DNA of 64,000 nt from Clostridiaceae bacterium. GTDB lineage: Bacteria > Bacillota > Clostridia > Christensenellales > CAG-917. Positions 1 through 64,000 of this stretch are shown here, one piece after another (positions within the stretch are counted from its first letter, which is position 1; each line of letters opens with the position of its first letter). The position numbers and the translations under genes were made by a program. The notes below the pieces were generated by a model. It was not told where the DNA came from and ran no database searches. It was given only the letters and a program-made list of their open reading frames with translations. The DNA is taken from NCBI GenBank assembly GCA_031289315.1, contig JAITPR010000022.1, forward strand, positions 62,001 to 126,000, given 5' to 3'.

Positions 1-1868
1 GCCGTCAAAACGAGGGTTTGCTCTTCTACAGGCAACTCCGCTTGAGAGGGAATCTTTGTGTTTTTAGCGGCTTTTGAAGCAGTTTTTACCGTAGCGGCTT
101 TGGGAGAATATCTTTTGGCGATTTCAAAGAAACGCGCCTCCTTGTTGAACTTCGATATGTTGGACGCGACGACGGCAAGCGCGCTAGGAAGAATTACCGT
201 GCGCATTATGCTGACGTCCTCCCCTAGCGGATTTCTGATGCCGACGGCGTTTCTAAGCGCGTCGTCCGCGGATAGGCGAAGCAAGTCGAACGCTTTAGGC
301 GATATAAACGAATAGGTAACGGTTTCAGAGAAGCCCGCACCCGCCGCAGCGTTGCGCGCCGCCGTATCGGTACGGTAGCTATTAGACGCGCCGCCTATTG
401 TCTGTTGCGCCTTTGACAGCAACTTCGACTTGATTTTGTCGTAGCCCATGAGCCGTATAACCTCTTCGGCTATGTCGTTGGCATTTTCTAGGTCTTCGCG
501 GTATTCGGGAATATCCGACGTCAAAAGCTTGCCGGATTGCACGGTTTTTATGCCTAATCCGTTGAGGATTTCCATTATCTTATCGGCTTTTACGGTTATG
601 CCCAAAATCTTAGACACGGCGGCGGCTGTGAAGCTTACCGTTCTTTCCTTTACAAAATCCGTTGCTATGTCGACTGGTGCGCCGGCTACGGTACCGCATT
701 CAAGCTCGTGTACCAGTTGGAGCGCGCGTTTCAACCCCAACTCCTGTGCGCTGAAGTCAATGCCCTTTTCGAAGCGTGCGGACGAGTCTGAACGCAAATT
801 GAGGGCTTTAGAGGACCTGCGTATGTTATCACGCGCGAATTTGGCGGACTCAAACACAATTTCCACCGTGCCGACGTTTATTCCGCTGTCCGTGCCGCCC
901 ATTATGCCGGCGACCGCCATGGGACGCGCAAGATCGCATATGACTAGAACGCTTTCCTCCAACGTCCGCGTTTTGCCGTCAAGCGTCACAACTTCCTCGT
1001 CCTTTTTGGCGTTTCTCACTATTATGTGGTTGCCGCCGATATTGAAGCGGTCAAAGGCGTGCATGGGCTGCCCTATCTCCGTAAGCACGTAGTTGGTGAT
1101 ATCCACGATATTGTTTATCGGGCGTATCCCCACGGCTTTAAGGCGCTTTTTTATATACTCCGGAGAGGGCTTTATTTTAACGTTTTTAACCGTCTGCGCC
1201 ATGTAACGCGGACACAAAATTTGATTTTCCACCACGACCTTTACAGGGTCGGCAGGTTCCTCGTCGCTCTGATAGGTAAACGCATACGGCTTCACATCCT
1301 TGCCCGTAACTGCGGCTATTTCGCGCGCAATTCCCAAAATTGAATTGCAATCGGGACGGTTTGCCGTCACCGACACGTCGAAAATAATGTCGTCAAGCCC
1401 CAAAACGTCGGCAATATCCGTGCCGGGCGCTATCGACGGCGACAAAATAAGCACTCCGTCCGGATCTGCTCCGGGAAAATCCTCATCCGTCGCCTTCAGC
1501 TCCTCAAGACCGGTAAACATGCCGTCCGAACGCACTCCGCGCAGTTCTCCCGCCGATATTTTTGTACCCGACGGAAGTAACGCCCCGTCCAATGCCACGG
1601 GAACCACGGCGCCGGCGTATACGTTCTTAGCGTTTGTCACAATCTGAACGACCTTAAAGCCTACGTCGACGGTACAAACGAATAATTTGTCCGCATTCGG
1701 ATGCTTTTCTATTGCCGTAATCTGCCCCGCAACCGTGTTTTTGACGGCGTCGCGCTGATTTATTATCTCTTCTATTTCAAAGCCCGCGCTCACAAACTTT
1801 TTTTCAAGTTCGGCGGGCGCAATGTCTATGTCTACAAAATCCTTCAACCAATTTAAGGGTGCTTTCAT
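1..1868 (-). CDS. pheT: Phenylalanine--tRNA ligase beta subunit, C-terminus cut by window edge
   Basis: This gene encodes the beta chain of the cytoplasmic alpha2beta2 phenylalanyl-tRNA synthetase. About 622 codons are visible against the usual ~800, and the frame is still open at base 1. It starts MKAPLNWLKDFVDIDIAP, as expected for PheT. An OB-fold tRNA-binding domain follows (around residues 40-150, with HPNADKLFVCTVDVG), then the B3/B4 editing region (NRPDCNSILGIAREIAAV; INNIVDITNYVLTEIGQPMH), then the B5 region. The start is fixed by a ribosome site, AGGAGG, reading into ATG at 1868. It lies 13 bases after the pheS stop, so the two form one leftward operon and the subunits are made together. 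I am confident of the identity; the missing part lies left of the window. Confidence 0.96.
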   Translation of the reverse strand, partial: MKAPLNWLKDFVDIDIAPAELEKKFVSAGFEIEEIINQRDAVKNTVAGQITAIEKHPNADKLFVCTVDVGFKVVQIVTNAKNVYAGAVVPVALDGALLPSGTKISAGELRGVRSDGMFTGLEELKATDEDFPGADPDGVLILSPSIAPGTDIADVLGLDDIIFDVSVTANRPDCNSILGIAREIAAVTGKDVKPYAFTYQSDEEPADPVKVVVENQILCPRYMAQTVKNVKIKPSPEYIKKRLKAVGIRPINNIVDITNYVLTEIGQPMHAFDRFNIGGNHIIVRNAKKDEEVVTLDGKTRTLEESVLVICDLARPMAVAGIMGGTDSGINVGTVEIVFESAKFARDNIRRSSKALNLRSDSSARFEKGIDFSAQELGLKRALQLVHELECGTVAGAPVDIATDFVKERTVSFTAAAVSKILGITVKADKIMEILNGLGIKTVQSGKLLTSDIPEYREDLENANDIAEEVIRLMGYDKIKSKLLSKAQQTIGGASNSYRTDTAARNAAAGAGFSETVTYSFISPKAFDLLRLSADDALRNAVGIRNPLGEDVSIMRTVILPSALAVVASNISKFNKEARFFEIAKRYSPKAATVKTASKAAKNTKIPSQAELPVEEQTLVLT

Positions 1869-1881
1869 TTAGCGCTTCCTC

Positions 1882-2901
1882 CTATTTGTACTGCTTTAAA
1901 AACCGTATGTCGTTTTCAAAGAATATGCGTATATCGGGAATACCGTATCTAATCATTGCAACGCGCTCCATTCCCACGCCGAACGCAAAGCCCGAATATA
2001 CGCTGCTGTCTATGCCGCAGTTATCCAAAACCTTAGGATTTAAGATGCCCGCACCCAAAATTTCAATCCAACCCGTGCCCTTACAGATACGGCAACCCTT
2101 GCCGCCGCATAGCGGACAGCTACAATCGACCTCTACGCTTGGCTCCGTAAACGGAAAAAATGACGGACGAAAACGGATTTTCGTCTTTGAGGAAAACAGC
2201 TTTTTACAAACGGTTTCCAAACAACCCTTTAAATCGCAAAGAGAGATGTTCTTGTCGACGACTAGCCCCTCTATTTGCTGAAACATGGGGCTGTGACTGG
2301 CATCGTCGTCCACTCTGTATACCTTGCCCGGTATTATAACGCGTATGGGAGGCTTTTGTTCAAGCATAACGCGCGCCTGCATGGGAGAGGTGTGCGTACG
2401 CAAAACCACGTCGTCCGTGATATAAAAGGTGTCCTGCATATCGCGCGCCGGGTGGTCCTTAGGAATGTTCAGAAGCTGAAAATTGAAGAAATCCAACTCA
2501 ACTTCCGGACCTTCCTTGATTTCGAATCCTAAAGAAGTGAAAATTTCCGCAAATTCCGCCTTAACTTTGCTCAACGGATGTATACTGCCCGCCTCCGCCG
2601 ATACTCCCGGCAAGGTGATGTCTATCCGCTCCGCAAGCAATCTTGCGCGCTGTTCTTCCTTTGCCGCGGTCTTGTCTTTTTCTTGCAACACCTCTTCGAT
2701 TTTTACGCGTGCGTCGTTTAAAAGCTTGCCAAAAAATGGTTTATCCTCTTTGGCGATGTCCTTTAGCGACTTCATCACCTCGGTAAAAACACCGTTTTTA
2801 CCCAAGTAGCGCACCCTCAATTCGTTTAACTCTGCAACCGAAGATGCTTTCTCCAGTTCCGCGTTAAAGCTTCGCGTGATTTTGTCAATGGTTTCTTGCA
2901 T
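1882..2901 (-). CDS. pheS: Phenylalanine--tRNA ligase alpha subunit
   Basis: This gene encodes the catalytic alpha chain of phenylalanyl-tRNA synthetase, a class II enzyme. The 339-residue length matches the family. The N-terminal coiled coil (residues ~1-90) is followed by the class II core. Motif 2 lies around FRPSFFPFTEPSVEVD, and motif 3 is FGVGMERVAMIRYG near the C-terminus. A CPLCGGKGCRICKGTGW segment carries four Cys, which is common in one bacterial PheS subgroup. The start follows GGGAGGAGC, a strong ribosome site. A predicted promoter at 3137-3165 gives a leader of about 230 bases that contains a 71-bp copy of the dispersed inverted-repeat element. I looked for a T-box in that leader and found no convincing one. 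It is first in the operon with pheT. Confidence 0.97.
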   Translation of the reverse strand: MQETIDKITRSFNAELEKASSVAELNELRVRYLGKNGVFTEVMKSLKDIAKEDKPFFGKLLNDARVKIEEVLQEKDKTAAKEEQRARLLAERIDITLPGVSAEAGSIHPLSKVKAEFAEIFTSLGFEIKEGPEVELDFFNFQLLNIPKDHPARDMQDTFYITDDVVLRTHTSPMQARVMLEQKPPIRVIIPGKVYRVDDDASHSPMFQQIEGLVVDKNISLCDLKGCLETVCKKLFSSKTKIRFRPSFFPFTEPSVEVDCSCPLCGGKGCRICKGTGWIEILGAGILNPKVLDNCGIDSSVYSGFAFGVGMERVAMIRYGIPDIRIFFENDIRFLKQYK

Positions 2902-2929
2902 TATAATGCTCCTCCCTGTCTAGAATATC

Positions 2930-3000
2930 GGGTGTGGGCAATTCATGGTGATAAAATATTTTCTTGCCTAGCAAGTCGTCGCCACGGATTGTCCACGCCC
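2930..3000. repeat. Dispersed inverted-repeat element, short form, copy 1
   Basis: The left end reads GGGTGTGGGCAATTCATGGTGA-like and the right end is its imperfect inverse, GGATTGTCCACGCCC. It is 71 bp long. It lies inside the pheS leader, 28 bases upstream of the pheS ATG. The same inner stretch, ATAAAATATTTTCTT, recurs in copies 4 and 5. Confidence 0.85.
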
Positions 3001-3136
3001 AAAATATTCAGCAAAATCCTTAATTCCGCGCGGTACGGAAACAATCTCGTACGGACTCCGCAAATCAAGCGATTTCACTAAAATATTAACGTGATTTTTC
3101 GCGCATATCTCGCGCGTACACACATGTATACGTATA

Positions 3137-3165
3137 TTTATAACATATATTAACCATATAGTCAA
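3137..3165 (-). promoter_or_regulatory. Sigma-A-type promoter of pheST
   Basis: Read leftward, TTGACT (3160-3165) is separated by exactly 17 bases from TATAAA (3137-3142). Transcription would start near 3130. Confidence 0.75.
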
Positions 3166-3175
3166 CCCTAATTTA

Positions 3176-3220
3176 GTGTATGGACAATTCGCGGTGACGA
3201 CTTGCTGGGCAAAAAAATCA
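3176..3220. repeat. Dispersed inverted-repeat element, one end only, copy 2
   Basis: The sequence TATGGACAATTCGCGGTGA followed by CGACTTGCTGGGCAAAAAAAT matches one end of the family. No matching right end is visible. It sits just upstream of the pheST promoter. From 3221 to 3568 I see nothing I can name. Confidence 0.6.
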
Positions 3221-3568
3221 TATCGGAATGCTACAAAAAATCAACTTCATTCGGACTTGATTTCATGAGGCAATTGCACGCCGGCTCATATCCGTTTTTC
3301 ATATTATTATCGTTCGTACGAAAAAACAAGCAACCATACCGCCGCTTTGTTTAAAACGGCACATCGGTTTGATTGCTCACCCAACCAAAAGCTAGGAAAA
3401 CCAACCCTCATATGAACGTAATTTTATGAGGAAATAATTCCACACACACGACACACCTTTGCTCATTCCCCGAATTTATAATTTGCCTACAACCCATATT
3501 TTCATTAAATTTTGCTTTGCAGTCCTCTTGCTAAGTAATATATTGTTTTTCGACATATCTGACAATGA

Positions 3569-3631
3569 AGTATTCCATAAATGAGGTGTTTTTGTACTAG
3601 TATGCCGAAAACACCTCATTTATGGAATACT
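3569..3631. repeat. Perfect 24-bp inverted repeat with 15-base loop
   Basis: The arms 3569-3592 and 3608-3631 are exact reverse complements (arm core CCATAAATGAGGTGTTTT). There is no U-run after the hairpin in either direction, so a simple terminator is unlikely. It lies between the divergent pheS and recombinase promoters, about 65 bases from the latter. Confidence 0.9.
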
Positions 3632-3695
3632 ATCCTTCAAATACTCTCCTTAACGTGTTTTTGACATTTTTCTTTGCGTATACGCGTGTGCGCAC

Positions 3696-3724
3696 TTGAT
3701 TTATTATAAAAATAGTGCTAGAAT
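3696..3724 (+). promoter_or_regulatory. Sigma-A-type promoter of the Xer-type recombinase
   Basis: TTGATT (3696-3701) and TAGAAT (3719-3724) are spaced 17 bases apart. The predicted start is near 3731, giving a leader of about 210 bases before the chosen ATG at 3943. Confidence 0.6.
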
Positions 3725-3942
3725 AATATAAAGAGTTTTGCCCTGCTTGCAAGCAAAAAGCCAATGCCGTGCCGTACGGTGCGCGCGAAAATGTCCGCAT
3801 CCGAAGCGGAAATTCAAGGTTTTTGGGGCAAACGTGCCTCAAAACTACTTCCGCTCCCCTCCCCCGCCCGATTTCTAGGTGTCAAGGGTACGAAAACCGG
3901 CACCCTAGGGTGCTTTTGCAAACAAGGCTCCCTTTAAAACAG

Positions 3943-5001
3943 ATGGCTAAAGATTACTTTAAAGAAAGAGATAAGGAAAACCTTGAAAAAATACGGCAAA
4001 TACGTAAGGAACTGCCCTCTTTTTGCAACACCTTCTTTATAGGTATAGAACCGTCTACCACAGTGTTGACACGCTTGAATTATGCGCGCGATTTACAAGT
4101 ATTTTTCCGCTTTTTATCGGAAAACATCTTTAAAAAATATGTTTCGGACGATTACGTAATATCGGACTTAGATAAAATTAAATCCACCGATTTAGAGATG
4201 TTTGCGGACTTTTTGACTTCATACGAGGGTGCAGGCGGAGAAAACCGCATGAATTCCCCCAAAGGAAAGGCACGAAAGCTGTCCGCAATACGGACTTTTT
4301 ATAACTATTTCTACAAACACGACTTAATCAATACCAATCCCGCAGTTAAAATAACCTTTCCGAAATTACGTGAAAAAGAGATAATACGCTTGGAAAGCGA
4401 CGAAGTGGAACAGCTTTTGGAAACCGCGGATTTAGGCGAAAATATGACGTTGCAAGAAGCTAATTTTCACCTCCATACGCGCATGCGCGACGTTGCGATA
4501 CTGACGCTTCTTTTGGGTACGGGAATACGTGTAAGCGAATGCGTGGGGCTGAATATCGACGATATAGACTTTAAAATAAACGCCTTTACCGTGACAAGAA
4601 AGGGTGGCGGTCGCGTAATACTCTACTTTTCGGACGAGGTGAAAGCCGCCCTTACCGATTGGTTGGCGGCGCGCGCCGACATAGAGGATGTGCCGTCCGA
4701 CGAAAGCGCTCTGTTTTTGTCGTTGCAAAAGCGGCGCATATCCGTGCGAGCGGTGCAGTTGTTGGTGAAAAAATACAGTCAAAAGGTGACTACCGTCAAG
4801 AATATAACCCCTCACAAGCTACGCAGCACCTACGGCACCAGTCTATACCGCGCCACGCACGATATATATGTTGTAGCGGAGGTTTTGGGACACAAGGATA
4901 TAAACACAACAAAGAAACACTACGCCGCCATGAGCGAGGATATACGCCGCGCCGCCGCTGACAAGGTAAAATTGAAGGACGACGGCAACGATGACACCTA
5001 A
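3943..5001 (+). CDS. Tyrosine recombinase, XerC/XerD/XerA type
   Basis: A tyrosine recombinase that probably acts on chromosome-dimer resolution (dif) or a related site. The 352-residue product has an N-terminal core-binding domain (residues ~30-165) and a C-terminal catalytic domain. All six catalytic positions are present: R196 (TGIRVSE), K220 (TRKGGG), H291 and R294 (HKLRSTYG), H317 (LGHKD) and Y327 (KKHY). The frame is open upstream to 3769, but that extension overlaps a low-complexity leader and does not resemble the family. MAKDYFKERDKENL at 3943 is a better N-terminus, although no strong ribosome site precedes either start. It stands alone between pheS and the PadR gene. The family assignment is firm; I cannot say whether it is the cell's main Xer protein. 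A nearby perfect inverted repeat at 3569-3631 could be its substrate, but this is inference. Confidence 0.9.
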   Translation: MAKDYFKERDKENLEKIRQIRKELPSFCNTFFIGIEPSTTVLTRLNYARDLQVFFRFLSENIFKKYVSDDYVISDLDKIKSTDLEMFADFLTSYEGAGGENRMNSPKGKARKLSAIRTFYNYFYKHDLINTNPAVKITFPKLREKEIIRLESDEVEQLLETADLGENMTLQEANFHLHTRMRDVAILTLLLGTGIRVSECVGLNIDDIDFKINAFTVTRKGGGRVILYFSDEVKAALTDWLAARADIEDVPSDESALFLSLQKRRISVRAVQLLVKKYSQKVTTVKNITPHKLRSTYGTSLYRATHDIYVVAEVLGHKDINTTKKHYAAMSEDIRRAAADKVKLKDDGNDDT

Positions 5002-5078
5002 ATACCGTCATTTTCCCGAAAAATATGCCTTGTCATAAAAAAAATGTCGTTTTTTGGAAAACTTACATTTATATAATC

Positions 5079-5107
5079 TTGACATTTTCATAATAGAGGT
5101 GTAAAAT
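5079..5107 (+). promoter_or_regulatory. Sigma-A-type promoter of the PadR-repeat gene
   Basis: TTGACA (5079-5084) and TAAAAT (5102-5107) are 17 bases apart, a near-consensus promoter. The predicted start near 5114 gives a leader of about 135 bases. Confidence 0.75.
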
Positions 5108-5248
5108 TTATAATGAAAGTAGCATATACTTCGAAAACTTAATTAAAGTAGGTACCGCTTCCGATTCTTAAGCGTAGGCAAGCCTCAAAACAACCGCCGC
5201 CCTCCCCCGTCGAGCACGGGCGCGGCGCGGCACACGATAAGTTGCACT

Positions 5249-8113
5249 ATGGACATATCTACAGTAAACAGCGATATATTGCGCGGTAACGTCAATACCA
5301 TAATACTCTCCTCTCTTTTGGAAGGGGCAGGTTATTGCTACGACATTTTACGCGAGATAGAGTTGAAGAGCGACGGACAGTACCGCTTAAAGCAGGCGAC
5401 GCTTTACAGTTGTTTAAAACGTTTAGAACAACGCGGTCTAGTATATTCCTATTTGGGCGAGCTTGACGATACGGGCGGCGGCAGAAGACGGTATTATAAA
5501 CTTACCGAAGAAGGTCAGCTGTATTTTGAGCAAACCAAAAATGAGTACGTCTTTTCCAGAACTATTTTGGATAAGCTTGTGTCCGACGACGACTTCGACT
5601 TTACCAACCCCGTTCCGTTTGATCCGGACAGCCTGCGCCCCTACACCAAACGCAAGGGAGCGCGCGACGACGACATTTCCGACTTTTCCGGCGGCGCTAC
5701 GGAAACGGAAAGGATTGTGGAACGCGAGATTATCCGTGAGGTTCCCGTCGAACATGAAATAATCAAGGAAGTAACAATCGAGGTCGAGTCGATTAGAGAG
5801 GTTCCCGTGGAGGTGGTGCGTGAGGTTCGCGTTATTGTTGAAACGGCGGTTCCCGTGGAGTCCGTACGCGAAATCATACGCGAAATCGAAATCGACCGCC
5901 TCGTTGAGGTCACCAAAGAAATTGAAATTATCCGTGAAGTCGCGGTGGATCGTCCTGTGGAGGTTATACGTGAGATAGTCGTAGACCGCCCGGTTGAAGT
6001 GGTTCGTGAAGTCCCGATAGACCGCCCGGTCGAGGTTATTCGCGAAGTTCCGGTAGATCGCCCCGTGGAGATTATCCGAGAGGTAGTCGTAGACCGTCCT
6101 GTCGAAGTATTTCGCGAAGTCGCCATAGACCGCCCGGTCGAGGTTATTCGCGAAGTTCCGGTAGATCGCCCTGTGGAGATTATCCGTGAGATAGTCGTGG
6201 ATCGTCCGGTAGAGGTCGTTAGAGAGGTCGCCATAGACCGCCCCGTCGAAGTTATACGTGAGGTAATCGTAGACCGTCCCGTGGAGATTATCCGTGAGAT
6301 AGTTGTGGATCGCCCGGTAGAGGTTCTTCGTGAAGTCGCAATAGACCGCCCCGTCGAAGTGGAACGGGAAGTATTTGTAAAGTACGACGGAGAGGTTTCC
6401 GAAATCATAAAGGAAGTCCCCTTCCAAGTGGAGTCGATAAAGGAAATTTACGTACCGGTAGAAACCATACGCGAAATAGAGACTGTCCGCGAAGTTGCGG
6501 TAGACCGCCCTGTAGAGATTATACGCGAGATTGAAATCCTGCGCCCCGTCGAAGTCGTGAAGAACGTGGAAATCGTCCGCGAAGTCGAGGTTGAAAAACC
6601 GGTCGCCATTATAGTGGAGACCGCCGTAGAGGTCATACGAGAGGTTCCCGTTGAGGTTCCCGTTTCCGTTGAAACCTTCCGCGAAACGCAAGTCGAACGC
6701 GTAACCGAGGTTCTCAAGGAAATCGAAATTTTCAAGGAAATCCCCGTCAAAGTCGTTGAGGAAGTGGAAATCATCCGTGAGGTCGAAATAGAAAGACCGG
6801 TCGCGAATTTCTGCGAAATAGATAAAATTGTCCGTGTTCCCTTTGAGATTTTCAAGGAAGTGGAAATACTCCGCGAAACCGAAGCGATAAGAACCGTCGA
6901 AATCATAAAGGAAATTCAGGTAGAGGTAATTAAGGAAGTCCCCGTGGAAATCTATAGGGAAGTCCCCTACTACATAGACCGCATCGTGGAAAAGCCCGTA
7001 TACATAGAGGTACCCGTTCTCTTTGCCGCGGAACCACCCGTCGCCGAGACTGTTAACGATAACGCCGCAGCCGCTTTCAAAAAGGAAGGTCGCCGCGCCG
7101 GTAGAGGAAAATCGGATTTCACCGAAAGCTACGCCGCGGATGCCGAAGAAGTAGAAGAAGAAGTAATTGCATTAGATGTATTAAGTGACGAAGAGGCGGA
7201 CGACGCATTCGGAATGTACGACGAGGTGTCGGAAGACGTTGAGCAGATTAAACTAGACCGCGATAAGGAAGCTCTGCGTCGCCGCAAGGAAGCCTTAGGG
7301 TTTGCCGGCGACGATACTGAGGAAAGCGACTTAGAAGCGCGCAACACCAAACGCGGACGTTCCTTTGGCAGAAAAAACCGTGCTGCGGCGCTAAGAAACG
7401 ACGGCGGCGCAACGGCGATATACTACGGCGACGGGTTCCCTCCCTTTGCCGACGAAACCGCCGCAGTTCTCTCCGATACGGTGGAATTTGCCGCTAAAAA
7501 CGGCAACGGATATTTGGACTTTTTTGCAGATGTTCTGGACGAAACCAAGGGCGCCGTTGAAAACGACTCCGATAAAAACGACGGCGGCTCTTCGCAATTC
7601 GATTTAAAGATGCGCCTGTACGCCTCCGGCTTTCTCATGAAAACCTACGTCAAGTCGCAGTCGCGCGATTACTTTGAAAGCTCATTTATTCTCAAGTTCA
7701 AGCTTTGGCGTGATTGCGGATTTTTTATGATGCTTTTCCTTTGCGCCGGAATAGGGCTGTTTTGGGGGCTGTCCGGCGTGGGCGATACAAACCTCTATGC
7801 CGCTTTGTTCGGCGCCGCTGCGGTCATGTTTGTGGCTCCCCTGACGCTTTGGCTTTTTAACCCCGGCAAGCGCGGGCGTGCGGAATACAACTTCAAATCC
7901 TCTCTCCTGTTGCGCGCAATCATCTATATCGAAGCCGCGGTTGCCGCCGTATTCATTGCTTTCTACGCTATAGGCATAAACATAGAGGATACGCAATCCC
8001 TCTATCTGCCGCTGTTCTTACCGCTTGCGCTTCTCACGGTAATACCGTTCGGCGCACTGTTCAGACTGTGCCTGGGTAAGCTTAAACGCTATTCAATAAA
8101 ATATTCTAAATAG
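5249..8113 (+). CDS. PadR-type DNA-binding domain fused to a long REV/DRPVE repeat and a C-terminal membrane domain
   Basis: The 954-residue product has four parts. Residues ~1-105 are a PadR-type winged helix (ILSSLLEGAGYCYDILREIE, ATLYSCLKRLEQRGLV, GGGRRRYYKLTEEG). Residues ~164-590 are a charged, beta-prone repeat. Its core, at 5935-6370, is about twelve 12-residue units of the form DRPVEVIREVPV encoded by 36-bp DNA repeats; looser copies flank it. Residues ~600-800 are acidic and Lys/Arg-rich. Residues ~819-954 hold four hydrophobic helices (CGFFMMLFLCAGIGLFWGL and following) and a basic tail. PadR proteins are normally short soluble repressors of about 110-190 residues, so this arrangement is unusual. 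A membrane-tethered regulator is one reading, but its signal and target are unknown. It is monocistronic, with its own promoter and two terminator-like hairpins downstream. Antisense frames across the repeat are by-products of the repeat. Confidence 0.88.
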   Translation: MDISTVNSDILRGNVNTIILSSLLEGAGYCYDILREIELKSDGQYRLKQATLYSCLKRLEQRGLVYSYLGELDDTGGGRRRYYKLTEEGQLYFEQTKNEYVFSRTILDKLVSDDDFDFTNPVPFDPDSLRPYTKRKGARDDDISDFSGGATETERIVEREIIREVPVEHEIIKEVTIEVESIREVPVEVVREVRVIVETAVPVESVREIIREIEIDRLVEVTKEIEIIREVAVDRPVEVIREIVVDRPVEVVREVPIDRPVEVIREVPVDRPVEIIREVVVDRPVEVFREVAIDRPVEVIREVPVDRPVEIIREIVVDRPVEVVREVAIDRPVEVIREVIVDRPVEIIREIVVDRPVEVLREVAIDRPVEVEREVFVKYDGEVSEIIKEVPFQVESIKEIYVPVETIREIETVREVAVDRPVEIIREIEILRPVEVVKNVEIVREVEVEKPVAIIVETAVEVIREVPVEVPVSVETFRETQVERVTEVLKEIEIFKEIPVKVVEEVEIIREVEIERPVANFCEIDKIVRVPFEIFKEVEILRETEAIRTVEIIKEIQVEVIKEVPVEIYREVPYYIDRIVEKPVYIEVPVLFAAEPPVAETVNDNAAAAFKKEGRRAGRGKSDFTESYAADAEEVEEEVIALDVLSDEEADDAFGMYDEVSEDVEQIKLDRDKEALRRRKEALGFAGDDTEESDLEARNTKRGRSFGRKNRAAALRNDGGATAIYYGDGFPPFADETAAVLSDTVEFAAKNGNGYLDFFADVLDETKGAVENDSDKNDGGSSQFDLKMRLYASGFLMKTYVKSQSRDYFESSFILKFKLWRDCGFFMMLFLCAGIGLFWGLSGVGDTNLYAALFGAAAVMFVAPLTLWLFNPGKRGRAEYNFKSSLLLRAIIYIEAAVAAVFIAFYAIGINIEDTQSLYLPLFLPLALLTVIPFGALFRLCLGKLKRYSIKYSK
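5935..6370 (+). repeat. 36-bp coding tandem repeat in the PadR-fusion gene
   Basis: About twelve consecutive 36-bp units encode the variants DRPVE-V/I-V/I-REV-P/A/V-V/I. The copies are near-identical at DNA level (the GACCGCCCGGTCGAGG type recurs), which points to recent expansion. Both strands are open in several frames here only because of the repeat. Confidence 0.9.
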
Positions 8114-8147
8114 GCTTGAACGGTTTTCATTCGCAAAAGTAGTACTT

Positions 8148-8172
8148 AGCCCCCGGCTTAGCCGGGGGCTTT
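8148..8172 (+). terminator. Strong GC hairpin after the PadR-fusion gene
   Basis: AGCCCCCGGC, a TTA loop, then GCCGGGGGCT, with a short TTT. This is a 10-bp perfect stem starting 35 bases after the stop codon. Confidence 0.7.
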
Positions 8173-8199
8173 GCATATGCGGTGTTAATTCGCAAAAGT

Positions 8200-8237
8200 A
8201 AAAAGCAATTCCACAATTAAACGGAATTGCTTTTTTT
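8200..8237. terminator. Rho-independent terminator
   Basis: AAAAAGCAATTCC pairs with GGAATTGCTTTTT and is followed by more T residues. The A-run/T-run symmetry means it could work on both strands. The rest of 8238-8471 holds a half copy of the dispersed element and the yunB leader. Confidence 0.8.
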
Positions 8238-8253
8238 ACTGCGGTTTTCCCCT

Positions 8254-8269
8254 CGAATTGTCCACACCC
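8254..8269. repeat. Dispersed inverted-repeat element, end fragment, copy 3
   Basis: CGAATTGTCCACACCC is the conserved end of the element in inverse orientation. No partner end is visible nearby. Confidence 0.5.
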
Positions 8270-8471
8270 GTAGCAAACCTTTCCGTCCCCGGCGACAGCC
8301 CCCGATTTTCACTCATTACCCAATGCAACCGCAGAAAATTTCGAACTCCGTGCGCGGTGCGCCTATGTGCCGCATATAATTAACGGGAATAAAATATATA
8401 AAACTTTAGCCTTTTCGGCAAAATCCCGCTAAAGCGTGAGGCAACCTAAACGGCAAAACGGAGATGAATAT

Positions 8472-16084: not shown

Positions 16085-18373
16085 TTATTTAACGGCGGTA
16101 ACGAAAACAGTTTGCCCGCCTATCAAATATTGCGGCGGATCATAGTCAACTCTGTTAACGCGGGTCTTATCTTTTTGTGAATTTGTTATTTGTCCACGAA
16201 AATCATACCAAAATTGATAATGAAAAATATCCACAGTGGCACACCCGTTGGCGTCGGTTTCAAATGTTTCTGTTCGTCCATTTGAGTAGGTCACAGTTAA
16301 GGTCTTGTCTATCATTAGACTGCCACCCGCATCCCTTACAAAAAAATTTTTTTGCGAGCCAAAAGTAACCTCAAGAAACCCTGAACTGCCACCGCCAAAT
16401 CCCCATGGGTGGGAATTAAAATCAACGCCTCCACCGCAAATACTGTCAATAATTCGGTTATCAAGACTGCTGTATTCATAATAACCCATACTTATGGGAA
16501 TATAATTTTCATCAAGCGAATTGAGGCGTTCAAATTTTGTGCGATAAAACCATGCAGACGAGCCTACGCCGTATACCGAACCAAAGCTTATGGCGGTTAC
16601 ATTGCTTATTAAGGTATTGTCCTCATAGATGTCGGGCGTGCTTGTTTTAGGCGGATTTATTTGCGGGGTTTCGCCAATGTCTGTGTTTGGTTGCAGTCCG
16701 TTGGTATCTATGCATGCAAAAACTTTTCCTCCAAGCCCTCGATTGCCGGGGGCGCCGGTAATAAGTGCGGACACATCAAAAAGTGCTTCCATTTTAATGG
16801 TATTTCGGCGGAAAAATGTATTGCCGCTTAAAACGTCATTGCCCTTCCAAATACCGCTGGCAGCAGTGCAAACCTCCGTGGGTTTTATAACGATTACATT
16901 ATCTTCATAAACACTGTTATCAACGGGTGTGGTGTCGGTGAGATAAATGGTGTATCGTATGCCGGCAACTAACGACACAATATTTTTAAATTCTGTGCTT
17001 CGTTGTTTGGGTGCCCAACCAATGTAATAGACGAAGTTATTAGAGCAAATGATATTATTTCCCCAACCAAAACCAATCGCATAATATCCCATACCAAAAA
17101 GCTTGTTATCCGTTGCGGTTGCGTTGCTTATTGAAATACCGAATGAATTTGTGTCGAAGCTGTCCGAATAAAGTTCATTGCGGTGCTTATCGCCGCCTAT
17201 GGATAGTCCATTTTGGCGGAACCGACGAAGAGAACAATAACTTGTTTCTGAATTGCTGTTTCCGCCTGCAATCGCTCGTATGCCTTGGTGACGGTCGGTT
17301 ATTACCGTCCCCATATCGTAAAGGACATTGTGGTGAACAGATATCTTTGCATTTGGATAAAAAAGCATCCCGTTTATATCTGCACCGTACCATTCCTCCG
17401 TAACGCCGGCAACTTCATGACTGTCCCTGCTGTCATACATATAAATCGGGTTAAACCCATGACCGATTATGCCACCGCCCCCATTTGCACCTTGTTTGAT
17501 TGTGCCGTTATAAATTTTCGTGTTAATTTGCCGTCCCACCCAAATGCCAAATGTCGCTTTTCCATTTACATTGTCGCGGTAGTCGTTATATCCCGTGCCA
17601 ACAAACTCCGGCGCGCCTTGGTCGTATATAACGATATGTCCGCCAAGGTCAACCGTGACATTATCAGCTTTTATTAAAAGAAACACTGTTTTGGCATCAA
17701 TGTTGGTCGTCAACAAATATTTACCGGATTTCGTAATTGTGAACGGAGGCGTTTGGGTTGGCATATCTTCGGGAATGCGAATAACCGTTTCGTCATATGC
17801 AAGGGTGCGAAAAACTTTGTCGGCGGAAAAAACATTTTTCCCGTTATAATCTTGTGTCTTAATGCGGTAATGATATTCGGTATCCACTTCAAGCTCACGT
17901 AAATATTTCAAGTGATTATAATAATAACTGTCGGCATTCATTTCGCAAACATGCCCGTATTCACCGGTAGTTCCATATTCAATTACGGCAAGTGCTGGCA
18001 AATTAGTCACAAACCCAATAGCCGCCGAATTTATGGACGGATAAACCCAAAGCCCCTCGTCTTCAACTCGTAATATATCACCAAATGTTTCGGTGATAAG
18101 AGGTTCGGTGTTTGGGGCAAATTTTTCTAGGCGGAAGTTAAAAAACTCTTCATAGGCATTTTGCGGATTTGCAATTAGTTGTGGGACTTCAAGGGATGTC
18201 GGACCTGTTTGTTCGTAGCTATTTTTCATCGCGAAATACTGACGAATCCACTCAAAATACAAACTAACCCCCGTCACCACAATTATTATGGCAATGATAC
18301 CTGCGATCAAAACTATTAAGCGCCAACTTTTTTTGGGCTTACTTGTTTTCTTTTCAGATTTGTCAATTCGCAT
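16085..18373 (-). CDS. Membrane-anchored right-handed beta-helix protein with N-terminal FnIII-like domain
   Basis: A 762-residue surface protein. A basic N-terminus and one helix at residues ~19-42 (WRLIVLIAGIIAIIIVVTGV) anchor it with the bulk outside. Residues ~110-195 resemble the fibronectin-type fold seen before purple acid phosphatases (AAIGFVTNLPALAVIEYGTT, LEVDTEYHYRIKT). Residues ~200-650 are Asn/Gly-rich turns typical of a parallel beta-helix of the NosD/pectate-lyase kind (NVTVDLGGHIVIY, VSHHN-like turns, NELYSDSFDTNSFGISISNA). A final beta domain of about 90 residues follows. No catalytic set can be named, so a carbohydrate-related role is only inference. AGGAG precedes the ATG. 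The gene lies in an AT-rich island with an integrase. Confidence 0.75.
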   Translation of the reverse strand: MRIDKSEKKTSKPKKSWRLIVLIAGIIAIIIVVTGVSLYFEWIRQYFAMKNSYEQTGPTSLEVPQLIANPQNAYEEFFNFRLEKFAPNTEPLITETFGDILRVEDEGLWVYPSINSAAIGFVTNLPALAVIEYGTTGEYGHVCEMNADSYYYNHLKYLRELEVDTEYHYRIKTQDYNGKNVFSADKVFRTLAYDETVIRIPEDMPTQTPPFTITKSGKYLLTTNIDAKTVFLLIKADNVTVDLGGHIVIYDQGAPEFVGTGYNDYRDNVNGKATFGIWVGRQINTKIYNGTIKQGANGGGGIIGHGFNPIYMYDSRDSHEVAGVTEEWYGADINGMLFYPNAKISVHHNVLYDMGTVITDRHQGIRAIAGGNSNSETSYCSLRRFRQNGLSIGGDKHRNELYSDSFDTNSFGISISNATATDNKLFGMGYYAIGFGWGNNIICSNNFVYYIGWAPKQRSTEFKNIVSLVAGIRYTIYLTDTTPVDNSVYEDNVIVIKPTEVCTAASGIWKGNDVLSGNTFFRRNTIKMEALFDVSALITGAPGNRGLGGKVFACIDTNGLQPNTDIGETPQINPPKTSTPDIYEDNTLISNVTAISFGSVYGVGSSAWFYRTKFERLNSLDENYIPISMGYYEYSSLDNRIIDSICGGGVDFNSHPWGFGGGSSGFLEVTFGSQKNFFVRDAGGSLMIDKTLTVTYSNGRTETFETDANGCATVDIFHYQFWYDFRGQITNSQKDKTRVNRVDYDPPQYLIGGQTVFVTAVK

Positions 18374-18391
18374 ATCTTAACTCCTTATGTT

Positions 18392-18461
18392 GGGTGTGGA
18401 CAATTCGCGGTGATAAAATATTTTCTTAACCGACAAGTCGTCACGGCAGATTATCTATACC
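18392..18461. repeat. Dispersed inverted-repeat element, short form, copy 5
   Basis: GGGTGTGGACAATTCGCGG opens the element and GATTATCTATACC closes it in inverse. It is 70 bp and ends 18 bases from the ATG of the beta-helix gene. The predicted transcription start of that gene (about 18460) falls at its far edge. Confidence 0.88.
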
Positions 18462-18467
18462 TTTATA

Positions 18468-18495
18468 ATATAGCACGGAAAAGCATCTATGTCCA
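18468..18495 (-). promoter_or_regulatory. Possible promoter of the beta-helix gene
   Basis: Leftward TGGACA (18490-18495), 16 bases, TATATT (18468-18473). It fits the consensus moderately. Confidence 0.45.
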
Positions 18496-18516
18496 TTTAA
18501 ATTCCTCTTAAGCGGA

Positions 18517-19824
18517 TTAATAGCGCTTGAGTTCGACGGTAAGGAAACCGGCGGAGATGATTGCGGAGAGGAAGGCGGCGACGGGTAGAGTCCACCAGAT
18601 GCCGTACAGACCGACCGTGCCGTACATGAAAAATGCTGCGGGAATGAGCAAAAGAACCGTGACGGCGTAGAAGAACAGAGAGCGCCCCTTCTTGCCTACC
18701 GACTGATAAAAGCCGCCCGCAACGACGGCAAAGGGCATGAACGGCAGCGCGGAGGCGACTATGCGCAAGGCTTCCGCACCGGAGGCAAGCACATCGGCGT
18801 CGTCCGTGAGCAAGGAGAGAATTTGCCGCGGAAACGCCTCTGCGACGGCAAGGAAAAGGAGCGCGCAGGCTACGGAGATAAGCAACGCTCCGCGTACGGT
18901 TTTTACAACGCGTAAGCGGTCGCCGGCTCCGTGGTTAAAGCCTATCAACGGACTCATCGCCTGCACCGCCGCAAACGACGGTATAACTCCAAACATGAAC
19001 AGACGGTTTATATAGGCGTATGTCTTTATAGCGGCGGCGCCGCCCGCGGCGCTCAAAAAGTTGTTGAGCAAAACTAAGCTTAAAGACAACCCGCCTTGCT
19101 GAACGAGTGACGGAAGCCCCGTTGCAACGACCGACCGCACCGTGCGTAGTCTTAGTCGCGCCCCCTTGAATATAAGACAGGAAAATTTTTTGAAGAACAA
19201 AATAGACATTAAAAAGCTGATAAATTGACAGACAACGGTTGCTATAGCGGAGCCGATAACCCCCGTTTTGAACACCAAAATCAGTAGCGCATCCGCGACA
19301 ATGTTGACGGTAATCGGGATAACCCATATTAAAAGGGCGTACTTCATTCTGCCTTCCGCGCGGATAATCGAAGAAAAGCCCGTCGAAAAAACATTGCCGA
19401 TAAGTATTATAGTTAAATAGGGCTTTGCATAAACGCCAAGTTCAGCGGTAGTTCCCAGTACTTTAAGTAGCGGTTCGATAAAAATAAGCCCGAATACGGA
19501 TATTAAAACGGCGGTAATCCAAAACACAATCATCGCGTTAAAAGCGACCTCGCCGCCTTCCGCATGCTTGCCTTCACCCAGTTTACGCGAAATTATCGAC
19601 GCCGCGCCGCCCCCTAGCGTGGCGGAAATTGCCGACTGAACCAACACGAAGGGCAACGCCAACGACACTCCTCCGGTCGCGTCCGCCCCTACTCCCCAAC
19701 TTACGAACAGCGCGTCGGCAAGCGTATAAAGACTGTTGAGCAACAGCGCGGCAAAGGTTGTGAGCGAATACTTTATTAAAAGCGGAATAACGCTTTTGTT
19801 TTTCAGTTCCTCGTTGGCGTGCAT
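18517..19824 (-). CDS. MATE-family efflux transporter
   Basis: A multidrug and toxin extrusion transporter in the cell membrane, exporting cationic compounds in exchange for Na+ or H+ in known members. The 435-residue length and about twelve helices fit the family. Typical segments are the N-terminal PLLIKYSLTTFAALLLNSLY followed by TLADALFVSW, ALPFVLVQSAISATLGGGAA with SIISRKLGEG, and FNHGAGDRLRVVKTVRGALL in the second half. The substrate cannot be told. The ribosome site is weak. A half copy of the dispersed element lies about 100 bases upstream. The next gene upstream is the APH-fold kinase, 168 bases away on the same strand. Confidence 0.93.
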   Translation of the reverse strand: MHANEELKNKSVIPLLIKYSLTTFAALLLNSLYTLADALFVSWGVGADATGGVSLALPFVLVQSAISATLGGGAASIISRKLGEGKHAEGGEVAFNAMIVFWITAVLISVFGLIFIEPLLKVLGTTAELGVYAKPYLTIILIGNVFSTGFSSIIRAEGRMKYALLIWVIPITVNIVADALLILVFKTGVIGSAIATVVCQFISFLMSILFFKKFSCLIFKGARLRLRTVRSVVATGLPSLVQQGGLSLSLVLLNNFLSAAGGAAAIKTYAYINRLFMFGVIPSFAAVQAMSPLIGFNHGAGDRLRVVKTVRGALLISVACALLFLAVAEAFPRQILSLLTDDADVLASGAEALRIVASALPFMPFAVVAGGFYQSVGKKGRSLFFYAVTVLLLIPAAFFMYGTVGLYGIWWTLPVAAFLSAIISAGFLTVELKRY

Positions 19825-19928
19825 TTTGTTCGTGTATTTTTTGTTTGTTAGCGCCGCCGGTAGGTTCGTTGAAAACGTTCTTTCTTGCGTGCATCTGTTT
19901 ATATAATATTTATTGATTTAAGCATGCG

Positions 19929-19960
19929 ACGCAAGTCATCACTGCGGATTGTCCACACCC
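19929..19960. repeat. Dispersed inverted-repeat element, one end, copy 6
   Basis: GCAAGTCATCACTGCGGATT followed by GTCCACACCC matches the right half of copies 1 and 4. There is no left half. Confidence 0.6.
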
Positions 19961-19992
19961 CATGCGGCAAGTAAGCCTAAAATAACGCTCCC

Positions 19993-21009
19993 CTAATCCA
20001 ACGGACTTAAACACTTAAGCTTATCAAAGCTTGTTTTAAAGAGATATGCGCATGAGAATGCGTTGCGGATATAGCCGAATTGCCACTTTTTATAGCGCGC
20101 GTAGCGTTCCGTATACATAATAAGCCCCAAATAGGCAAGCATTATGTAGTAGCGGATGTTTTCCTCATCGCTTGCGGTAACCGCAGGTTCGCCGATGGCA
20201 AGCCGTGCGGTGGCGGCGTTGTATTCGCCCGCGCACGCCTTAACGCCCAAGGGAATGCCCCATGGATTGAAATCCACAAAATCGGCTATGCGGTCGCCCC
20301 AAAAACAGCGTTCCGGGTCGATTACGGCTAGCTTTATGCCGTCGTCCGAATTCTTGTCGCAGAATAGATTTCTATTCCATAGGTCAAAAAATACCAACAC
20401 CGGTTCGGCTTTTTTGAGTATCTCTTGGTTTTTGTCGATATAACGCAACAGCCTTTCACCCGGCTTGCAAGGCTTGCCGAAGCGGGTGCAGTCGTCACGG
20501 AGATTTTGTACCATACCGCGTATGGCGGCGTACCAGTCGGCGTGAAGTCCGTTTTGCTCATATCCGAAGCCTCTTCCCTCTATAGTATGAATTTTGGCGA
20601 AAATATCGGCTACCACGGTACTCACCTGCCGGCGCTCCTCCTTAGTGAGCTTTACCGTATCAAGGCGCGGGTTCAGTAGTTTTTCCATGATAAAAAACGG
20701 CGCGGGTATCACCGCTTCTGAAAAATCCGTGTAAATAATTTGGGGAATTGCAATGTCCGTGCGTTCGCGGAGCAACTCATAAAAACGGATTTCTTGCCGC
20801 ATTAAATCGATTTCGTGCGTTAAAATCACCGCGTCCTTTGGCGGCGCAATTTTTAATATGTATCCGACTCCGCTAGACGTCACATCAAAAACGCGGTTGT
20901 ACTCTCCTCCCGATAATTCCCGTAAGCGCTCCGGCTTATGAAGACCGGCGGCGGCGAATATGCGAAAAATCGCATCCGTGCCTATTTTGAATTTAGTAGA
21001 ACTTTTCAT
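19993..21009 (-). CDS. APH/choline-kinase-fold phosphotransferase
   Basis: A 338-residue protein with the aminoglycoside-phosphotransferase/kinase-like fold. The sequence shows a glycine-rich start (LSGGEYNRVFDV), a probable ATP-binding Lys in YILKIAPP, a catalytic-loop equivalent VFFDLWNRNLF and a metal-binding VIDPERCFWGD. The usual His of the HxDxxxxN loop is Phe here, but Asp and Asn are kept, so activity is plausible. The substrate is unknown: small molecules such as aminoglycosides, sugars or fructosamines are all handled by this fold, and resistance should not be assumed. The frame is open to 21099, but those 30 codons lie mostly inside the dispersed element. GGGG before the ATG at 21009 supports the shorter form. 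Confidence 0.8.
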   Translation of the reverse strand: MKSSTKFKIGTDAIFRIFAAAGLHKPERLRELSGGEYNRVFDVTSSGVGYILKIAPPKDAVILTHEIDLMRQEIRFYELLRERTDIAIPQIIYTDFSEAVIPAPFFIMEKLLNPRLDTVKLTKEERRQVSTVVADIFAKIHTIEGRGFGYEQNGLHADWYAAIRGMVQNLRDDCTRFGKPCKPGERLLRYIDKNQEILKKAEPVLVFFDLWNRNLFCDKNSDDGIKLAVIDPERCFWGDRIADFVDFNPWGIPLGVKACAGEYNAATARLAIGEPAVTASDEENIRYYIMLAYLGLIMYTERYARYKKWQFGYIRNAFSCAYLFKTSFDKLKCLSPLD

Positions 21010-21026
21010 ATTAATATCCCCTTTTA

Positions 21027-21195
21027 GGGTGTGGACAATCTGTGGCGACATGCCTGCCAAAAAAATCTTTCCGGCTCTTTTTGGTCTGAAACCATCCAAA
21101 ATGCCTGTTAAGTAGCGGTGCTACGAACTGCGCTTTCTAGCAATTTTATTCTTAAAAATAGCCTGAAAATCTTTTGTCACCGCGAATTATCCCCC
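21027..21195. repeat. Dispersed inverted-repeat element, long form (169 bp), copy 7
   Basis: The ends are GGGTGTGGACAATCTGTGG and CACCGCGAATTATCCCC. The interior is the inverse of copy 4 (CTGTTAAGTAGCGGTGCTAC). It ends 17 bases from the ATG of the APH-fold gene, and the predicted start of transcription (about 21203) is just beyond its other end. Confidence 0.9.
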
Positions 21196-21209
21196 TACCT
21201 TTTTACAAT

Positions 21210-21238
21210 ATTATAGCAAAGAAGCTTGCCCGTGTATA
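21210..21238 (-). promoter_or_regulatory. Possible promoter of the APH-fold gene
   Basis: Leftward TATACA (21233-21238), 17 bases, TATAAT (21210-21215). Confidence 0.55.
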
Positions 21239-21451
21239 GTGATTTTTCAAATATATTTAACATTTGGGTGTGGCAATTATTTGTTTTATTTTTTTGCAAG
21301 AACATAATAGTCATTTTTTTCAAATGAACATTGATTTCCCGGCTATTAAATTTACTAATACTTATTCTAATTTGAACCTGAAAATCAACGGCTTTTAGCC
21401 CGAAAAATACCAAAAAACGGCTTAAATCCAAACCGCAGGATTACATTGTTA

Positions 21452-21482
21452 GCGGCGAAGTCCTTTTCCGGGACTCCGCCGC
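21452..21482. other. GC-rich hairpin between the APH-fold gene and the giant peptidase gene
   Basis: GCGGCG and AGTCC pair with GGACT and CGCCGC, with a small bulge. There is no T-run, but it lies downstream of the leftward peptidase gene and may end or stabilise its transcript. The rest of 21239-21517 is AT-rich with nothing recognised. Confidence 0.5.
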
Positions 21483-21517
21483 AATTCAAATTTTAACATA
21501 ATCTACAATGGTTTTAC

Positions 21518-21600
21518 AACCGTATGCAACCGGTTTTTATATCCGTATACAGTCGGTTTCTATATCCGTATACAGTCGGCTTTTACATCCATATCCAGCC
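21518..21600. repeat. Short tandem repeat at the 3' end of the giant peptidase gene
   Basis: Three to four copies of a unit of about 26 bp (type GTATACAGTCGGTTTCTATATCC) span the stop codon of the leftward gene. The last codons of the gene, GWIWM, are made from the first copy. Confidence 0.8.
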
Positions 21601-24600
21601 GAACAGTACGATAAGGTAGAACCATTGCAGCGGCGACGGGCTTACCTTCACGGTGCATGTATCGGTATTATTATTTGAATCCGTTATGGTAATCGTTGCC
21701 GTCATGGTCTTTGTGAAGCTAGTCGTCGAGTTTACAATACCCGTATTCGGGTCGACGGTTACCTTATCGTTATCGGAACTGAATTTATAGGGTCCGCTAC
21801 CGTTTTTGATATGCAGTTGCAGTCTACCCTTATATTCCATCGTATAGGCGGACTGAGTAAATGCGGGTGGCGACGCCAACGAGTTTCCAGTTCCTTGCCA
21901 AACGGCGTAAAGAGTTAAATTTTCATTTTCAACATATTGACTATCGGGCAGATACTCCACCGCAAACGCGGTACTGACGCTCGACCACCCTAAAAATACA
22001 TAACCTACACGGGTGGGTTCGACGCTACTAAGTGTAAGCACCTTGTTATGGGTTTTTATTTGATTACTCGGTTCGCCGACACCACCCTTGGGGTTGTAAA
22101 TTACGCTATAGGTATTGATGACCCAAACGGCGTAAAGCTTAATTGTCGCGTCGTTGGTCGTCGTAAGATTTATAACGGTTTCACCGTCGGCGTAGGCTAA
22201 CGAACCGGAGGAATATGCCCAACCTGCGAAAGTGTAGTCCGGACGCGCGAATACGTTGGAGGTTAATTGGCTTTCCGTATCGTAAACATGCACGGAGTCG
22301 GACATTTCACCGTTACCGCCGTTGGGGTTGTAATTTACGCCATAGGTATTAGCTATCCAAACGGCGTAAATATCCAGCCTATCTCCGGAGGTTGTAGTTA
22401 GGTTTAGGACGCTTTCACGGTCGCCGTAAACAATCTCTCCGTCGGCTTCGGTAGACCATCCTGCGAAGGCGTACCCGCTGCGGGTGAACGCGTTTATGGT
22501 TAATTCCTTTGCCGTATCGTAAACATGTGAGGAGTCGGACATTTTACCGCTGCCGCCGTTGGCATTATAGCCTACCTTGTAGAAAACGTTGCTCTGCCAA
22601 AGGGCGTACAGGTCTATCGTTTCGCCGTCGGTCGATGTGAGGTTTATCACGCTTTGGAGGTTGGTATATACCACCTTTCCGTCGGCTTCCGTCGCCCACC
22701 CGGTAAAGACGTACATCGCCATGGTAAAGGTGTTTGCGGACAGCGCTTTCGCCGCGTCGTAGGCATGCGCGGAGTCGGACATCTCACCGCTGCCGCCGTT
22801 GGCGTTATATCTTACGCCATAGGTATTAGCCGTCCAAACGGCGTACAAGCTTATCGTTACGCCATCGGTCGCCGTGAGGTTTAACACGCTTTGAGCGTCG
22901 ACGTAGGCTAGCGTACCGGTGGACTCCGCCCATCCCGCGAAGGTGTAACCTATGCGTTCGAAGGCGTTGGCGGTTAGCTCGCTTGTGATACCGTAGGTAT
23001 GCACGGAGTCGGGCGTGGCACCCTTGCCGCCGTTGGGATTATATTTTACAACGTAGGTATTGGCGGTCCAAACGGCGTAGAGGTTAACGGTTGCGCCGTT
23101 GGTTGCCGTGAGATTTGCCACGCTCTGACCGTCGGCGTAGGATAACGTACCAACCGACGTAGCCCACCCGGCAAAGGTGTAACCCGTACGCACATATGCG
23201 TTAACGGTTAACGTGCGTACCGTGTTGTAAGTATGCGAGGAGTTTAGCATGCTACCGATGCCGCCGTTGGCATTATACTTTACGACGTAGGTGTTTGCCT
23301 TCCAAACGGCGTAGAGATTGACGATTTCGTCGTCGATTGCCGTCAAGTTCATTATCGCTTCCCGGTCGCCGTAAACAATCGGACCGGAGGCGGATGTAGC
23401 CCATCCTGCGTAAGAGTAACCTATGCGTTCGAACGTGTTGGCGGTTAATACGCTTGCAGTATTGTAGGCGTGTGAGGAATCGGACATCTCTCCGCTTCCG
23501 CCGTTGGCGTTATACCTTATACCGTAAACAATGTCGATATGCCAAACGGCATAGAGAGTTATAATTTCGTCGGCGACTAGTGTGACGTTTATCACCGTTT
23601 CCCGGTCGCCGTAAGCTATTTGACCGTCGGCTGACGTCGCCCATCCGATAAAGCTGTAATTCGCGCGTACAAACGCATTGGCGGTTAACGCCTTTGCAAT
23701 ACCGTAGGTATGTGAGGAGTCGGACATCTTTCCGGTTCCGCCGTTTGCATCGTAGGTTATAACGTAGTTGTTAATTGTCCAAACGGCGTACAGGTTTATG
23801 AATTCACCGTTGATAGAGGTAAGGCTTACCACGCTTTGTCCGTCGGCGTAAATTATTTGACCGGCGGACGTCGCCGCCCAACCTACAAACGAGTAACCCG
23901 TGCGGGTAAAGGCGTTGGCGGTTAATTCGCTTGCCGTACCGTAAAGGTGCAAGGAATCGGACATAACGCCGTTTCCGCCGTTTGCATTGTATTTTATGCT
24001 GTAAGTGTGGGCAATCCAAAAGGCGTAAAGGGTTACGATTTCGCCGGCGGTCGACGTTAGGTTTTTCACGATTTGACGGTCGACGTAGATTAACGAACCG
24101 TCGGCTTCCGTCGCCCATCCGCCGAAGATGTAACCCGTGCGTGTGAACGCGTTAGCGGATAATTTGCTTTCAAGATTGTAGATATGTGAGGAATCGGATG
24201 TGAAACCGCTGCCGCCGTTGGAATCGTAAGCTACGGAATAGGTATTAACCGTCCAAACGGCGTAGAGGTTTATGGTATCTCCGGCGGTTGACGTGAGGTT
24301 TATAATACTCTGTCCGTCCGTGTACGCAAGCGAACCGATAGCCGACGTCGCCCAACCTATAAACGTGTAGCCCGTGCGGGTAAACGCGTTGGCGGTTAGT
24401 TTTTTCGCCGTATTATAAGCATGCTCGGAGTCGGACATATCTCCGCTTCCGCCGTTGGCGCTGTATTTTACGCTGTAGACATTGGCGCTCCAAACGGCGT
24501 AAAGATCAAACGTTTCCTTGTCGCTTGCCGTGAGGTTTATCACGCTTTGTCCGTCCGTATATTCAACGATCCCGTAGGCGTCCGCCGCCCACCCGGCAAA

Positions 24601-27600
24601 GGCGTAGCCCGTGCGTGTGAACACATTGACGGTTAATTCCTTTGCCGTATCGTAAACATGTTCGGAATCGGACATTTCACCGCTTCCGCCGTTGGCATTA
24701 TAGGCTACAACATAGTTATTAACCGTCCATACGGCGTACAAGCTTACGGTCGCGCCGGCGGTTGACGTAAGGTTTAACACGCTTTGACCGTCGACGTATT
24801 CAATGCTTCCTTCGGCATCCGTAGCCCACCCGATAAAGGTGTAACCCGTATTAACAAAGGCGTTGGCGGTTAATTCGCTTGCCGTATCGTAAACATGTTC
24901 GGAATCGGACATTTCACCGGTTCCGCCGTTTGCATTGTAATTGACGCCGTAGATATTGGCACCCCAAACGGCATAAACATTAACCGTCGCACCGTTGGCA
25001 GTTGTGAGATTTATCACGCTTTGACCGTCGGTATATTTAACGCTTCCGTCCTCCGTCGTCGCCCACCCGGCAAAGGCATAGCCCGTGCGTGTGAACGCGT
25101 TGACGGTTAATTCGCTTGCCGTATTGTAGATATGCGCGGAGTCGGACATATCTCCGGTTCCGTTGTTCGCATTATATTGGACGGCGTAGGTATTAGCCGT
25201 CCAAACGGCGTACAATTCTATTCTGTCGCCGTTGGTCGTCGTAAGGTTTACCACCTTTTGACCGTCGGCATATACGACGCTTCCGTCCGCCGCCGTCGCC
25301 CACCCGGCGTAAGTGTAACCCGCACGTATGAAGGTATTTGCGGTTAGTGTTTTTTCCGAATCGTAGACGTGCGCGGAATCGGACATGGTCCCGTTGCCGC
25401 CGTTTGCGTTATACCTTACGGTGTAAATAACACCTGTATGCCAAATCGCATAGAGGTTGATAATGTCGCCGTCGGTCGCCGTGAGGTTTAACACGCTTTG
25501 ACCGTTGGTATATGCAATGATGTCGTCGTCCGTCGCCCACCTGGCAAAGTTGTAACCTATGCGTGTGAAGGCATTGACGGTTAACGCGCTTGCCGTATCG
25601 TAAATATGTGTGGAATCGGACATATCACCGCTTCCGCCGTTGGCATTGTACCTTACGCCGTAGGTGATTGCCTGCCAAACGGCGTAGATATTAACCGTTC
25701 CGCCGGCTGTCGTCGTGAGGTTTATCACGTTCTGTCCGTCGGTATATTCAACGGTTCCGTCCTCTTCCGTCGCCCACCCGACGTAAATGTAACCCGTGCG
25801 TGTGAACGCATTTGCGGTTAATTCGCTTGCCGTATCGTAAGCATACGCGGAGTCGGACATATCACCGCTTCCGCCGTTGGCATTGTACTTTACGCTATAT
25901 GCGTTAGCAGTCCAAACGGCGTAGAGATTAACCGTCCCATCGTCGGTCGTCGTAAGATTTAGATTGCCGCTGTACCCGTCGCCGTATATGACGTTTCCAC
26001 CGGCGGACACCGCCCACCCGGCAAAGGTGTATCCGGGACGTGTAAACGCGTTGAGTGTTAAACTGCTTGTCGTATTGTAGGTATGCGCGGAATCGGACAT
26101 ATCGCCGCTTCCGCCGTTGGCGTTATATATCACGCTGTAGGTGTTGGCGTGCCAAACGGCATAAAGCACCACGGAAGCCTCGTCGGTATAGTCCCCGCCC
26201 GGTTGATATACGGGTGTTACTGCGCCGCTGTCCGGCGACCACCCTAAGAAGGTGTATCCCGTTCGGGTGAGAATATCCGCCCTTAAGACAAGCGTCTCTC
26301 CGAACGGCTTAGTTTGGGTTGCCGGCGCGCCGTTGCCGCCGTTGGCATTGTATGAAACGGTATAGGTAACGGTGTCCTTCAACAAGACCGTGAACGAACC
26401 CGTACTTGACACGTTATAACTCCTAGCCTTTAAATAATAGGTTCTTCCCGCAGTCATACCATAGGTAATCAGGAAGTTCATCCCTTCGCCGGAATCATCA
26501 TCTTTAGCAAGCTCCGATGCCGCTATCGAATCGTAAATATACCCGATGACATCCAACGAGCCAATAGAAGTGAACGAGTATATACTCGTGCCGCTAGCCA
26601 CATATTTATACCAAATTTCTTGCTCCGCCCAACAAACCACCGATGCCGTAGGCGTATTGATAGCCAATAACGGCGCGTCCGTCCAAACGGCGTAAAGAGT
26701 TAAATCGGCATCTAAATGAACGATTTCACCGGGTAAATAGTCCGGAGTTGTCGCCAGGCTGTTTGCCGCCCAACCGTCGAAATTATGTCCCGAGCGCTTA
26801 GGCGCTAAGGTCGGAATTGTTACGTTGTCGCCGACTATCGGCAACAGCGGTGATATGGTTCCCCCGTTCGGGTTCAGCTTCAATTCAGAAACATTCGAAT
26901 CGGGATAATAGAAGCTCTTAGACCCGCTGTTTAAATTCAAATTCGGGGTTTCCGATTTTAACAGCGTGTCCCCATGATAAAATTTTATTGATTTTATGAG
27001 AGTGCTACCCGATAACGTCCCCCTGTCGGAAACGATAACGGTCAACTGACTTGTATCAAAATTGGCAACCGCCGAGCCATAATCGAAGACAAACGTCGCG
27101 TCGTCCGCAATAGTCGTCCCTTTAAACGAATACGCTCCGCCGCGCCCTACGCCCATGTAAAGACTGACGGAAAAAAGCGTATCGGCATAGACAGTCGGAT
27201 TTGCACCGTCCTTGCCGGAAATTTGCACGTTTATATCGCTACGTTGATTGCTGTTGAGCGTTACCTCGCAAGTAACGTCAAGCGAATAATTGGCTACTTC
27301 AATATAAAAAATCTCATAAAGGTCGAATATCTCACTTCTTATTTTTCCGGTGCTTGCATTTTGCTCGGGAGTGTTCGACTGCTTGTTGAGCGCGTCGTAC
27401 ATAACCCAAATAAAGCCGGCGTTGCCCCAACTGGTTCCCCATGAATTGGCTATTTTAAAAGCGCCTCTTTCAAAATCTTCGATAATCCCGTTGTTGTTTA
27501 AATCACACGTAACATCGTCGTTATATCCGACTATGGTCAAGGAATGTCCGTCCCACGTGGGGTTGCCATGAATGTCCAAATAACTTTCTTGACGCATGAC

Positions 27601-28440
27601 GATGTTGCCCCACTCCGAAGTGCCGTAACGCACAATCCAATCGGAGCCGCCGCTGCCTACGTCGGTTTGGAACACCACTGGATGATTTTGATTAAGCTGG
27701 GCTTTGATTTTATTTAAATCGGAATCCGTATTACTGGTGATAGGAGTACTTCCCGACGCAAAAAAATCCGACTTGTAAGATGAAACTCTTGACTTTAAGG
27801 CGTTCCGCATTATGTTGCCGTCGGTCACCCATTCGCGGTAATTTAAGGCATAAGGGACTTCCGCTAAGGTTGCGGCGCCGCTTGTTTTTAACAGTGTAAA
27901 CGCATCGTCATTATAAGACCCGCCGTCCGTGCCGTTGTTTATGTAATTGTATGTCCATTGGGGTGAGAACACCTTAGAGGTGTCTAAGACGCCGCCGTTT
28001 CTAACCGTCCAGTCGTTTAAACGGGCGACCTCATATGTAAACGTGTAGTAGGTGGTAGACCATGAAACGCAAGAACCCAAAGAGCCTTGGTTGCCGATTG
28101 TCGGGAAATATTTGTCTTGACTTAGGTCAATCGCCGCTAGATAGGACACTCCCTCGGTGCCGGCACTTAGCTTGAGCGGCGAAACGAGAGCCGCGTCATT
28201 GTTTTCCGAACGCTTTGCGCCCAACCCGAAGCTTTCGAACTCATCTCCGTCCGGAGGAAGAACCTCGTCCCCCGTTGAGGCGTTTTCGATAATTTGTCCG
28301 TCCTCCGCCACAGCCGTAAAACCCGCAATATTTGGGAAAACAATGAAACCCACGCTGAAAAAAAGCACCGCTATCGCTAATATACCCAGACGCTTTGTCA
28401 GCCTTTCTATTATTCTTTTATTTATGTTTTTCATGTTCAT
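21583..28440 (-). CDS. Secreted papain-family (C1A) peptidase with 20 InlB-type repeats
   Basis: A 2285-residue surface protein. A signal or anchor helix lies at residues ~19-36 (GILAIAVLFFSVGFIVFP). The C1A peptidase domain (~100-390) has Cys124 in NQGSLGSCVSWS, the His in GHSLTIVGYND (~300) and the Asn in ANSWGTSWG (~333), so it should be active. One InlB-type repeat (NPNGG...GHNFDGW...LYAVW) and a PPC-like beta domain follow. Nineteen tandem repeats of about 75 residues then carry YNANGG, GYTFAGWA and LYAVW. The end is a beta domain and a final hydrophobic run LQWFYLIVLFGWIWM with no basic tail. The frame is open to 28473, but those codons lie in the dispersed element, so I start at 28440 behind AGGTAAG. 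It probably cuts or binds host or neighbour surface proteins; the target is unknown. Confidence 0.9.
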   Translation of the reverse strand: MNMKNINKRIIERLTKRLGILAIAVLFFSVGFIVFPNIAGFTAVAEDGQIIENASTGDEVLPPDGDEFESFGLGAKRSENNDAALVSPLKLSAGTEGVSYLAAIDLSQDKYFPTIGNQGSLGSCVSWSTTYYTFTYEVARLNDWTVRNGGVLDTSKVFSPQWTYNYINNGTDGGSYNDDAFTLLKTSGAATLAEVPYALNYREWVTDGNIMRNALKSRVSSYKSDFFASGSTPITSNTDSDLNKIKAQLNQNHPVVFQTDVGSGGSDWIVRYGTSEWGNIVMRQESYLDIHGNPTWDGHSLTIVGYNDDVTCDLNNNGIIEDFERGAFKIANSWGTSWGNAGFIWVMYDALNKQSNTPEQNASTGKIRSEIFDLYEIFYIEVANYSLDVTCEVTLNSNQRSDINVQISGKDGANPTVYADTLFSVSLYMGVGRGGAYSFKGTTIADDATFVFDYGSAVANFDTSQLTVIVSDRGTLSGSTLIKSIKFYHGDTLLKSETPNLNLNSGSKSFYYPDSNVSELKLNPNGGTISPLLPIVGDNVTIPTLAPKRSGHNFDGWAANSLATTPDYLPGEIVHLDADLTLYAVWTDAPLLAINTPTASVVCWAEQEIWYKYVASGTSIYSFTSIGSLDVIGYIYDSIAASELAKDDDSGEGMNFLITYGMTAGRTYYLKARSYNVSSTGSFTVLLKDTVTYTVSYNANGGNGAPATQTKPFGETLVLRADILTRTGYTFLGWSPDSGAVTPVYQPGGDYTDEASVVLYAVWHANTYSVIYNANGGSGDMSDSAHTYNTTSSLTLNAFTRPGYTFAGWAVSAGGNVIYGDGYSGNLNLTTTDDGTVNLYAVWTANAYSVKYNANGGSGDMSDSAYAYDTASELTANAFTRTGYIYVGWATEEDGTVEYTDGQNVINLTTTAGGTVNIYAVWQAITYGVRYNANGGSGDMSDSTHIYDTASALTVNAFTRIGYNFARWATDDDIIAYTNGQSVLNLTATDGDIINLYAIWHTGVIYTVRYNANGGNGTMSDSAHVYDSEKTLTANTFIRAGYTYAGWATAADGSVVYADGQKVVNLTTTNGDRIELYAVWTANTYAVQYNANNGTGDMSDSAHIYNTASELTVNAFTRTGYAFAGWATTEDGSVKYTDGQSVINLTTANGATVNVYAVWGANIYGVNYNANGGTGEMSDSEHVYDTASELTANAFVNTGYTFIGWATDAEGSIEYVDGQSVLNLTSTAGATVSLYAVWTVNNYVVAYNANGGSGEMSDSEHVYDTAKELTVNVFTRTGYAFAGWAADAYGIVEYTDGQSVINLTASDKETFDLYAVWSANVYSVKYSANGGSGDMSDSEHAYNTAKKLTANAFTRTGYTFIGWATSAIGSLAYTDGQSIINLTSTAGDTINLYAVWTVNTYSVAYDSNGGSGFTSDSSHIYNLESKLSANAFTRTGYIFGGWATEADGSLIYVDRQIVKNLTSTAGEIVTLYAFWIAHTYSIKYNANGGNGVMSDSLHLYGTASELTANAFTRTGYSFVGWAATSAGQIIYADGQSVVSLTSINGEFINLYAVWTINNYVITYDANGGTGKMSDSSHTYGIAKALTANAFVRANYSFIGWATSADGQIAYGDRETVINVTLVADEIITLYAVWHIDIVYGIRYNANGGSGEMSDSSHAYNTASVLTANTFERIGYSYAGWATSASGPIVYGDREAIMNLTAIDDEIVNLYAVWKANTYVVKYNANGGIGSMLNSSHTYNTVRTLTVNAYVRTGYTFAGWATSVGTLSYADGQSVANLTATNGATVNLYAVWTANTYVVKYNPNGGKGATPDSVHTYGITSELTANAFERIGYTFAGWAESTGTLAYVDAQSVLNLTATDGVTISLYAVWTANTYGVRYNANGGSGEMSDSAHAYDAAKALSANTFTMAMYVFTGWATEADGKVVYTNLQSVINLTSTDGETIDLYALWQSNVFYKVGYNANGGSGKMSDSSHVYDTAKELTINAFTRSGYAFAGWSTEADGEIVYGDRESVLNLTTTSGDRLDIYAVWIANTYGVNYNPNGGNGEMSDSVHVYDTESQLTSNVFARPDYTFAGWAYSSGSLAYADGETVINLTTTNDATIKLYAVWVINTYSVIYNPKGGVGEPSNQIKTHNKVLTLSSVEPTRVGYVFLGWSSVSTAFAVEYLPDSQYVENENLTLYAVWQGTGNSLASPPAFTQSAYTMEYKGRLQLHIKNGSGPYKFSSDNDKVTVDPNTGIVNSTTSFTKTMTATITITDSNNNTDTCTVKVSPSPLQWFYLIVLFGWIWM

Positions 28441-28456
28441 GGTACGCTTACCTATA

Positions 28457-28526
28457 GGGTGTGGGCAATCCATTGTGGTGACTTACTGTCTAAGAAAATC
28501 TTTTGTCACCGCGAATTATCCTCCCC
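28457..28526. repeat. Dispersed inverted-repeat element, short form, copy 8
   Basis: GGGTGTGGGCAATCCATTGTGGTGA-type left end and TCACCGCGAATTATCCTCCCC right end. It ends 16 bases from the peptidase ATG and lies within its predicted leader. Confidence 0.88.
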
Positions 28527-28546
28527 GCCTCTTTTGTACTATTCTT

Positions 28547-28575
28547 ATTATATAACTATTAGACGAGAAAAACAA
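28547..28575 (-). promoter_or_regulatory. Promoter of the giant peptidase gene
   Basis: Leftward TTGTTT (28570-28575), 17 bases, TATAAT (28547-28552). Transcription would start near 28540 and run straight into the dispersed element. Confidence 0.65.
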
Positions 28576-28679
28576 GTAATTAGCCAAAAAAAATCGCGAA
28601 ATGTCAAAAAAAAATTTCACCGCCTCCCGCACGCGCATTGCCATCCATTTTGTAAACCATATCGGTAAATCATTTTTAG

Positions 28680-28785
28680 GTTTTTTGGGGAGGATTTTTC
28701 AAGGGGTTTCGGGGGGTTTTCAAGAGAATTTTTTAAGGGTTTTAGGGGTTTTGGCGTGGATTTTATTAAGTTTTTTAGGGGCTTG
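28680..28785 (+). other. G/T-rich tract with repeated GGGG runs
   Basis: Runs GGGG, GGGG, GGGGGG, GGG and GGGG are separated by short T-rich spacers. Short reading frames here are low complexity. It could form a G-quadruplex when single-stranded. It lies just before the tRNA-Thr promoter. Confidence 0.55.
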
Positions 28786-28827
28786 AAAAACTTTTTCGAT
28801 AAACTTTTTCTATAGTTAAAAAAATTC

Positions 28828-28856
28828 TTGACTAACCGTTCTTTCTTTGTTATAAT
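28828..28856 (+). promoter_or_regulatory. Promoter of the tRNA-Thr(GGT) unit
   Basis: TTGACT (28828-28833) and TATAAT (28851-28856) are 17 bases apart. Transcription starts just before the broken tRNA copy and so would include it. Confidence 0.8.
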
Positions 28857-28886
28857 TCCTACCGTTGCAATTGACTGAAATTTCTT

Positions 28887-28927
28887 GCTGCTATCGCTCA
28901 GTCGGTAGTGCACGTCCTTGGTAAGGT
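28887..28927 (+). pseudogene. Broken 5' half of tRNA-Thr(GGT)
   Basis: GCTGCTAT-C-GCTCAGTCGG and ACGTCCTTGGTAAGG match the intact tRNA at 28977, with two changes in the D-stem region. After the anticodon arm the sequence diverges, so no T-arm or acceptor closes. The two copies are exactly 90 bases apart. Confidence 0.85.
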
Positions 28928-28976
28928 GAAAGGACTCTAAAATAAACAACCTTAAAACCACCTCTAAACAGCATTC

Positions 28977-29052
28977 GCTGCTATGGCTCAGTCGGTAGAG
29001 CACGTCCTTGGTAAGGACGGGGTCGGCAGTTCAAATCTGCCTAGCAGCTCCA
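28977..29052 (+). tRNA. tRNA-Thr(GGT)
   Basis: The acceptor GCTGCTA/TAGCAGC is closed, the anticodon loop is TTGGTAA (GGT), the T-arm is GGCAGTTCAAATCTGCC and CCA is encoded. Confidence 0.97.
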
Positions 29053-29053
29053 T

Positions 29054-29090
29054 GAAAAAACCACCCTTTATCGGGTGGTTTTTTCTTTTT
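29054..29090. terminator. Two-way terminator between tRNA-Thr and the surface protein gene
   Basis: GAAAAAACCACCC pairs with GGGTGGTTTTTTC. The stem carries A-runs and T-runs, so it suits both the tRNA unit and the leftward gene ending at 29163. Confidence 0.9.
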
Positions 29091-29162
29091 ATCGGGTATT
29101 TTTTGCCGGTGTTTTTCTTCAGCCGAATGATTTTTTATTCGGGTATTTTTTCGCCGGCGGTT

Positions 29163-31487
29163 TTAAATATCGGTGTCAGAGTCGGAGAAATTTGTTAAAA
29201 TATCCGCGTTGATTTCCGGGTTGAAGTCGGTTTCGGTATCGGTATCTGCGTTGATTTCCACGTCGGGATTGGTATCCGGATTGGGGGCGGATTTTTTGCC
29301 GGAGGTGAAGAGTTTTCCGAAGACGGCGGAGAAGGTAAAGGGTTTGCCGGAGGCGGAGAGTTTGCGTTTAATTATAAGGAGCGCGGCTAAAATCAGCAGG
29401 GCGCCGCCTAAGATGCCTAAGACAATCCAGAGCCACAGAAGGTCGTCGACTTTGACGGACTCATTCCGTATTGACACAGAAATTTCCGGCGACAGTGCGG
29501 TTGCCTCGCGCACGCCGTCGCTGACGATAACCTCTACAAAATAAGTCCCGCCGGCGCTTTCGGAATAGAAATTGCACATATGGCGGGCGACATCCTGCGT
29601 ATATGGTTCTGCGGAGCCGTCGGCGGCGACCTTAAACCACCGGTAGGAATAATTTAGTCCGGAGTGTTCTACGGCGACGGCGAAAGCGGTTTGCATTTCC
29701 GGGTCGCCCGAATAAGCGTAGTCAACACCGCTTACGTTGGCAAAAACGGGTGGCAGGAGCGTGACGGCGGGGTAAATCGAAAGATTATCCGTGCCGACAT
29801 TCACAAGCTGTCCTACGGCGATTTCGGAGGTAGCAGAATTTTTAACAAGGCTCCAACCTAAAAACGTGTAACCGTCCGCGGAATACCCTAAATCCGCAAC
29901 GGTGTAATCGGAATTTTTCTCCACGGATTCGGTACGCAAGACTTTGCTAGCGTCGTGGTTATAGAAGATGACGGACACCTTGGTTCCGGAAAAAATCTTA
30001 ACCTTCAAATCGCGTACGGACACGGCGGAACTGAAGTTGCCGTTAAAAATTCTTATATCGACGCCGAAGGTTTTGGCTAAGCCCTCGGTGGTATAAAAGA
30101 ATAAATTTTCGTGTTCTTCCGTCAAATAGTGAACATAAACGTCGTCTACAAGCTCATACCAATCAAAATAAAGCTGTGCGCCGTCTATAATCGGTTCGGT
30201 ATTAAAAATAAATTGGTAGCCGTCTTCGCGATAAGGCAAGCCGACGTTGCCGGCGTTTAAGTTGTCCACGGGGTCTAGGAGTACGGGGGGATTCAGGGAA
30301 TATGCGGCGTAGAGCGTCACGTCCTCAAGGACGGAAAAGCTGTCGCCGGCGGAATATTTTGCCATATCGCTTCCGTAGACGTCCGCCCACCCGACGAAGG
30401 TATAGCCGGCGCGTTCTGCGGCGACGTAATCGGCGACGACGTGCGCCATGCCCTCTTTGACGTAGTTGTAAGCGATTTCGCCGCTTGCGTCCACGTATCC
30501 GATTTTATATGCGGTATAGGCGTCGACGCCTTCGCCGACGACCTCACCCACCGTTTCGACGACGGCGGAGTTTTCGCCCTTAGTCACGGTGACGCGAACG
30601 CCGTAGTTGCCGGCGTAGACGGGTTGCGTAGCGTTAACGGCATTTAGCAAATCAATATATGAATTGGATATGAGGTCATGTTGCAGCCACTGGTAGGAAA
30701 CCGTGAAACCGTCGGTCGGAGTGACGACGGCGGAAAGGATAAATCTATTCACATCGGCGGGGTCGTCGGCGACGGTTATTTCCACGGTAGGCGGACGAAT
30801 GCCCTCCACGGCGTACAAAAATAATTTTCCGTCCACGGCAAGAGCGGCAAGGTCGGCGTTCTGTCCCGGCTCGAGGTCGATTTTATTACTGCCCTGTGTA
30901 AGGCTCCAGCCCAACAGTTCGATTCCGTCCGTGTGTTCCTTAGCTTGGTCTTGAATTACGCCGTCGGGATTAATTTGGTTGCTCATCACATAGGTGCTAC
31001 CGTCGGCATTTTTGTAAAGAACTATGAAGCCGTTAATGCAGAATACCTGTGCAGTTTTTTGAGTTTCCGCACCTCCGTTGTTAACGGTAACGGTCAATTG
31101 CAACCACGTAACGGAACCGCCCTCGGTGCTATACTTCGGGAAGTGGCCGACTTCTCCGTTGCCGCCGTCCTCGTCGGGGATTTCCTCAAAGCCGTTGTCC
31201 ATAAACGCTTCCCAACGATAAAGCACTTCCGCGCCTGACGGAGGTGCGGGCGCGATAATCGGAACGGCGGTTTGATTCATAATTGCGGGAACCCTGCCAC
31301 CGCTTAGAACATCCAAGTCGGGGTCGCCCTCAAAGGAAACGGTAAAGGAAAACTCCTCTGCGGCGAAGGCTTGAAGGGGTGCGGCGACTGCGCCGGACAG
31401 CGCCAAAAGGAGAAGACACAACGCCGCAAAAGCGGCGCAGGTTCCTTTTTTAAACGGGTTTATATTTCGGGTTTTATTGAATTTCAT
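29163..31487 (-). CDS. Secreted surface protein with InlB-like repeats and C-terminal membrane anchor
   Basis: A 774-residue surface protein. A signal peptide lies at residues ~1-43 (CAAFAALCLLLLALSGAVAA, then AFAAEE). The ectodomain alternates Ig-like domains (YRWEAFMD, YQWLQHD, YFDWYELVDD, YSYRWFKV) with at least three InlB-like GW repeats (GIELLGWSL, GYTFVGWADVY, GYTFLGWSL). A strong helix LWLWIVLGILGGALLILAAL, followed by IIKRKL, anchors it. The cytoplasmic tail is long, ending Asp/Asn/Thr-rich (PNPDTNPDVEINADTDTETD). There is no LPXTG. It lies downstream of the small anchored protein at 31581 on the same strand, 93 bases away, and belongs to the surface-protein locus that extends to 61.5 kb. 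I infer adhesion or a wall role. Confidence 0.82.
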   Translation of the reverse strand: MKFNKTRNINPFKKGTCAAFAALCLLLLALSGAVAAPLQAFAAEEFSFTVSFEGDPDLDVLSGGRVPAIMNQTAVPIIAPAPPSGAEVLYRWEAFMDNGFEEIPDEDGGNGEVGHFPKYSTEGGSVTWLQLTVTVNNGGAETQKTAQVFCINGFIVLYKNADGSTYVMSNQINPDGVIQDQAKEHTDGIELLGWSLTQGSNKIDLEPGQNADLAALAVDGKLFLYAVEGIRPPTVEITVADDPADVNRFILSAVVTPTDGFTVSYQWLQHDLISNSYIDLLNAVNATQPVYAGNYGVRVTVTKGENSAVVETVGEVVGEGVDAYTAYKIGYVDASGEIAYNYVKEGMAHVVADYVAAERAGYTFVGWADVYGSDMAKYSAGDSFSVLEDVTLYAAYSLNPPVLLDPVDNLNAGNVGLPYREDGYQFIFNTEPIIDGAQLYFDWYELVDDVYVHYLTEEHENLFFYTTEGLAKTFGVDIRIFNGNFSSAVSVRDLKVKIFSGTKVSVIFYNHDASKVLRTESVEKNSDYTVADLGYSADGYTFLGWSLVKNSATSEIAVGQLVNVGTDNLSIYPAVTLLPPVFANVSGVDYAYSGDPEMQTAFAVAVEHSGLNYSYRWFKVAADGSAEPYTQDVARHMCNFYSESAGGTYFVEVIVSDGVREATALSPEISVSIRNESVKVDDLLWLWIVLGILGGALLILAALLIIKRKLSASGKPFTFSAVFGKLFTSGKKSAPNPDTNPDVEINADTDTETDFNPEINADILTNFSDSDTDI

Positions 31488-31580
31488 AAGGGATTTTTCC
31501 TAGTTTTTTACGCGGTGAAGCCGCTTTATACTGTGAATGCCGCCGATGTTGTACAACTTTATGCGCGTTGTTTTTATTGG

Positions 31581-32240
31581 TTAATCCGGTTCGGGACAGC
31601 CTAACATATACATGTCCTTGTCGCCGTAAATCGGTCTACCGCCGGGGGTCAACAACATATTTGTATAAAGGCTTGGGCAGCTCAAAAACGCGTAGTCCTC
31701 TATAATGATACTCGGCAAGTCGGAGGCACCCAAAATGGTAACCTGATAAAGAGTGTCCATATTGGCAAACGCCATCATTTCGATGATTGACACGCTTTCG
31801 GGTATCAGAAGGGTTCTTATAAACGGATTGCCCGCCCACGGCTCGTCCGTATCGTAGTCGGCGGAGATTCTGCTAACCGGCACAACGCGTTCCGTCGGCG
31901 TTTTATGTGTCGACGGAATAATGACATACGGATATATTGCGGTAGCTTCATAGCCGATTGCCGAATAGTGGTCAATTTGGCTTTCGTTGGCGACGGGGTC
32001 ATTTATTTTGTTTCCGTAGATGTCGTACGCCGCGAACAGTATATATTTTTCAGACGGATTCCACCCGCCCGGCGGCGACTGAATGTCCTCTTGAACCTCG
32101 TAGGCATTTTTCCATATTGAGTATGTAGCGTTTGAAGCAAACAAAAAAGCCGCCGTTCCCAAAGAAAAAACCAAGGAAATAGTAAGGATTACTGCCGCCG
32201 CAACGGCAATCACGGAGTTTTTATCGTACTTTTTTACCAT
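31581..32240 (-). CDS. Small anchored protein with leucine-rich (BspA-like) segment
   Basis: A 219-residue protein. A long N-terminal helix (VIAVAAAVILTISLVFSLGT) runs into AAFLFASNATYSIWKN, a layout shared with the two small proteins at 33264 and 60787. The C-terminal half has a BspA-type leucine-rich pattern: IRTLLIPESVSIIEMMAFAN, TLYQVTILGASDLPSIIIED and YAFLSCPSLY. Only about two units are present, far fewer than in typical BspA proteins. It lies at the head of the leftward pair with the 774-residue protein and faces the rightward giant operon across a repeat-rich region. No function is assigned beyond the cell surface. Confidence 0.72.
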   Translation of the reverse strand: MVKKYDKNSVIAVAAAVILTISLVFSLGTAAFLFASNATYSIWKNAYEVQEDIQSPPGGWNPSEKYILFAAYDIYGNKINDPVANESQIDHYSAIGYEATAIYPYVIIPSTHKTPTERVVPVSRISADYDTDEPWAGNPFIRTLLIPESVSIIEMMAFANMDTLYQVTILGASDLPSIIIEDYAFLSCPSLYTNMLLTPGGRPIYGDKDMYMLGCPEPD

Positions 32241-32434
32241 AGCGTCCTATGCGTCACTATTTCGCGTATAAGCCGGTGAGCGTCGCCGCGCACGTGTTAT
32301 ATTGCAAATCTACTATATTATAGCTTATGCGGATAAAAAAATCAATACCTAATTTTTAAAATGATATTTACGATAAAACAATGTTTAAATTCGGTATGTT
32401 TAAAAGTGGAAATTAAAGATTTAGAAAAAGGGTA

Positions 32435-32463
32435 TTGACAACTTTCTTCCACGCGTATATAAT
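32435..32463 (+). promoter_or_regulatory. Consensus promoter of the giant surface operon
   Basis: TTGACA (32435-32440), exactly 17 bases, TATAAT (32458-32463): a perfect match to the sigma-A consensus. The leader to 33264 is about 790 bases and full of repeats. Confidence 0.85.
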
Positions 32464-32470
32464 TGCATAA

Positions 32471-32486
32471 GGGAATTTTTATTCCC
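32471..32486 (+). other. Stem-loop at the predicted 5' end of the operon transcript
   Basis: GGGAAT, TTTT, ATTCCC. It begins seven bases after the -10 box, so the RNA would start at or within one base of the stem. Confidence 0.6.
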
Positions 32487-32562
32487 TAAATTAGTAGTTG
32501 CTATATTATATAGTGTAGTAAAAAAGCGGGCATAGTCATAAGTTCCGCGCAGATGTCACCTT

Positions 32563-32775
32563 ATTGGAAGGCTTTATGCGCGTTGCATGGGGACGTGGCG
32601 TATGAGGGTAGGCACCTATTAGGGGACCTTTCGACTGCGCGCGGCACGCCGCGCTACGCTCAAGGTGACAGTCTATATAACCCGCTCCTATTGGGTGACA
32701 CGTGGGGGGAAACGCTCCTATTGGGTGACACGTGGGAATAAATTCCCGCTCCTATTGGGTGACAGTTGAATTCTG
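32563..32775. repeat. Second repeat family, copy 1, with CTCCTATTGGGTGACA units
   Basis: It contains TTGGAAGGCTTTATGCGCG, then TTAGGGGACCTTTCGACTGC, GCGGCACGCCGCGCTACGCT and CAAGGTGACAGTCT. Three units of about 30 bp carrying CGCTCCTATTGGGTGACA follow. A diverged inverse copy lies at 32778-32860 (CTGTCATATTGAGCCGAAAG). Confidence 0.85.
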
Positions 32776-32875
32776 CGTAGACTGTCATATTGAGCCGAAA
32801 GCGTTGAGGTGACAACCGAAACGGGTTCGTGTCGAAATATCCCCTAAGACAAAGACGCGAACTTTTGCGTCTGCG

Positions 32876-33250
32876 GCGACAGCCCCCGCATTGGTGGCGG
32901 CGAATGCCGCCGATGTTATACTACATACCGCTTTATGCGCGTTGTTTAGGGACGTGACGTAAGGGGCTAGGCACCCATAAGGGGACCTTTCGACTGCGCG
33001 CGGCACGCCGCGCTACGCTCAAGGTGACAGTCTAAAATTCCCGCTCCTATTGGGTGACACGTGGGGGGAAACGCTCCTATTAGGTGACACGTGGGAATAA
33101 ATTTCCGCTCCTATTGGGTGACACGTGGGAATAAATTCCTCTCCTATTGGGTGACAGTACTAATAACACCCGCCCCATATGGGGTGACAATCTAAATAAA
33201 CCGCTCCCCCATTCGGTAACGTGAGGGGAAACCGCTCCCCCATTGGGTGA
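32876..33250. repeat. Second repeat family, copy 2, with five or more CTCCTATTGGGTGACA units
   Basis: It starts with GCGACAGCCCCCGCATTGGT, then CTTTATGCGCGTTGTTTAGG, and the same AGGGGACCTTTCGACTGC core. Several 25-30-bp units, ending CCATTGGGTGACA, lead directly into the ribosome site of the gene at 33264. No gene is seen in this stretch. Confidence 0.85.
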
Positions 33251-33263
33251 CAATAAGGTGAAG

Positions 33264-34151
33264 ATGAAGAGTAAAAACGGAAAGAGGCTAATTGCGATAA
33301 TAACAACGGCATTGATTGTTGTAGCGGCGCTGTCACTGGCGATTTTTACCGTTGCGTGGTATTCGGCTTCGGCGAGAACGGGCATTTTATACGAGGTGGA
33401 CGCAAGCGGCTTTTTCATGTTATATTTTGACAGTGAAATCGAAAACGAGGACGCATTTTTACTCCCGGCGGTGGCGAAAAAAGGAGCCGTTTTGGACGGC
33501 GACATAACGCCCGCTACGGATTTATTTATCACCAACGCACCCGACCCGAACGCGCATTCCGTCAACCCGGCTTCACCCATAGACCGCGCTCCGGTGGGTG
33601 TCGAGTACATGACGATACTAAATATGCGTGACGCTTTAGACACGGCTGGCACCGCGCGCAACATACGTTTAGACTTCAATGCGCGTAGCCGCCGAATGGA
33701 TAGCGGAGAGTTTTTCAATCTAAATTTTAACACGGATATTTCGTTGAAAGTCACACTTTACATATATGAAAACGGCACTTCACCCATAGTTTTTATACCG
33801 GGAACGGGAGAAATGGTCCACGCGCAGGATGCGGACGGGAACTATCTTTACGATGATGACGACAACAAGGTACCAACCATGATAGAGATAAACGCCGCGC
33901 CGGATTTTGAGAATGACACGAACTTTTCGCAATATAAAGAGCTTGAACTTTCGCAGAGCAAAAAGAACACCATGGTGGATCCGTCGGATGATTTATGGCT
34001 TACGGGCGACAGTGTTGTGTACATAAAAATCGAAGCATATTTGCTGCAGGTTGACGAGCTTTGCGAACCGGGCATACGCGAATATGGCGTACGCTTCACC
34101 GTGGGCGCGCAGTTCTACATGGACGGAATACCGTACGTACCGTCACCTTAA
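33264..34151 (+). CDS. Small anchored surface subunit, TasA/pilin-like layout
   Basis: A 295-residue protein. A basic start (MKSKNGKRL) is followed by a helix IAIITTALIVVAALSLAIFT and then VAWYSASARTG. The helix-then-AW-F/Y-S pattern also begins the protein at 60787 and recalls SipW-processed fibre proteins such as TasA, but I see no proven cleavage site and no SipW-type peptidase in the window. The body is beta-rich, with a C-terminal strand EYGVRFTVGAQFYM resembling MFRFIVAIKLEV at 60787. The frame runs up to 33243 with a TTG, but AAGGTG five bases before the ATG at 33264 decides the start. It is first gene of the rightward operon with the giant protein. Confidence 0.72.
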   Translation: MKSKNGKRLIAIITTALIVVAALSLAIFTVAWYSASARTGILYEVDASGFFMLYFDSEIENEDAFLLPAVAKKGAVLDGDITPATDLFITNAPDPNAHSVNPASPIDRAPVGVEYMTILNMRDALDTAGTARNIRLDFNARSRRMDSGEFFNLNFNTDISLKVTLYIYENGTSPIVFIPGTGEMVHAQDADGNYLYDDDDNKVPTMIEINAAPDFENDTNFSQYKELELSQSKKNTMVDPSDDLWLTGDSVVYIKIEAYLLQVDELCEPGIREYGVRFTVGAQFYMDGIPYVPSP

Positions 34152-34159
34152 TAGCCGTA

Positions 34160-34320
34160 TTGGAAGGCGTTATGCGCGTTGCTTAGGGACGTGGTGTATT
34201 AGGGTAGGCACCCATAAGGGGACCTTTCGACTGCGCGCGGCACGCCGCGCTACGCTCAAGGTGACAGTCTATAATAACCCGCTCCTATTGGGTGACAGGA
34301 TAAAGAACCCGGCGCCCATT
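34160..34320. repeat. Second repeat family, copy 3
   Basis: ATTGGAAGGCGTTATGCGCG, the AGGGGACCTTTCGACTGC core and CGCTCCTATTGGGTGACAGG, in the same order as copies 1 and 2. It begins nine bases after the stop of the gene at 33264. Confidence 0.85.
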
Positions 34321-34407
34321 GAGCGGTACGCTTTTTTCACTCAAGGTGTAAAGCGGCAGGAAAACGCTTATATCAAGGAGCAGTTGGCGCGAAGGATAAA
34401 AGCTTTG

Positions 34408-34612
34408 TCCGTATTGGAAGGCTTTATGCGCGTTGTTTAGGGACGTGGCGTATTAGGGTAGGCACCCATAAGGGGACCTTTCGACTGCGCGCGGCACGCC
34501 GCGCTACGCTCAAGGTGACAGTCTAAAATTTCCGCATTGGAGGCGACGACAGCCCCCGCATTGGTGGCGGCGAAAGCCCCCGCATTGGTGGCGGCGAAAG
34601 CCCTCATGTCAC
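34408..34612. repeat. Second repeat family, copy 4, with GCCCCCGCATTGGTGGCGGC units
   Basis: The same core, followed by three units of about 27 bp of the type GCCCCCGCATTGGTGGCGGC. Together with copy 3 it fills the 680-base gap before the giant gene; no other gene is seen there. Confidence 0.85.
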
Positions 34613-34663
34613 CCACATGAAAAAAGATGACGAGAAAAGGCAATAAAAACGCCTTGAGGATTG

Positions 34664-34669
34664 TATAAT
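34664..34669 (+). promoter_or_regulatory. Possible second promoter directly before the giant gene
   Basis: A consensus TATAAT without a good -35 box. A perfect stem-loop CCTATAT-TAC-ATATAGG (34677-34693) begins seven bases later, the same spacing as at 32463/32471. Confidence 0.4.
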
Positions 34670-34676
34670 TAAAGAG

Positions 34677-34693
34677 CCTATATTACATATAGG
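34677..34693 (+). other. Stem-loop at the predicted 5' end of a second transcript
   Basis: CCTATAT, TAC, ATATAGG: a 7-bp perfect stem placed like the one at 32471. Confidence 0.5.
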
Positions 34694-34695
34694 TC

Positions 34696-34785
34696 AAAAG
34701 ACGAATTGATGCACTGCCCTATCGTGAAAGCGGTCAAGGCAAAAGACGAATTAATGTGATACCAATAATCGCGAAAGCGGTTTAT
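34696..34785 (+). repeat. 45-base direct repeat in the giant-gene leader
   Basis: AAAAGACGAATT-G/A-ATG and ATCG-T/C-GAAAGCGGT recur 45 bases apart (starts 34696 and 34741), with a diverged middle. It lies 50-135 bases before the ATG. Confidence 0.75.
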
Positions 34786-34831
34786 AAAAATTTGTTCGGC
34801 GTCGGACTTTAAACGACGCAGGGAGGCTCTC

Positions 34832-37800
34832 ATGCGGGGTTTTCAACACGATAGAAAAAGCAATTCGAAAGCGGTGGCTGTTGCCACAACCGGAAGAGAT
34901 TCAACGCCCCTATTAGGGGACACGAGGGGGGAACCCCGCACTGAACAGGTGTGGTGGCGCGGCAATGTTGCGGCGGAAGCCCCCGCTTTTCGCACCCATA
35001 AGGGGACCTTTCGACTGCGCGCTTCGCGCTCCGCTCAAGGTGACAATCTAAAGAACCCTCCCCCATTGAGTGACACGTTAAGGGACACCCCATGTGGCGG
35101 CGCGGTTTCGCGCGGCGTTTTTTCACATACGCGCATAAGCCCGTGTGCGAAGAACACGCACGCAGGCAAAGGCTTCCGGCGTTATTTAACCGGCGGGCTA
35201 GCCGTGGTGATGTTTATCATCTTAGCGGCGGCGGCATTCGGGCTGGTGTTTGTCGGGGATACGCTGACGGGCGATAGCGGCGGCGGGGACACGTTGAACG
35301 TGGCGGACGCATTGCAAGCTCCATCGACATCGGCTAGAATCGTAAATTATAACAACGGCAACAACGGTGTTATTGTGTCGGAGGGCGCGGCTTTGGGCAT
35401 CAGCCTCATAGACACCGATTTACGCATATCGCCGGAAAGCGCCGCATGGTACGGCGCACAAGGCACTTCCAACAATAACAACCTCATCGGTGCCTACGGT
35501 TGGGGTGTTGGTTACGAAATGTGCAATTCTCCGGGCGTAGGTTGGGGAAGCAGCGGCAGTTGGAAAAACGGCAATGTCTTACTTTTTTCTAAGATAAAAT
35601 TAGATAAGGAGGTGGTGGCGCTCCGCAGGATGGGGATGCTCACCATAAACATAAGCGCGTACTTTGTTTCCATGTCATCTGCGGACAGAGGCGCAATCGG
35701 CATAGGAAAGCCGGGTCTTACGGATTCCGACATTTATGTAAACCATGCATCGCAATCCGACATTGCACCGGAGACCAACCAAAACTGGGTGGAACCGGAA
35801 TATGCTTGGGGCGGTTGGTCTGAGATACACACATCGGCAAGCTATGCTTTAGGATCAAGCGGCACCGATGCGGACGAATACATATATTACTGCGCTTGGT
35901 TTGAGCCGGACGGCGAGCTTTCCTCCGTCATGGCACTTATGCGCTTCAAGATAAATTACGTGAAAGAAAACGCTGTCGTGCATTTCAGAAAGGATAACAT
36001 TTCCTTGACCAGTTCGGGGATAACGACACAATCCGGCACAACGACAAGCTCCACCTCCAACGGTTCCGTCACCACCACGGACGGAAAGGCGTCATACAAC
36101 AACAACGCCATAAACTACAACCAAAGCCCCGGTGCAAGCTTTGACACAAAGACCAGCACCATCACCTTGCGGGCGACGGTGCCGACGGGCTACATCTTCG
36201 GAGGGTGGTACGTGTCCACCACGGAGCAGACGGGTACCCCCGCCGTCAACCGAACGTCCACGCTTGCCCAAATTCGGGCGGCGTATGAGTCGACCACTTG
36301 TAAGCTGCTGACGACAAGCAACGCGGATATAACCGTGTCGCTTTACGCTGCCGGTTCGCTTGCGGACAGTTCTGCAAGCGGGGCGGCTTTGGTAGGCGGT
36401 AAAATACTTCTGCGAAACTACGGTGCCTATAAGGGGACGTATCTCCGTGCGCTTTACATACCCATGGTCTACCCCGTCACCTATGCAGTCGGCAGTCCTT
36501 CCAATAATGCGGCTAGCGGTAAAACCGCCGTGACGAACTATCTCATATACGACACATCGTACACACAGCCAAGCGGCGCCACCCTTTGGGGAATAACGGA
36601 TGCCTTCCTGTCGTGGAGCTATAACAGCACCGCGATGAACGCCGGTGCGACATTTACAAATTTGGCATCGACCACCGCCACCGATAAATTAGTTACAAAC
36701 TATGCCTATCTTTCAACGGGTTACACGCTGACTGCAACATGGTCAAGCTATGCGCCGGGAGGTCTTACCGGCACGCTAGTCAATTTTACGTCACAAGCAA
36801 CCCAAAACGTGTCGCACGGCGATTACACGGATATGTATTTTACATCGTCATGGGTCGGCAGTAATGGCTCTTATTACGATTTAGTGGCGGTACACGCCAA
36901 GTACACCGCCGGCGCGTTTAACGGCACAACCGTGACGTTGGAGCAAAACGGCTCATATTGGGTGTTGCCGTGGGCGTGCGGCAGCTTTACCTTGGAACCG
37001 GAAGTAAAGCCGAAAACATTTACCATAAGTTTTAACAACTCCACGGGCCATAGTTTTTCTCTACCTAGCAGTATTACTTATATCTACGGCGTGGGCAAAT
37101 CGCAAGCCGATTTGCCGCTTGCCACCGGCGGCGGCGGTTACACCTTCTTCGGGTGGTCTACGAGCAGCGGCGGCAATATCACGGCGGGTCAAATAGTCTC
37201 CACCACAGCCACAACAAATCCTTACCCGCTTTACACCGTTCGGTCAACGGCGGTTCCTAAAACAACGCCTGCAAACACGAGATGGGGCGGCACTCCTTCC
37301 ACCGCTAATCAGGATGTGGTCGTCATCGCAGGCGATCACGACACAAACGATGGAGAATCGTACAACGGCACCAACGATGGTTCTTTTGAATGGTTGAACT
37401 ATGCGCATTGGGCAAGTCAAAGCAGTGCTAGCGGCACGGGCAGAGGGCCTATTAATCATGAAGGCGGCGTTCACTACTATTCATACGGCACCTATATTAC
37501 GCTTTCCGGCGAGGCGCTTAAAGCGTACAACAACGGTGCCACCATAACTGTGTCCGCAAGAGCTTATCTAATGGCTTTGGCGGTAACCAATCCTAGTTCA
37601 AACAATCCCGTGTCGACTGCATCTTCCACCGTTTGGATTGGCATAGGAAAAGGACGTTACACTTCCGTACACCCCGGCAACAGACATCCCACGGATACGG
37701 GCAACGGTGTTCCCGCAGAATACGAAAACTATACTTGGACGAGTCGCAAGCGTGATAACACAACATCAACGAATTGGAATGACTGGAATTGCGGTTGGTC

Positions 37801-40800
37801 GAATACCGGAGAAATTTCTTTTAACCCTAATAACGGCGACAAACCGGAATTTACCATAGTAGTAGTCGGCGAGTTATGGAACAACGCTACTAGCAAAACC
37901 CGTAACGGAATCGAGTTCTCTGCGGCGAACGAGATTGGCTTCTCCATAAGATTCGGCAACGTAAACTCAACAATAACTTACGATGCAAACGGCGCCACCT
38001 CCGGCACCACTTTCACAACCGTCAAAAAAAGCACCGACAACCCTGCCCTGCCCTATAATTCTTTCACCAGAACCGGTTACCGCTTTGTGGGTTGGAACAC
38101 TTCAAACACTTTAACCAGCTTGAAACAACCCACCACCTCTGCCGGTACGGCAACGATAACATATTACGCGATTTGGGTGCCTCACAACTACATGGTTGGT
38201 TCCTACGACATATACACGGGCGCGGACGGCTTTGGGTCATATTACACCTCCGAAGGGTTGCAATCGCAGGATGCAGGTTCAAGCGGCACTAGCCCGATTT
38301 ACGTGTTGGCGCGGCACCCGGACATTCGAAGTTACAATTATAACGCCACCCTAAAGGGTGAAAAACCCCCCGCAAATTATAATTTGGGCGTGGGCATCGC
38401 CAATCAGACAAATTGGCACGGAGACGAAGCTTCCCCGCCGAAGGCTAACGACCACACGGGCTATTTGCTGACGGTCTCCCCCGGCGATAACGTCCGCGCT
38501 TTACGCAAGCCGAATACCGCCGTTGCAAACGCGTCTTGGGCAACTCTGTCGACTATACCCGCGTCACAATTTATGTCAACCGGCACAGGCAGCACGGGAG
38601 TAATTGAAATCGGAGTCAATCTTTTAGGCACGGCTGCCGGCAGCACCAATTCATATACTTACTTTGTCGTATGGGTGTTAGCCCCTCAAAAAACGTATAC
38701 GACGACGACAAACCCGACCGTGGATTACGGCAATTCGGTTGACCTTGCGGCGCAGGTTTCATTGGCGCACACAAAAACTTCCGTTCAAAGCACCATTACG
38801 GACTGGAAAAAATCCGGCGAAAGCGGCGCGCATAAGTGGCGCGATGGACGCAACGGCATCCTTTTTGACGTCGCCGAAAACGGCACATATCTCCCCACGG
38901 TGAAGTGGACGGACGTCATGGGCGGAAAAACCCTTGTTTCCACCGCCACCTTTACCACCGGTCCCAGTGTGACGATTAAACCGTTGATACTTGGGTTTAC
39001 TGCTACGGGCAGCACCGAAACCGTCTACACGGGGACGACTCAGAGCTTCCCGCATGTCCTTGGCGTTGTCGTATCAAAATATACGACCGATGCGACAAAG
39101 GCAAAGGCAGTGCAAACCTTTAACAAGGAATACGGCAATTTGGCGACGTGGTATGACCTTGTATATAACACAACCACGGGTGTTATGGGCGGTTTGCGTC
39201 CGCTAACCCTAGCTTATGATTTTTATCCGCGCTTTATATCGGCTTGCACGGACACTTGCACAACCACCGCTTGGTATAAAATGATAGGCGGTGCTACGAC
39301 TACGGCGAACGACCCCGACGGCTTCGAGGCCTGCGTCAATCACCACGCTAAGCAAACCGCGTCCGCATTCACTCTTGCCGGAAAATACGCGCTGAGCGGC
39401 GGTCTGCTGCACTTCCATTCCGGGCAAAGCACTGCCGTCTTCAACACCAACTATATATGGGATCCGTCCGTAAATACGACTCCGGACAACAATAAGGAAA
39501 ACCAATCGTTGGTTACGACCTCGATCCGTGCGACGATAAAACCCGCCACCGCCACCGTGATGTTGTTTGAAACATACAAGCAGTACGGCGACAACGACCC
39601 CGCTAAAAACGTAACCGACGACGAAAACGACACCATAGGTAGAATAGACTCTATAGACGGAACAAGCACTATAGACAGAACCTTAGTGAATTCGCCTAGC
39701 TTCCTTGTGCTTTTGTCCGGCTTGCTCGGAACGGATTTCTCAACATCCGACGGTACCAATAATATTCTCGACAAGGCTCTTAAACGGAGCGAGTATGTCG
39801 GCGCCGTGTCGACGGGCAAACACGGCTCCTCCCTTGCGGCTTCCCCCGCGGGCGCGTATAACATAATATTCGACACCAAATTGACCGGCTATCTGCTGCG
39901 TTCAAACTATGACTTTGTTGCCTCAACGGGAAGCGCTATGTACTCCTCCGTCGACACCTACGGAGCGCCGTCCGGGGCTATCACACAAAACGGTATCGTC
40001 GTTTCAACCGCCGATGCCGCCCGCTTTATCGTCAATAAACGTATAATCACGTCTAACCTTGCGGCAAGCTATTCATATACCTACACCGGCGCGGTGCGAG
40101 GTCCTGAACTCGAAATCGGCAACCTGCCCTCCGCCATAACCGACCCCGTCTTGCTTAAGTATAAAACCGGCACCGACGGCTTCTTATCCGCCTACGGCGC
40201 GGCGACGACCGAAACCGCCGCTAAACAGTTTACCTCCGGCAGCAAGCTATTGCAGATTGCGGAAATTCGCGCAGGTACCTATTCGGTTACCTTGACGCTC
40301 TCCGACGCCGATAAGGACAACTTCCAGTTATCCGCCGATCTATGGGCGACCTCGTGGACGATTGCCAAAAAATCAATTTCAACCGAGTTCTCAGCGGAAT
40401 CTGCTTCCATGGTCTACGGCGACGCCGACTACGGCGGCAAGCTGCTGACCTTGTCAGGATTGGTTGCCGGCGATACCCTGCGCTTTAATGTGGCGGTTTC
40501 AAGCAACCCGGCAGGGCTAGCCCTCCGACGCGTCGGAACCAACAGCTATATGACCGCCGACGGCGCTATCGCCTTTACCTCCGCGGCAAATTCTAAGTGG
40601 TTCTACGGAAACGGCGTCGGCACCTATACCATAAGCTTGACCGGCATCGCTCAAACCGACGCCGACCGCAAGGGCGCCGTGCCTAAATACGGCACCGCCT
40701 TGAATTCCGACTATACCGATGTGACTCCGTCAACTACGATTACTATCGGAAGACGCGTCGTTAGCGTGGTCTTAAGCCTCACTAACCTGGCTACCCAAAC

Positions 40801-43800
40801 CTATAACAAAACCGCCTTCGGCTACAACTTCGCCGTGAGCGGCATAATCTCCGGCGACGACATCAAACTGGTCTTCGGCACAAGCGGCGGCACCGTTACC
40901 ATAAGCCCCAATTTGGTTTCCGGCGTAATGGGTAACAATACCACCGGTACCGCTCTACCCACGGGCGTGACGACTAACTATTCAATAACCGCAGTCAACG
41001 CCGGTACATACGTCATGACCTTGACCGGGCTTTCCGGCTCCGCCTCCGCCAACTACGACTATTCGTTTACCGTCGGCGCGACTACCGTCACAAGCGTTAC
41101 GTGGACAATATCTAAACGCGAAATCGACCCCCAATGGCTGCTCAACGGCGCCACAAACTTCGCTCCCGTTTACAACGGCTCCGCTTTCACAATGACGGCT
41201 ACCCTGCCCGCCGCCTCCGGAAATATCAACGTAATCGCCGGTGATACCGTTTCCGCTACGCTGTCGGGCGACGTTTCCAAAACCGCCGCCGCTTCGTATA
41301 CCGCGAACGCCGCGCTTGCCGGTGCCTCCGCCGCTAACTATTCGCTTAAAACCACCTCTAAGGCTTGGTCAATTGCTCAACGTCCCGTCGTCGGTGCATT
41401 CGATACTACCGGCACGCCGTTTACCTATTCGGGCAATCCGCAGGGCATTATATTCAGCTTAAACCCCGTTTCCGGCAATCCTAATTCCGGCGTGGTCAGC
41501 GGCGACTCCGTTCCCGCGCAGTATAACGCAACCGCCGGCGTAGCCTATAACTCCGCAAGCGGGCTGTTCTCCGCAACCAACGTGGGTAGCTATACCGTCA
41601 CCGTCACCGGGCTTGACAACCCTAACTACTCGCTCACCAACGGCGGCATAAATGCCGGCTTTGCAATCAATCCCTATGCCCTCACCGTCAATTGGTCTAA
41701 CCTTTCGTTTATCTACGACGGCGCGGCTCATGCCCCCTCCGTGGCGGTGCAAAGCTATCCCAAAGTCGGCGACAGCGTTACCTTGACCTTCAAAACCGGC
41801 GCCGGTATCACTAATTCCGCGACAAACGCCGGCGACTATAACGCCGAATTGGTACAACTCTCCGGCGGCAACTACACGATTGCAACCGCCTCCCTTACAA
41901 GAGCGTGGGCAATTACGCCGCGTGAATTGACCTTTACTTGGGCGGATTACCACGAAACCGGCTCCTCCTATGAATACAATACGTATAAGCACGGGAAAAC
42001 TCTAGTTATAACTAATCTTGCGTCAAGCGATACCGTTAACTTAGTCTTCTCTCTTACGACCGGCGCAACGTCTACGCTCACAAGCGGCGGCGCCGTAAAC
42101 AACAATACGCAATATCTCTTTACCGCAGTCAACGCAAATCCCTATGCGGTAAGCGGCTTCGCGCTCACCGGCAACACCGGTAACCCCGCAGTCGTCGCAT
42201 CGGCTAACTACACAATAAAACACGTCGGCTCCTATTCGTGGTCCATAACCGCTAAGGAAGTCGTCTTGACGTGGAGCTTCGTGGAATGGCTCCCCGGCGG
42301 CGGCACTCAAGCGGACGCTTCCCCCTCCACCTATAACGCCAACTACCACGGCGTTACCGCCACCGCCAACGGTATCGGTAGCGACGTCGTAACCGTCATT
42401 TTAAGCGACTACAGAAGTATTGCCGTCGGCGAATTTACCGCTACGGCTACCGGCTTATCCAACGCCAACTACTCGCTGCCCGCCGTCAAAACACAGACCT
42501 ACAAAATTATACCGCGCACGCTTGCCGTGTCGTGGGCGCGTACCGCCGTGCAAGACCCGTTCGTCTACAACGGCACCGAGCAGGGCTTCGTCGTAACCAT
42601 AAACAACATCGCCGCTACCGACGCACTCACGTTTAGCGTGACCCGTACCAACGTCACTCCTACGGTGACCTCCGTGTCCTCGTCCGGCAACTCCACACAG
42701 CTGCAAGTAAATGTGACCTCCGTCAACGCCAACGCAAGCGGCGAAAGCTACGCCGCCGCTCTGTCACTAAGCGGCGAACTGTCCGGTAACTACGTGTTCG
42801 CGGACGGCTCCACCCTTGCTAACAGCTTCACAATTAACCCGCGTCCCATAGCCGCCTCGTGGCCTATCGACGACTTCAGCTATGACGGGCAAACCCACGT
42901 TATATTGGCGTACGACTTGAGCGTTCCCGGCGATACCGTTACGTTTACCTACGTCAACGACGCAACCTATAAGAATTCCGCCTCCGCAAAGGGTACCTAT
43001 ACCGCTAAAATCAATGCCATTTCCGGCAACGCCGACGCTCTCGTTAACTATACGCTGACCGGCGCTACCGATTTGACCCATACGTGGTACGTTCGCCCCC
43101 GCCAAATAACCGTGTCTTGGACAAACCATTCCTTCGGCTATGACGGCACTAAGCAAGGCGTTACCGTTACCCTAAGCAACATCTTACCCGGCGATGCCGA
43201 CGCTCTCGTGTTTAAGGCGCGTCTGCTCAAAAACACCGTGTCCGTCACGGACTCCTTAACCTTTGGAATTTCAATATCGGACGCCGCCGTTTTAACCAAA
43301 ACTACCTACACCGAAAACGACGAAAACAGAGTGCGGATTTCCTTCACGTTCCTGTATGAACGCGACGCCGCGGTCTACTTAGCCGAAATGCTCACAAAGC
43401 AAGTGGACGGCGAAACCGTCGCCGATATTACCGGCGGCGCCGCCGCAAGCTATACCTACTACTTCACCCCCGGCAACGTCGGCGATTTCACAATAGCGCA
43501 ACGCGAATTAGTACTCAACTTTGCGGAAATTTCCGGCGCCGATTTGAGAACCGCCGCCTACGCATACGTCTACGGCGGACAACTTTTGGGACAAGGCGTT
43601 CAATTTACCGTGTCCAATATCGTATACGGCGACGGTTCCACGGTGAACCGCGACGAAATCGAATTGATTTACAACGACGGCGTTAGCAACCTAACTAACG
43701 TGCTTACAACCGGCGTGTCGCATATCCAAAATCTGACGCAAACCAACTACCGCGCCGCCGCTTACGTGACCTCCGTCACGCTTGCCGCCGCCTCCGGTTC

Positions 43801-46800
43801 AAACGACAACTCCAACTACAAGCTGCCCGTAACAACATCAAAAAGCTTCTCCATAGACAGAAAATCCGTGGATTTGACATGGTATATCGCCGCGTCCGCG
43901 TCCGGAATTGCGAATATAGCGTCCGCTACGGCTTACACCGTCCCGTTTACCTACTCTGCTTCCGATAAGTTCGTTTTGGCAGGCTTCGAAACCGCCGCCG
44001 CCGGCAATAAGGACGATAAAAAGGTTCTGACCGCCGACGCCGCTTCGATTTCCTTAGTCTACTCCGGCAACTCCGGCAGAAGCGCGACAAGCTACACGGC
44101 AACCGCCGGTTTCACTAACTCCGGCATAAGCAACAACTACTCCGTGTCCTCAGGCGCCTCACAAGCGTGGAAAATCAATCCCTTTAAGCTAACCGTTACG
44201 TGGACGTACGACGGCGTTTCCGGCGCCGAATGGAATACCGCGGCAGGCGTGCTTAACGTCGTCTATGACGGCTTTGTCCACAATATTGTGCCCGTTTTCG
44301 ATAAGTTCGAGGGCGATACCGTGCTAGTCGTGGATTGGCTCTTAGACCGCGATAAAATCAACGTCAAGGACGACGGCGCAGAGGCTTACGGCTTATATAC
44401 CACCGGCGTCGATTCCATAAACAACACAAATTACACGCTCGTCGACGCCTCCGGCTTAGAACAGACTTGGGCTGTCCTGCCGCGCGAAATATCCGTGCAG
44501 TTCGGCTCCGGCTCCTTTACCTACGACAAAACCGCTCAGGGCATTTTCGCAACGTTCGGCAATATCGTCGCCGGTCAGGCAAACGCCGTGCAAATCCGCG
44601 CAAATATAGACGGCGGTACGGCATTCACAGTTACTCCCCCGGTAGGCTCCGACGGAACCTCCTTCCAGTACAAATTCACCGCCGTTAACGCCAAAACCTC
44701 TCCCTATACCGCCAATATAGTCGGTACTCTTAACACTAACTACAGGGTCGTCGAAACGTCCGGCTCATGGTCGATAAACAAGCGTGCGATAACCGTGGAA
44801 TGGGCGCCTATCGACGTAAACGCTTCGCTCGTCGGCAGTGTGTATGTCTACACCTACAACGCCGCGCAACAAGGCATTTTCGCCACCTTTAAGAACATAA
44901 TAGCCGGCGATAACCCCGCCCTTACCGTGTCCTCAAACGGAACCGCCGTGTCCTCTCCCGTCGCCGCAAACGGCAACGGCTCCGACTACTCGGACGGCGG
45001 CTATTCGCTCATCAGCTTTACGCAAGACTTCACCGCTAAAAACTATTCGGCGGCGGGCTACCTTGCAACCGTCTCCGCAGTAGCCGACGACACAAATTAC
45101 ACGGTAACCCTCTCACAGCAGGCTTGGCAAATTGATAAAAAAGAAATCCATATCTCGTGGGTCATTGCGGGTACCTCGACGCCTTACGCCGAACCCTTTA
45201 TCTATGACGGCAACGACCACGGTATATCCGCCGCCGTCGACGCAACCGCTACCCCGGGAACCGTAGATACCAACTATAAGGTATACACGGGCGACACCGT
45301 AAGCTTCGTCTATTCCGGCGACGTCTTGGCGCGCGATGCAAATATCGGCGGCGCGTCCTACTCTGTATCCGCCGCTTGCGCCTCCGACCTCCCCTCAAAT
45401 AACTATTATTTGGCGGACGCAAACGCCGACGGCAGTTATAAGATAAATCCGCTTCAGGTTGTCGTTACGTGGACCTACGACGACGTTGCGGGCGCCGATT
45501 GGAATACCGTCGCCGGCGTGCTTACCGTCGTCTATGACGGCAATCCGCACAACATCGTCCCCGTCTTCACAAACCGCAAGGGTACCGATACCATAACCGC
45601 AACTCTCGATTTGGCAAATCAGGTCAACGTCAAGAACTCCGGCGACGGACTGTATACCTCCACTATCACCGCAATAAGCAATCCTAACTACACCATCGTC
45701 GGCGGTGCCGTGTCCGGTCTTTCCGCCTTGTGGCGCATAGAAAAACGTACCGTTTCCGTCACCTTTGCGGGAAATACCAACCTCACCTACACCGGTTCCG
45801 CGTTGGGCATATCACTGGCGTTCGGCAACATGGTTGCCGCCGACGTACTGTCCTTTACCGTGACTACCTCCGTACTGTCCGCCGCAAACGGCGTGATTGT
45901 CGCCACAAACGCAACCGCTTTGAACGATACCTTATTCAAGGTCGCCAAAGCCGCCGACGCGCCTTCACCCGTTACCGCTTGGTTCAGAGCAATCAAATAC
46001 GGCTCCTACACCGTGGGCGGTATCGAAATGAATACGGAAGGCTCGTTTGAAAACTATACCCTGCAAGCCTCCGACCCCGTTACCTTTACCATAAGCAAAA
46101 AGCAAATTAAAGTGACTTACACCGTGGCTTCCTACGTGTATAAGGCGGGCGCGCATACCGCTTCCGTAAACATAGACGGCATTTACAAGAATACCGAAAC
46201 CGATACGTACGATAAGGTCATACTTACCTTCACCTTCCCGACGGAAACCGGCTTCTCCGGCGCGTTCACGGGTCTTGTGGAAAATAAAGCCTATGACTTC
46301 ACCTTCACGGACGCCGGTACCTATACGATTTACGTTAGCAACATCGCCGGCGACGACGGTATTAACTATGAATTCGACACGACCTCCTCGCTTTCGCAAA
46401 GCGTAACCGTCGCACCTAAGCCTATTTCCGTCAAGTGGTTCATTACCGGCACGTCAAACGAATATTACTCTCCGCTCTCCTACAACGCGACGGCGCAGGG
46501 TATCTTCGCGGCTCCCGAAAGCACCGGCGGCGAACGCGGCTTGTCTAGCTGGGCAGGCGTCTATGCGGGCGACTCCGTAACGGTAATCTCCGAACAAAAC
46601 TCCTACACCAACGCCGCCGCCTATACCGCGGGCGCGTCCATTAACACATCTCTTGGGCAAGGCAGTAACTACATAATAGACGAAAACTCCAAATCCAAAG
46701 AATGGGTCATCAGTAAAGCCGTTATATCCTTCGACAACGTCACGGAAGCAGGCACGTCCAACGACGGCGACTTCTCCTTCGCGTACGACGGAAGCAATCA

Positions 46801-49800
46801 GGGTATAAGCTTCACTATAGGCAATATCTTCGACGCAAACGGCGTAAAGTTCCTTGTCAAAATCAACGGCGTTGAAATTACCGTATCCGTATCCGGCGGC
46901 TTGACGGTAGTCGGCTTTAACTCCGCTTCCTTTATCGGCAACGGTAGCTACGCCTTTAAGGCGCACAACGTCGGTTCCTATACCGTGGAAATCGTGAGCG
47001 TGTCGGACAGCAGAGGCTCCGGCGACAACTGCAACTACGAAATGACCGCCGTCGACGGAAAAACAAATAAAACCTTTGCAATAACCGTGCGTACCGCTCA
47101 AATTTCATGGACGGTTCCCGCCTTCGTTTACGACGGCACTACCAAAGACCTACCCCGCCCCGTCATCAGCAACCTTGCAAACAGCGACGTCGCCGTTTTG
47201 GAATGGGATACCGCGGGCGTTAACTCCGCTAAACACGCCGGAAATTATGAAGCTAAATTGCTTAGAACGCTTACCGGCGCGGACGCCGGCAACTACTCCT
47301 TAGAGGATGTGAGCGCCGACGACTTGAAGCAAGCTTGGACAATCTCAGCTAAGCCCCTTTCCGTGGTATGGTCGCAAATTTCCGACGGTACCAACTTCGT
47401 ATACACATACGATAAGTCGGAACACGGCGCGCGCGCTACCGTGAGCGGTATCGTTTCCGGCGACTCTCTAACCTTCGCGACAAGCTTAGCGGATACGGAA
47501 AGCAATAAGACCTTCTCTAACGTCGTAGGCACCTCGTTGACCATTGATTTCACGGCGGTAAACGCGGCTTCCTACCTCGTCAAAATTCTTTCGACGACGA
47601 ATACCGATTACTCTATTTCCGAATCCTCACAAAGCTTCTCCATCGGCAAGCGCACCGTATACCTTACGTGGCAAAGCTTCAATATGGACTTAGCTTCCGT
47701 GATTTACGACAAGGACTACCATGGTAGATGCGCAACCGTCGACGGAATTGTGAGCGGCGACAATCTTACTCTTGCATTCACCTTTGCGGCTTCGATTACC
47801 GGTGCATTCAATTCCACCGGCTTCGCCTCCGGTACCGCGGTAGCCCTCGTAAACAACGACGGCGGCACTAACTCTTACGTGTTTAAATCCATAAACGCCG
47901 CCCCCTACTCCGTAACCTTGTCGGCACTTGGCGGCGACGATGTAGATAACTACACCCTTTCCGTATCCGGCAGCTCCGCATGGACGATTTCACAGCGTCC
48001 CATCTCCGTAACATGGAGCGGTGTAGATGCCGGTTGGAGCCTTGAAGGCACCGTGTTTGCCCGCATTTACGACGGCGGAAACCATTCCTTGACGGCGGAA
48101 ATTTCCAACCTTTGCGCCGATGACTTAGGCTTGTCAATCACGTTTGCGGGCGAACAAAACATGCGCAACGTACGCACGGGTAGCGATTACCGCGTATACG
48201 TAGCGTCACTCACCGACCCCACCGGTAACTACGCGATGCCCGACGATACGCTTTATGCCGATTGGCGCATAAATCCGGTTATAATCACGGCAGTGTCCTA
48301 TGAGGTTGTCGACGGCAGTATAATCTATACGGGAACCCCCGTAACCGTGGGTTCGACAAACGCCTACGACATAAAATACACCCTGACGGGCGTGGTTGCC
48401 GGAGATAATCCGAACGTAACGCTTTTGTTCAGCCGCGACATTGAAGGCAATACCATTTGGGAGGAAACCCCCGTCAACGCAAATAGAAACTTCGGCGGCA
48501 CTTGGGATTACTTTGTGCGTATTTCCGCACTTAACGACACAAATTATGTGCTCAACGACATTGACCCCATGACCGAAGCACCCATAAATACGTCGATACA
48601 ATTTTGGATTGAGCCGCACGCATTAAGCGCAAACGACTTGGCGTTTACACTGAACGGAAGCAACCACACGTGGGGAACGCCTATTACCTATCAATACGAA
48701 ACCCCGCAAATTCTCACCGCGTCGGTCATATTTACAAACGATACGGTATTGCAATACCTGTACGGTAACGGCTTAATATCAAATTCGACCTTCGACGTCT
48801 ACGCGTCATATATATTCGGTCTTTGCACCTGCGGTCTTTACGGCGATATAAACCTTATCCATCATGAGGACGGCGACCAACATCAGTGGCTTACGGACAG
48901 CTATGGAAATTGGATTAGAAGCGGCGGCTACGGCGCGTACGAATATGCCTTTAACGGACCTACGCACGCAGGATATTATTGGTTGGCTCTTCAACTCACC
49001 CCGAACTCCGCTTTCGGTAGCCCCAGCCAAAACTTTACGCTTACAAATTCGCCTTACTCCGACGGCAAGTATTTCGACAAATCAGGCGACAACTACTATT
49101 TGAAGTACCCCAACCTTGCCGGCACCGTACTCGCGTCGAACGAGAGCTTACCGAGCGGCTTCGTATTGCAGTTTAACGTCAATCAGGCTACCGGTGCGTT
49201 TGTCCCCGGCGAGGATATGGAGTCCTCCGAAACTATCGTGTTTAACGGCGATTATTATCACGCGGCACCCGGCATCAACACCGGCTGGAGCGCATCCACC
49301 ATATCTGTGGTAATAACCGACATAACAAATCCGGGCAATCCCATTCCCATCGCCACATACACATATCAAGAATACTTGAGTTTGAGCGCGGGAGCCGGCG
49401 TGCGCAATGTCGGCAAATACCGTATCGACTTCGTAAACAACGACGAACAAGCGGCGGGCGACAACGTTTCCTGCGACTACGTAACGGGTACCGCGCCTAG
49501 CTTTGCCATAGAACGCATAATCGTTCCTAAATCCGTAAATATCACAGTCAATTCAAGGGTAAAGATATACGATGGCGGCACCGTGTACGTTTACGGCGCG
49601 CAAGGCTTCACCTACGTCACGGCGGCGGCGAAAACCGACGGCGAATATGCCGACCTAAACGGCAATTTCATAACCGGCACATCGTTCACGTTAATCGCGG
49701 CTTACGCATGGTCTTATGTAACTACTGCTTATGACAACCTTATTACCTTTACGCTAAGTAGCGCGGACGCAAACAACTATGTTCTTTGCTTCGTCGGTGA

Positions 49801-52800
49801 TGTCGGCGACAATTACGATGCGGAATTGAAAGAGATATACGGCAGAATTGACCCCTTAACGGTTACTCCCGTTAAAGTACAATGGTCGTCCCCCGTTTCC
49901 TTCGAATACGACGGGACGGAAAAATCCGTTTATGCATCTATAATTAATCTCCTTATCGGCGATGAAATCGTGAGCTTCATATATGAATATACCGGTTCTA
50001 TAACCGTGGGCGGGTTTGAAAGAACATACACAAATAAGGCGACTAACGCAGGCAAATACTACGCTAAAATAGTAGACTTTGACAAGAGTGACGCCGGCAA
50101 CGACGCATGGAAAAACTATAGTATCACCGGTGAAATCGGCGTTGCATGGGAAATCATCCCGCGCGCCCTTTCGATTGTTTGGAAGGACTATGACGGCAGC
50201 GTCTTAGGCACCGATACGACGGTATATACCGAGGTCTACAGAGCGTCGGCATTAGGAAAATCCTTTATTGCGGGAAACATCGCGGCACGCGACAGCGACA
50301 TAGCCGCATTTGCAAACGGCACAATAAGCTTTGTGTTCACATTTACCAACGGCACCGCTACCTTAAGCAATCTAACGACATCGGGCGGACTGACGGCGGC
50401 GTTTGCGGTCGGTCGGTACTCCTTCACGGCTATTAACGCTGGCGCCGACTACCGCGTGACAATCACCGGAATTCAAGGCGCAGGCGCCGGCAACTACTCG
50501 ATTTCGGGTAACTACCGCGATTTCGTAATAAGCCCGAAGGAAGTAATTCTTGCATGGCGGCTAGACACCGAAAACAAGGACAGCGTGGAATACGATAAGG
50601 CTACCCACGAACTCTCCGCGGTTTGGAGAGAGGTCGACGGCGACGACGTTTACGGCAATGTTTACGCGTCCGATTTTGCCTCATTCTCCCTCACTCTTAC
50701 GGGAACCACGGGAGTCAACGCGACGCAATACACCGCGACTGCCGCATCTAATAACCCGAACTACGTGATAGCGACGGACTCCGCGTCGAAGGTATGGCAC
50801 ATAACCAAGCGCACTCTTACGCTGTCCTTTGAAGCGTATTACACAAACGACCACTCCGGTTATGTCTACACCTATTCGGGTGTCGCGCAGGGCTTACGTC
50901 TTGTTGTAGAAAGGCTCTGTTTAGGCGACAGCATCGGGTTCTCGGTAGAATTGGGCGCCGGCGTTTCAGAAATATCCGACTTAGTCTTCGGTGCGACCGC
51001 CGTAGGCGTCTACACCGTGAAGATAGCGGATGTTTTACCCGAATATCCCAACTACGCCATAAATGACAGGGACGGCAGCTTTGAGATAATCCGACGCGTA
51101 CTCACAATCGTGTGGAACCAGCCCTTGACCTTTACATACAGCACCGCTCAGTACTCCGTGACGGCGGCCTTTACCAACCTTGTCGGCGGCGACAGCGTAA
51201 CTCCCGTATATTCGACGGTCGGTTACACAAACACTGAAGCCCTCGTCGGTAGCTACACGGCATTCATCTCCGACATAAGCGGGGCTTCAATAGCAAACTA
51301 CCGTCTGCCCGAAGAGGCTACTGACGGCACCGCGCTCTTCAACAGCCGCAAAACCGATTGGAGCATAACGCCTAAGACGTTAACGCTCACGTGGACGGAT
51401 ATATTCCCGGCGGAGGATGCACGAAATAACCGTCCGGCGGTTACATATTCCGTGGACTACAATAAGAAGTCTTACGGCAAACGCTTAGTCATATCCGGTC
51501 TTGAAGGCAGCGATATATGCGACATTACAATAACCTTTACAACCGCCGCCATGAACTTAGGCTTGACCTCCGGTGAGGCTTTCACGTTTACCAACGGATA
51601 TGGTTACGCCTTCACGGCAATAAACGCTTTGGAAAGCGGCTACTCGGTGACGGTGACCGCCATAAGCAACGGCAACTATGCCCTACCCGCATTGGTTAAC
51701 CTTTCGCAGTCGTTCACGATTATGCGCAAAACGCTTTCAGTTTCGTGGAACCAATCGGCAGGCTATACCGTTTCTTACAACGGAACTCCTTATTCCGTAG
51801 CGGCTTTTGCCACCAATCTTGAAGATGACGACGTCGTTAATTTGACTTACGTAAACACGGGAGTTCTTTCGGGTAGCCGTTATCTCAACGTAACCGCAAC
51901 GGACGCTAAGAAATATTTAGCTACGATAGCCGCCGCTCTTGAAGGCACCGACAAGGATAACTACGTGTTACCGCAATCGCAGAGTATCCCCTCTTTAGAG
52001 TGGGAAATAGCGCCGTTGGCTGTTGAAATAGAATGGATAAACGCAAGCGCATATCTAAACTTCACATACACCTCCTCCGAGTACGCCGTAAACGCGAACA
52101 TTATCAATAAGCAGAGAGATAGCGATACCTTTATGTTGGCGTATGAAACCGTAGGCACTACCGGCACAAATCCCGATAGAACGTATGCCGCGCGCGCTAC
52201 AAACGCCGGGCTTTACACAGCACGTATAATATCTCTGGGCAACTCCAACTACACTCTCAAGGTCAGCGAAAGCGTTTACGTCGACAATATAAGCGCGGAT
52301 TGGAAAATCAATCAAGCCGTAATAGAGGGTATCTCCATTGCCGACAGCACGGTAACCTACACGGGCTTGCCACAAGCGATAAGAACCTTCGTAAGCGGCG
52401 CGCTGTTCACGGACGTATACGACAATTTCGCGCTTGTGTCCACGCAGTTCGGCGATACCGCGACCATAACCTATAAAATTACGCCGCTTAACGGAAGCAT
52501 ATCCAACGGCAACGCCGCATCCGGCGTACACAGAATTTTGGGAGCGGTGTCCTACTACACCGTGACCGCAACCGTTGCAACTGCCGACGGCAACTATCAA
52601 GATTTGACGCTCGATTCCGCGAAGCTAACGGTAAACCCCGCTCCGCTTACGCTTACCTTTGCCTACACCGACGGTATAGACGCAAGCGGCTTTATCACCT
52701 ACGACGGTGAGACGCACGGCTTTACCCTCACGGTAAGCGGCATACTCAGCCCCGGCGGCACAACCGACACTGTAAAGCTTACCTTGACGCTTACGGGCAC

Positions 52801-55800
52801 TTCCTTTAACAGCACCGGCATTATCTCCGGAGAGACCGTTATCGCAAACGGTACGCCTTACTCTTTCGATGCCATAAACGCGGATACTTACAAGGTATCC
52901 GTGGACGGCGTTAGCAACGGAAACTACGCACTTCCCACAGAGGACTACTTCAAGCAGTTCACGATAAGCAAGCTCTTGCTTACCGCCGAATGGGCTACCG
53001 TAAGCTACACCTACAACGGCGGCGAATATGTGTACGAAGCGACCTTAGGTAATAAGGTTATCGACGACGACGTGGCTTTCGTCTACGACAACTCCGGCAA
53101 CTCCACGGGCTTCGACGTATTCTACAACAACAGCGCGGTACACGCCGGCAATTACATATCCCGCATAACCGGTTTGATAGGTTTGGCAGCTGCTAACTAC
53201 GAATTACCCGTTTTGGCGTCGCGCTCACACGCTTGGAACATTGCACAACGCAAGGTTACCGTAGCTTGGTCGGAAGGCTCCGAATTCGTCTACGACAAAA
53301 CTCCTAAGTCCAAAACCGCAACCGTAACAAATCCCGTAGGAAGCGACGTCTTAGTGTTGACGTACAAAACCACTGGTACCACCGGCACCGACCCCGACAG
53401 AAAGTACGCCTCTAGCGCAACGAGTGCGGGACTTTACACCGCACTCATAACCGCACTGGGCAATTCCGACTATACGCTTACGGACGCCGAAAATATAAGC
53501 GCAAATTGGGAAATAAAGAAAGCCGACATATCCAACATATCGCTTATAGGCGTAACCGCCACTTACGATACGGCGGAACACGCCATAAGAACCTCAATAG
53601 TGTACGGCGATACCCCCGTTATTTCAAACGATATATTATCCTCCTTTGAGTTTGTATCGGCTTTCGGCGACACGGTGACGGCGACGTATTACATCAAACA
53701 ATCGCACCTATTGGATACCGCGTACGTTGCCGGCAACTCTGCGACAAACGTTTCCATGAACGGCAGCACGGTAAGCACCTATACGGTACTGTTGGTCTTG
53801 ACCGCCGGCGATAACTACAATAGCAAGGAGCTTACCGCGATACTCAACATCACGCAAGCCGACATAGACAATCTTGAGCTTTTCGTAAGCGGCAGCGGCG
53901 GCGAAAACGTAACTGTTTCCGGCAACGCATTCACGACTACCTATTCGGGCGGCGCCTATGTGTTTAACGTGAGAAACAAAAACACGCTCCTCTCCGACAA
54001 CCTGAAAACTCAACTGTCCGACAACATTATAAGCATTGTCCGCACCGTTAATCAGACCGCCGGATACTCCGCAACGGATGCCGACGACTATACATTGGTC
54101 GCCACGGTAAGCGCGGGAAGCAACTATAAGACGCTTGTACTCACGGGTACGCTTAAGATAAACCAAGCGGTTATGGTGTTAGCCGGTACCGGTGACGCTC
54201 CAAACTTCTTTAACGATCAATCCGTGGCGGTCACCTACGGCGCGTCGTTGTTCTTCTTCAACCTGAATTCGGATACAAATCCGGAAACGGCACAACGGAT
54301 ACTCTACACCGTAAGACCCTCCGGCGTTCCCGGCTACGCAGGCGACGAGGTGTCCGTAACATATTTCTACGGCACATTTAACAACGGCGTTTACCCCTAC
54401 GAATTTGAGGGCTTAAAGGACGTCGGCACATACTTCTTGCAAGCGATAATATCTCACAAAAACTACGAAACCGTGACCTGCACGGCTACGTTGCAAATCG
54501 TTGAAAAGAACCTTGCCGACAATGACATGAACCTATACATGCACGGCTACACCGCCACATACGCGGGCGATGAAGTGTTCTATAGCATAGGCGTGTCTAA
54601 AAACGGCAATACAAGCACCGGCATGGTTTATACAATAGTATCCTCCGTGGCGCTCTATTCCGGCGACACCGCAACGATAACCTACACCTACAAATACAAC
54701 AACGGTTCTATCTCAACCTTTACCGACACTACGGCGAACAACGCGGGCACATACGACGTATACGCGTACATAGACGGCGGTTCCAACTATATCGCGCGCG
54801 AAATACACGCGGTAATCGTCATAAATCCCGCAGAAATCTCCGGCATCGGTTTAGAGGGAGCGGTAACGCTCACCTACGACGGATTAACCCACGCGGTAAC
54901 CGTCACGGGAACGGATACGCAATTCGGTCACTCCGTAACGTTGTCTTATTCCATAACTCCCGCTGGCGAATCTACCAACAGCGCTAAGAACGTAGGCACA
55001 TATACGGTTACCGCGGTGCTCAACGCCGCCGGCGATACCCAAAACGGCAACTATAACACGTTGACGCTTATCGGAATGCTCACCATAGAAAAAGCCGACA
55101 TGTTCAACGCCGACAACACGGCAAACGACGGTATATTCTACTTGAACGGCGGCACCGTAACGTACAGCAGCTACAATTATTACGTCAACATAGTGCGTTT
55201 GTTGGAAAACATCGGCGTTTCATCCGGCTCACAGTTGCTTTTAACGGCAATCGTCCCCGCAAACAACATTTCACTTGAAAACGCGGACACGGCGGCAATC
55301 GCATACTACTTAGGCGACACAAGCACGGTATTCAGCGGAAAGAAGGACGTCGGCACTTATCAAATAAGAGCCGTCCTCTCCAACCCGAATTACAATGATT
55401 ACGTGCTTACGGCGTCTGCTCCGCTGCAAATAACCGAACGTTACGAGGACGTCATATGGCGCGTTGACGGCGAAATCGTATCGAGCGTCGCCGCACAAGC
55501 TTTCACCTACAACGGCGGCAACCAAAGCGGTAAGATAACGGCGTCTATCCCCTTACTGGCGGGCGACGGCGGCGGCAGCTTAGGCTTGACCGTAATCTTC
55601 AACCAAAGCGGCTCAACCGTTCAATTCTTTAACGCCGGCGAATACTCCGTAGAGGCGCAAAACAACACCAATTCCAACTATGCCCTACAATCGGATACGG
55701 ATACGGCATACATGGCTAAAGCCGAAATAATCAAATATCTCACGGACTACACCACCGTTTACAACGGTTCGACTTGGTATCTGGCGGTAGGCGACACGCA

Positions 55801-58800
55801 AACCGCAAGCCTCGTTTCCAAAGCGATATTCGATGCCGACATAGCCTTGCTAGGTTCCGATACCGCCCATGTCGTCTATACGGTTTCCGTCGACGGCGGC
55901 GCGACTTGGAGTACCTACAACGGCGTTAAAAATGCCCTTACCTCCTACCTCATAAGGGCGGTCGTTTCCGGCATGGATAACTACACAACCGTATCGGAAG
56001 AAAGCAATATCAATTGGCAGGCGCAAGCGACGCTTACGATAGAAAAGGCTACGCTTACGATTGCCCCCGACAACAATTGGGAAAAGGTTTACGACGCGAC
56101 GACCGAAGCAAAATTCACCGTAAGCAGCGGATTTGTTTCCGGTGAAGGTACGTCCTTAAATGTAACCGCAAGCTACAACGACAAGAATGTAGGCACAAAC
56201 AAGACTATATCCTTTACAATCGTATCCACCGACGGCGAGGTGTCCGCGGACAACTACACGGTAGCGGCGGTCAACACCGGCGTTATCACCGCCCGCGAAT
56301 TAAGACTTAAGGCGGGCGCACTCACCACCGTTAAGACCTACGACGGCACGACATTGGCGAAAGCTCTTTCAAACTACACCGACTTCTTAGCAAATTACGA
56401 CGTCTTTGAAGATGACAGAGGCGACCTCACGGTAACGGCTTCCTACGGAAACCGTCACGTATCCGCGACAAACACAATAATCTTCGTTCTTGACGGCTTG
56501 GAGGCGGGCAACTATAGAATTGACAACCTTGCGGAAAGTGCAAGCATACGCATTGAGCCTCTCTCCGTAAATCTGCTTTGGAGCGAAAACGCAAGCGGCT
56601 TCACATACAACGGCGTAAACAACACCGTAACCGCTTCGTTCTCTCTTGTGGGCGGCGACATAACCGACGGCAATAGCGGAATTTATCAAATGATAGTGAC
56701 GCTTTGGACGGACGATAATCTCACCGTAGCGGCGACTGCCTACCGCAACGCGGGAACCTATTACATCAATGCCGCCTTCCATGACGGCGACACTCAAATA
56801 GCGACCGATTACAACATTTCCACGACGCTCACGCGTACGGCGATTATCGCAAAGCGTGAGGTAACCGTGGTTTGGACGGGTATTACGTCTTTCACCTACA
56901 CTAACGTGGATTATTTGGACGACATACTTGCCCAAATAACGTTGGTAGGCGACGATAGAACAACATACTTTACCGGCGAAAGCGGACTCTACGCTTTAAT
57001 CGTAAGCATACTCACATACGACCATTCGTTCTTAGATACCGCTACCCTGCTACACGCGGGTCAATACACGCTTTCGGCGGCGTTCTCCACGCCTACGCTT
57101 CTCGACAACTACGTCCTTATAGACTACGAAAGAGAAGTGACCGTGGAGAAAGCGGAAATCGACAACATATCCTTCAACGGCACTCACGAAACCGTCGTAT
57201 ATGACGGCACCTCGTATTACTTCTACGTCAAAGCCGGAAACAGCGGCGGCTACACGCTGGGCAACAGCAACACAATGCCGGAAACCTTCGCCTATCCGTA
57301 TGCGGAAGGTCCCATGTCGATAGTCTACAACGGCGGCGACATATCCGGTTTGAACGTTACCGGCAACAACGGAGCGCGCGAGGTTCGCACAGGCGCTTCG
57401 ACCTATCAAATAACCGCGTCCGTAACCGGCAACTCCGACTACGTCGATTGGTACGGCACCGTTACCATAACGATTGTAAAGGGTACGCTGTCATTGCTGT
57501 TTGCACATGACTACACCACCTCCTATATCGGCGACGACGTATTCATCTACGTCTACGAAACCGAAACGGGCAGTGCGTCAATCACCTTTACGGAACTGCG
57601 CTATACCGACGGAATGTCCGTAAGCGTTGAATACACCTATACCTATACTGCGTATGACATCGCGTACAATCTCTTAAACGTAACCACCCCCGCTCAGTTC
57701 TTGGGCGCAAGAAACAGCGGCGTTTACAAAGTAACCGCGGTAGTTCGTGAAACCAAAAACTACAAGGGTTGGCCTCTTACCGGCGACGGCGAATGGAATG
57801 CAAACGGTACGGAAGCCAAAATTACAATTAATCCGTATGTATCTACGGTGAGCTGGCGTCTTGACGGCGACCCTGCAAAGAGCGCCGACACTATTTACAA
57901 CGGCACAAACCAACGCGGCAGAATATCCGCAATCATAGGCGCGCGCGGCACGGACGGCAACGGCTCGTCACAACAAATAATCCTTGACTTTATAATAACC
58001 TACCGCGACTCGGCAATAGATTATGCGGCAAGCAACGGCGGCGACAACGAGTTCCGCCTAGCGGGCGCATACGGCTCCGCAGCGCGCTTCTCCGACGAGG
58101 ACGAGGCAGCTTATCTCTACGGACTGAACTATAATATAGATATCGGCAAGGAATACTTGAATTGGGTCATGGAAAAGCTGTCCGTGGACTTCGAATGGTA
58201 CAACACCAACGCAAACGGCGACAGCACCGGAGTCGCGTATAATCCCCTATTCCCCGCCGTCTATGACAAAACTATACACGGCGTCGTAGCAATAGGCTTA
58301 GGACTTAACAACGCGCAAATTCCTCTCGTATCCTTACAGACTGCCGGTTACCTTTACTCCAGCGAAAACGCGGGAGAATTCCTAGCCAAGGTTGAAAGCA
58401 TCGCCATGGACGCGTGGGAGACCATTGAGGGCTATGACCCCGCATTGTTCTATCTCAACTATCAGCTGCCTGCCGCCAACCGCCTGTCGCTTACATGGAA
58501 AATATTGAAGCGCACGGTTACATTCGCCATAAGCACCTCCAAAATGACTAAGGTTTACGACGGTAGCACAAGCTTCCCCTTAGGCGAAACCACTAAAACC
58601 ATCGTGGCGGATTCAAACAATCCCCTACTTGTTATCTTCACCTACTCCACGCAACTTCTTACCGACGGTACGAATAACTTCATATTGTGGAGCATCTCCA
58701 ACATAATCGAAGGGGATAAAAATGATGCAAATCTGATGTTCAGCCTTACATTGGCTGTTGCGGAAAAAGCAAACGTAAACGCCAAAACGGGCGGTATTGT

Positions 58801-60790
58801 CCTCAACAGCGTTTCGCACATCAACTATCAGCTCACGGAAGAAGAGGGTGCGCAGTTACGCGGCGTCGAAGTAGAAATTCAACCGCGACCCTTGACACTC
58901 ACCCTTTCGGAAGACGATGGGCATATCTACAACGGCTTGTCCTTTATAGAAAACTACACCTTAAGCTTTGAAAACGGCAACCCCATAAGCACCTCCGCGG
59001 CAATGAGAGCCTTCGTTTCCATATACGATAAAGTCATCGAGGAGAACATCGTCGGTATCTTCGTCGGTCCCTCACATGCGAACAGCTTCCGCGGAGCCAT
59101 CGGATTGGCAGACAACGCGACAAAAGCCGGACAACACAGATTTGTTTTACTTCCCGGATATGATATTCATACCGAGGACGAGGAGGGTGCCGAAAACTAC
59201 TTGATTGACGCCATAGACTTCGTACAAAAGGGCAACTACACCATAGCTAAGCGCGTGCTTAATTTCTCATACATAAACCTGTTGCAAGGTTTGACAGATG
59301 CAACCGGCGCCCGCTTGCTTGTCGGTGGCTTCCACGACGTGCAGATATCCGGCGTAACTTATCAGGTCTTGACGGACTTGCCGGGCGAAACCGAAGAAGA
59401 ACAATTGGCTGCGTTTATAGCCCTCCTCAAAAAAGACGGCTTGCTTACGGAACTGGGTGCAATCAATATGTCGGCGTTCGACGTTATCAACAATTGGAAG
59501 GACGAAGCGGTCACGCTTCAAAAATACAAGATGTTCACTAGCGGCGTTGACAACGGTTTCGGCGTGTCCTTCGACGACGAGCTTGACGAAAACAACTACG
59601 GCTATGCACAGGTCATATTACAGCTCATCTACAACCATGTATCCGACGCCGAGGAATACATGGTCAGCCTTGTGGTCGCGGACGGCTTAGCACAGCTCAA
59701 AAATGACATAGACGGGCTTAGCAACGCACGTACCAAATTAGGCATAGGCAAACCCGTCACAATAACCCAAACGCAATCCATGAACTCCGTCAAGTCGGAC
59801 AACAAGGCGATTGCGTTCGTACCGATAGCCAACTTCGACGGCGTGTTCGACGGCGGCGTTGATGAAAACGGCGATCCTCATACCATAAGCGGCTTGCAAA
59901 TCGTCGGTACATCCGGCTTCTTTGCTAGCGTAAACGGCGCGACGATATCGAATTTACATCTCGTCAACGCATCGCTTACCACAGTGATATCCGCCGGCGC
60001 TTCTGCCGGAGGCTTGGTCGGCACACTTAACAACTCCACGCTTTCAAACAGCTCCTTCCACGGCAACATAAACGTTACCGGCAATGCGACGGCGGCATCT
60101 CCCGCCTATATCGGTGGTTTGGTCGGACGCATTATAGGAGAGGAATCAAGCATAACCGCCTGTTTGGTCGCAGGCAAGTACACCGTAACCAACGGCGGCA
60201 AATACGCCTTGTTCGGCGGTATTGCCGGCGATGCGTCGGAAGCGGCGGACGGCTCTATAAGCAACGTACAGTCGTTCATGACGGCGGTCCTTAAGGCGAC
60301 AATGATAGCAAACGGCGCAACCGCCTCCCCCGTCACCGCAAGCGGTTCGACGGCTTTGGGCGACGACATATACTATCTCAAAAACTCCTTCCTGTTGGGT
60401 ACCGGCATACAAACGGAAAGCACGGGCGGTACCGGCTTTACCTACGGCGAAATGGCGGATTTGAATTTGGCTATCGTAGCCGAAATCGTAAACAAATACA
60501 TAAACACATCGGGCTTCTTAGGTACCGAAAGCAATCCTATCGTATTGACGAACTGGAATCAATTGGGACTCCTTGTTACGCTCCCGTTCGCAAGCTTCAA
60601 GCTTGGCGCCGATATAGACCTTCCGCAATCCACGCCGTTTACTTCCGTCGACGCGCTCTTCTTCGGGACATTCGTTGACGACGGATACAAGATTTATGCG
60701 AAGCTCGACGAAATTTCAGAAACCGAATACTTCAAGTATTACGCGGACGGCGTTTCTATTAAGGTATCGCTTAAAGAGGTAGCCGCATGA
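34832..60790 (+). CDS. Giant surface protein (8652 residues) of MBG/YDG-type repeats with GLUG-like end
   Basis: One open frame of 25,959 bases. Residues 1-~113 are basic and largely encoded by repeat DNA. A helix at ~121-141 (GGLAVVMFIILAAAAFGLVF) leads out of the cell. Residues ~150-1700 hold InlB-like repeats (GYIFGGWYV, GYTFFGWST, GYRFVGWNTS) between beta domains. From ~1700 to ~7950 there are close to 60 MBG/YDG-type repeats of 80-120 residues (F-x-Y-N/D-G-x, GD, N-A-G-x-Y, NY, then linkers such as AWTISQRPI); I counted about 57 linkers. YDG-like units (KVYDGST, VKTYDGTTLAK) lie near the end. Residues ~8300-8470 are GLUG-like (ISGLQIVGTSGFFASVNGAT, AGGLVGTL, YIGGLVGRI). No LPXTG or C-terminal anchor is seen, so it may be held by the N-terminal helix. 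GGGAGG precedes the ATG. Its stop overlaps the next start as ATGA. Confidence 0.9.
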   Translation: MRGFQHDRKSNSKAVAVATTGRDSTPLLGDTRGEPRTEQVWWRGNVAAEAPAFRTHKGTFRLRASRSAQGDNLKNPPPLSDTLRDTPCGGAVSRGVFSHTRISPCAKNTHAGKGFRRYLTGGLAVVMFIILAAAAFGLVFVGDTLTGDSGGGDTLNVADALQAPSTSARIVNYNNGNNGVIVSEGAALGISLIDTDLRISPESAAWYGAQGTSNNNNLIGAYGWGVGYEMCNSPGVGWGSSGSWKNGNVLLFSKIKLDKEVVALRRMGMLTINISAYFVSMSSADRGAIGIGKPGLTDSDIYVNHASQSDIAPETNQNWVEPEYAWGGWSEIHTSASYALGSSGTDADEYIYYCAWFEPDGELSSVMALMRFKINYVKENAVVHFRKDNISLTSSGITTQSGTTTSSTSNGSVTTTDGKASYNNNAINYNQSPGASFDTKTSTITLRATVPTGYIFGGWYVSTTEQTGTPAVNRTSTLAQIRAAYESTTCKLLTTSNADITVSLYAAGSLADSSASGAALVGGKILLRNYGAYKGTYLRALYIPMVYPVTYAVGSPSNNAASGKTAVTNYLIYDTSYTQPSGATLWGITDAFLSWSYNSTAMNAGATFTNLASTTATDKLVTNYAYLSTGYTLTATWSSYAPGGLTGTLVNFTSQATQNVSHGDYTDMYFTSSWVGSNGSYYDLVAVHAKYTAGAFNGTTVTLEQNGSYWVLPWACGSFTLEPEVKPKTFTISFNNSTGHSFSLPSSITYIYGVGKSQADLPLATGGGGYTFFGWSTSSGGNITAGQIVSTTATTNPYPLYTVRSTAVPKTTPANTRWGGTPSTANQDVVVIAGDHDTNDGESYNGTNDGSFEWLNYAHWASQSSASGTGRGPINHEGGVHYYSYGTYITLSGEALKAYNNGATITVSARAYLMALAVTNPSSNNPVSTASSTVWIGIGKGRYTSVHPGNRHPTDTGNGVPAEYENYTWTSRKRDNTTSTNWNDWNCGWSNTGEISFNPNNGDKPEFTIVVVGELWNNATSKTRNGIEFSAANEIGFSIRFGNVNSTITYDANGATSGTTFTTVKKSTDNPALPYNSFTRTGYRFVGWNTSNTLTSLKQPTTSAGTATITYYAIWVPHNYMVGSYDIYTGADGFGSYYTSEGLQSQDAGSSGTSPIYVLARHPDIRSYNYNATLKGEKPPANYNLGVGIANQTNWHGDEASPPKANDHTGYLLTVSPGDNVRALRKPNTAVANASWATLSTIPASQFMSTGTGSTGVIEIGVNLLGTAAGSTNSYTYFVVWVLAPQKTYTTTTNPTVDYGNSVDLAAQVSLAHTKTSVQSTITDWKKSGESGAHKWRDGRNGILFDVAENGTYLPTVKWTDVMGGKTLVSTATFTTGPSVTIKPLILGFTATGSTETVYTGTTQSFPHVLGVVVSKYTTDATKAKAVQTFNKEYGNLATWYDLVYNTTTGVMGGLRPLTLAYDFYPRFISACTDTCTTTAWYKMIGGATTTANDPDGFEACVNHHAKQTASAFTLAGKYALSGGLLHFHSGQSTAVFNTNYIWDPSVNTTPDNNKENQSLVTTSIRATIKPATATVMLFETYKQYGDNDPAKNVTDDENDTIGRIDSIDGTSTIDRTLVNSPSFLVLLSGLLGTDFSTSDGTNNILDKALKRSEYVGAVSTGKHGSSLAASPAGAYNIIFDTKLTGYLLRSNYDFVASTGSAMYSSVDTYGAPSGAITQNGIVVSTADAARFIVNKRIITSNLAASYSYTYTGAVRGPELEIGNLPSAITDPVLLKYKTGTDGFLSAYGAATTETAAKQFTSGSKLLQIAEIRAGTYSVTLTLSDADKDNFQLSADLWATSWTIAKKSISTEFSAESASMVYGDADYGGKLLTLSGLVAGDTLRFNVAVSSNPAGLALRRVGTNSYMTADGAIAFTSAANSKWFYGNGVGTYTISLTGIAQTDADRKGAVPKYGTALNSDYTDVTPSTTITIGRRVVSVVLSLTNLATQTYNKTAFGYNFAVSGIISGDDIKLVFGTSGGTVTISPNLVSGVMGNNTTGTALPTGVTTNYSITAVNAGTYVMTLTGLSGSASANYDYSFTVGATTVTSVTWTISKREIDPQWLLNGATNFAPVYNGSAFTMTATLPAASGNINVIAGDTVSATLSGDVSKTAAASYTANAALAGASAANYSLKTTSKAWSIAQRPVVGAFDTTGTPFTYSGNPQGIIFSLNPVSGNPNSGVVSGDSVPAQYNATAGVAYNSASGLFSATNVGSYTVTVTGLDNPNYSLTNGGINAGFAINPYALTVNWSNLSFIYDGAAHAPSVAVQSYPKVGDSVTLTFKTGAGITNSATNAGDYNAELVQLSGGNYTIATASLTRAWAITPRELTFTWADYHETGSSYEYNTYKHGKTLVITNLASSDTVNLVFSLTTGATSTLTSGGAVNNNTQYLFTAVNANPYAVSGFALTGNTGNPAVVASANYTIKHVGSYSWSITAKEVVLTWSFVEWLPGGGTQADASPSTYNANYHGVTATANGIGSDVVTVILSDYRSIAVGEFTATATGLSNANYSLPAVKTQTYKIIPRTLAVSWARTAVQDPFVYNGTEQGFVVTINNIAATDALTFSVTRTNVTPTVTSVSSSGNSTQLQVNVTSVNANASGESYAAALSLSGELSGNYVFADGSTLANSFTINPRPIAASWPIDDFSYDGQTHVILAYDLSVPGDTVTFTYVNDATYKNSASAKGTYTAKINAISGNADALVNYTLTGATDLTHTWYVRPRQITVSWTNHSFGYDGTKQGVTVTLSNILPGDADALVFKARLLKNTVSVTDSLTFGISISDAAVLTKTTYTENDENRVRISFTFLYERDAAVYLAEMLTKQVDGETVADITGGAAASYTYYFTPGNVGDFTIAQRELVLNFAEISGADLRTAAYAYVYGGQLLGQGVQFTVSNIVYGDGSTVNRDEIELIYNDGVSNLTNVLTTGVSHIQNLTQTNYRAAAYVTSVTLAAASGSNDNSNYKLPVTTSKSFSIDRKSVDLTWYIAASASGIANIASATAYTVPFTYSASDKFVLAGFETAAAGNKDDKKVLTADAASISLVYSGNSGRSATSYTATAGFTNSGISNNYSVSSGASQAWKINPFKLTVTWTYDGVSGAEWNTAAGVLNVVYDGFVHNIVPVFDKFEGDTVLVVDWLLDRDKINVKDDGAEAYGLYTTGVDSINNTNYTLVDASGLEQTWAVLPREISVQFGSGSFTYDKTAQGIFATFGNIVAGQANAVQIRANIDGGTAFTVTPPVGSDGTSFQYKFTAVNAKTSPYTANIVGTLNTNYRVVETSGSWSINKRAITVEWAPIDVNASLVGSVYVYTYNAAQQGIFATFKNIIAGDNPALTVSSNGTAVSSPVAANGNGSDYSDGGYSLISFTQDFTAKNYSAAGYLATVSAVADDTNYTVTLSQQAWQIDKKEIHISWVIAGTSTPYAEPFIYDGNDHGISAAVDATATPGTVDTNYKVYTGDTVSFVYSGDVLARDANIGGASYSVSAACASDLPSNNYYLADANADGSYKINPLQVVVTWTYDDVAGADWNTVAGVLTVVYDGNPHNIVPVFTNRKGTDTITATLDLANQVNVKNSGDGLYTSTITAISNPNYTIVGGAVSGLSALWRIEKRTVSVTFAGNTNLTYTGSALGISLAFGNMVAADVLSFTVTTSVLSAANGVIVATNATALNDTLFKVAKAADAPSPVTAWFRAIKYGSYTVGGIEMNTEGSFENYTLQASDPVTFTISKKQIKVTYTVASYVYKAGAHTASVNIDGIYKNTETDTYDKVILTFTFPTETGFSGAFTGLVENKAYDFTFTDAGTYTIYVSNIAGDDGINYEFDTTSSLSQSVTVAPKPISVKWFITGTSNEYYSPLSYNATAQGIFAAPESTGGERGLSSWAGVYAGDSVTVISEQNSYTNAAAYTAGASINTSLGQGSNYIIDENSKSKEWVISKAVISFDNVTEAGTSNDGDFSFAYDGSNQGISFTIGNIFDANGVKFLVKINGVEITVSVSGGLTVVGFNSASFIGNGSYAFKAHNVGSYTVEIVSVSDSRGSGDNCNYEMTAVDGKTNKTFAITVRTAQISWTVPAFVYDGTTKDLPRPVISNLANSDVAVLEWDTAGVNSAKHAGNYEAKLLRTLTGADAGNYSLEDVSADDLKQAWTISAKPLSVVWSQISDGTNFVYTYDKSEHGARATVSGIVSGDSLTFATSLADTESNKTFSNVVGTSLTIDFTAVNAASYLVKILSTTNTDYSISESSQSFSIGKRTVYLTWQSFNMDLASVIYDKDYHGRCATVDGIVSGDNLTLAFTFAASITGAFNSTGFASGTAVALVNNDGGTNSYVFKSINAAPYSVTLSALGGDDVDNYTLSVSGSSAWTISQRPISVTWSGVDAGWSLEGTVFARIYDGGNHSLTAEISNLCADDLGLSITFAGEQNMRNVRTGSDYRVYVASLTDPTGNYAMPDDTLYADWRINPVIITAVSYEVVDGSIIYTGTPVTVGSTNAYDIKYTLTGVVAGDNPNVTLLFSRDIEGNTIWEETPVNANRNFGGTWDYFVRISALNDTNYVLNDIDPMTEAPINTSIQFWIEPHALSANDLAFTLNGSNHTWGTPITYQYETPQILTASVIFTNDTVLQYLYGNGLISNSTFDVYASYIFGLCTCGLYGDINLIHHEDGDQHQWLTDSYGNWIRSGGYGAYEYAFNGPTHAGYYWLALQLTPNSAFGSPSQNFTLTNSPYSDGKYFDKSGDNYYLKYPNLAGTVLASNESLPSGFVLQFNVNQATGAFVPGEDMESSETIVFNGDYYHAAPGINTGWSASTISVVITDITNPGNPIPIATYTYQEYLSLSAGAGVRNVGKYRIDFVNNDEQAAGDNVSCDYVTGTAPSFAIERIIVPKSVNITVNSRVKIYDGGTVYVYGAQGFTYVTAAAKTDGEYADLNGNFITGTSFTLIAAYAWSYVTTAYDNLITFTLSSADANNYVLCFVGDVGDNYDAELKEIYGRIDPLTVTPVKVQWSSPVSFEYDGTEKSVYASIINLLIGDEIVSFIYEYTGSITVGGFERTYTNKATNAGKYYAKIVDFDKSDAGNDAWKNYSITGEIGVAWEIIPRALSIVWKDYDGSVLGTDTTVYTEVYRASALGKSFIAGNIAARDSDIAAFANGTISFVFTFTNGTATLSNLTTSGGLTAAFAVGRYSFTAINAGADYRVTITGIQGAGAGNYSISGNYRDFVISPKEVILAWRLDTENKDSVEYDKATHELSAVWREVDGDDVYGNVYASDFASFSLTLTGTTGVNATQYTATAASNNPNYVIATDSASKVWHITKRTLTLSFEAYYTNDHSGYVYTYSGVAQGLRLVVERLCLGDSIGFSVELGAGVSEISDLVFGATAVGVYTVKIADVLPEYPNYAINDRDGSFEIIRRVLTIVWNQPLTFTYSTAQYSVTAAFTNLVGGDSVTPVYSTVGYTNTEALVGSYTAFISDISGASIANYRLPEEATDGTALFNSRKTDWSITPKTLTLTWTDIFPAEDARNNRPAVTYSVDYNKKSYGKRLVISGLEGSDICDITITFTTAAMNLGLTSGEAFTFTNGYGYAFTAINALESGYSVTVTAISNGNYALPALVNLSQSFTIMRKTLSVSWNQSAGYTVSYNGTPYSVAAFATNLEDDDVVNLTYVNTGVLSGSRYLNVTATDAKKYLATIAAALEGTDKDNYVLPQSQSIPSLEWEIAPLAVEIEWINASAYLNFTYTSSEYAVNANIINKQRDSDTFMLAYETVGTTGTNPDRTYAARATNAGLYTARIISLGNSNYTLKVSESVYVDNISADWKINQAVIEGISIADSTVTYTGLPQAIRTFVSGALFTDVYDNFALVSTQFGDTATITYKITPLNGSISNGNAASGVHRILGAVSYYTVTATVATADGNYQDLTLDSAKLTVNPAPLTLTFAYTDGIDASGFITYDGETHGFTLTVSGILSPGGTTDTVKLTLTLTGTSFNSTGIISGETVIANGTPYSFDAINADTYKVSVDGVSNGNYALPTEDYFKQFTISKLLLTAEWATVSYTYNGGEYVYEATLGNKVIDDDVAFVYDNSGNSTGFDVFYNNSAVHAGNYISRITGLIGLAAANYELPVLASRSHAWNIAQRKVTVAWSEGSEFVYDKTPKSKTATVTNPVGSDVLVLTYKTTGTTGTDPDRKYASSATSAGLYTALITALGNSDYTLTDAENISANWEIKKADISNISLIGVTATYDTAEHAIRTSIVYGDTPVISNDILSSFEFVSAFGDTVTATYYIKQSHLLDTAYVAGNSATNVSMNGSTVSTYTVLLVLTAGDNYNSKELTAILNITQADIDNLELFVSGSGGENVTVSGNAFTTTYSGGAYVFNVRNKNTLLSDNLKTQLSDNIISIVRTVNQTAGYSATDADDYTLVATVSAGSNYKTLVLTGTLKINQAVMVLAGTGDAPNFFNDQSVAVTYGASLFFFNLNSDTNPETAQRILYTVRPSGVPGYAGDEVSVTYFYGTFNNGVYPYEFEGLKDVGTYFLQAIISHKNYETVTCTATLQIVEKNLADNDMNLYMHGYTATYAGDEVFYSIGVSKNGNTSTGMVYTIVSSVALYSGDTATITYTYKYNNGSISTFTDTTANNAGTYDVYAYIDGGSNYIAREIHAVIVINPAEISGIGLEGAVTLTYDGLTHAVTVTGTDTQFGHSVTLSYSITPAGESTNSAKNVGTYTVTAVLNAAGDTQNGNYNTLTLIGMLTIEKADMFNADNTANDGIFYLNGGTVTYSSYNYYVNIVRLLENIGVSSGSQLLLTAIVPANNISLENADTAAIAYYLGDTSTVFSGKKDVGTYQIRAVLSNPNYNDYVLTASAPLQITERYEDVIWRVDGEIVSSVAAQAFTYNGGNQSGKITASIPLLAGDGGGSLGLTVIFNQSGSTVQFFNAGEYSVEAQNNTNSNYALQSDTDTAYMAKAEIIKYLTDYTTVYNGSTWYLAVGDTQTASLVSKAIFDADIALLGSDTAHVVYTVSVDGGATWSTYNGVKNALTSYLIRAVVSGMDNYTTVSEESNINWQAQATLTIEKATLTIAPDNNWEKVYDATTEAKFTVSSGFVSGEGTSLNVTASYNDKNVGTNKTISFTIVSTDGEVSADNYTVAAVNTGVITARELRLKAGALTTVKTYDGTTLAKALSNYTDFLANYDVFEDDRGDLTVTASYGNRHVSATNTIIFVLDGLEAGNYRIDNLAESASIRIEPLSVNLLWSENASGFTYNGVNNTVTASFSLVGGDITDGNSGIYQMIVTLWTDDNLTVAATAYRNAGTYYINAAFHDGDTQIATDYNISTTLTRTAIIAKREVTVVWTGITSFTYTNVDYLDDILAQITLVGDDRTTYFTGESGLYALIVSILTYDHSFLDTATLLHAGQYTLSAAFSTPTLLDNYVLIDYEREVTVEKAEIDNISFNGTHETVVYDGTSYYFYVKAGNSGGYTLGNSNTMPETFAYPYAEGPMSIVYNGGDISGLNVTGNNGAREVRTGASTYQITASVTGNSDYVDWYGTVTITIVKGTLSLLFAHDYTTSYIGDDVFIYVYETETGSASITFTELRYTDGMSVSVEYTYTYTAYDIAYNLLNVTTPAQFLGARNSGVYKVTAVVRETKNYKGWPLTGDGEWNANGTEAKITINPYVSTVSWRLDGDPAKSADTIYNGTNQRGRISAIIGARGTDGNGSSQQIILDFIITYRDSAIDYAASNGGDNEFRLAGAYGSAARFSDEDEAAYLYGLNYNIDIGKEYLNWVMEKLSVDFEWYNTNANGDSTGVAYNPLFPAVYDKTIHGVVAIGLGLNNAQIPLVSLQTAGYLYSSENAGEFLAKVESIAMDAWETIEGYDPALFYLNYQLPAANRLSLTWKILKRTVTFAISTSKMTKVYDGSTSFPLGETTKTIVADSNNPLLVIFTYSTQLLTDGTNNFILWSISNIIEGDKNDANLMFSLTLAVAEKANVNAKTGGIVLNSVSHINYQLTEEEGAQLRGVEVEIQPRPLTLTLSEDDGHIYNGLSFIENYTLSFENGNPISTSAAMRAFVSIYDKVIEENIVGIFVGPSHANSFRGAIGLADNATKAGQHRFVLLPGYDIHTEDEEGAENYLIDAIDFVQKGNYTIAKRVLNFSYINLLQGLTDATGARLLVGGFHDVQISGVTYQVLTDLPGETEEEQLAAFIALLKKDGLLTELGAINMSAFDVINNWKDEAVTLQKYKMFTSGVDNGFGVSFDDELDENNYGYAQVILQLIYNHVSDAEEYMVSLVVADGLAQLKNDIDGLSNARTKLGIGKPVTITQTQSMNSVKSDNKAIAFVPIANFDGVFDGGVDENGDPHTISGLQIVGTSGFFASVNGATISNLHLVNASLTTVISAGASAGGLVGTLNNSTLSNSSFHGNINVTGNATAASPAYIGGLVGRIIGEESSITACLVAGKYTVTNGGKYALFGGIAGDASEAADGSISNVQSFMTAVLKATMIANGATASPVTASGSTALGDDIYYLKNSFLLGTGIQTESTGGTGFTYGEMADLNLAIVAEIVNKYINTSGFLGTESNPIVLTNWNQLGLLVTLPFASFKLGADIDLPQSTPFTSVDALFFGTFVDDGYKIYAKLDEISETEYFKYYADGVSIKVSLKEVAA
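34906..35075 (+). repeat. Second repeat family, copy 5, inside the giant coding sequence
   Basis: CCCCTATTAGGGGACACG, GCGGAAGCCCCCGC, ACCCATAAGGGGACCTTTCG, CTCAAGGTGACAATCT and CCCATTGAGTGACACG match units of copies 1-4. Here they are read in frame as about residues 26-82 of the giant protein. Confidence 0.88.
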
Positions 60791-61509
60791 AAAAAGTAGC
60801 ATTTGCAATAATTCAGCTTGCGGTTATAACTCTGACTCTCGTTTTGGTATTGACTACCTATGCGTGGTTTAGTGCAAATAAAGAGGTCAACGTATCTAAA
60901 GCCACCGTAACTGCGGGTGTGCCGAGTTATATCGTGTTTGACTCCATAGAGGACGATGAAATCGACCTGTTCAGCGGACAAACCGGACAAGGCGCTCCGG
61001 GCAACGAGGACGCGCCCTATCGCATCAAAAAAATCTTAGAGGTTACCGTATCGAATACCATGGGTAGCAACGCGGCAATCGCAATCGACATTGAATCGGC
61101 AAAAATAACTAAACAAGACGGCTCTGAGATAAATATTTCGCACGAAGACATAAAACAATTCTTCACGTGGCGCTTGACCTATCACGTTGTCGGTCTACCC
61201 GATAACAATACGCTGTATGCTCCCGATGATAAGTTCTTCGCACGTGAAGCCCCTTCCGTGGGTGCTTTGGGCGGCTATATTAATCCGCCTACCGGAGAAA
61301 CATCCTATGTTATATCACTTGAATTGGTGTTCTTGGGCGAACCCGATTACCGCCTTTGGGAGGAAATCGTTCAAGGCGAAATAGACGATATTTACGACGA
61401 GGAAGAAAAGCCCTATGAGCAAATAGAGGTGTTTCCATTTAGTGATATTTCCTATATGCACTCAATGTTCCGCTTCATTGTAGCTATAAAGCTTGAGGTT
61501 CCTGCCTAA
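60787..61509 (+). CDS. Small anchored surface subunit coupled to the giant gene
   Basis: A 240-residue protein. A helix IIQLAVITLTLVLVLTTY runs into AWFSANKEVNVSKATVTAGV, the same layout as the protein at 33264 and similar to SipW-dependent TasA/camelysin-type exported subunits. The body is beta-rich (ILEVTVSNTMGSNAAIAIDI, YVISLELVFLG), with an acidic stretch DDIYDEEEKPYEQ near the end. The ATG overlaps the stop of the giant gene as ATGA, so translation is coupled and the two products are probably needed together. I infer a fibre or accessory subunit. The family name is uncertain because homologues were not searched. Confidence 0.75.
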   Translation: MKKVAFAIIQLAVITLTLVLVLTTYAWFSANKEVNVSKATVTAGVPSYIVFDSIEDDEIDLFSGQTGQGAPGNEDAPYRIKKILEVTVSNTMGSNAAIAIDIESAKITKQDGSEINISHEDIKQFFTWRLTYHVVGLPDNNTLYAPDDKFFAREAPSVGALGGYINPPTGETSYVISLELVFLGEPDYRLWEEIVQGEIDDIYDEEEKPYEQIEVFPFSDISYMHSMFRFIVAIKLEVPA

Positions 61510-61671
61510 AGGCACCCACAACGCGCTTAGAGCGCCGCTATTGGCGTCGGTGACAAACAATGCAATCCGCTTTGCACGCGCCGTCTTAATCGAACCTCGT
61601 GCGTCCGTCCCAAATGCGACCGGCGGCGAACACTACAATCCTACTCTGCGTGATTATCACTTTGAGCATAG

Positions 61672-61703
61672 AAAAAAACCACAAAATCTTTGTGGTTTTT
61701 TTA
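61672..61703. terminator. Terminator of the giant surface operon
   Basis: AAAAACCACAAA, an ATC loop, then TTTGTGGTTTTT with further T residues. The A-run and T-run make it usable in both directions. In 61510-61856 I see only this and a partial dispersed element. Confidence 0.9.
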
Positions 61704-61761
61704 CTTTTTAGGCGTTTATTTTTTCCGCCGCTTAATTTTATTTTCTTGCGCCGATTGATTT

Positions 61762-61812
61762 AGAGTGTGAACAATCTGCGGCGGCGATTTGCTAGGCAAG
61801 AAAATCTTTTCG
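61762..61812. repeat. Dispersed inverted-repeat element, partial copy 9
   Basis: AGTGTGAACAATCTGCGGCG and GATTTGCTAGGCAAGAAAAT match the left half of the family. The right half is not clear. Confidence 0.6.
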
Positions 61813-61856
61813 TTTTTTTTCCGCTTAGCGTTTTCTTGCGACGACGCTTAACCTTT

Positions 61857-62735
61857 CTACTTCACAAAATAGAGCCATGCTGCAGCGCCTGCGGGGAGGA
61901 ATATTCCGTCGCCCTCTTCGGTGGGCAAGGCGATTTCGTCGGCGTCATATTCGCCGGTGCGTCCCGCTAAACCGCGCTTCATTAGGTTTGTCATGACAAT
62001 CGGCTGCAAGCCCGTCGTGTATGAATTTATGAGGTAACAAATCGGGTCGTCGCTTAAAATTGCCGACGTCGCGCAAACGAGGTCAAAGAGGTTGTCCTCT
62101 ATCTTCCACTTTTCGCCGCTAGGACCGCGTCCGAAGCTAGGCGGGTCCATAATGATAATATCGTATTTATTGCCGCGTCTGATTTCGCGGGTTACGAATT
62201 TCATACAGTCGTCTATTATGTAGCGGCAAAACTCACCGTTTAAACCGGAAATACGCACATTTTCGCTGGCGCGTTCCACCATCGGACGCGAGGCGTCCAC
62301 GTGCGTCACTTCGGCGCCCGCCGACAAGCACGCGACCGTCGCCCCTCCCGTATACGCGAAGAGATTGAGAACCTTCACCGTACGCCCCGGATTTTTATCC
62401 TTGGCTCTGGTGATAACCTTAATCATACGTTCCCAGTTCGCCGCTTGCTCCGGGAACAGACCGGTATGCTTAAAGTCCTTCATGAGCTTTAGCTTGAAGT
62501 TAAGGTCACGCCAACTCACCGTAAAATATTCGGGAACGCTTTGAATGTAATTCCAACCCGTGCTTTCATAGATTGCGGAAATATCCTTATACGCCCTTAG
62601 CGGCTGTTGGGAGGGCTTCCAAATAACTTGCGGGTCGGGTCTTATCAAATAATGCTCTCCGCCCCAACGCTCAAGCTTTTCGCCGTCGCCGGTAGCGACG
62701 ATTTTATAATCCTTCCATTCCCTGTTGATAAACAT
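61857..62735 (-). CDS. Class I SAM-dependent methyltransferase, probable rRNA methyltransferase
   Basis: A 292-residue Rossmann-fold methyltransferase of the type grouped with RlmI/RlmK-like 23S rRNA cytosine enzymes. The SAM-binding motif I is VKVLNLFAYTGGATVACLSAG. The acidic motif II is VTHVDASRPMVERASENV. The catalytic motif IV is IIIMDPPSFGRGPSGEKWKI. An N-terminal beta segment (EWKDYKIVATGDGEKLERWG) replaces the PUA domain of longer family members. It lies 107 bases downstream of ileS on the same strand, so both may be transcribed together. The exact rRNA target cannot be told from the sequence. Confidence 0.85.
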   Translation of the reverse strand: MFINREWKDYKIVATGDGEKLERWGGEHYLIRPDPQVIWKPSQQPLRAYKDISAIYESTGWNYIQSVPEYFTVSWRDLNFKLKLMKDFKHTGLFPEQAANWERMIKVITRAKDKNPGRTVKVLNLFAYTGGATVACLSAGAEVTHVDASRPMVERASENVRISGLNGEFCRYIIDDCMKFVTREIRRGNKYDIIIMDPPSFGRGPSGEKWKIEDNLFDLVCATSAILSDDPICYLINSYTTGLQPIVMTNLMKRGLAGRTGEYDADEIALPTEEGDGIFLPAGAAAWLYFVK

Positions 62736-62842
62736 ATGCAGTACCTCTTGTATACGGAAATCTAAAAATTTCCGTTAATTTTTTATATGTGCTTTTCCCG
62801 AAAACAGTGGTTGCCGTTCTCAAAAAATAAAATCCGAACGGT

Positions 62843-64000
62843 TTAGAGCCGTTTTTTGGCGCGTTTTACGACTTTTTTTATGGACAGTGTAATGCTTTCG
62901 CCGTTAATATCCCACTGCTTAACGTAGCGCTCCTTGCCGTTAAGCGTTTTCAAAACGCCGTCGGCAAGCACGTCGTCGAAGAAGGCTTTACCTTCCAAAA
63001 CCTCCAACGCCTTGCCGCTCCCCGCGTAAGCAAGCTTGATGTGGTCGGTTACCTCATAGCCGGCTTCCTTGCGCATGGTCTGTATTTTAGACACAAGCTC
63101 ACGCTCGATACCCTCTAGAAGCAACTCTTCCGTGATATTCGTGTTGAGAATTACCGTCAAGCCCTCTCCGCTTTCGGAGGCGAAGCCGGTTTTATTTCTG
63201 GCGGAAATGAGAATGTCGTCACGCGAAAGAGAAAATTTCGCTTCGCCTACCCTTGCCGTGAACACGCCTCCGTTTTCCGTAGCGTCCACAATGGCGCCGC
63301 CGTCCGCCGTATCCAAATAGGTGCGGATTTGATTGAGAAGCTTGCCGTACTTAGGACCCAACGTCTTCAATTGCGGCTTCAACTCATACACGATAAATTC
63401 GCGTTCGTTGGCAACCTCCGTGATTTCGCGTACGTTCAGTTCGTCTTCCGCAAGCGCCTTCAATTCCGGCGTAAGCCCGCTTATATCGCCCTTATACAAC
63501 AGCTTCGACAGCGGTTGACGATTTTTGATATTGGCTTTATTTCTTGCGGCGCGCCCCAAAACCACCGTTTTCAACACGGACTCCATACCGATTTCCAGCG
63601 CGGCGTCATCGTAACGCGCGTCCGCGGTCGGGAAATCGCAAAGATGCACGCTTTCCGGCGCGTCCTTGAAGAACGGCGTAACTAGATTTTGATATATGCT
63701 TTCGGTCATGAACGGTACGAACGGCGCGGCAACCTTGGAAAGCTCCGTTAAAGCCGTCCAAAGCGTAGTATATGCCGCCGCCTTGTCGGGCGTCATATCC
63801 TTTCCCCAAAACCGTTCGCGTGAACGGCGAACATACCAGTTCGACAGATTGTCTGTAAACTCTTGTATTTTACGCGCGCTTTCGGTTAGCTTATATTCCG
63901 CCATATTCTCGTCTACAAAACGGATAAGGCTGTTTAATTCGGCTAGCAACCACCTATCCATAACGGAAAGCTCTTGCTCCGACAGCTTATATTCCGACGG
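62843..64000 (-). CDS. ileS: Isoleucine--tRNA ligase, C-terminal part only
   Basis: The cytoplasmic class I synthetase that charges tRNA-Ile. The last ~385 residues are visible, and the frame is open through the right edge (PSEYKLSEQELSVMDRWLL leads in). The region covers the anticodon-binding helical domain (NLSNWYVRRSRERFWGKDMT, VAAPFVPFMTESIYQNLV), then the junction helix NKANIKNRQPLSKL and a C-terminal domain (LKTLGPKYGKLLNQIRTYLD). The ending is basic (KKVVKRAKKRL). NIKNRQPL and the following domain are typical of the long, eukaryote-like IleS type rather than the shorter Zn-finger form. An internal ATG at 63961 is not the true start. Confidence 0.94.
   Translation of the reverse strand, partial: PSEYKLSEQELSVMDRWLLAELNSLIRFVDENMAEYKLTESARKIQEFTDNLSNWYVRRSRERFWGKDMTPDKAAAYTTLWTALTELSKVAAPFVPFMTESIYQNLVTPFFKDAPESVHLCDFPTADARYDDAALEIGMESVLKTVVLGRAARNKANIKNRQPLSKLLYKGDISGLTPELKALAEDELNVREITEVANEREFIVYELKPQLKTLGPKYGKLLNQIRTYLDTADGGAIVDATENGGVFTARVGEAKFSLSRDDILISARNKTGFASESGEGLTVILNTNITEELLLEGIERELVSKIQTMRKEAGYEVTDHIKLAYAGSGKALEVLEGKAFFDDVLADGVLKTLNGKERYVKQWDINGESITLSIKKVVKRAKKRL

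Follow-up and report, generated by a model that had tools for sequence, protein, structure and literature searches.

A PadR-type membrane protein encoded near dif as a candidate terminus anchor in uncultured gut Clostridia

In enterics, MatP ties the terminus region of the chromosome to the divisome (PMC7188993), and its sites, matS, occur as 23 repeats in 800 kb (PMC3330122). MatP and ZapB are reported from enterics and their relatives only, and the coordination of terminus and division in most other bacteria is described as unclear (PMC7188993). We analysed a stretch of clostridial DNA of 64,000 nucleotides (hereafter, the window) with a gene whose product joins a PadR-type DNA-binding head, a long linker and a four-helix membrane tail. 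This PadR-TM protein is encoded near a predicted dif, and we propose that it could act as an anchor of the terminus.

Several described systems share some of its traits. The likeness to MatP/matS lies in sequence-specific sites, here candidate ones, of which several copies surround dif in the terminus region. In contrast, PadR-TM has no homology to MatP, its candidate site is a 33-bp dyad where matS has 13 bp, its anchor is an integral four-helix domain and not the ZapB-mediated contact of MatP, the region is tighter (about 200 kb), and the hosts are Bacillota and not enterics (MatP is also found in Vibrio). In Caulobacter, the terminus is coupled to the Z-ring by ZapT, which carries the annotation of a transcription regulator and prefers to bind close to the terminus (PMC7188993); ZapT is a MerR-type protein for which the cited part of that paper reports no consensus site and mentions no membrane domain, whereas ours is PadR-type, membrane-integral and accompanied by a clear dyad. 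In Streptococcus pneumoniae, RocS (grouped here with RacA and Par) has an N-terminal winged helix, a coiled-coil linker and a C-terminal membrane attachment, and is involved in chromosome segregation (PMC11500499). Its head is MerR-like, its attachment is an amphipathic helix, and the cited portion of the paper describes no terminus-specific sites, whereas PadR-TM has a PadR head and four transmembrane helices and is encoded beside Xer and dif. FtsK/SpoIIIE combines four transmembrane helices with a winged helix and a long, variable linker, and at dif it works together with Xer (PMC5357621), but the domain order of PadR-TM is the reverse and it has no motor domain, PF01580 being absent in a Pfam search. 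The XerS/difSL and XerH/difH systems also rely on one Xer recombinase with dif close to its gene (PMC5357621); here dif is a symmetric 13+6+13 bp palindrome, with a membrane-anchored DNA-binding protein in the neighbourhood. In HAAS-PadR dyads, a PadR-type head is likewise coupled to a membrane protein, but the PadR is standalone and the HAAS membrane protein separate (PMC11237479), whereas the two parts are fused here and the tail has no HAAS match. A typical-looking HAAS-PadR-like pair exists elsewhere in the window's genome (PadR at L110:10189-10533, membrane protein at 9297-10187). Finally, RTP is a known terminus relative of the PadR fold (PMC3506622), and its likeness to PadR-TM is only through the PadR family.

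The features of the locus are as follows, in window coordinates, with the evidence in brackets.

3569..3631, no strand: 63-bp candidate terminus site, an inverted repeat with outer AGTATTC...GAATACT, perfect 24-bp arms and a 15-bp centre, intergenic upstream of xer
3943..5001, + strand: Xer-type tyrosine recombinase adjoining the PadR-TM gene (PF00589, E 1.5e-33; XerS-like, E 2.8e-52)
5065..5097, + strand: dyad in the PadR-TM promoter, a candidate operator for autorepression (sequence; conservation in relatives; position weight matrix score 15)
5249..8113, + strand: PadR-linker-4TM protein, 954 aa (single uninterrupted ORF of 954 codons)
5249..5653, + strand: PadR head, a winged helix plus a dimerisation helix at its C-terminal end, residues 1-135 (PF03551; 1xma; full-length model)
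5711..7168, + strand: REV/DRPVE-rich linker, about residues 155-640, some 480 residues (tandem repeat; DRPVE spacing; pLDDT)
7169..7600, + strand: acidic low-confidence linker from the repeat to the tail (sequence; low pLDDT across most of its length)
7601..8110, + strand: conserved C-terminal domain, a short amphipathic lead-in and four transmembrane helices (alignment of 41 tails; model pLDDT 92.5)
7694-7774, 7787-7858, 7892-7972 and 7991-8080, + strand: transmembrane helices of the tail (hydropathy; AlphaFold)

The original prediction that one gene encodes a PadR head, a four-helix membrane tail and, between them, a REV/DRPVE repeat is confirmed by the ORF, PF03551, Tandem Repeats Finder, hydropathy and AlphaFold. 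Residues 19-94 match the Pfam PadR family PF03551 (50.6 bits against a cutoff of 27; E 2e-13 and 1.1e-14), solved PadR structures resemble residues 1-113, the nearest being 1xma (E 2.4e-24), and the full-length AlphaFold model predicts the head confidently. Heads are conserved within the family, at a mean pairwise identity of 77%. PadR proteins are typically small and soluble, and this trait fails in a protein of 954 aa with four transmembrane helices: it is PadR-type only in its head domain and, as a whole, an atypical PadR regulator. It matched neither the MatP nor the RTP families among the Pfam and NCBIfam results.

In the tail, hydropathy and AlphaFold (pLDDT 92.5) place hydrophobic helices at residues ~816-842, 847-870, 882-908 and 915-944. 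A search with 41 tails identified no convincing Pfam family, with no match to HAAS/DUF1700 and a single weak one to DUF1129 (E 0.049), and Foldseek retrieved no solved fold like it from the PDB (best E 2.0). The basic loop NPxKRxRAxFNFK, conserved between helices 2 and 3, fits the cytoplasmic side, so that both ends of the protein would be cytoplasmic, which is where the DNA-binding head has to be.

The linker is the least conserved part of the protein. Tandem Repeats Finder reads 5928-6357 as 11.9 copies of 36 bp at a 67% match, but the region is better resolved as 4.0 copies of 108 bp at 83%; DRPVE occurs 13 times, 12 of these spaced exactly 12 residues apart (residues 234-366), within a looser V/I/E/R-rich region from about residue 155 to 640. 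The repeat is thus real and regular, as had been claimed, but at a 67% match its units are not the dozen near-identical copies first described. Nor is the idea of a beta-rich or coiled spacer supported: in the AlphaFold model the repeat has a pLDDT of about 30, without strands or any confident structure, and relatives have at the same position a stretch of any length between 55 and 677 aa that is coiled-coil-like, acidic or Asn/Ser-rich. Short VEVEKPVEV or KEVPVEVVKEV stretches directly follow the head in three relatives (L043, L049 and L052), and the REV repeat looks like an expansion of such a short ancestral motif. The REV/DRPVE repeat is only the version that this lineage has of a hypervariable linker.

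The domain order is found across an order of uncultured gut Clostridia, whose named members with the gene include Candidatus Limadaptatus and 'Christensenella sp. UBA1260'. Searches with the tail identified the gene in 53 of the 200 genomes of the order and in 36 of the 43 genomes of the window's family (24 of the 25 high-quality ones). Using the full-length protein as a query against the genome contigs gave no match, probably due to the repeat dominating the query. A class-level profile search revealed nothing convincing outside the order, where matches were weak and either short or interrupted by stops. Head and tail are in a single ORF in 57 of the 59 genes read across the order, which excludes both an assembly fusion and chance. 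One could still suppose a spurious fusion, or a decayed gene with a meaningless repeat expansion, and the repeat is indeed of low complexity and lineage-specific; this is hardly credible, as the fusion in the relatives refutes the former and nearly all high-quality genomes of the family carry the gene.

The neighbourhood of the gene is also conserved. In all 20 family loci read, an xer gene of the same orientation stands immediately 5' of it. Across the order, 53 of 59 loci have xer nearby, in 16 cases in the opposite orientation; several of the six loci without a nearby xer are truncated by contig ends. In the window the longest xer ORF begins at 3769, and similarity to relatives favours the ATG at 3943. 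The window's genome, a 90%-complete draft, has a single match to this Xer and no close paralogue; a second, integrase-like recombinase is encoded at window positions 14988-15911. The other neighbours are less constant: rnhA, proC, lexA, miaA and mutL, identified, like recN and spoVA below, from their sequences.

The canonical Firmicutes XerCD dif consensus gave no credible match. A palindrome upstream of the PadR-TM gene in other families led instead to a symmetric dif-like site of 13+6+13 bp, CTATTCGCAAAA-N6-TTTTGCGAATAG. Of the 36 genomes tested, 27 have exactly one copy of it, and a control pattern has zero matches. By its position and form we take this site as the predicted dif. In five genomes examined, GC skew and gene strand switch from + to - at or close to it: the skew flips at 48.6 kb on contig C41 of the window's genome, at 99.3 kb in G189, at 138.3 kb in G160, near 50-64 kb in G022 and, less sharply, near 114-150 kb in G033. 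The dnaA gene is on other contigs than dif; both genomes examined for this have it at the minimum of the skew. The PadR-TM gene is 90 bp to 55.2 kb from dif in all 24 genomes with both on one contig (90 bp to 18.8 kb outside the window's family, 18.7 to 55.2 kb inside it), and on a different contig in three genomes; in several families dif is a few hundred bp from the gene and adjoins xer. Because the two are close in every genome where they share a contig, PadR-TM is a terminus gene across the families tested.

PadR genes are usually autoregulated, and an inverted repeat that could serve as an operator is present in the promoter of this one. In most family members, ACTATTAT-N17-ATAATAGT flanks or overlaps the -35 of a TTGACt-N17-TAtcAT promoter. 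In the window, the promoter consists of TTGACA (5079-5084), a 17-bp spacer that contains the right arm CATAATAGA, and TAAAAT (5102-5107); the right arm of the dyad is retained and the left arm is degenerate. The layout suggests an autorepression operator.

Related dyads are found around dif in the window's family. Their 33-bp consensus, AGTATTaTAAAAtaTgccAtaTTTTAtAATACT, has about 10-20 copies, mostly within 100 kb of dif. A relaxed form, ASTATTMTA-N15-TAKAATAST, has 8-18 matches in most family genomes, against 0-3 for a reversed-pattern control; counts are low or ambiguous in G001 (5), G036 (4), G042 (6, control 5) and G039 (8, control 5). All 10 genome-wide matches of G033 are on the 171-kb dif contig (binomial 4e-10), all 12 of G022 are within 106 kb on the dif contig (1e-9), and 9 of 11 in G027 are on the dif contig, promoter site included (6e-8), values that overlapping dyad pairs inflate somewhat (3e-8 for G033 once these are collapsed). 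A weight matrix identified 13 sites of at least 20 bits on the dif contig of G033 and 18 of at least 16 bits on that of G022; neither 340 kb of control contigs nor the final 119 kb of the G022 contig has a site that scores above 16 bits. The consensus and the matrix were derived from matches in these same genomes, and the independent evidence is the regional clustering, not the score. The dyad is absent from control regions near dnaA, and a spacer of 15 is outstanding among spacers of 8-23. Genome-wide counts come from pattern searches and selected stretches, and all the genomes with site maps are drafts. In six genomes, 49 dyads share a contig with dif and are within 100 kb of it, on both sides, at a median distance of 23 kb, a list that excludes promoter sites and two distant, probably chance matches in G039. 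Their orientation relative to dif is unbiased (27 versus 22 by the stronger half, 13 versus 8 by position 7), and some overlap as doubles 22 or 30 bp apart. We rejected intrinsic terminators as an account of these dyads, which are AT-rich and have no GC stem. The window's family thus has a MatP-like trait, namely multiple candidate sites clustered round dif.

Dyad clusters were not found in G189 and G160, of two other families of the order, though the gene, Xer and dif are present there; these searches consisted of a one-mismatch de novo dyad search and a scan with their promoter inverted repeats. The same de novo search ranked the dyad first in G033, and its exact 7-mer version was too insensitive. 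The window's own genome has eroded the family consensus, with one match, as many as the control. It has instead the 63-bp element upstream of xer, whose pattern AGTATTC-N49-GAATACT occurs in exactly three perfect copies in the 2.18 Mb of the genome, all at most 18 kb from dif on contig C41; a fourth copy, with one mismatch and matching internal sequence, is on the unplaced contig C6. To judge from these sequences, the consensus has drifted in this genome to a 63-bp double site.

We propose that PadR-TM is a membrane-anchored, autoregulated terminus-binding protein, MatP/matS-like in its working and unrelated to MatP, and give this reading a probability of about 0.62. The dyads are attributed to the protein because its own promoter carries one. 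We infer that it binds the dyads, represses its own gene, tethers the terminus, links it to division and aids segregation or dimer resolution. A dimer of the PadR head would recognise the 33-bp dyads near dif and also the promoter dyad overlapping the -35, repressing the gene. The long flexible linker would bridge DNA and membrane, a role for which any sequence, the REV repeat included, could be tolerated, and the four-helix tail would embed the whole in the membrane, with the division site as the likeliest place. Tethered in this way, dif and the terminus around it would stay close to the membrane or septum, and the Xer recombinase encoded next to the gene would resolve chromosome dimers there. 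The pairing of head and tail, retained despite the variation in linker length, counts for this proposal, and the early guess of a link between chromosome and membrane gains strong indirect support from the terminus-clustered dyads, the autoregulation suggested by the promoter dyad and the linkage to dif and Xer, with tethering as its conjectural part. Other observations count against the anchor: the few sites and the eroded consensus in the window's genome; the two other families in which the searches turned up no dyad cluster; some dyads of G028 and G030 that are on contigs without a link to dif; the adjacency to Xer, which belongs in part to a larger conserved block (mutL, miaA, lexA, rnhA, proC); and the separate FtsK/SpoIIIE at G000:C61, because of which a membrane-linked handler of the terminus is already present.

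The same data can be read in other ways. PadR proteins are repressors, the promoter dyad is operator-like, many dyads are intergenic in tandem gene arrangements, and PadR-HAAS pairs tie PadR to membrane signals (PMC11237479). The protein might then be a membrane-bound transcription regulator whose tail senses the state of the membrane or envelope and whose head controls a local regulon and its own promoter, the sites being ordinary operators that are near the terminus by chance. We find this rather unlikely: the dyads are concentrated in the 100-200 kb around dif, constant linkage to dif and Xer would not be expected of a local regulon, and the nearby genes (e.g., mutL, miaA, recN, spoVA) make no coherent one. 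Moreover, 5 of the 28 dyads of G033 and G022 are inside genes and a few are between convergent genes, so the distribution fits architecture better than a regulon. Yet the architecture might be the work of another DNA-binding protein, which would own the dyads, organise the terminus and repress the PadR-TM gene, leaving PadR-TM to respond or to carry out an unrelated membrane task. The window's genome and two other families, which keep the protein and not the family consensus, would be explained in this way. We regard it as quite unlikely, given that autoregulation is the usual state of PadR genes, that the promoter dyad has a fixed place around the -35 in most family members, and that the sites are most simply assigned to a DNA-binding protein that is anchored in the membrane, is encoded at dif and has such a dyad in its promoter.

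If the sites do belong to PadR-TM, they could also arrest replication forks, as PadR-fold dimers bound at terminus inverted repeats in the manner of RTP. RTP of B. subtilis shares its fold and dimer organisation with PadR proteins (PMC3506622), its terminus sites have two dimer-binding parts (PMC10331603), and the dyads flank dif, some of them as the overlapping doubles. But a fork trap needs polar sites, and these are near-symmetric and unbiased in orientation; a membrane anchor on a long linker would be unexpected in such a protein, and PadR-TM has no match to the RTP family. A fork trap is very unlikely on this evidence.

Returning to the terminus anchor, we found no earlier description of a PadR-TM terminus protein in the open-access literature searched. 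That it constitutes a previously undescribed, one-protein linkage of terminus and membrane, which binds the dyads, regulates itself and makes up one functional unit together with a single Xer and a symmetric dif, seems to us an even chance. Bacillota thereby gain a concrete candidate for a terminus anchor, which comes with a membrane domain and with predictions of both its 33-bp site and dif. If the proposal is true, these Clostridia would have a non-enteric counterpart of the link between MatP, ZapB and the divisome. In that event the PadR repressor fold would also clearly have been recruited as a chromosome anchor, in parallel with ZapT, a MerR-type protein, and RTP, with its PadR-like fold.

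The fused PadR-TM protein shares its genome with a PadR of the conventional, standalone kind, and the two provide a natural contrast between a fused and a separate arrangement:

L110:9297-10533 (a locus on C7, another contig of the same genome, G000): standalone PadR gene adjoining a gene for a HAAS-like multi-helix membrane protein.

In its long leader the PadR-TM gene has a GC-rich stretch (window about 5180-5225) similar to one upstream of xer, the neighbouring Xer-type recombinase gene (about 3800-3880; CCTCAAAAC...CCTCCCCCG). The two may be copies of a dispersed repeat, which would have made the leader longer than in relatives.

Repeats are also found elsewhere in the window. Three 44-bp direct repeats (11251-11382) overlap the 5' end of spoVAC and duplicate its apparent start region. 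Repeats of 30-34 bp (GGTGACACGTG...CCCGCTCCTATTG) cluster around an ORF start (32664-33189). In a 2296-aa protein (21583-28473), many InlB-type repeats come after a papain-like protease head; at the DNA level they are 237-bp repeats. A single ORF of 8652 aa (34832-60790), with repeated surface-protein-like domains, is flanked by genes resembling those of small secreted proteins (33243-34151 and 60787-61509).

The GC skew of the window's contig, C41, flips at a site present once in the genome:

G000:C41:48563-48592: symmetric dif-like site TCTATTCGCAAAA-CATAGA-TTTTGCGAATAGA, 13.4 kb upstream of the window start.

In loci of the family (e.g., L035, L041, and L043), the conserved promoter upstream of xer (TTGACATTTTGCGAATAGTTTG...) and a dif half-site, TTTTGCGAATAGTTT, overlap. 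This overlap suggests possible autorepression of xer, with the recombinase acting at the half-site.
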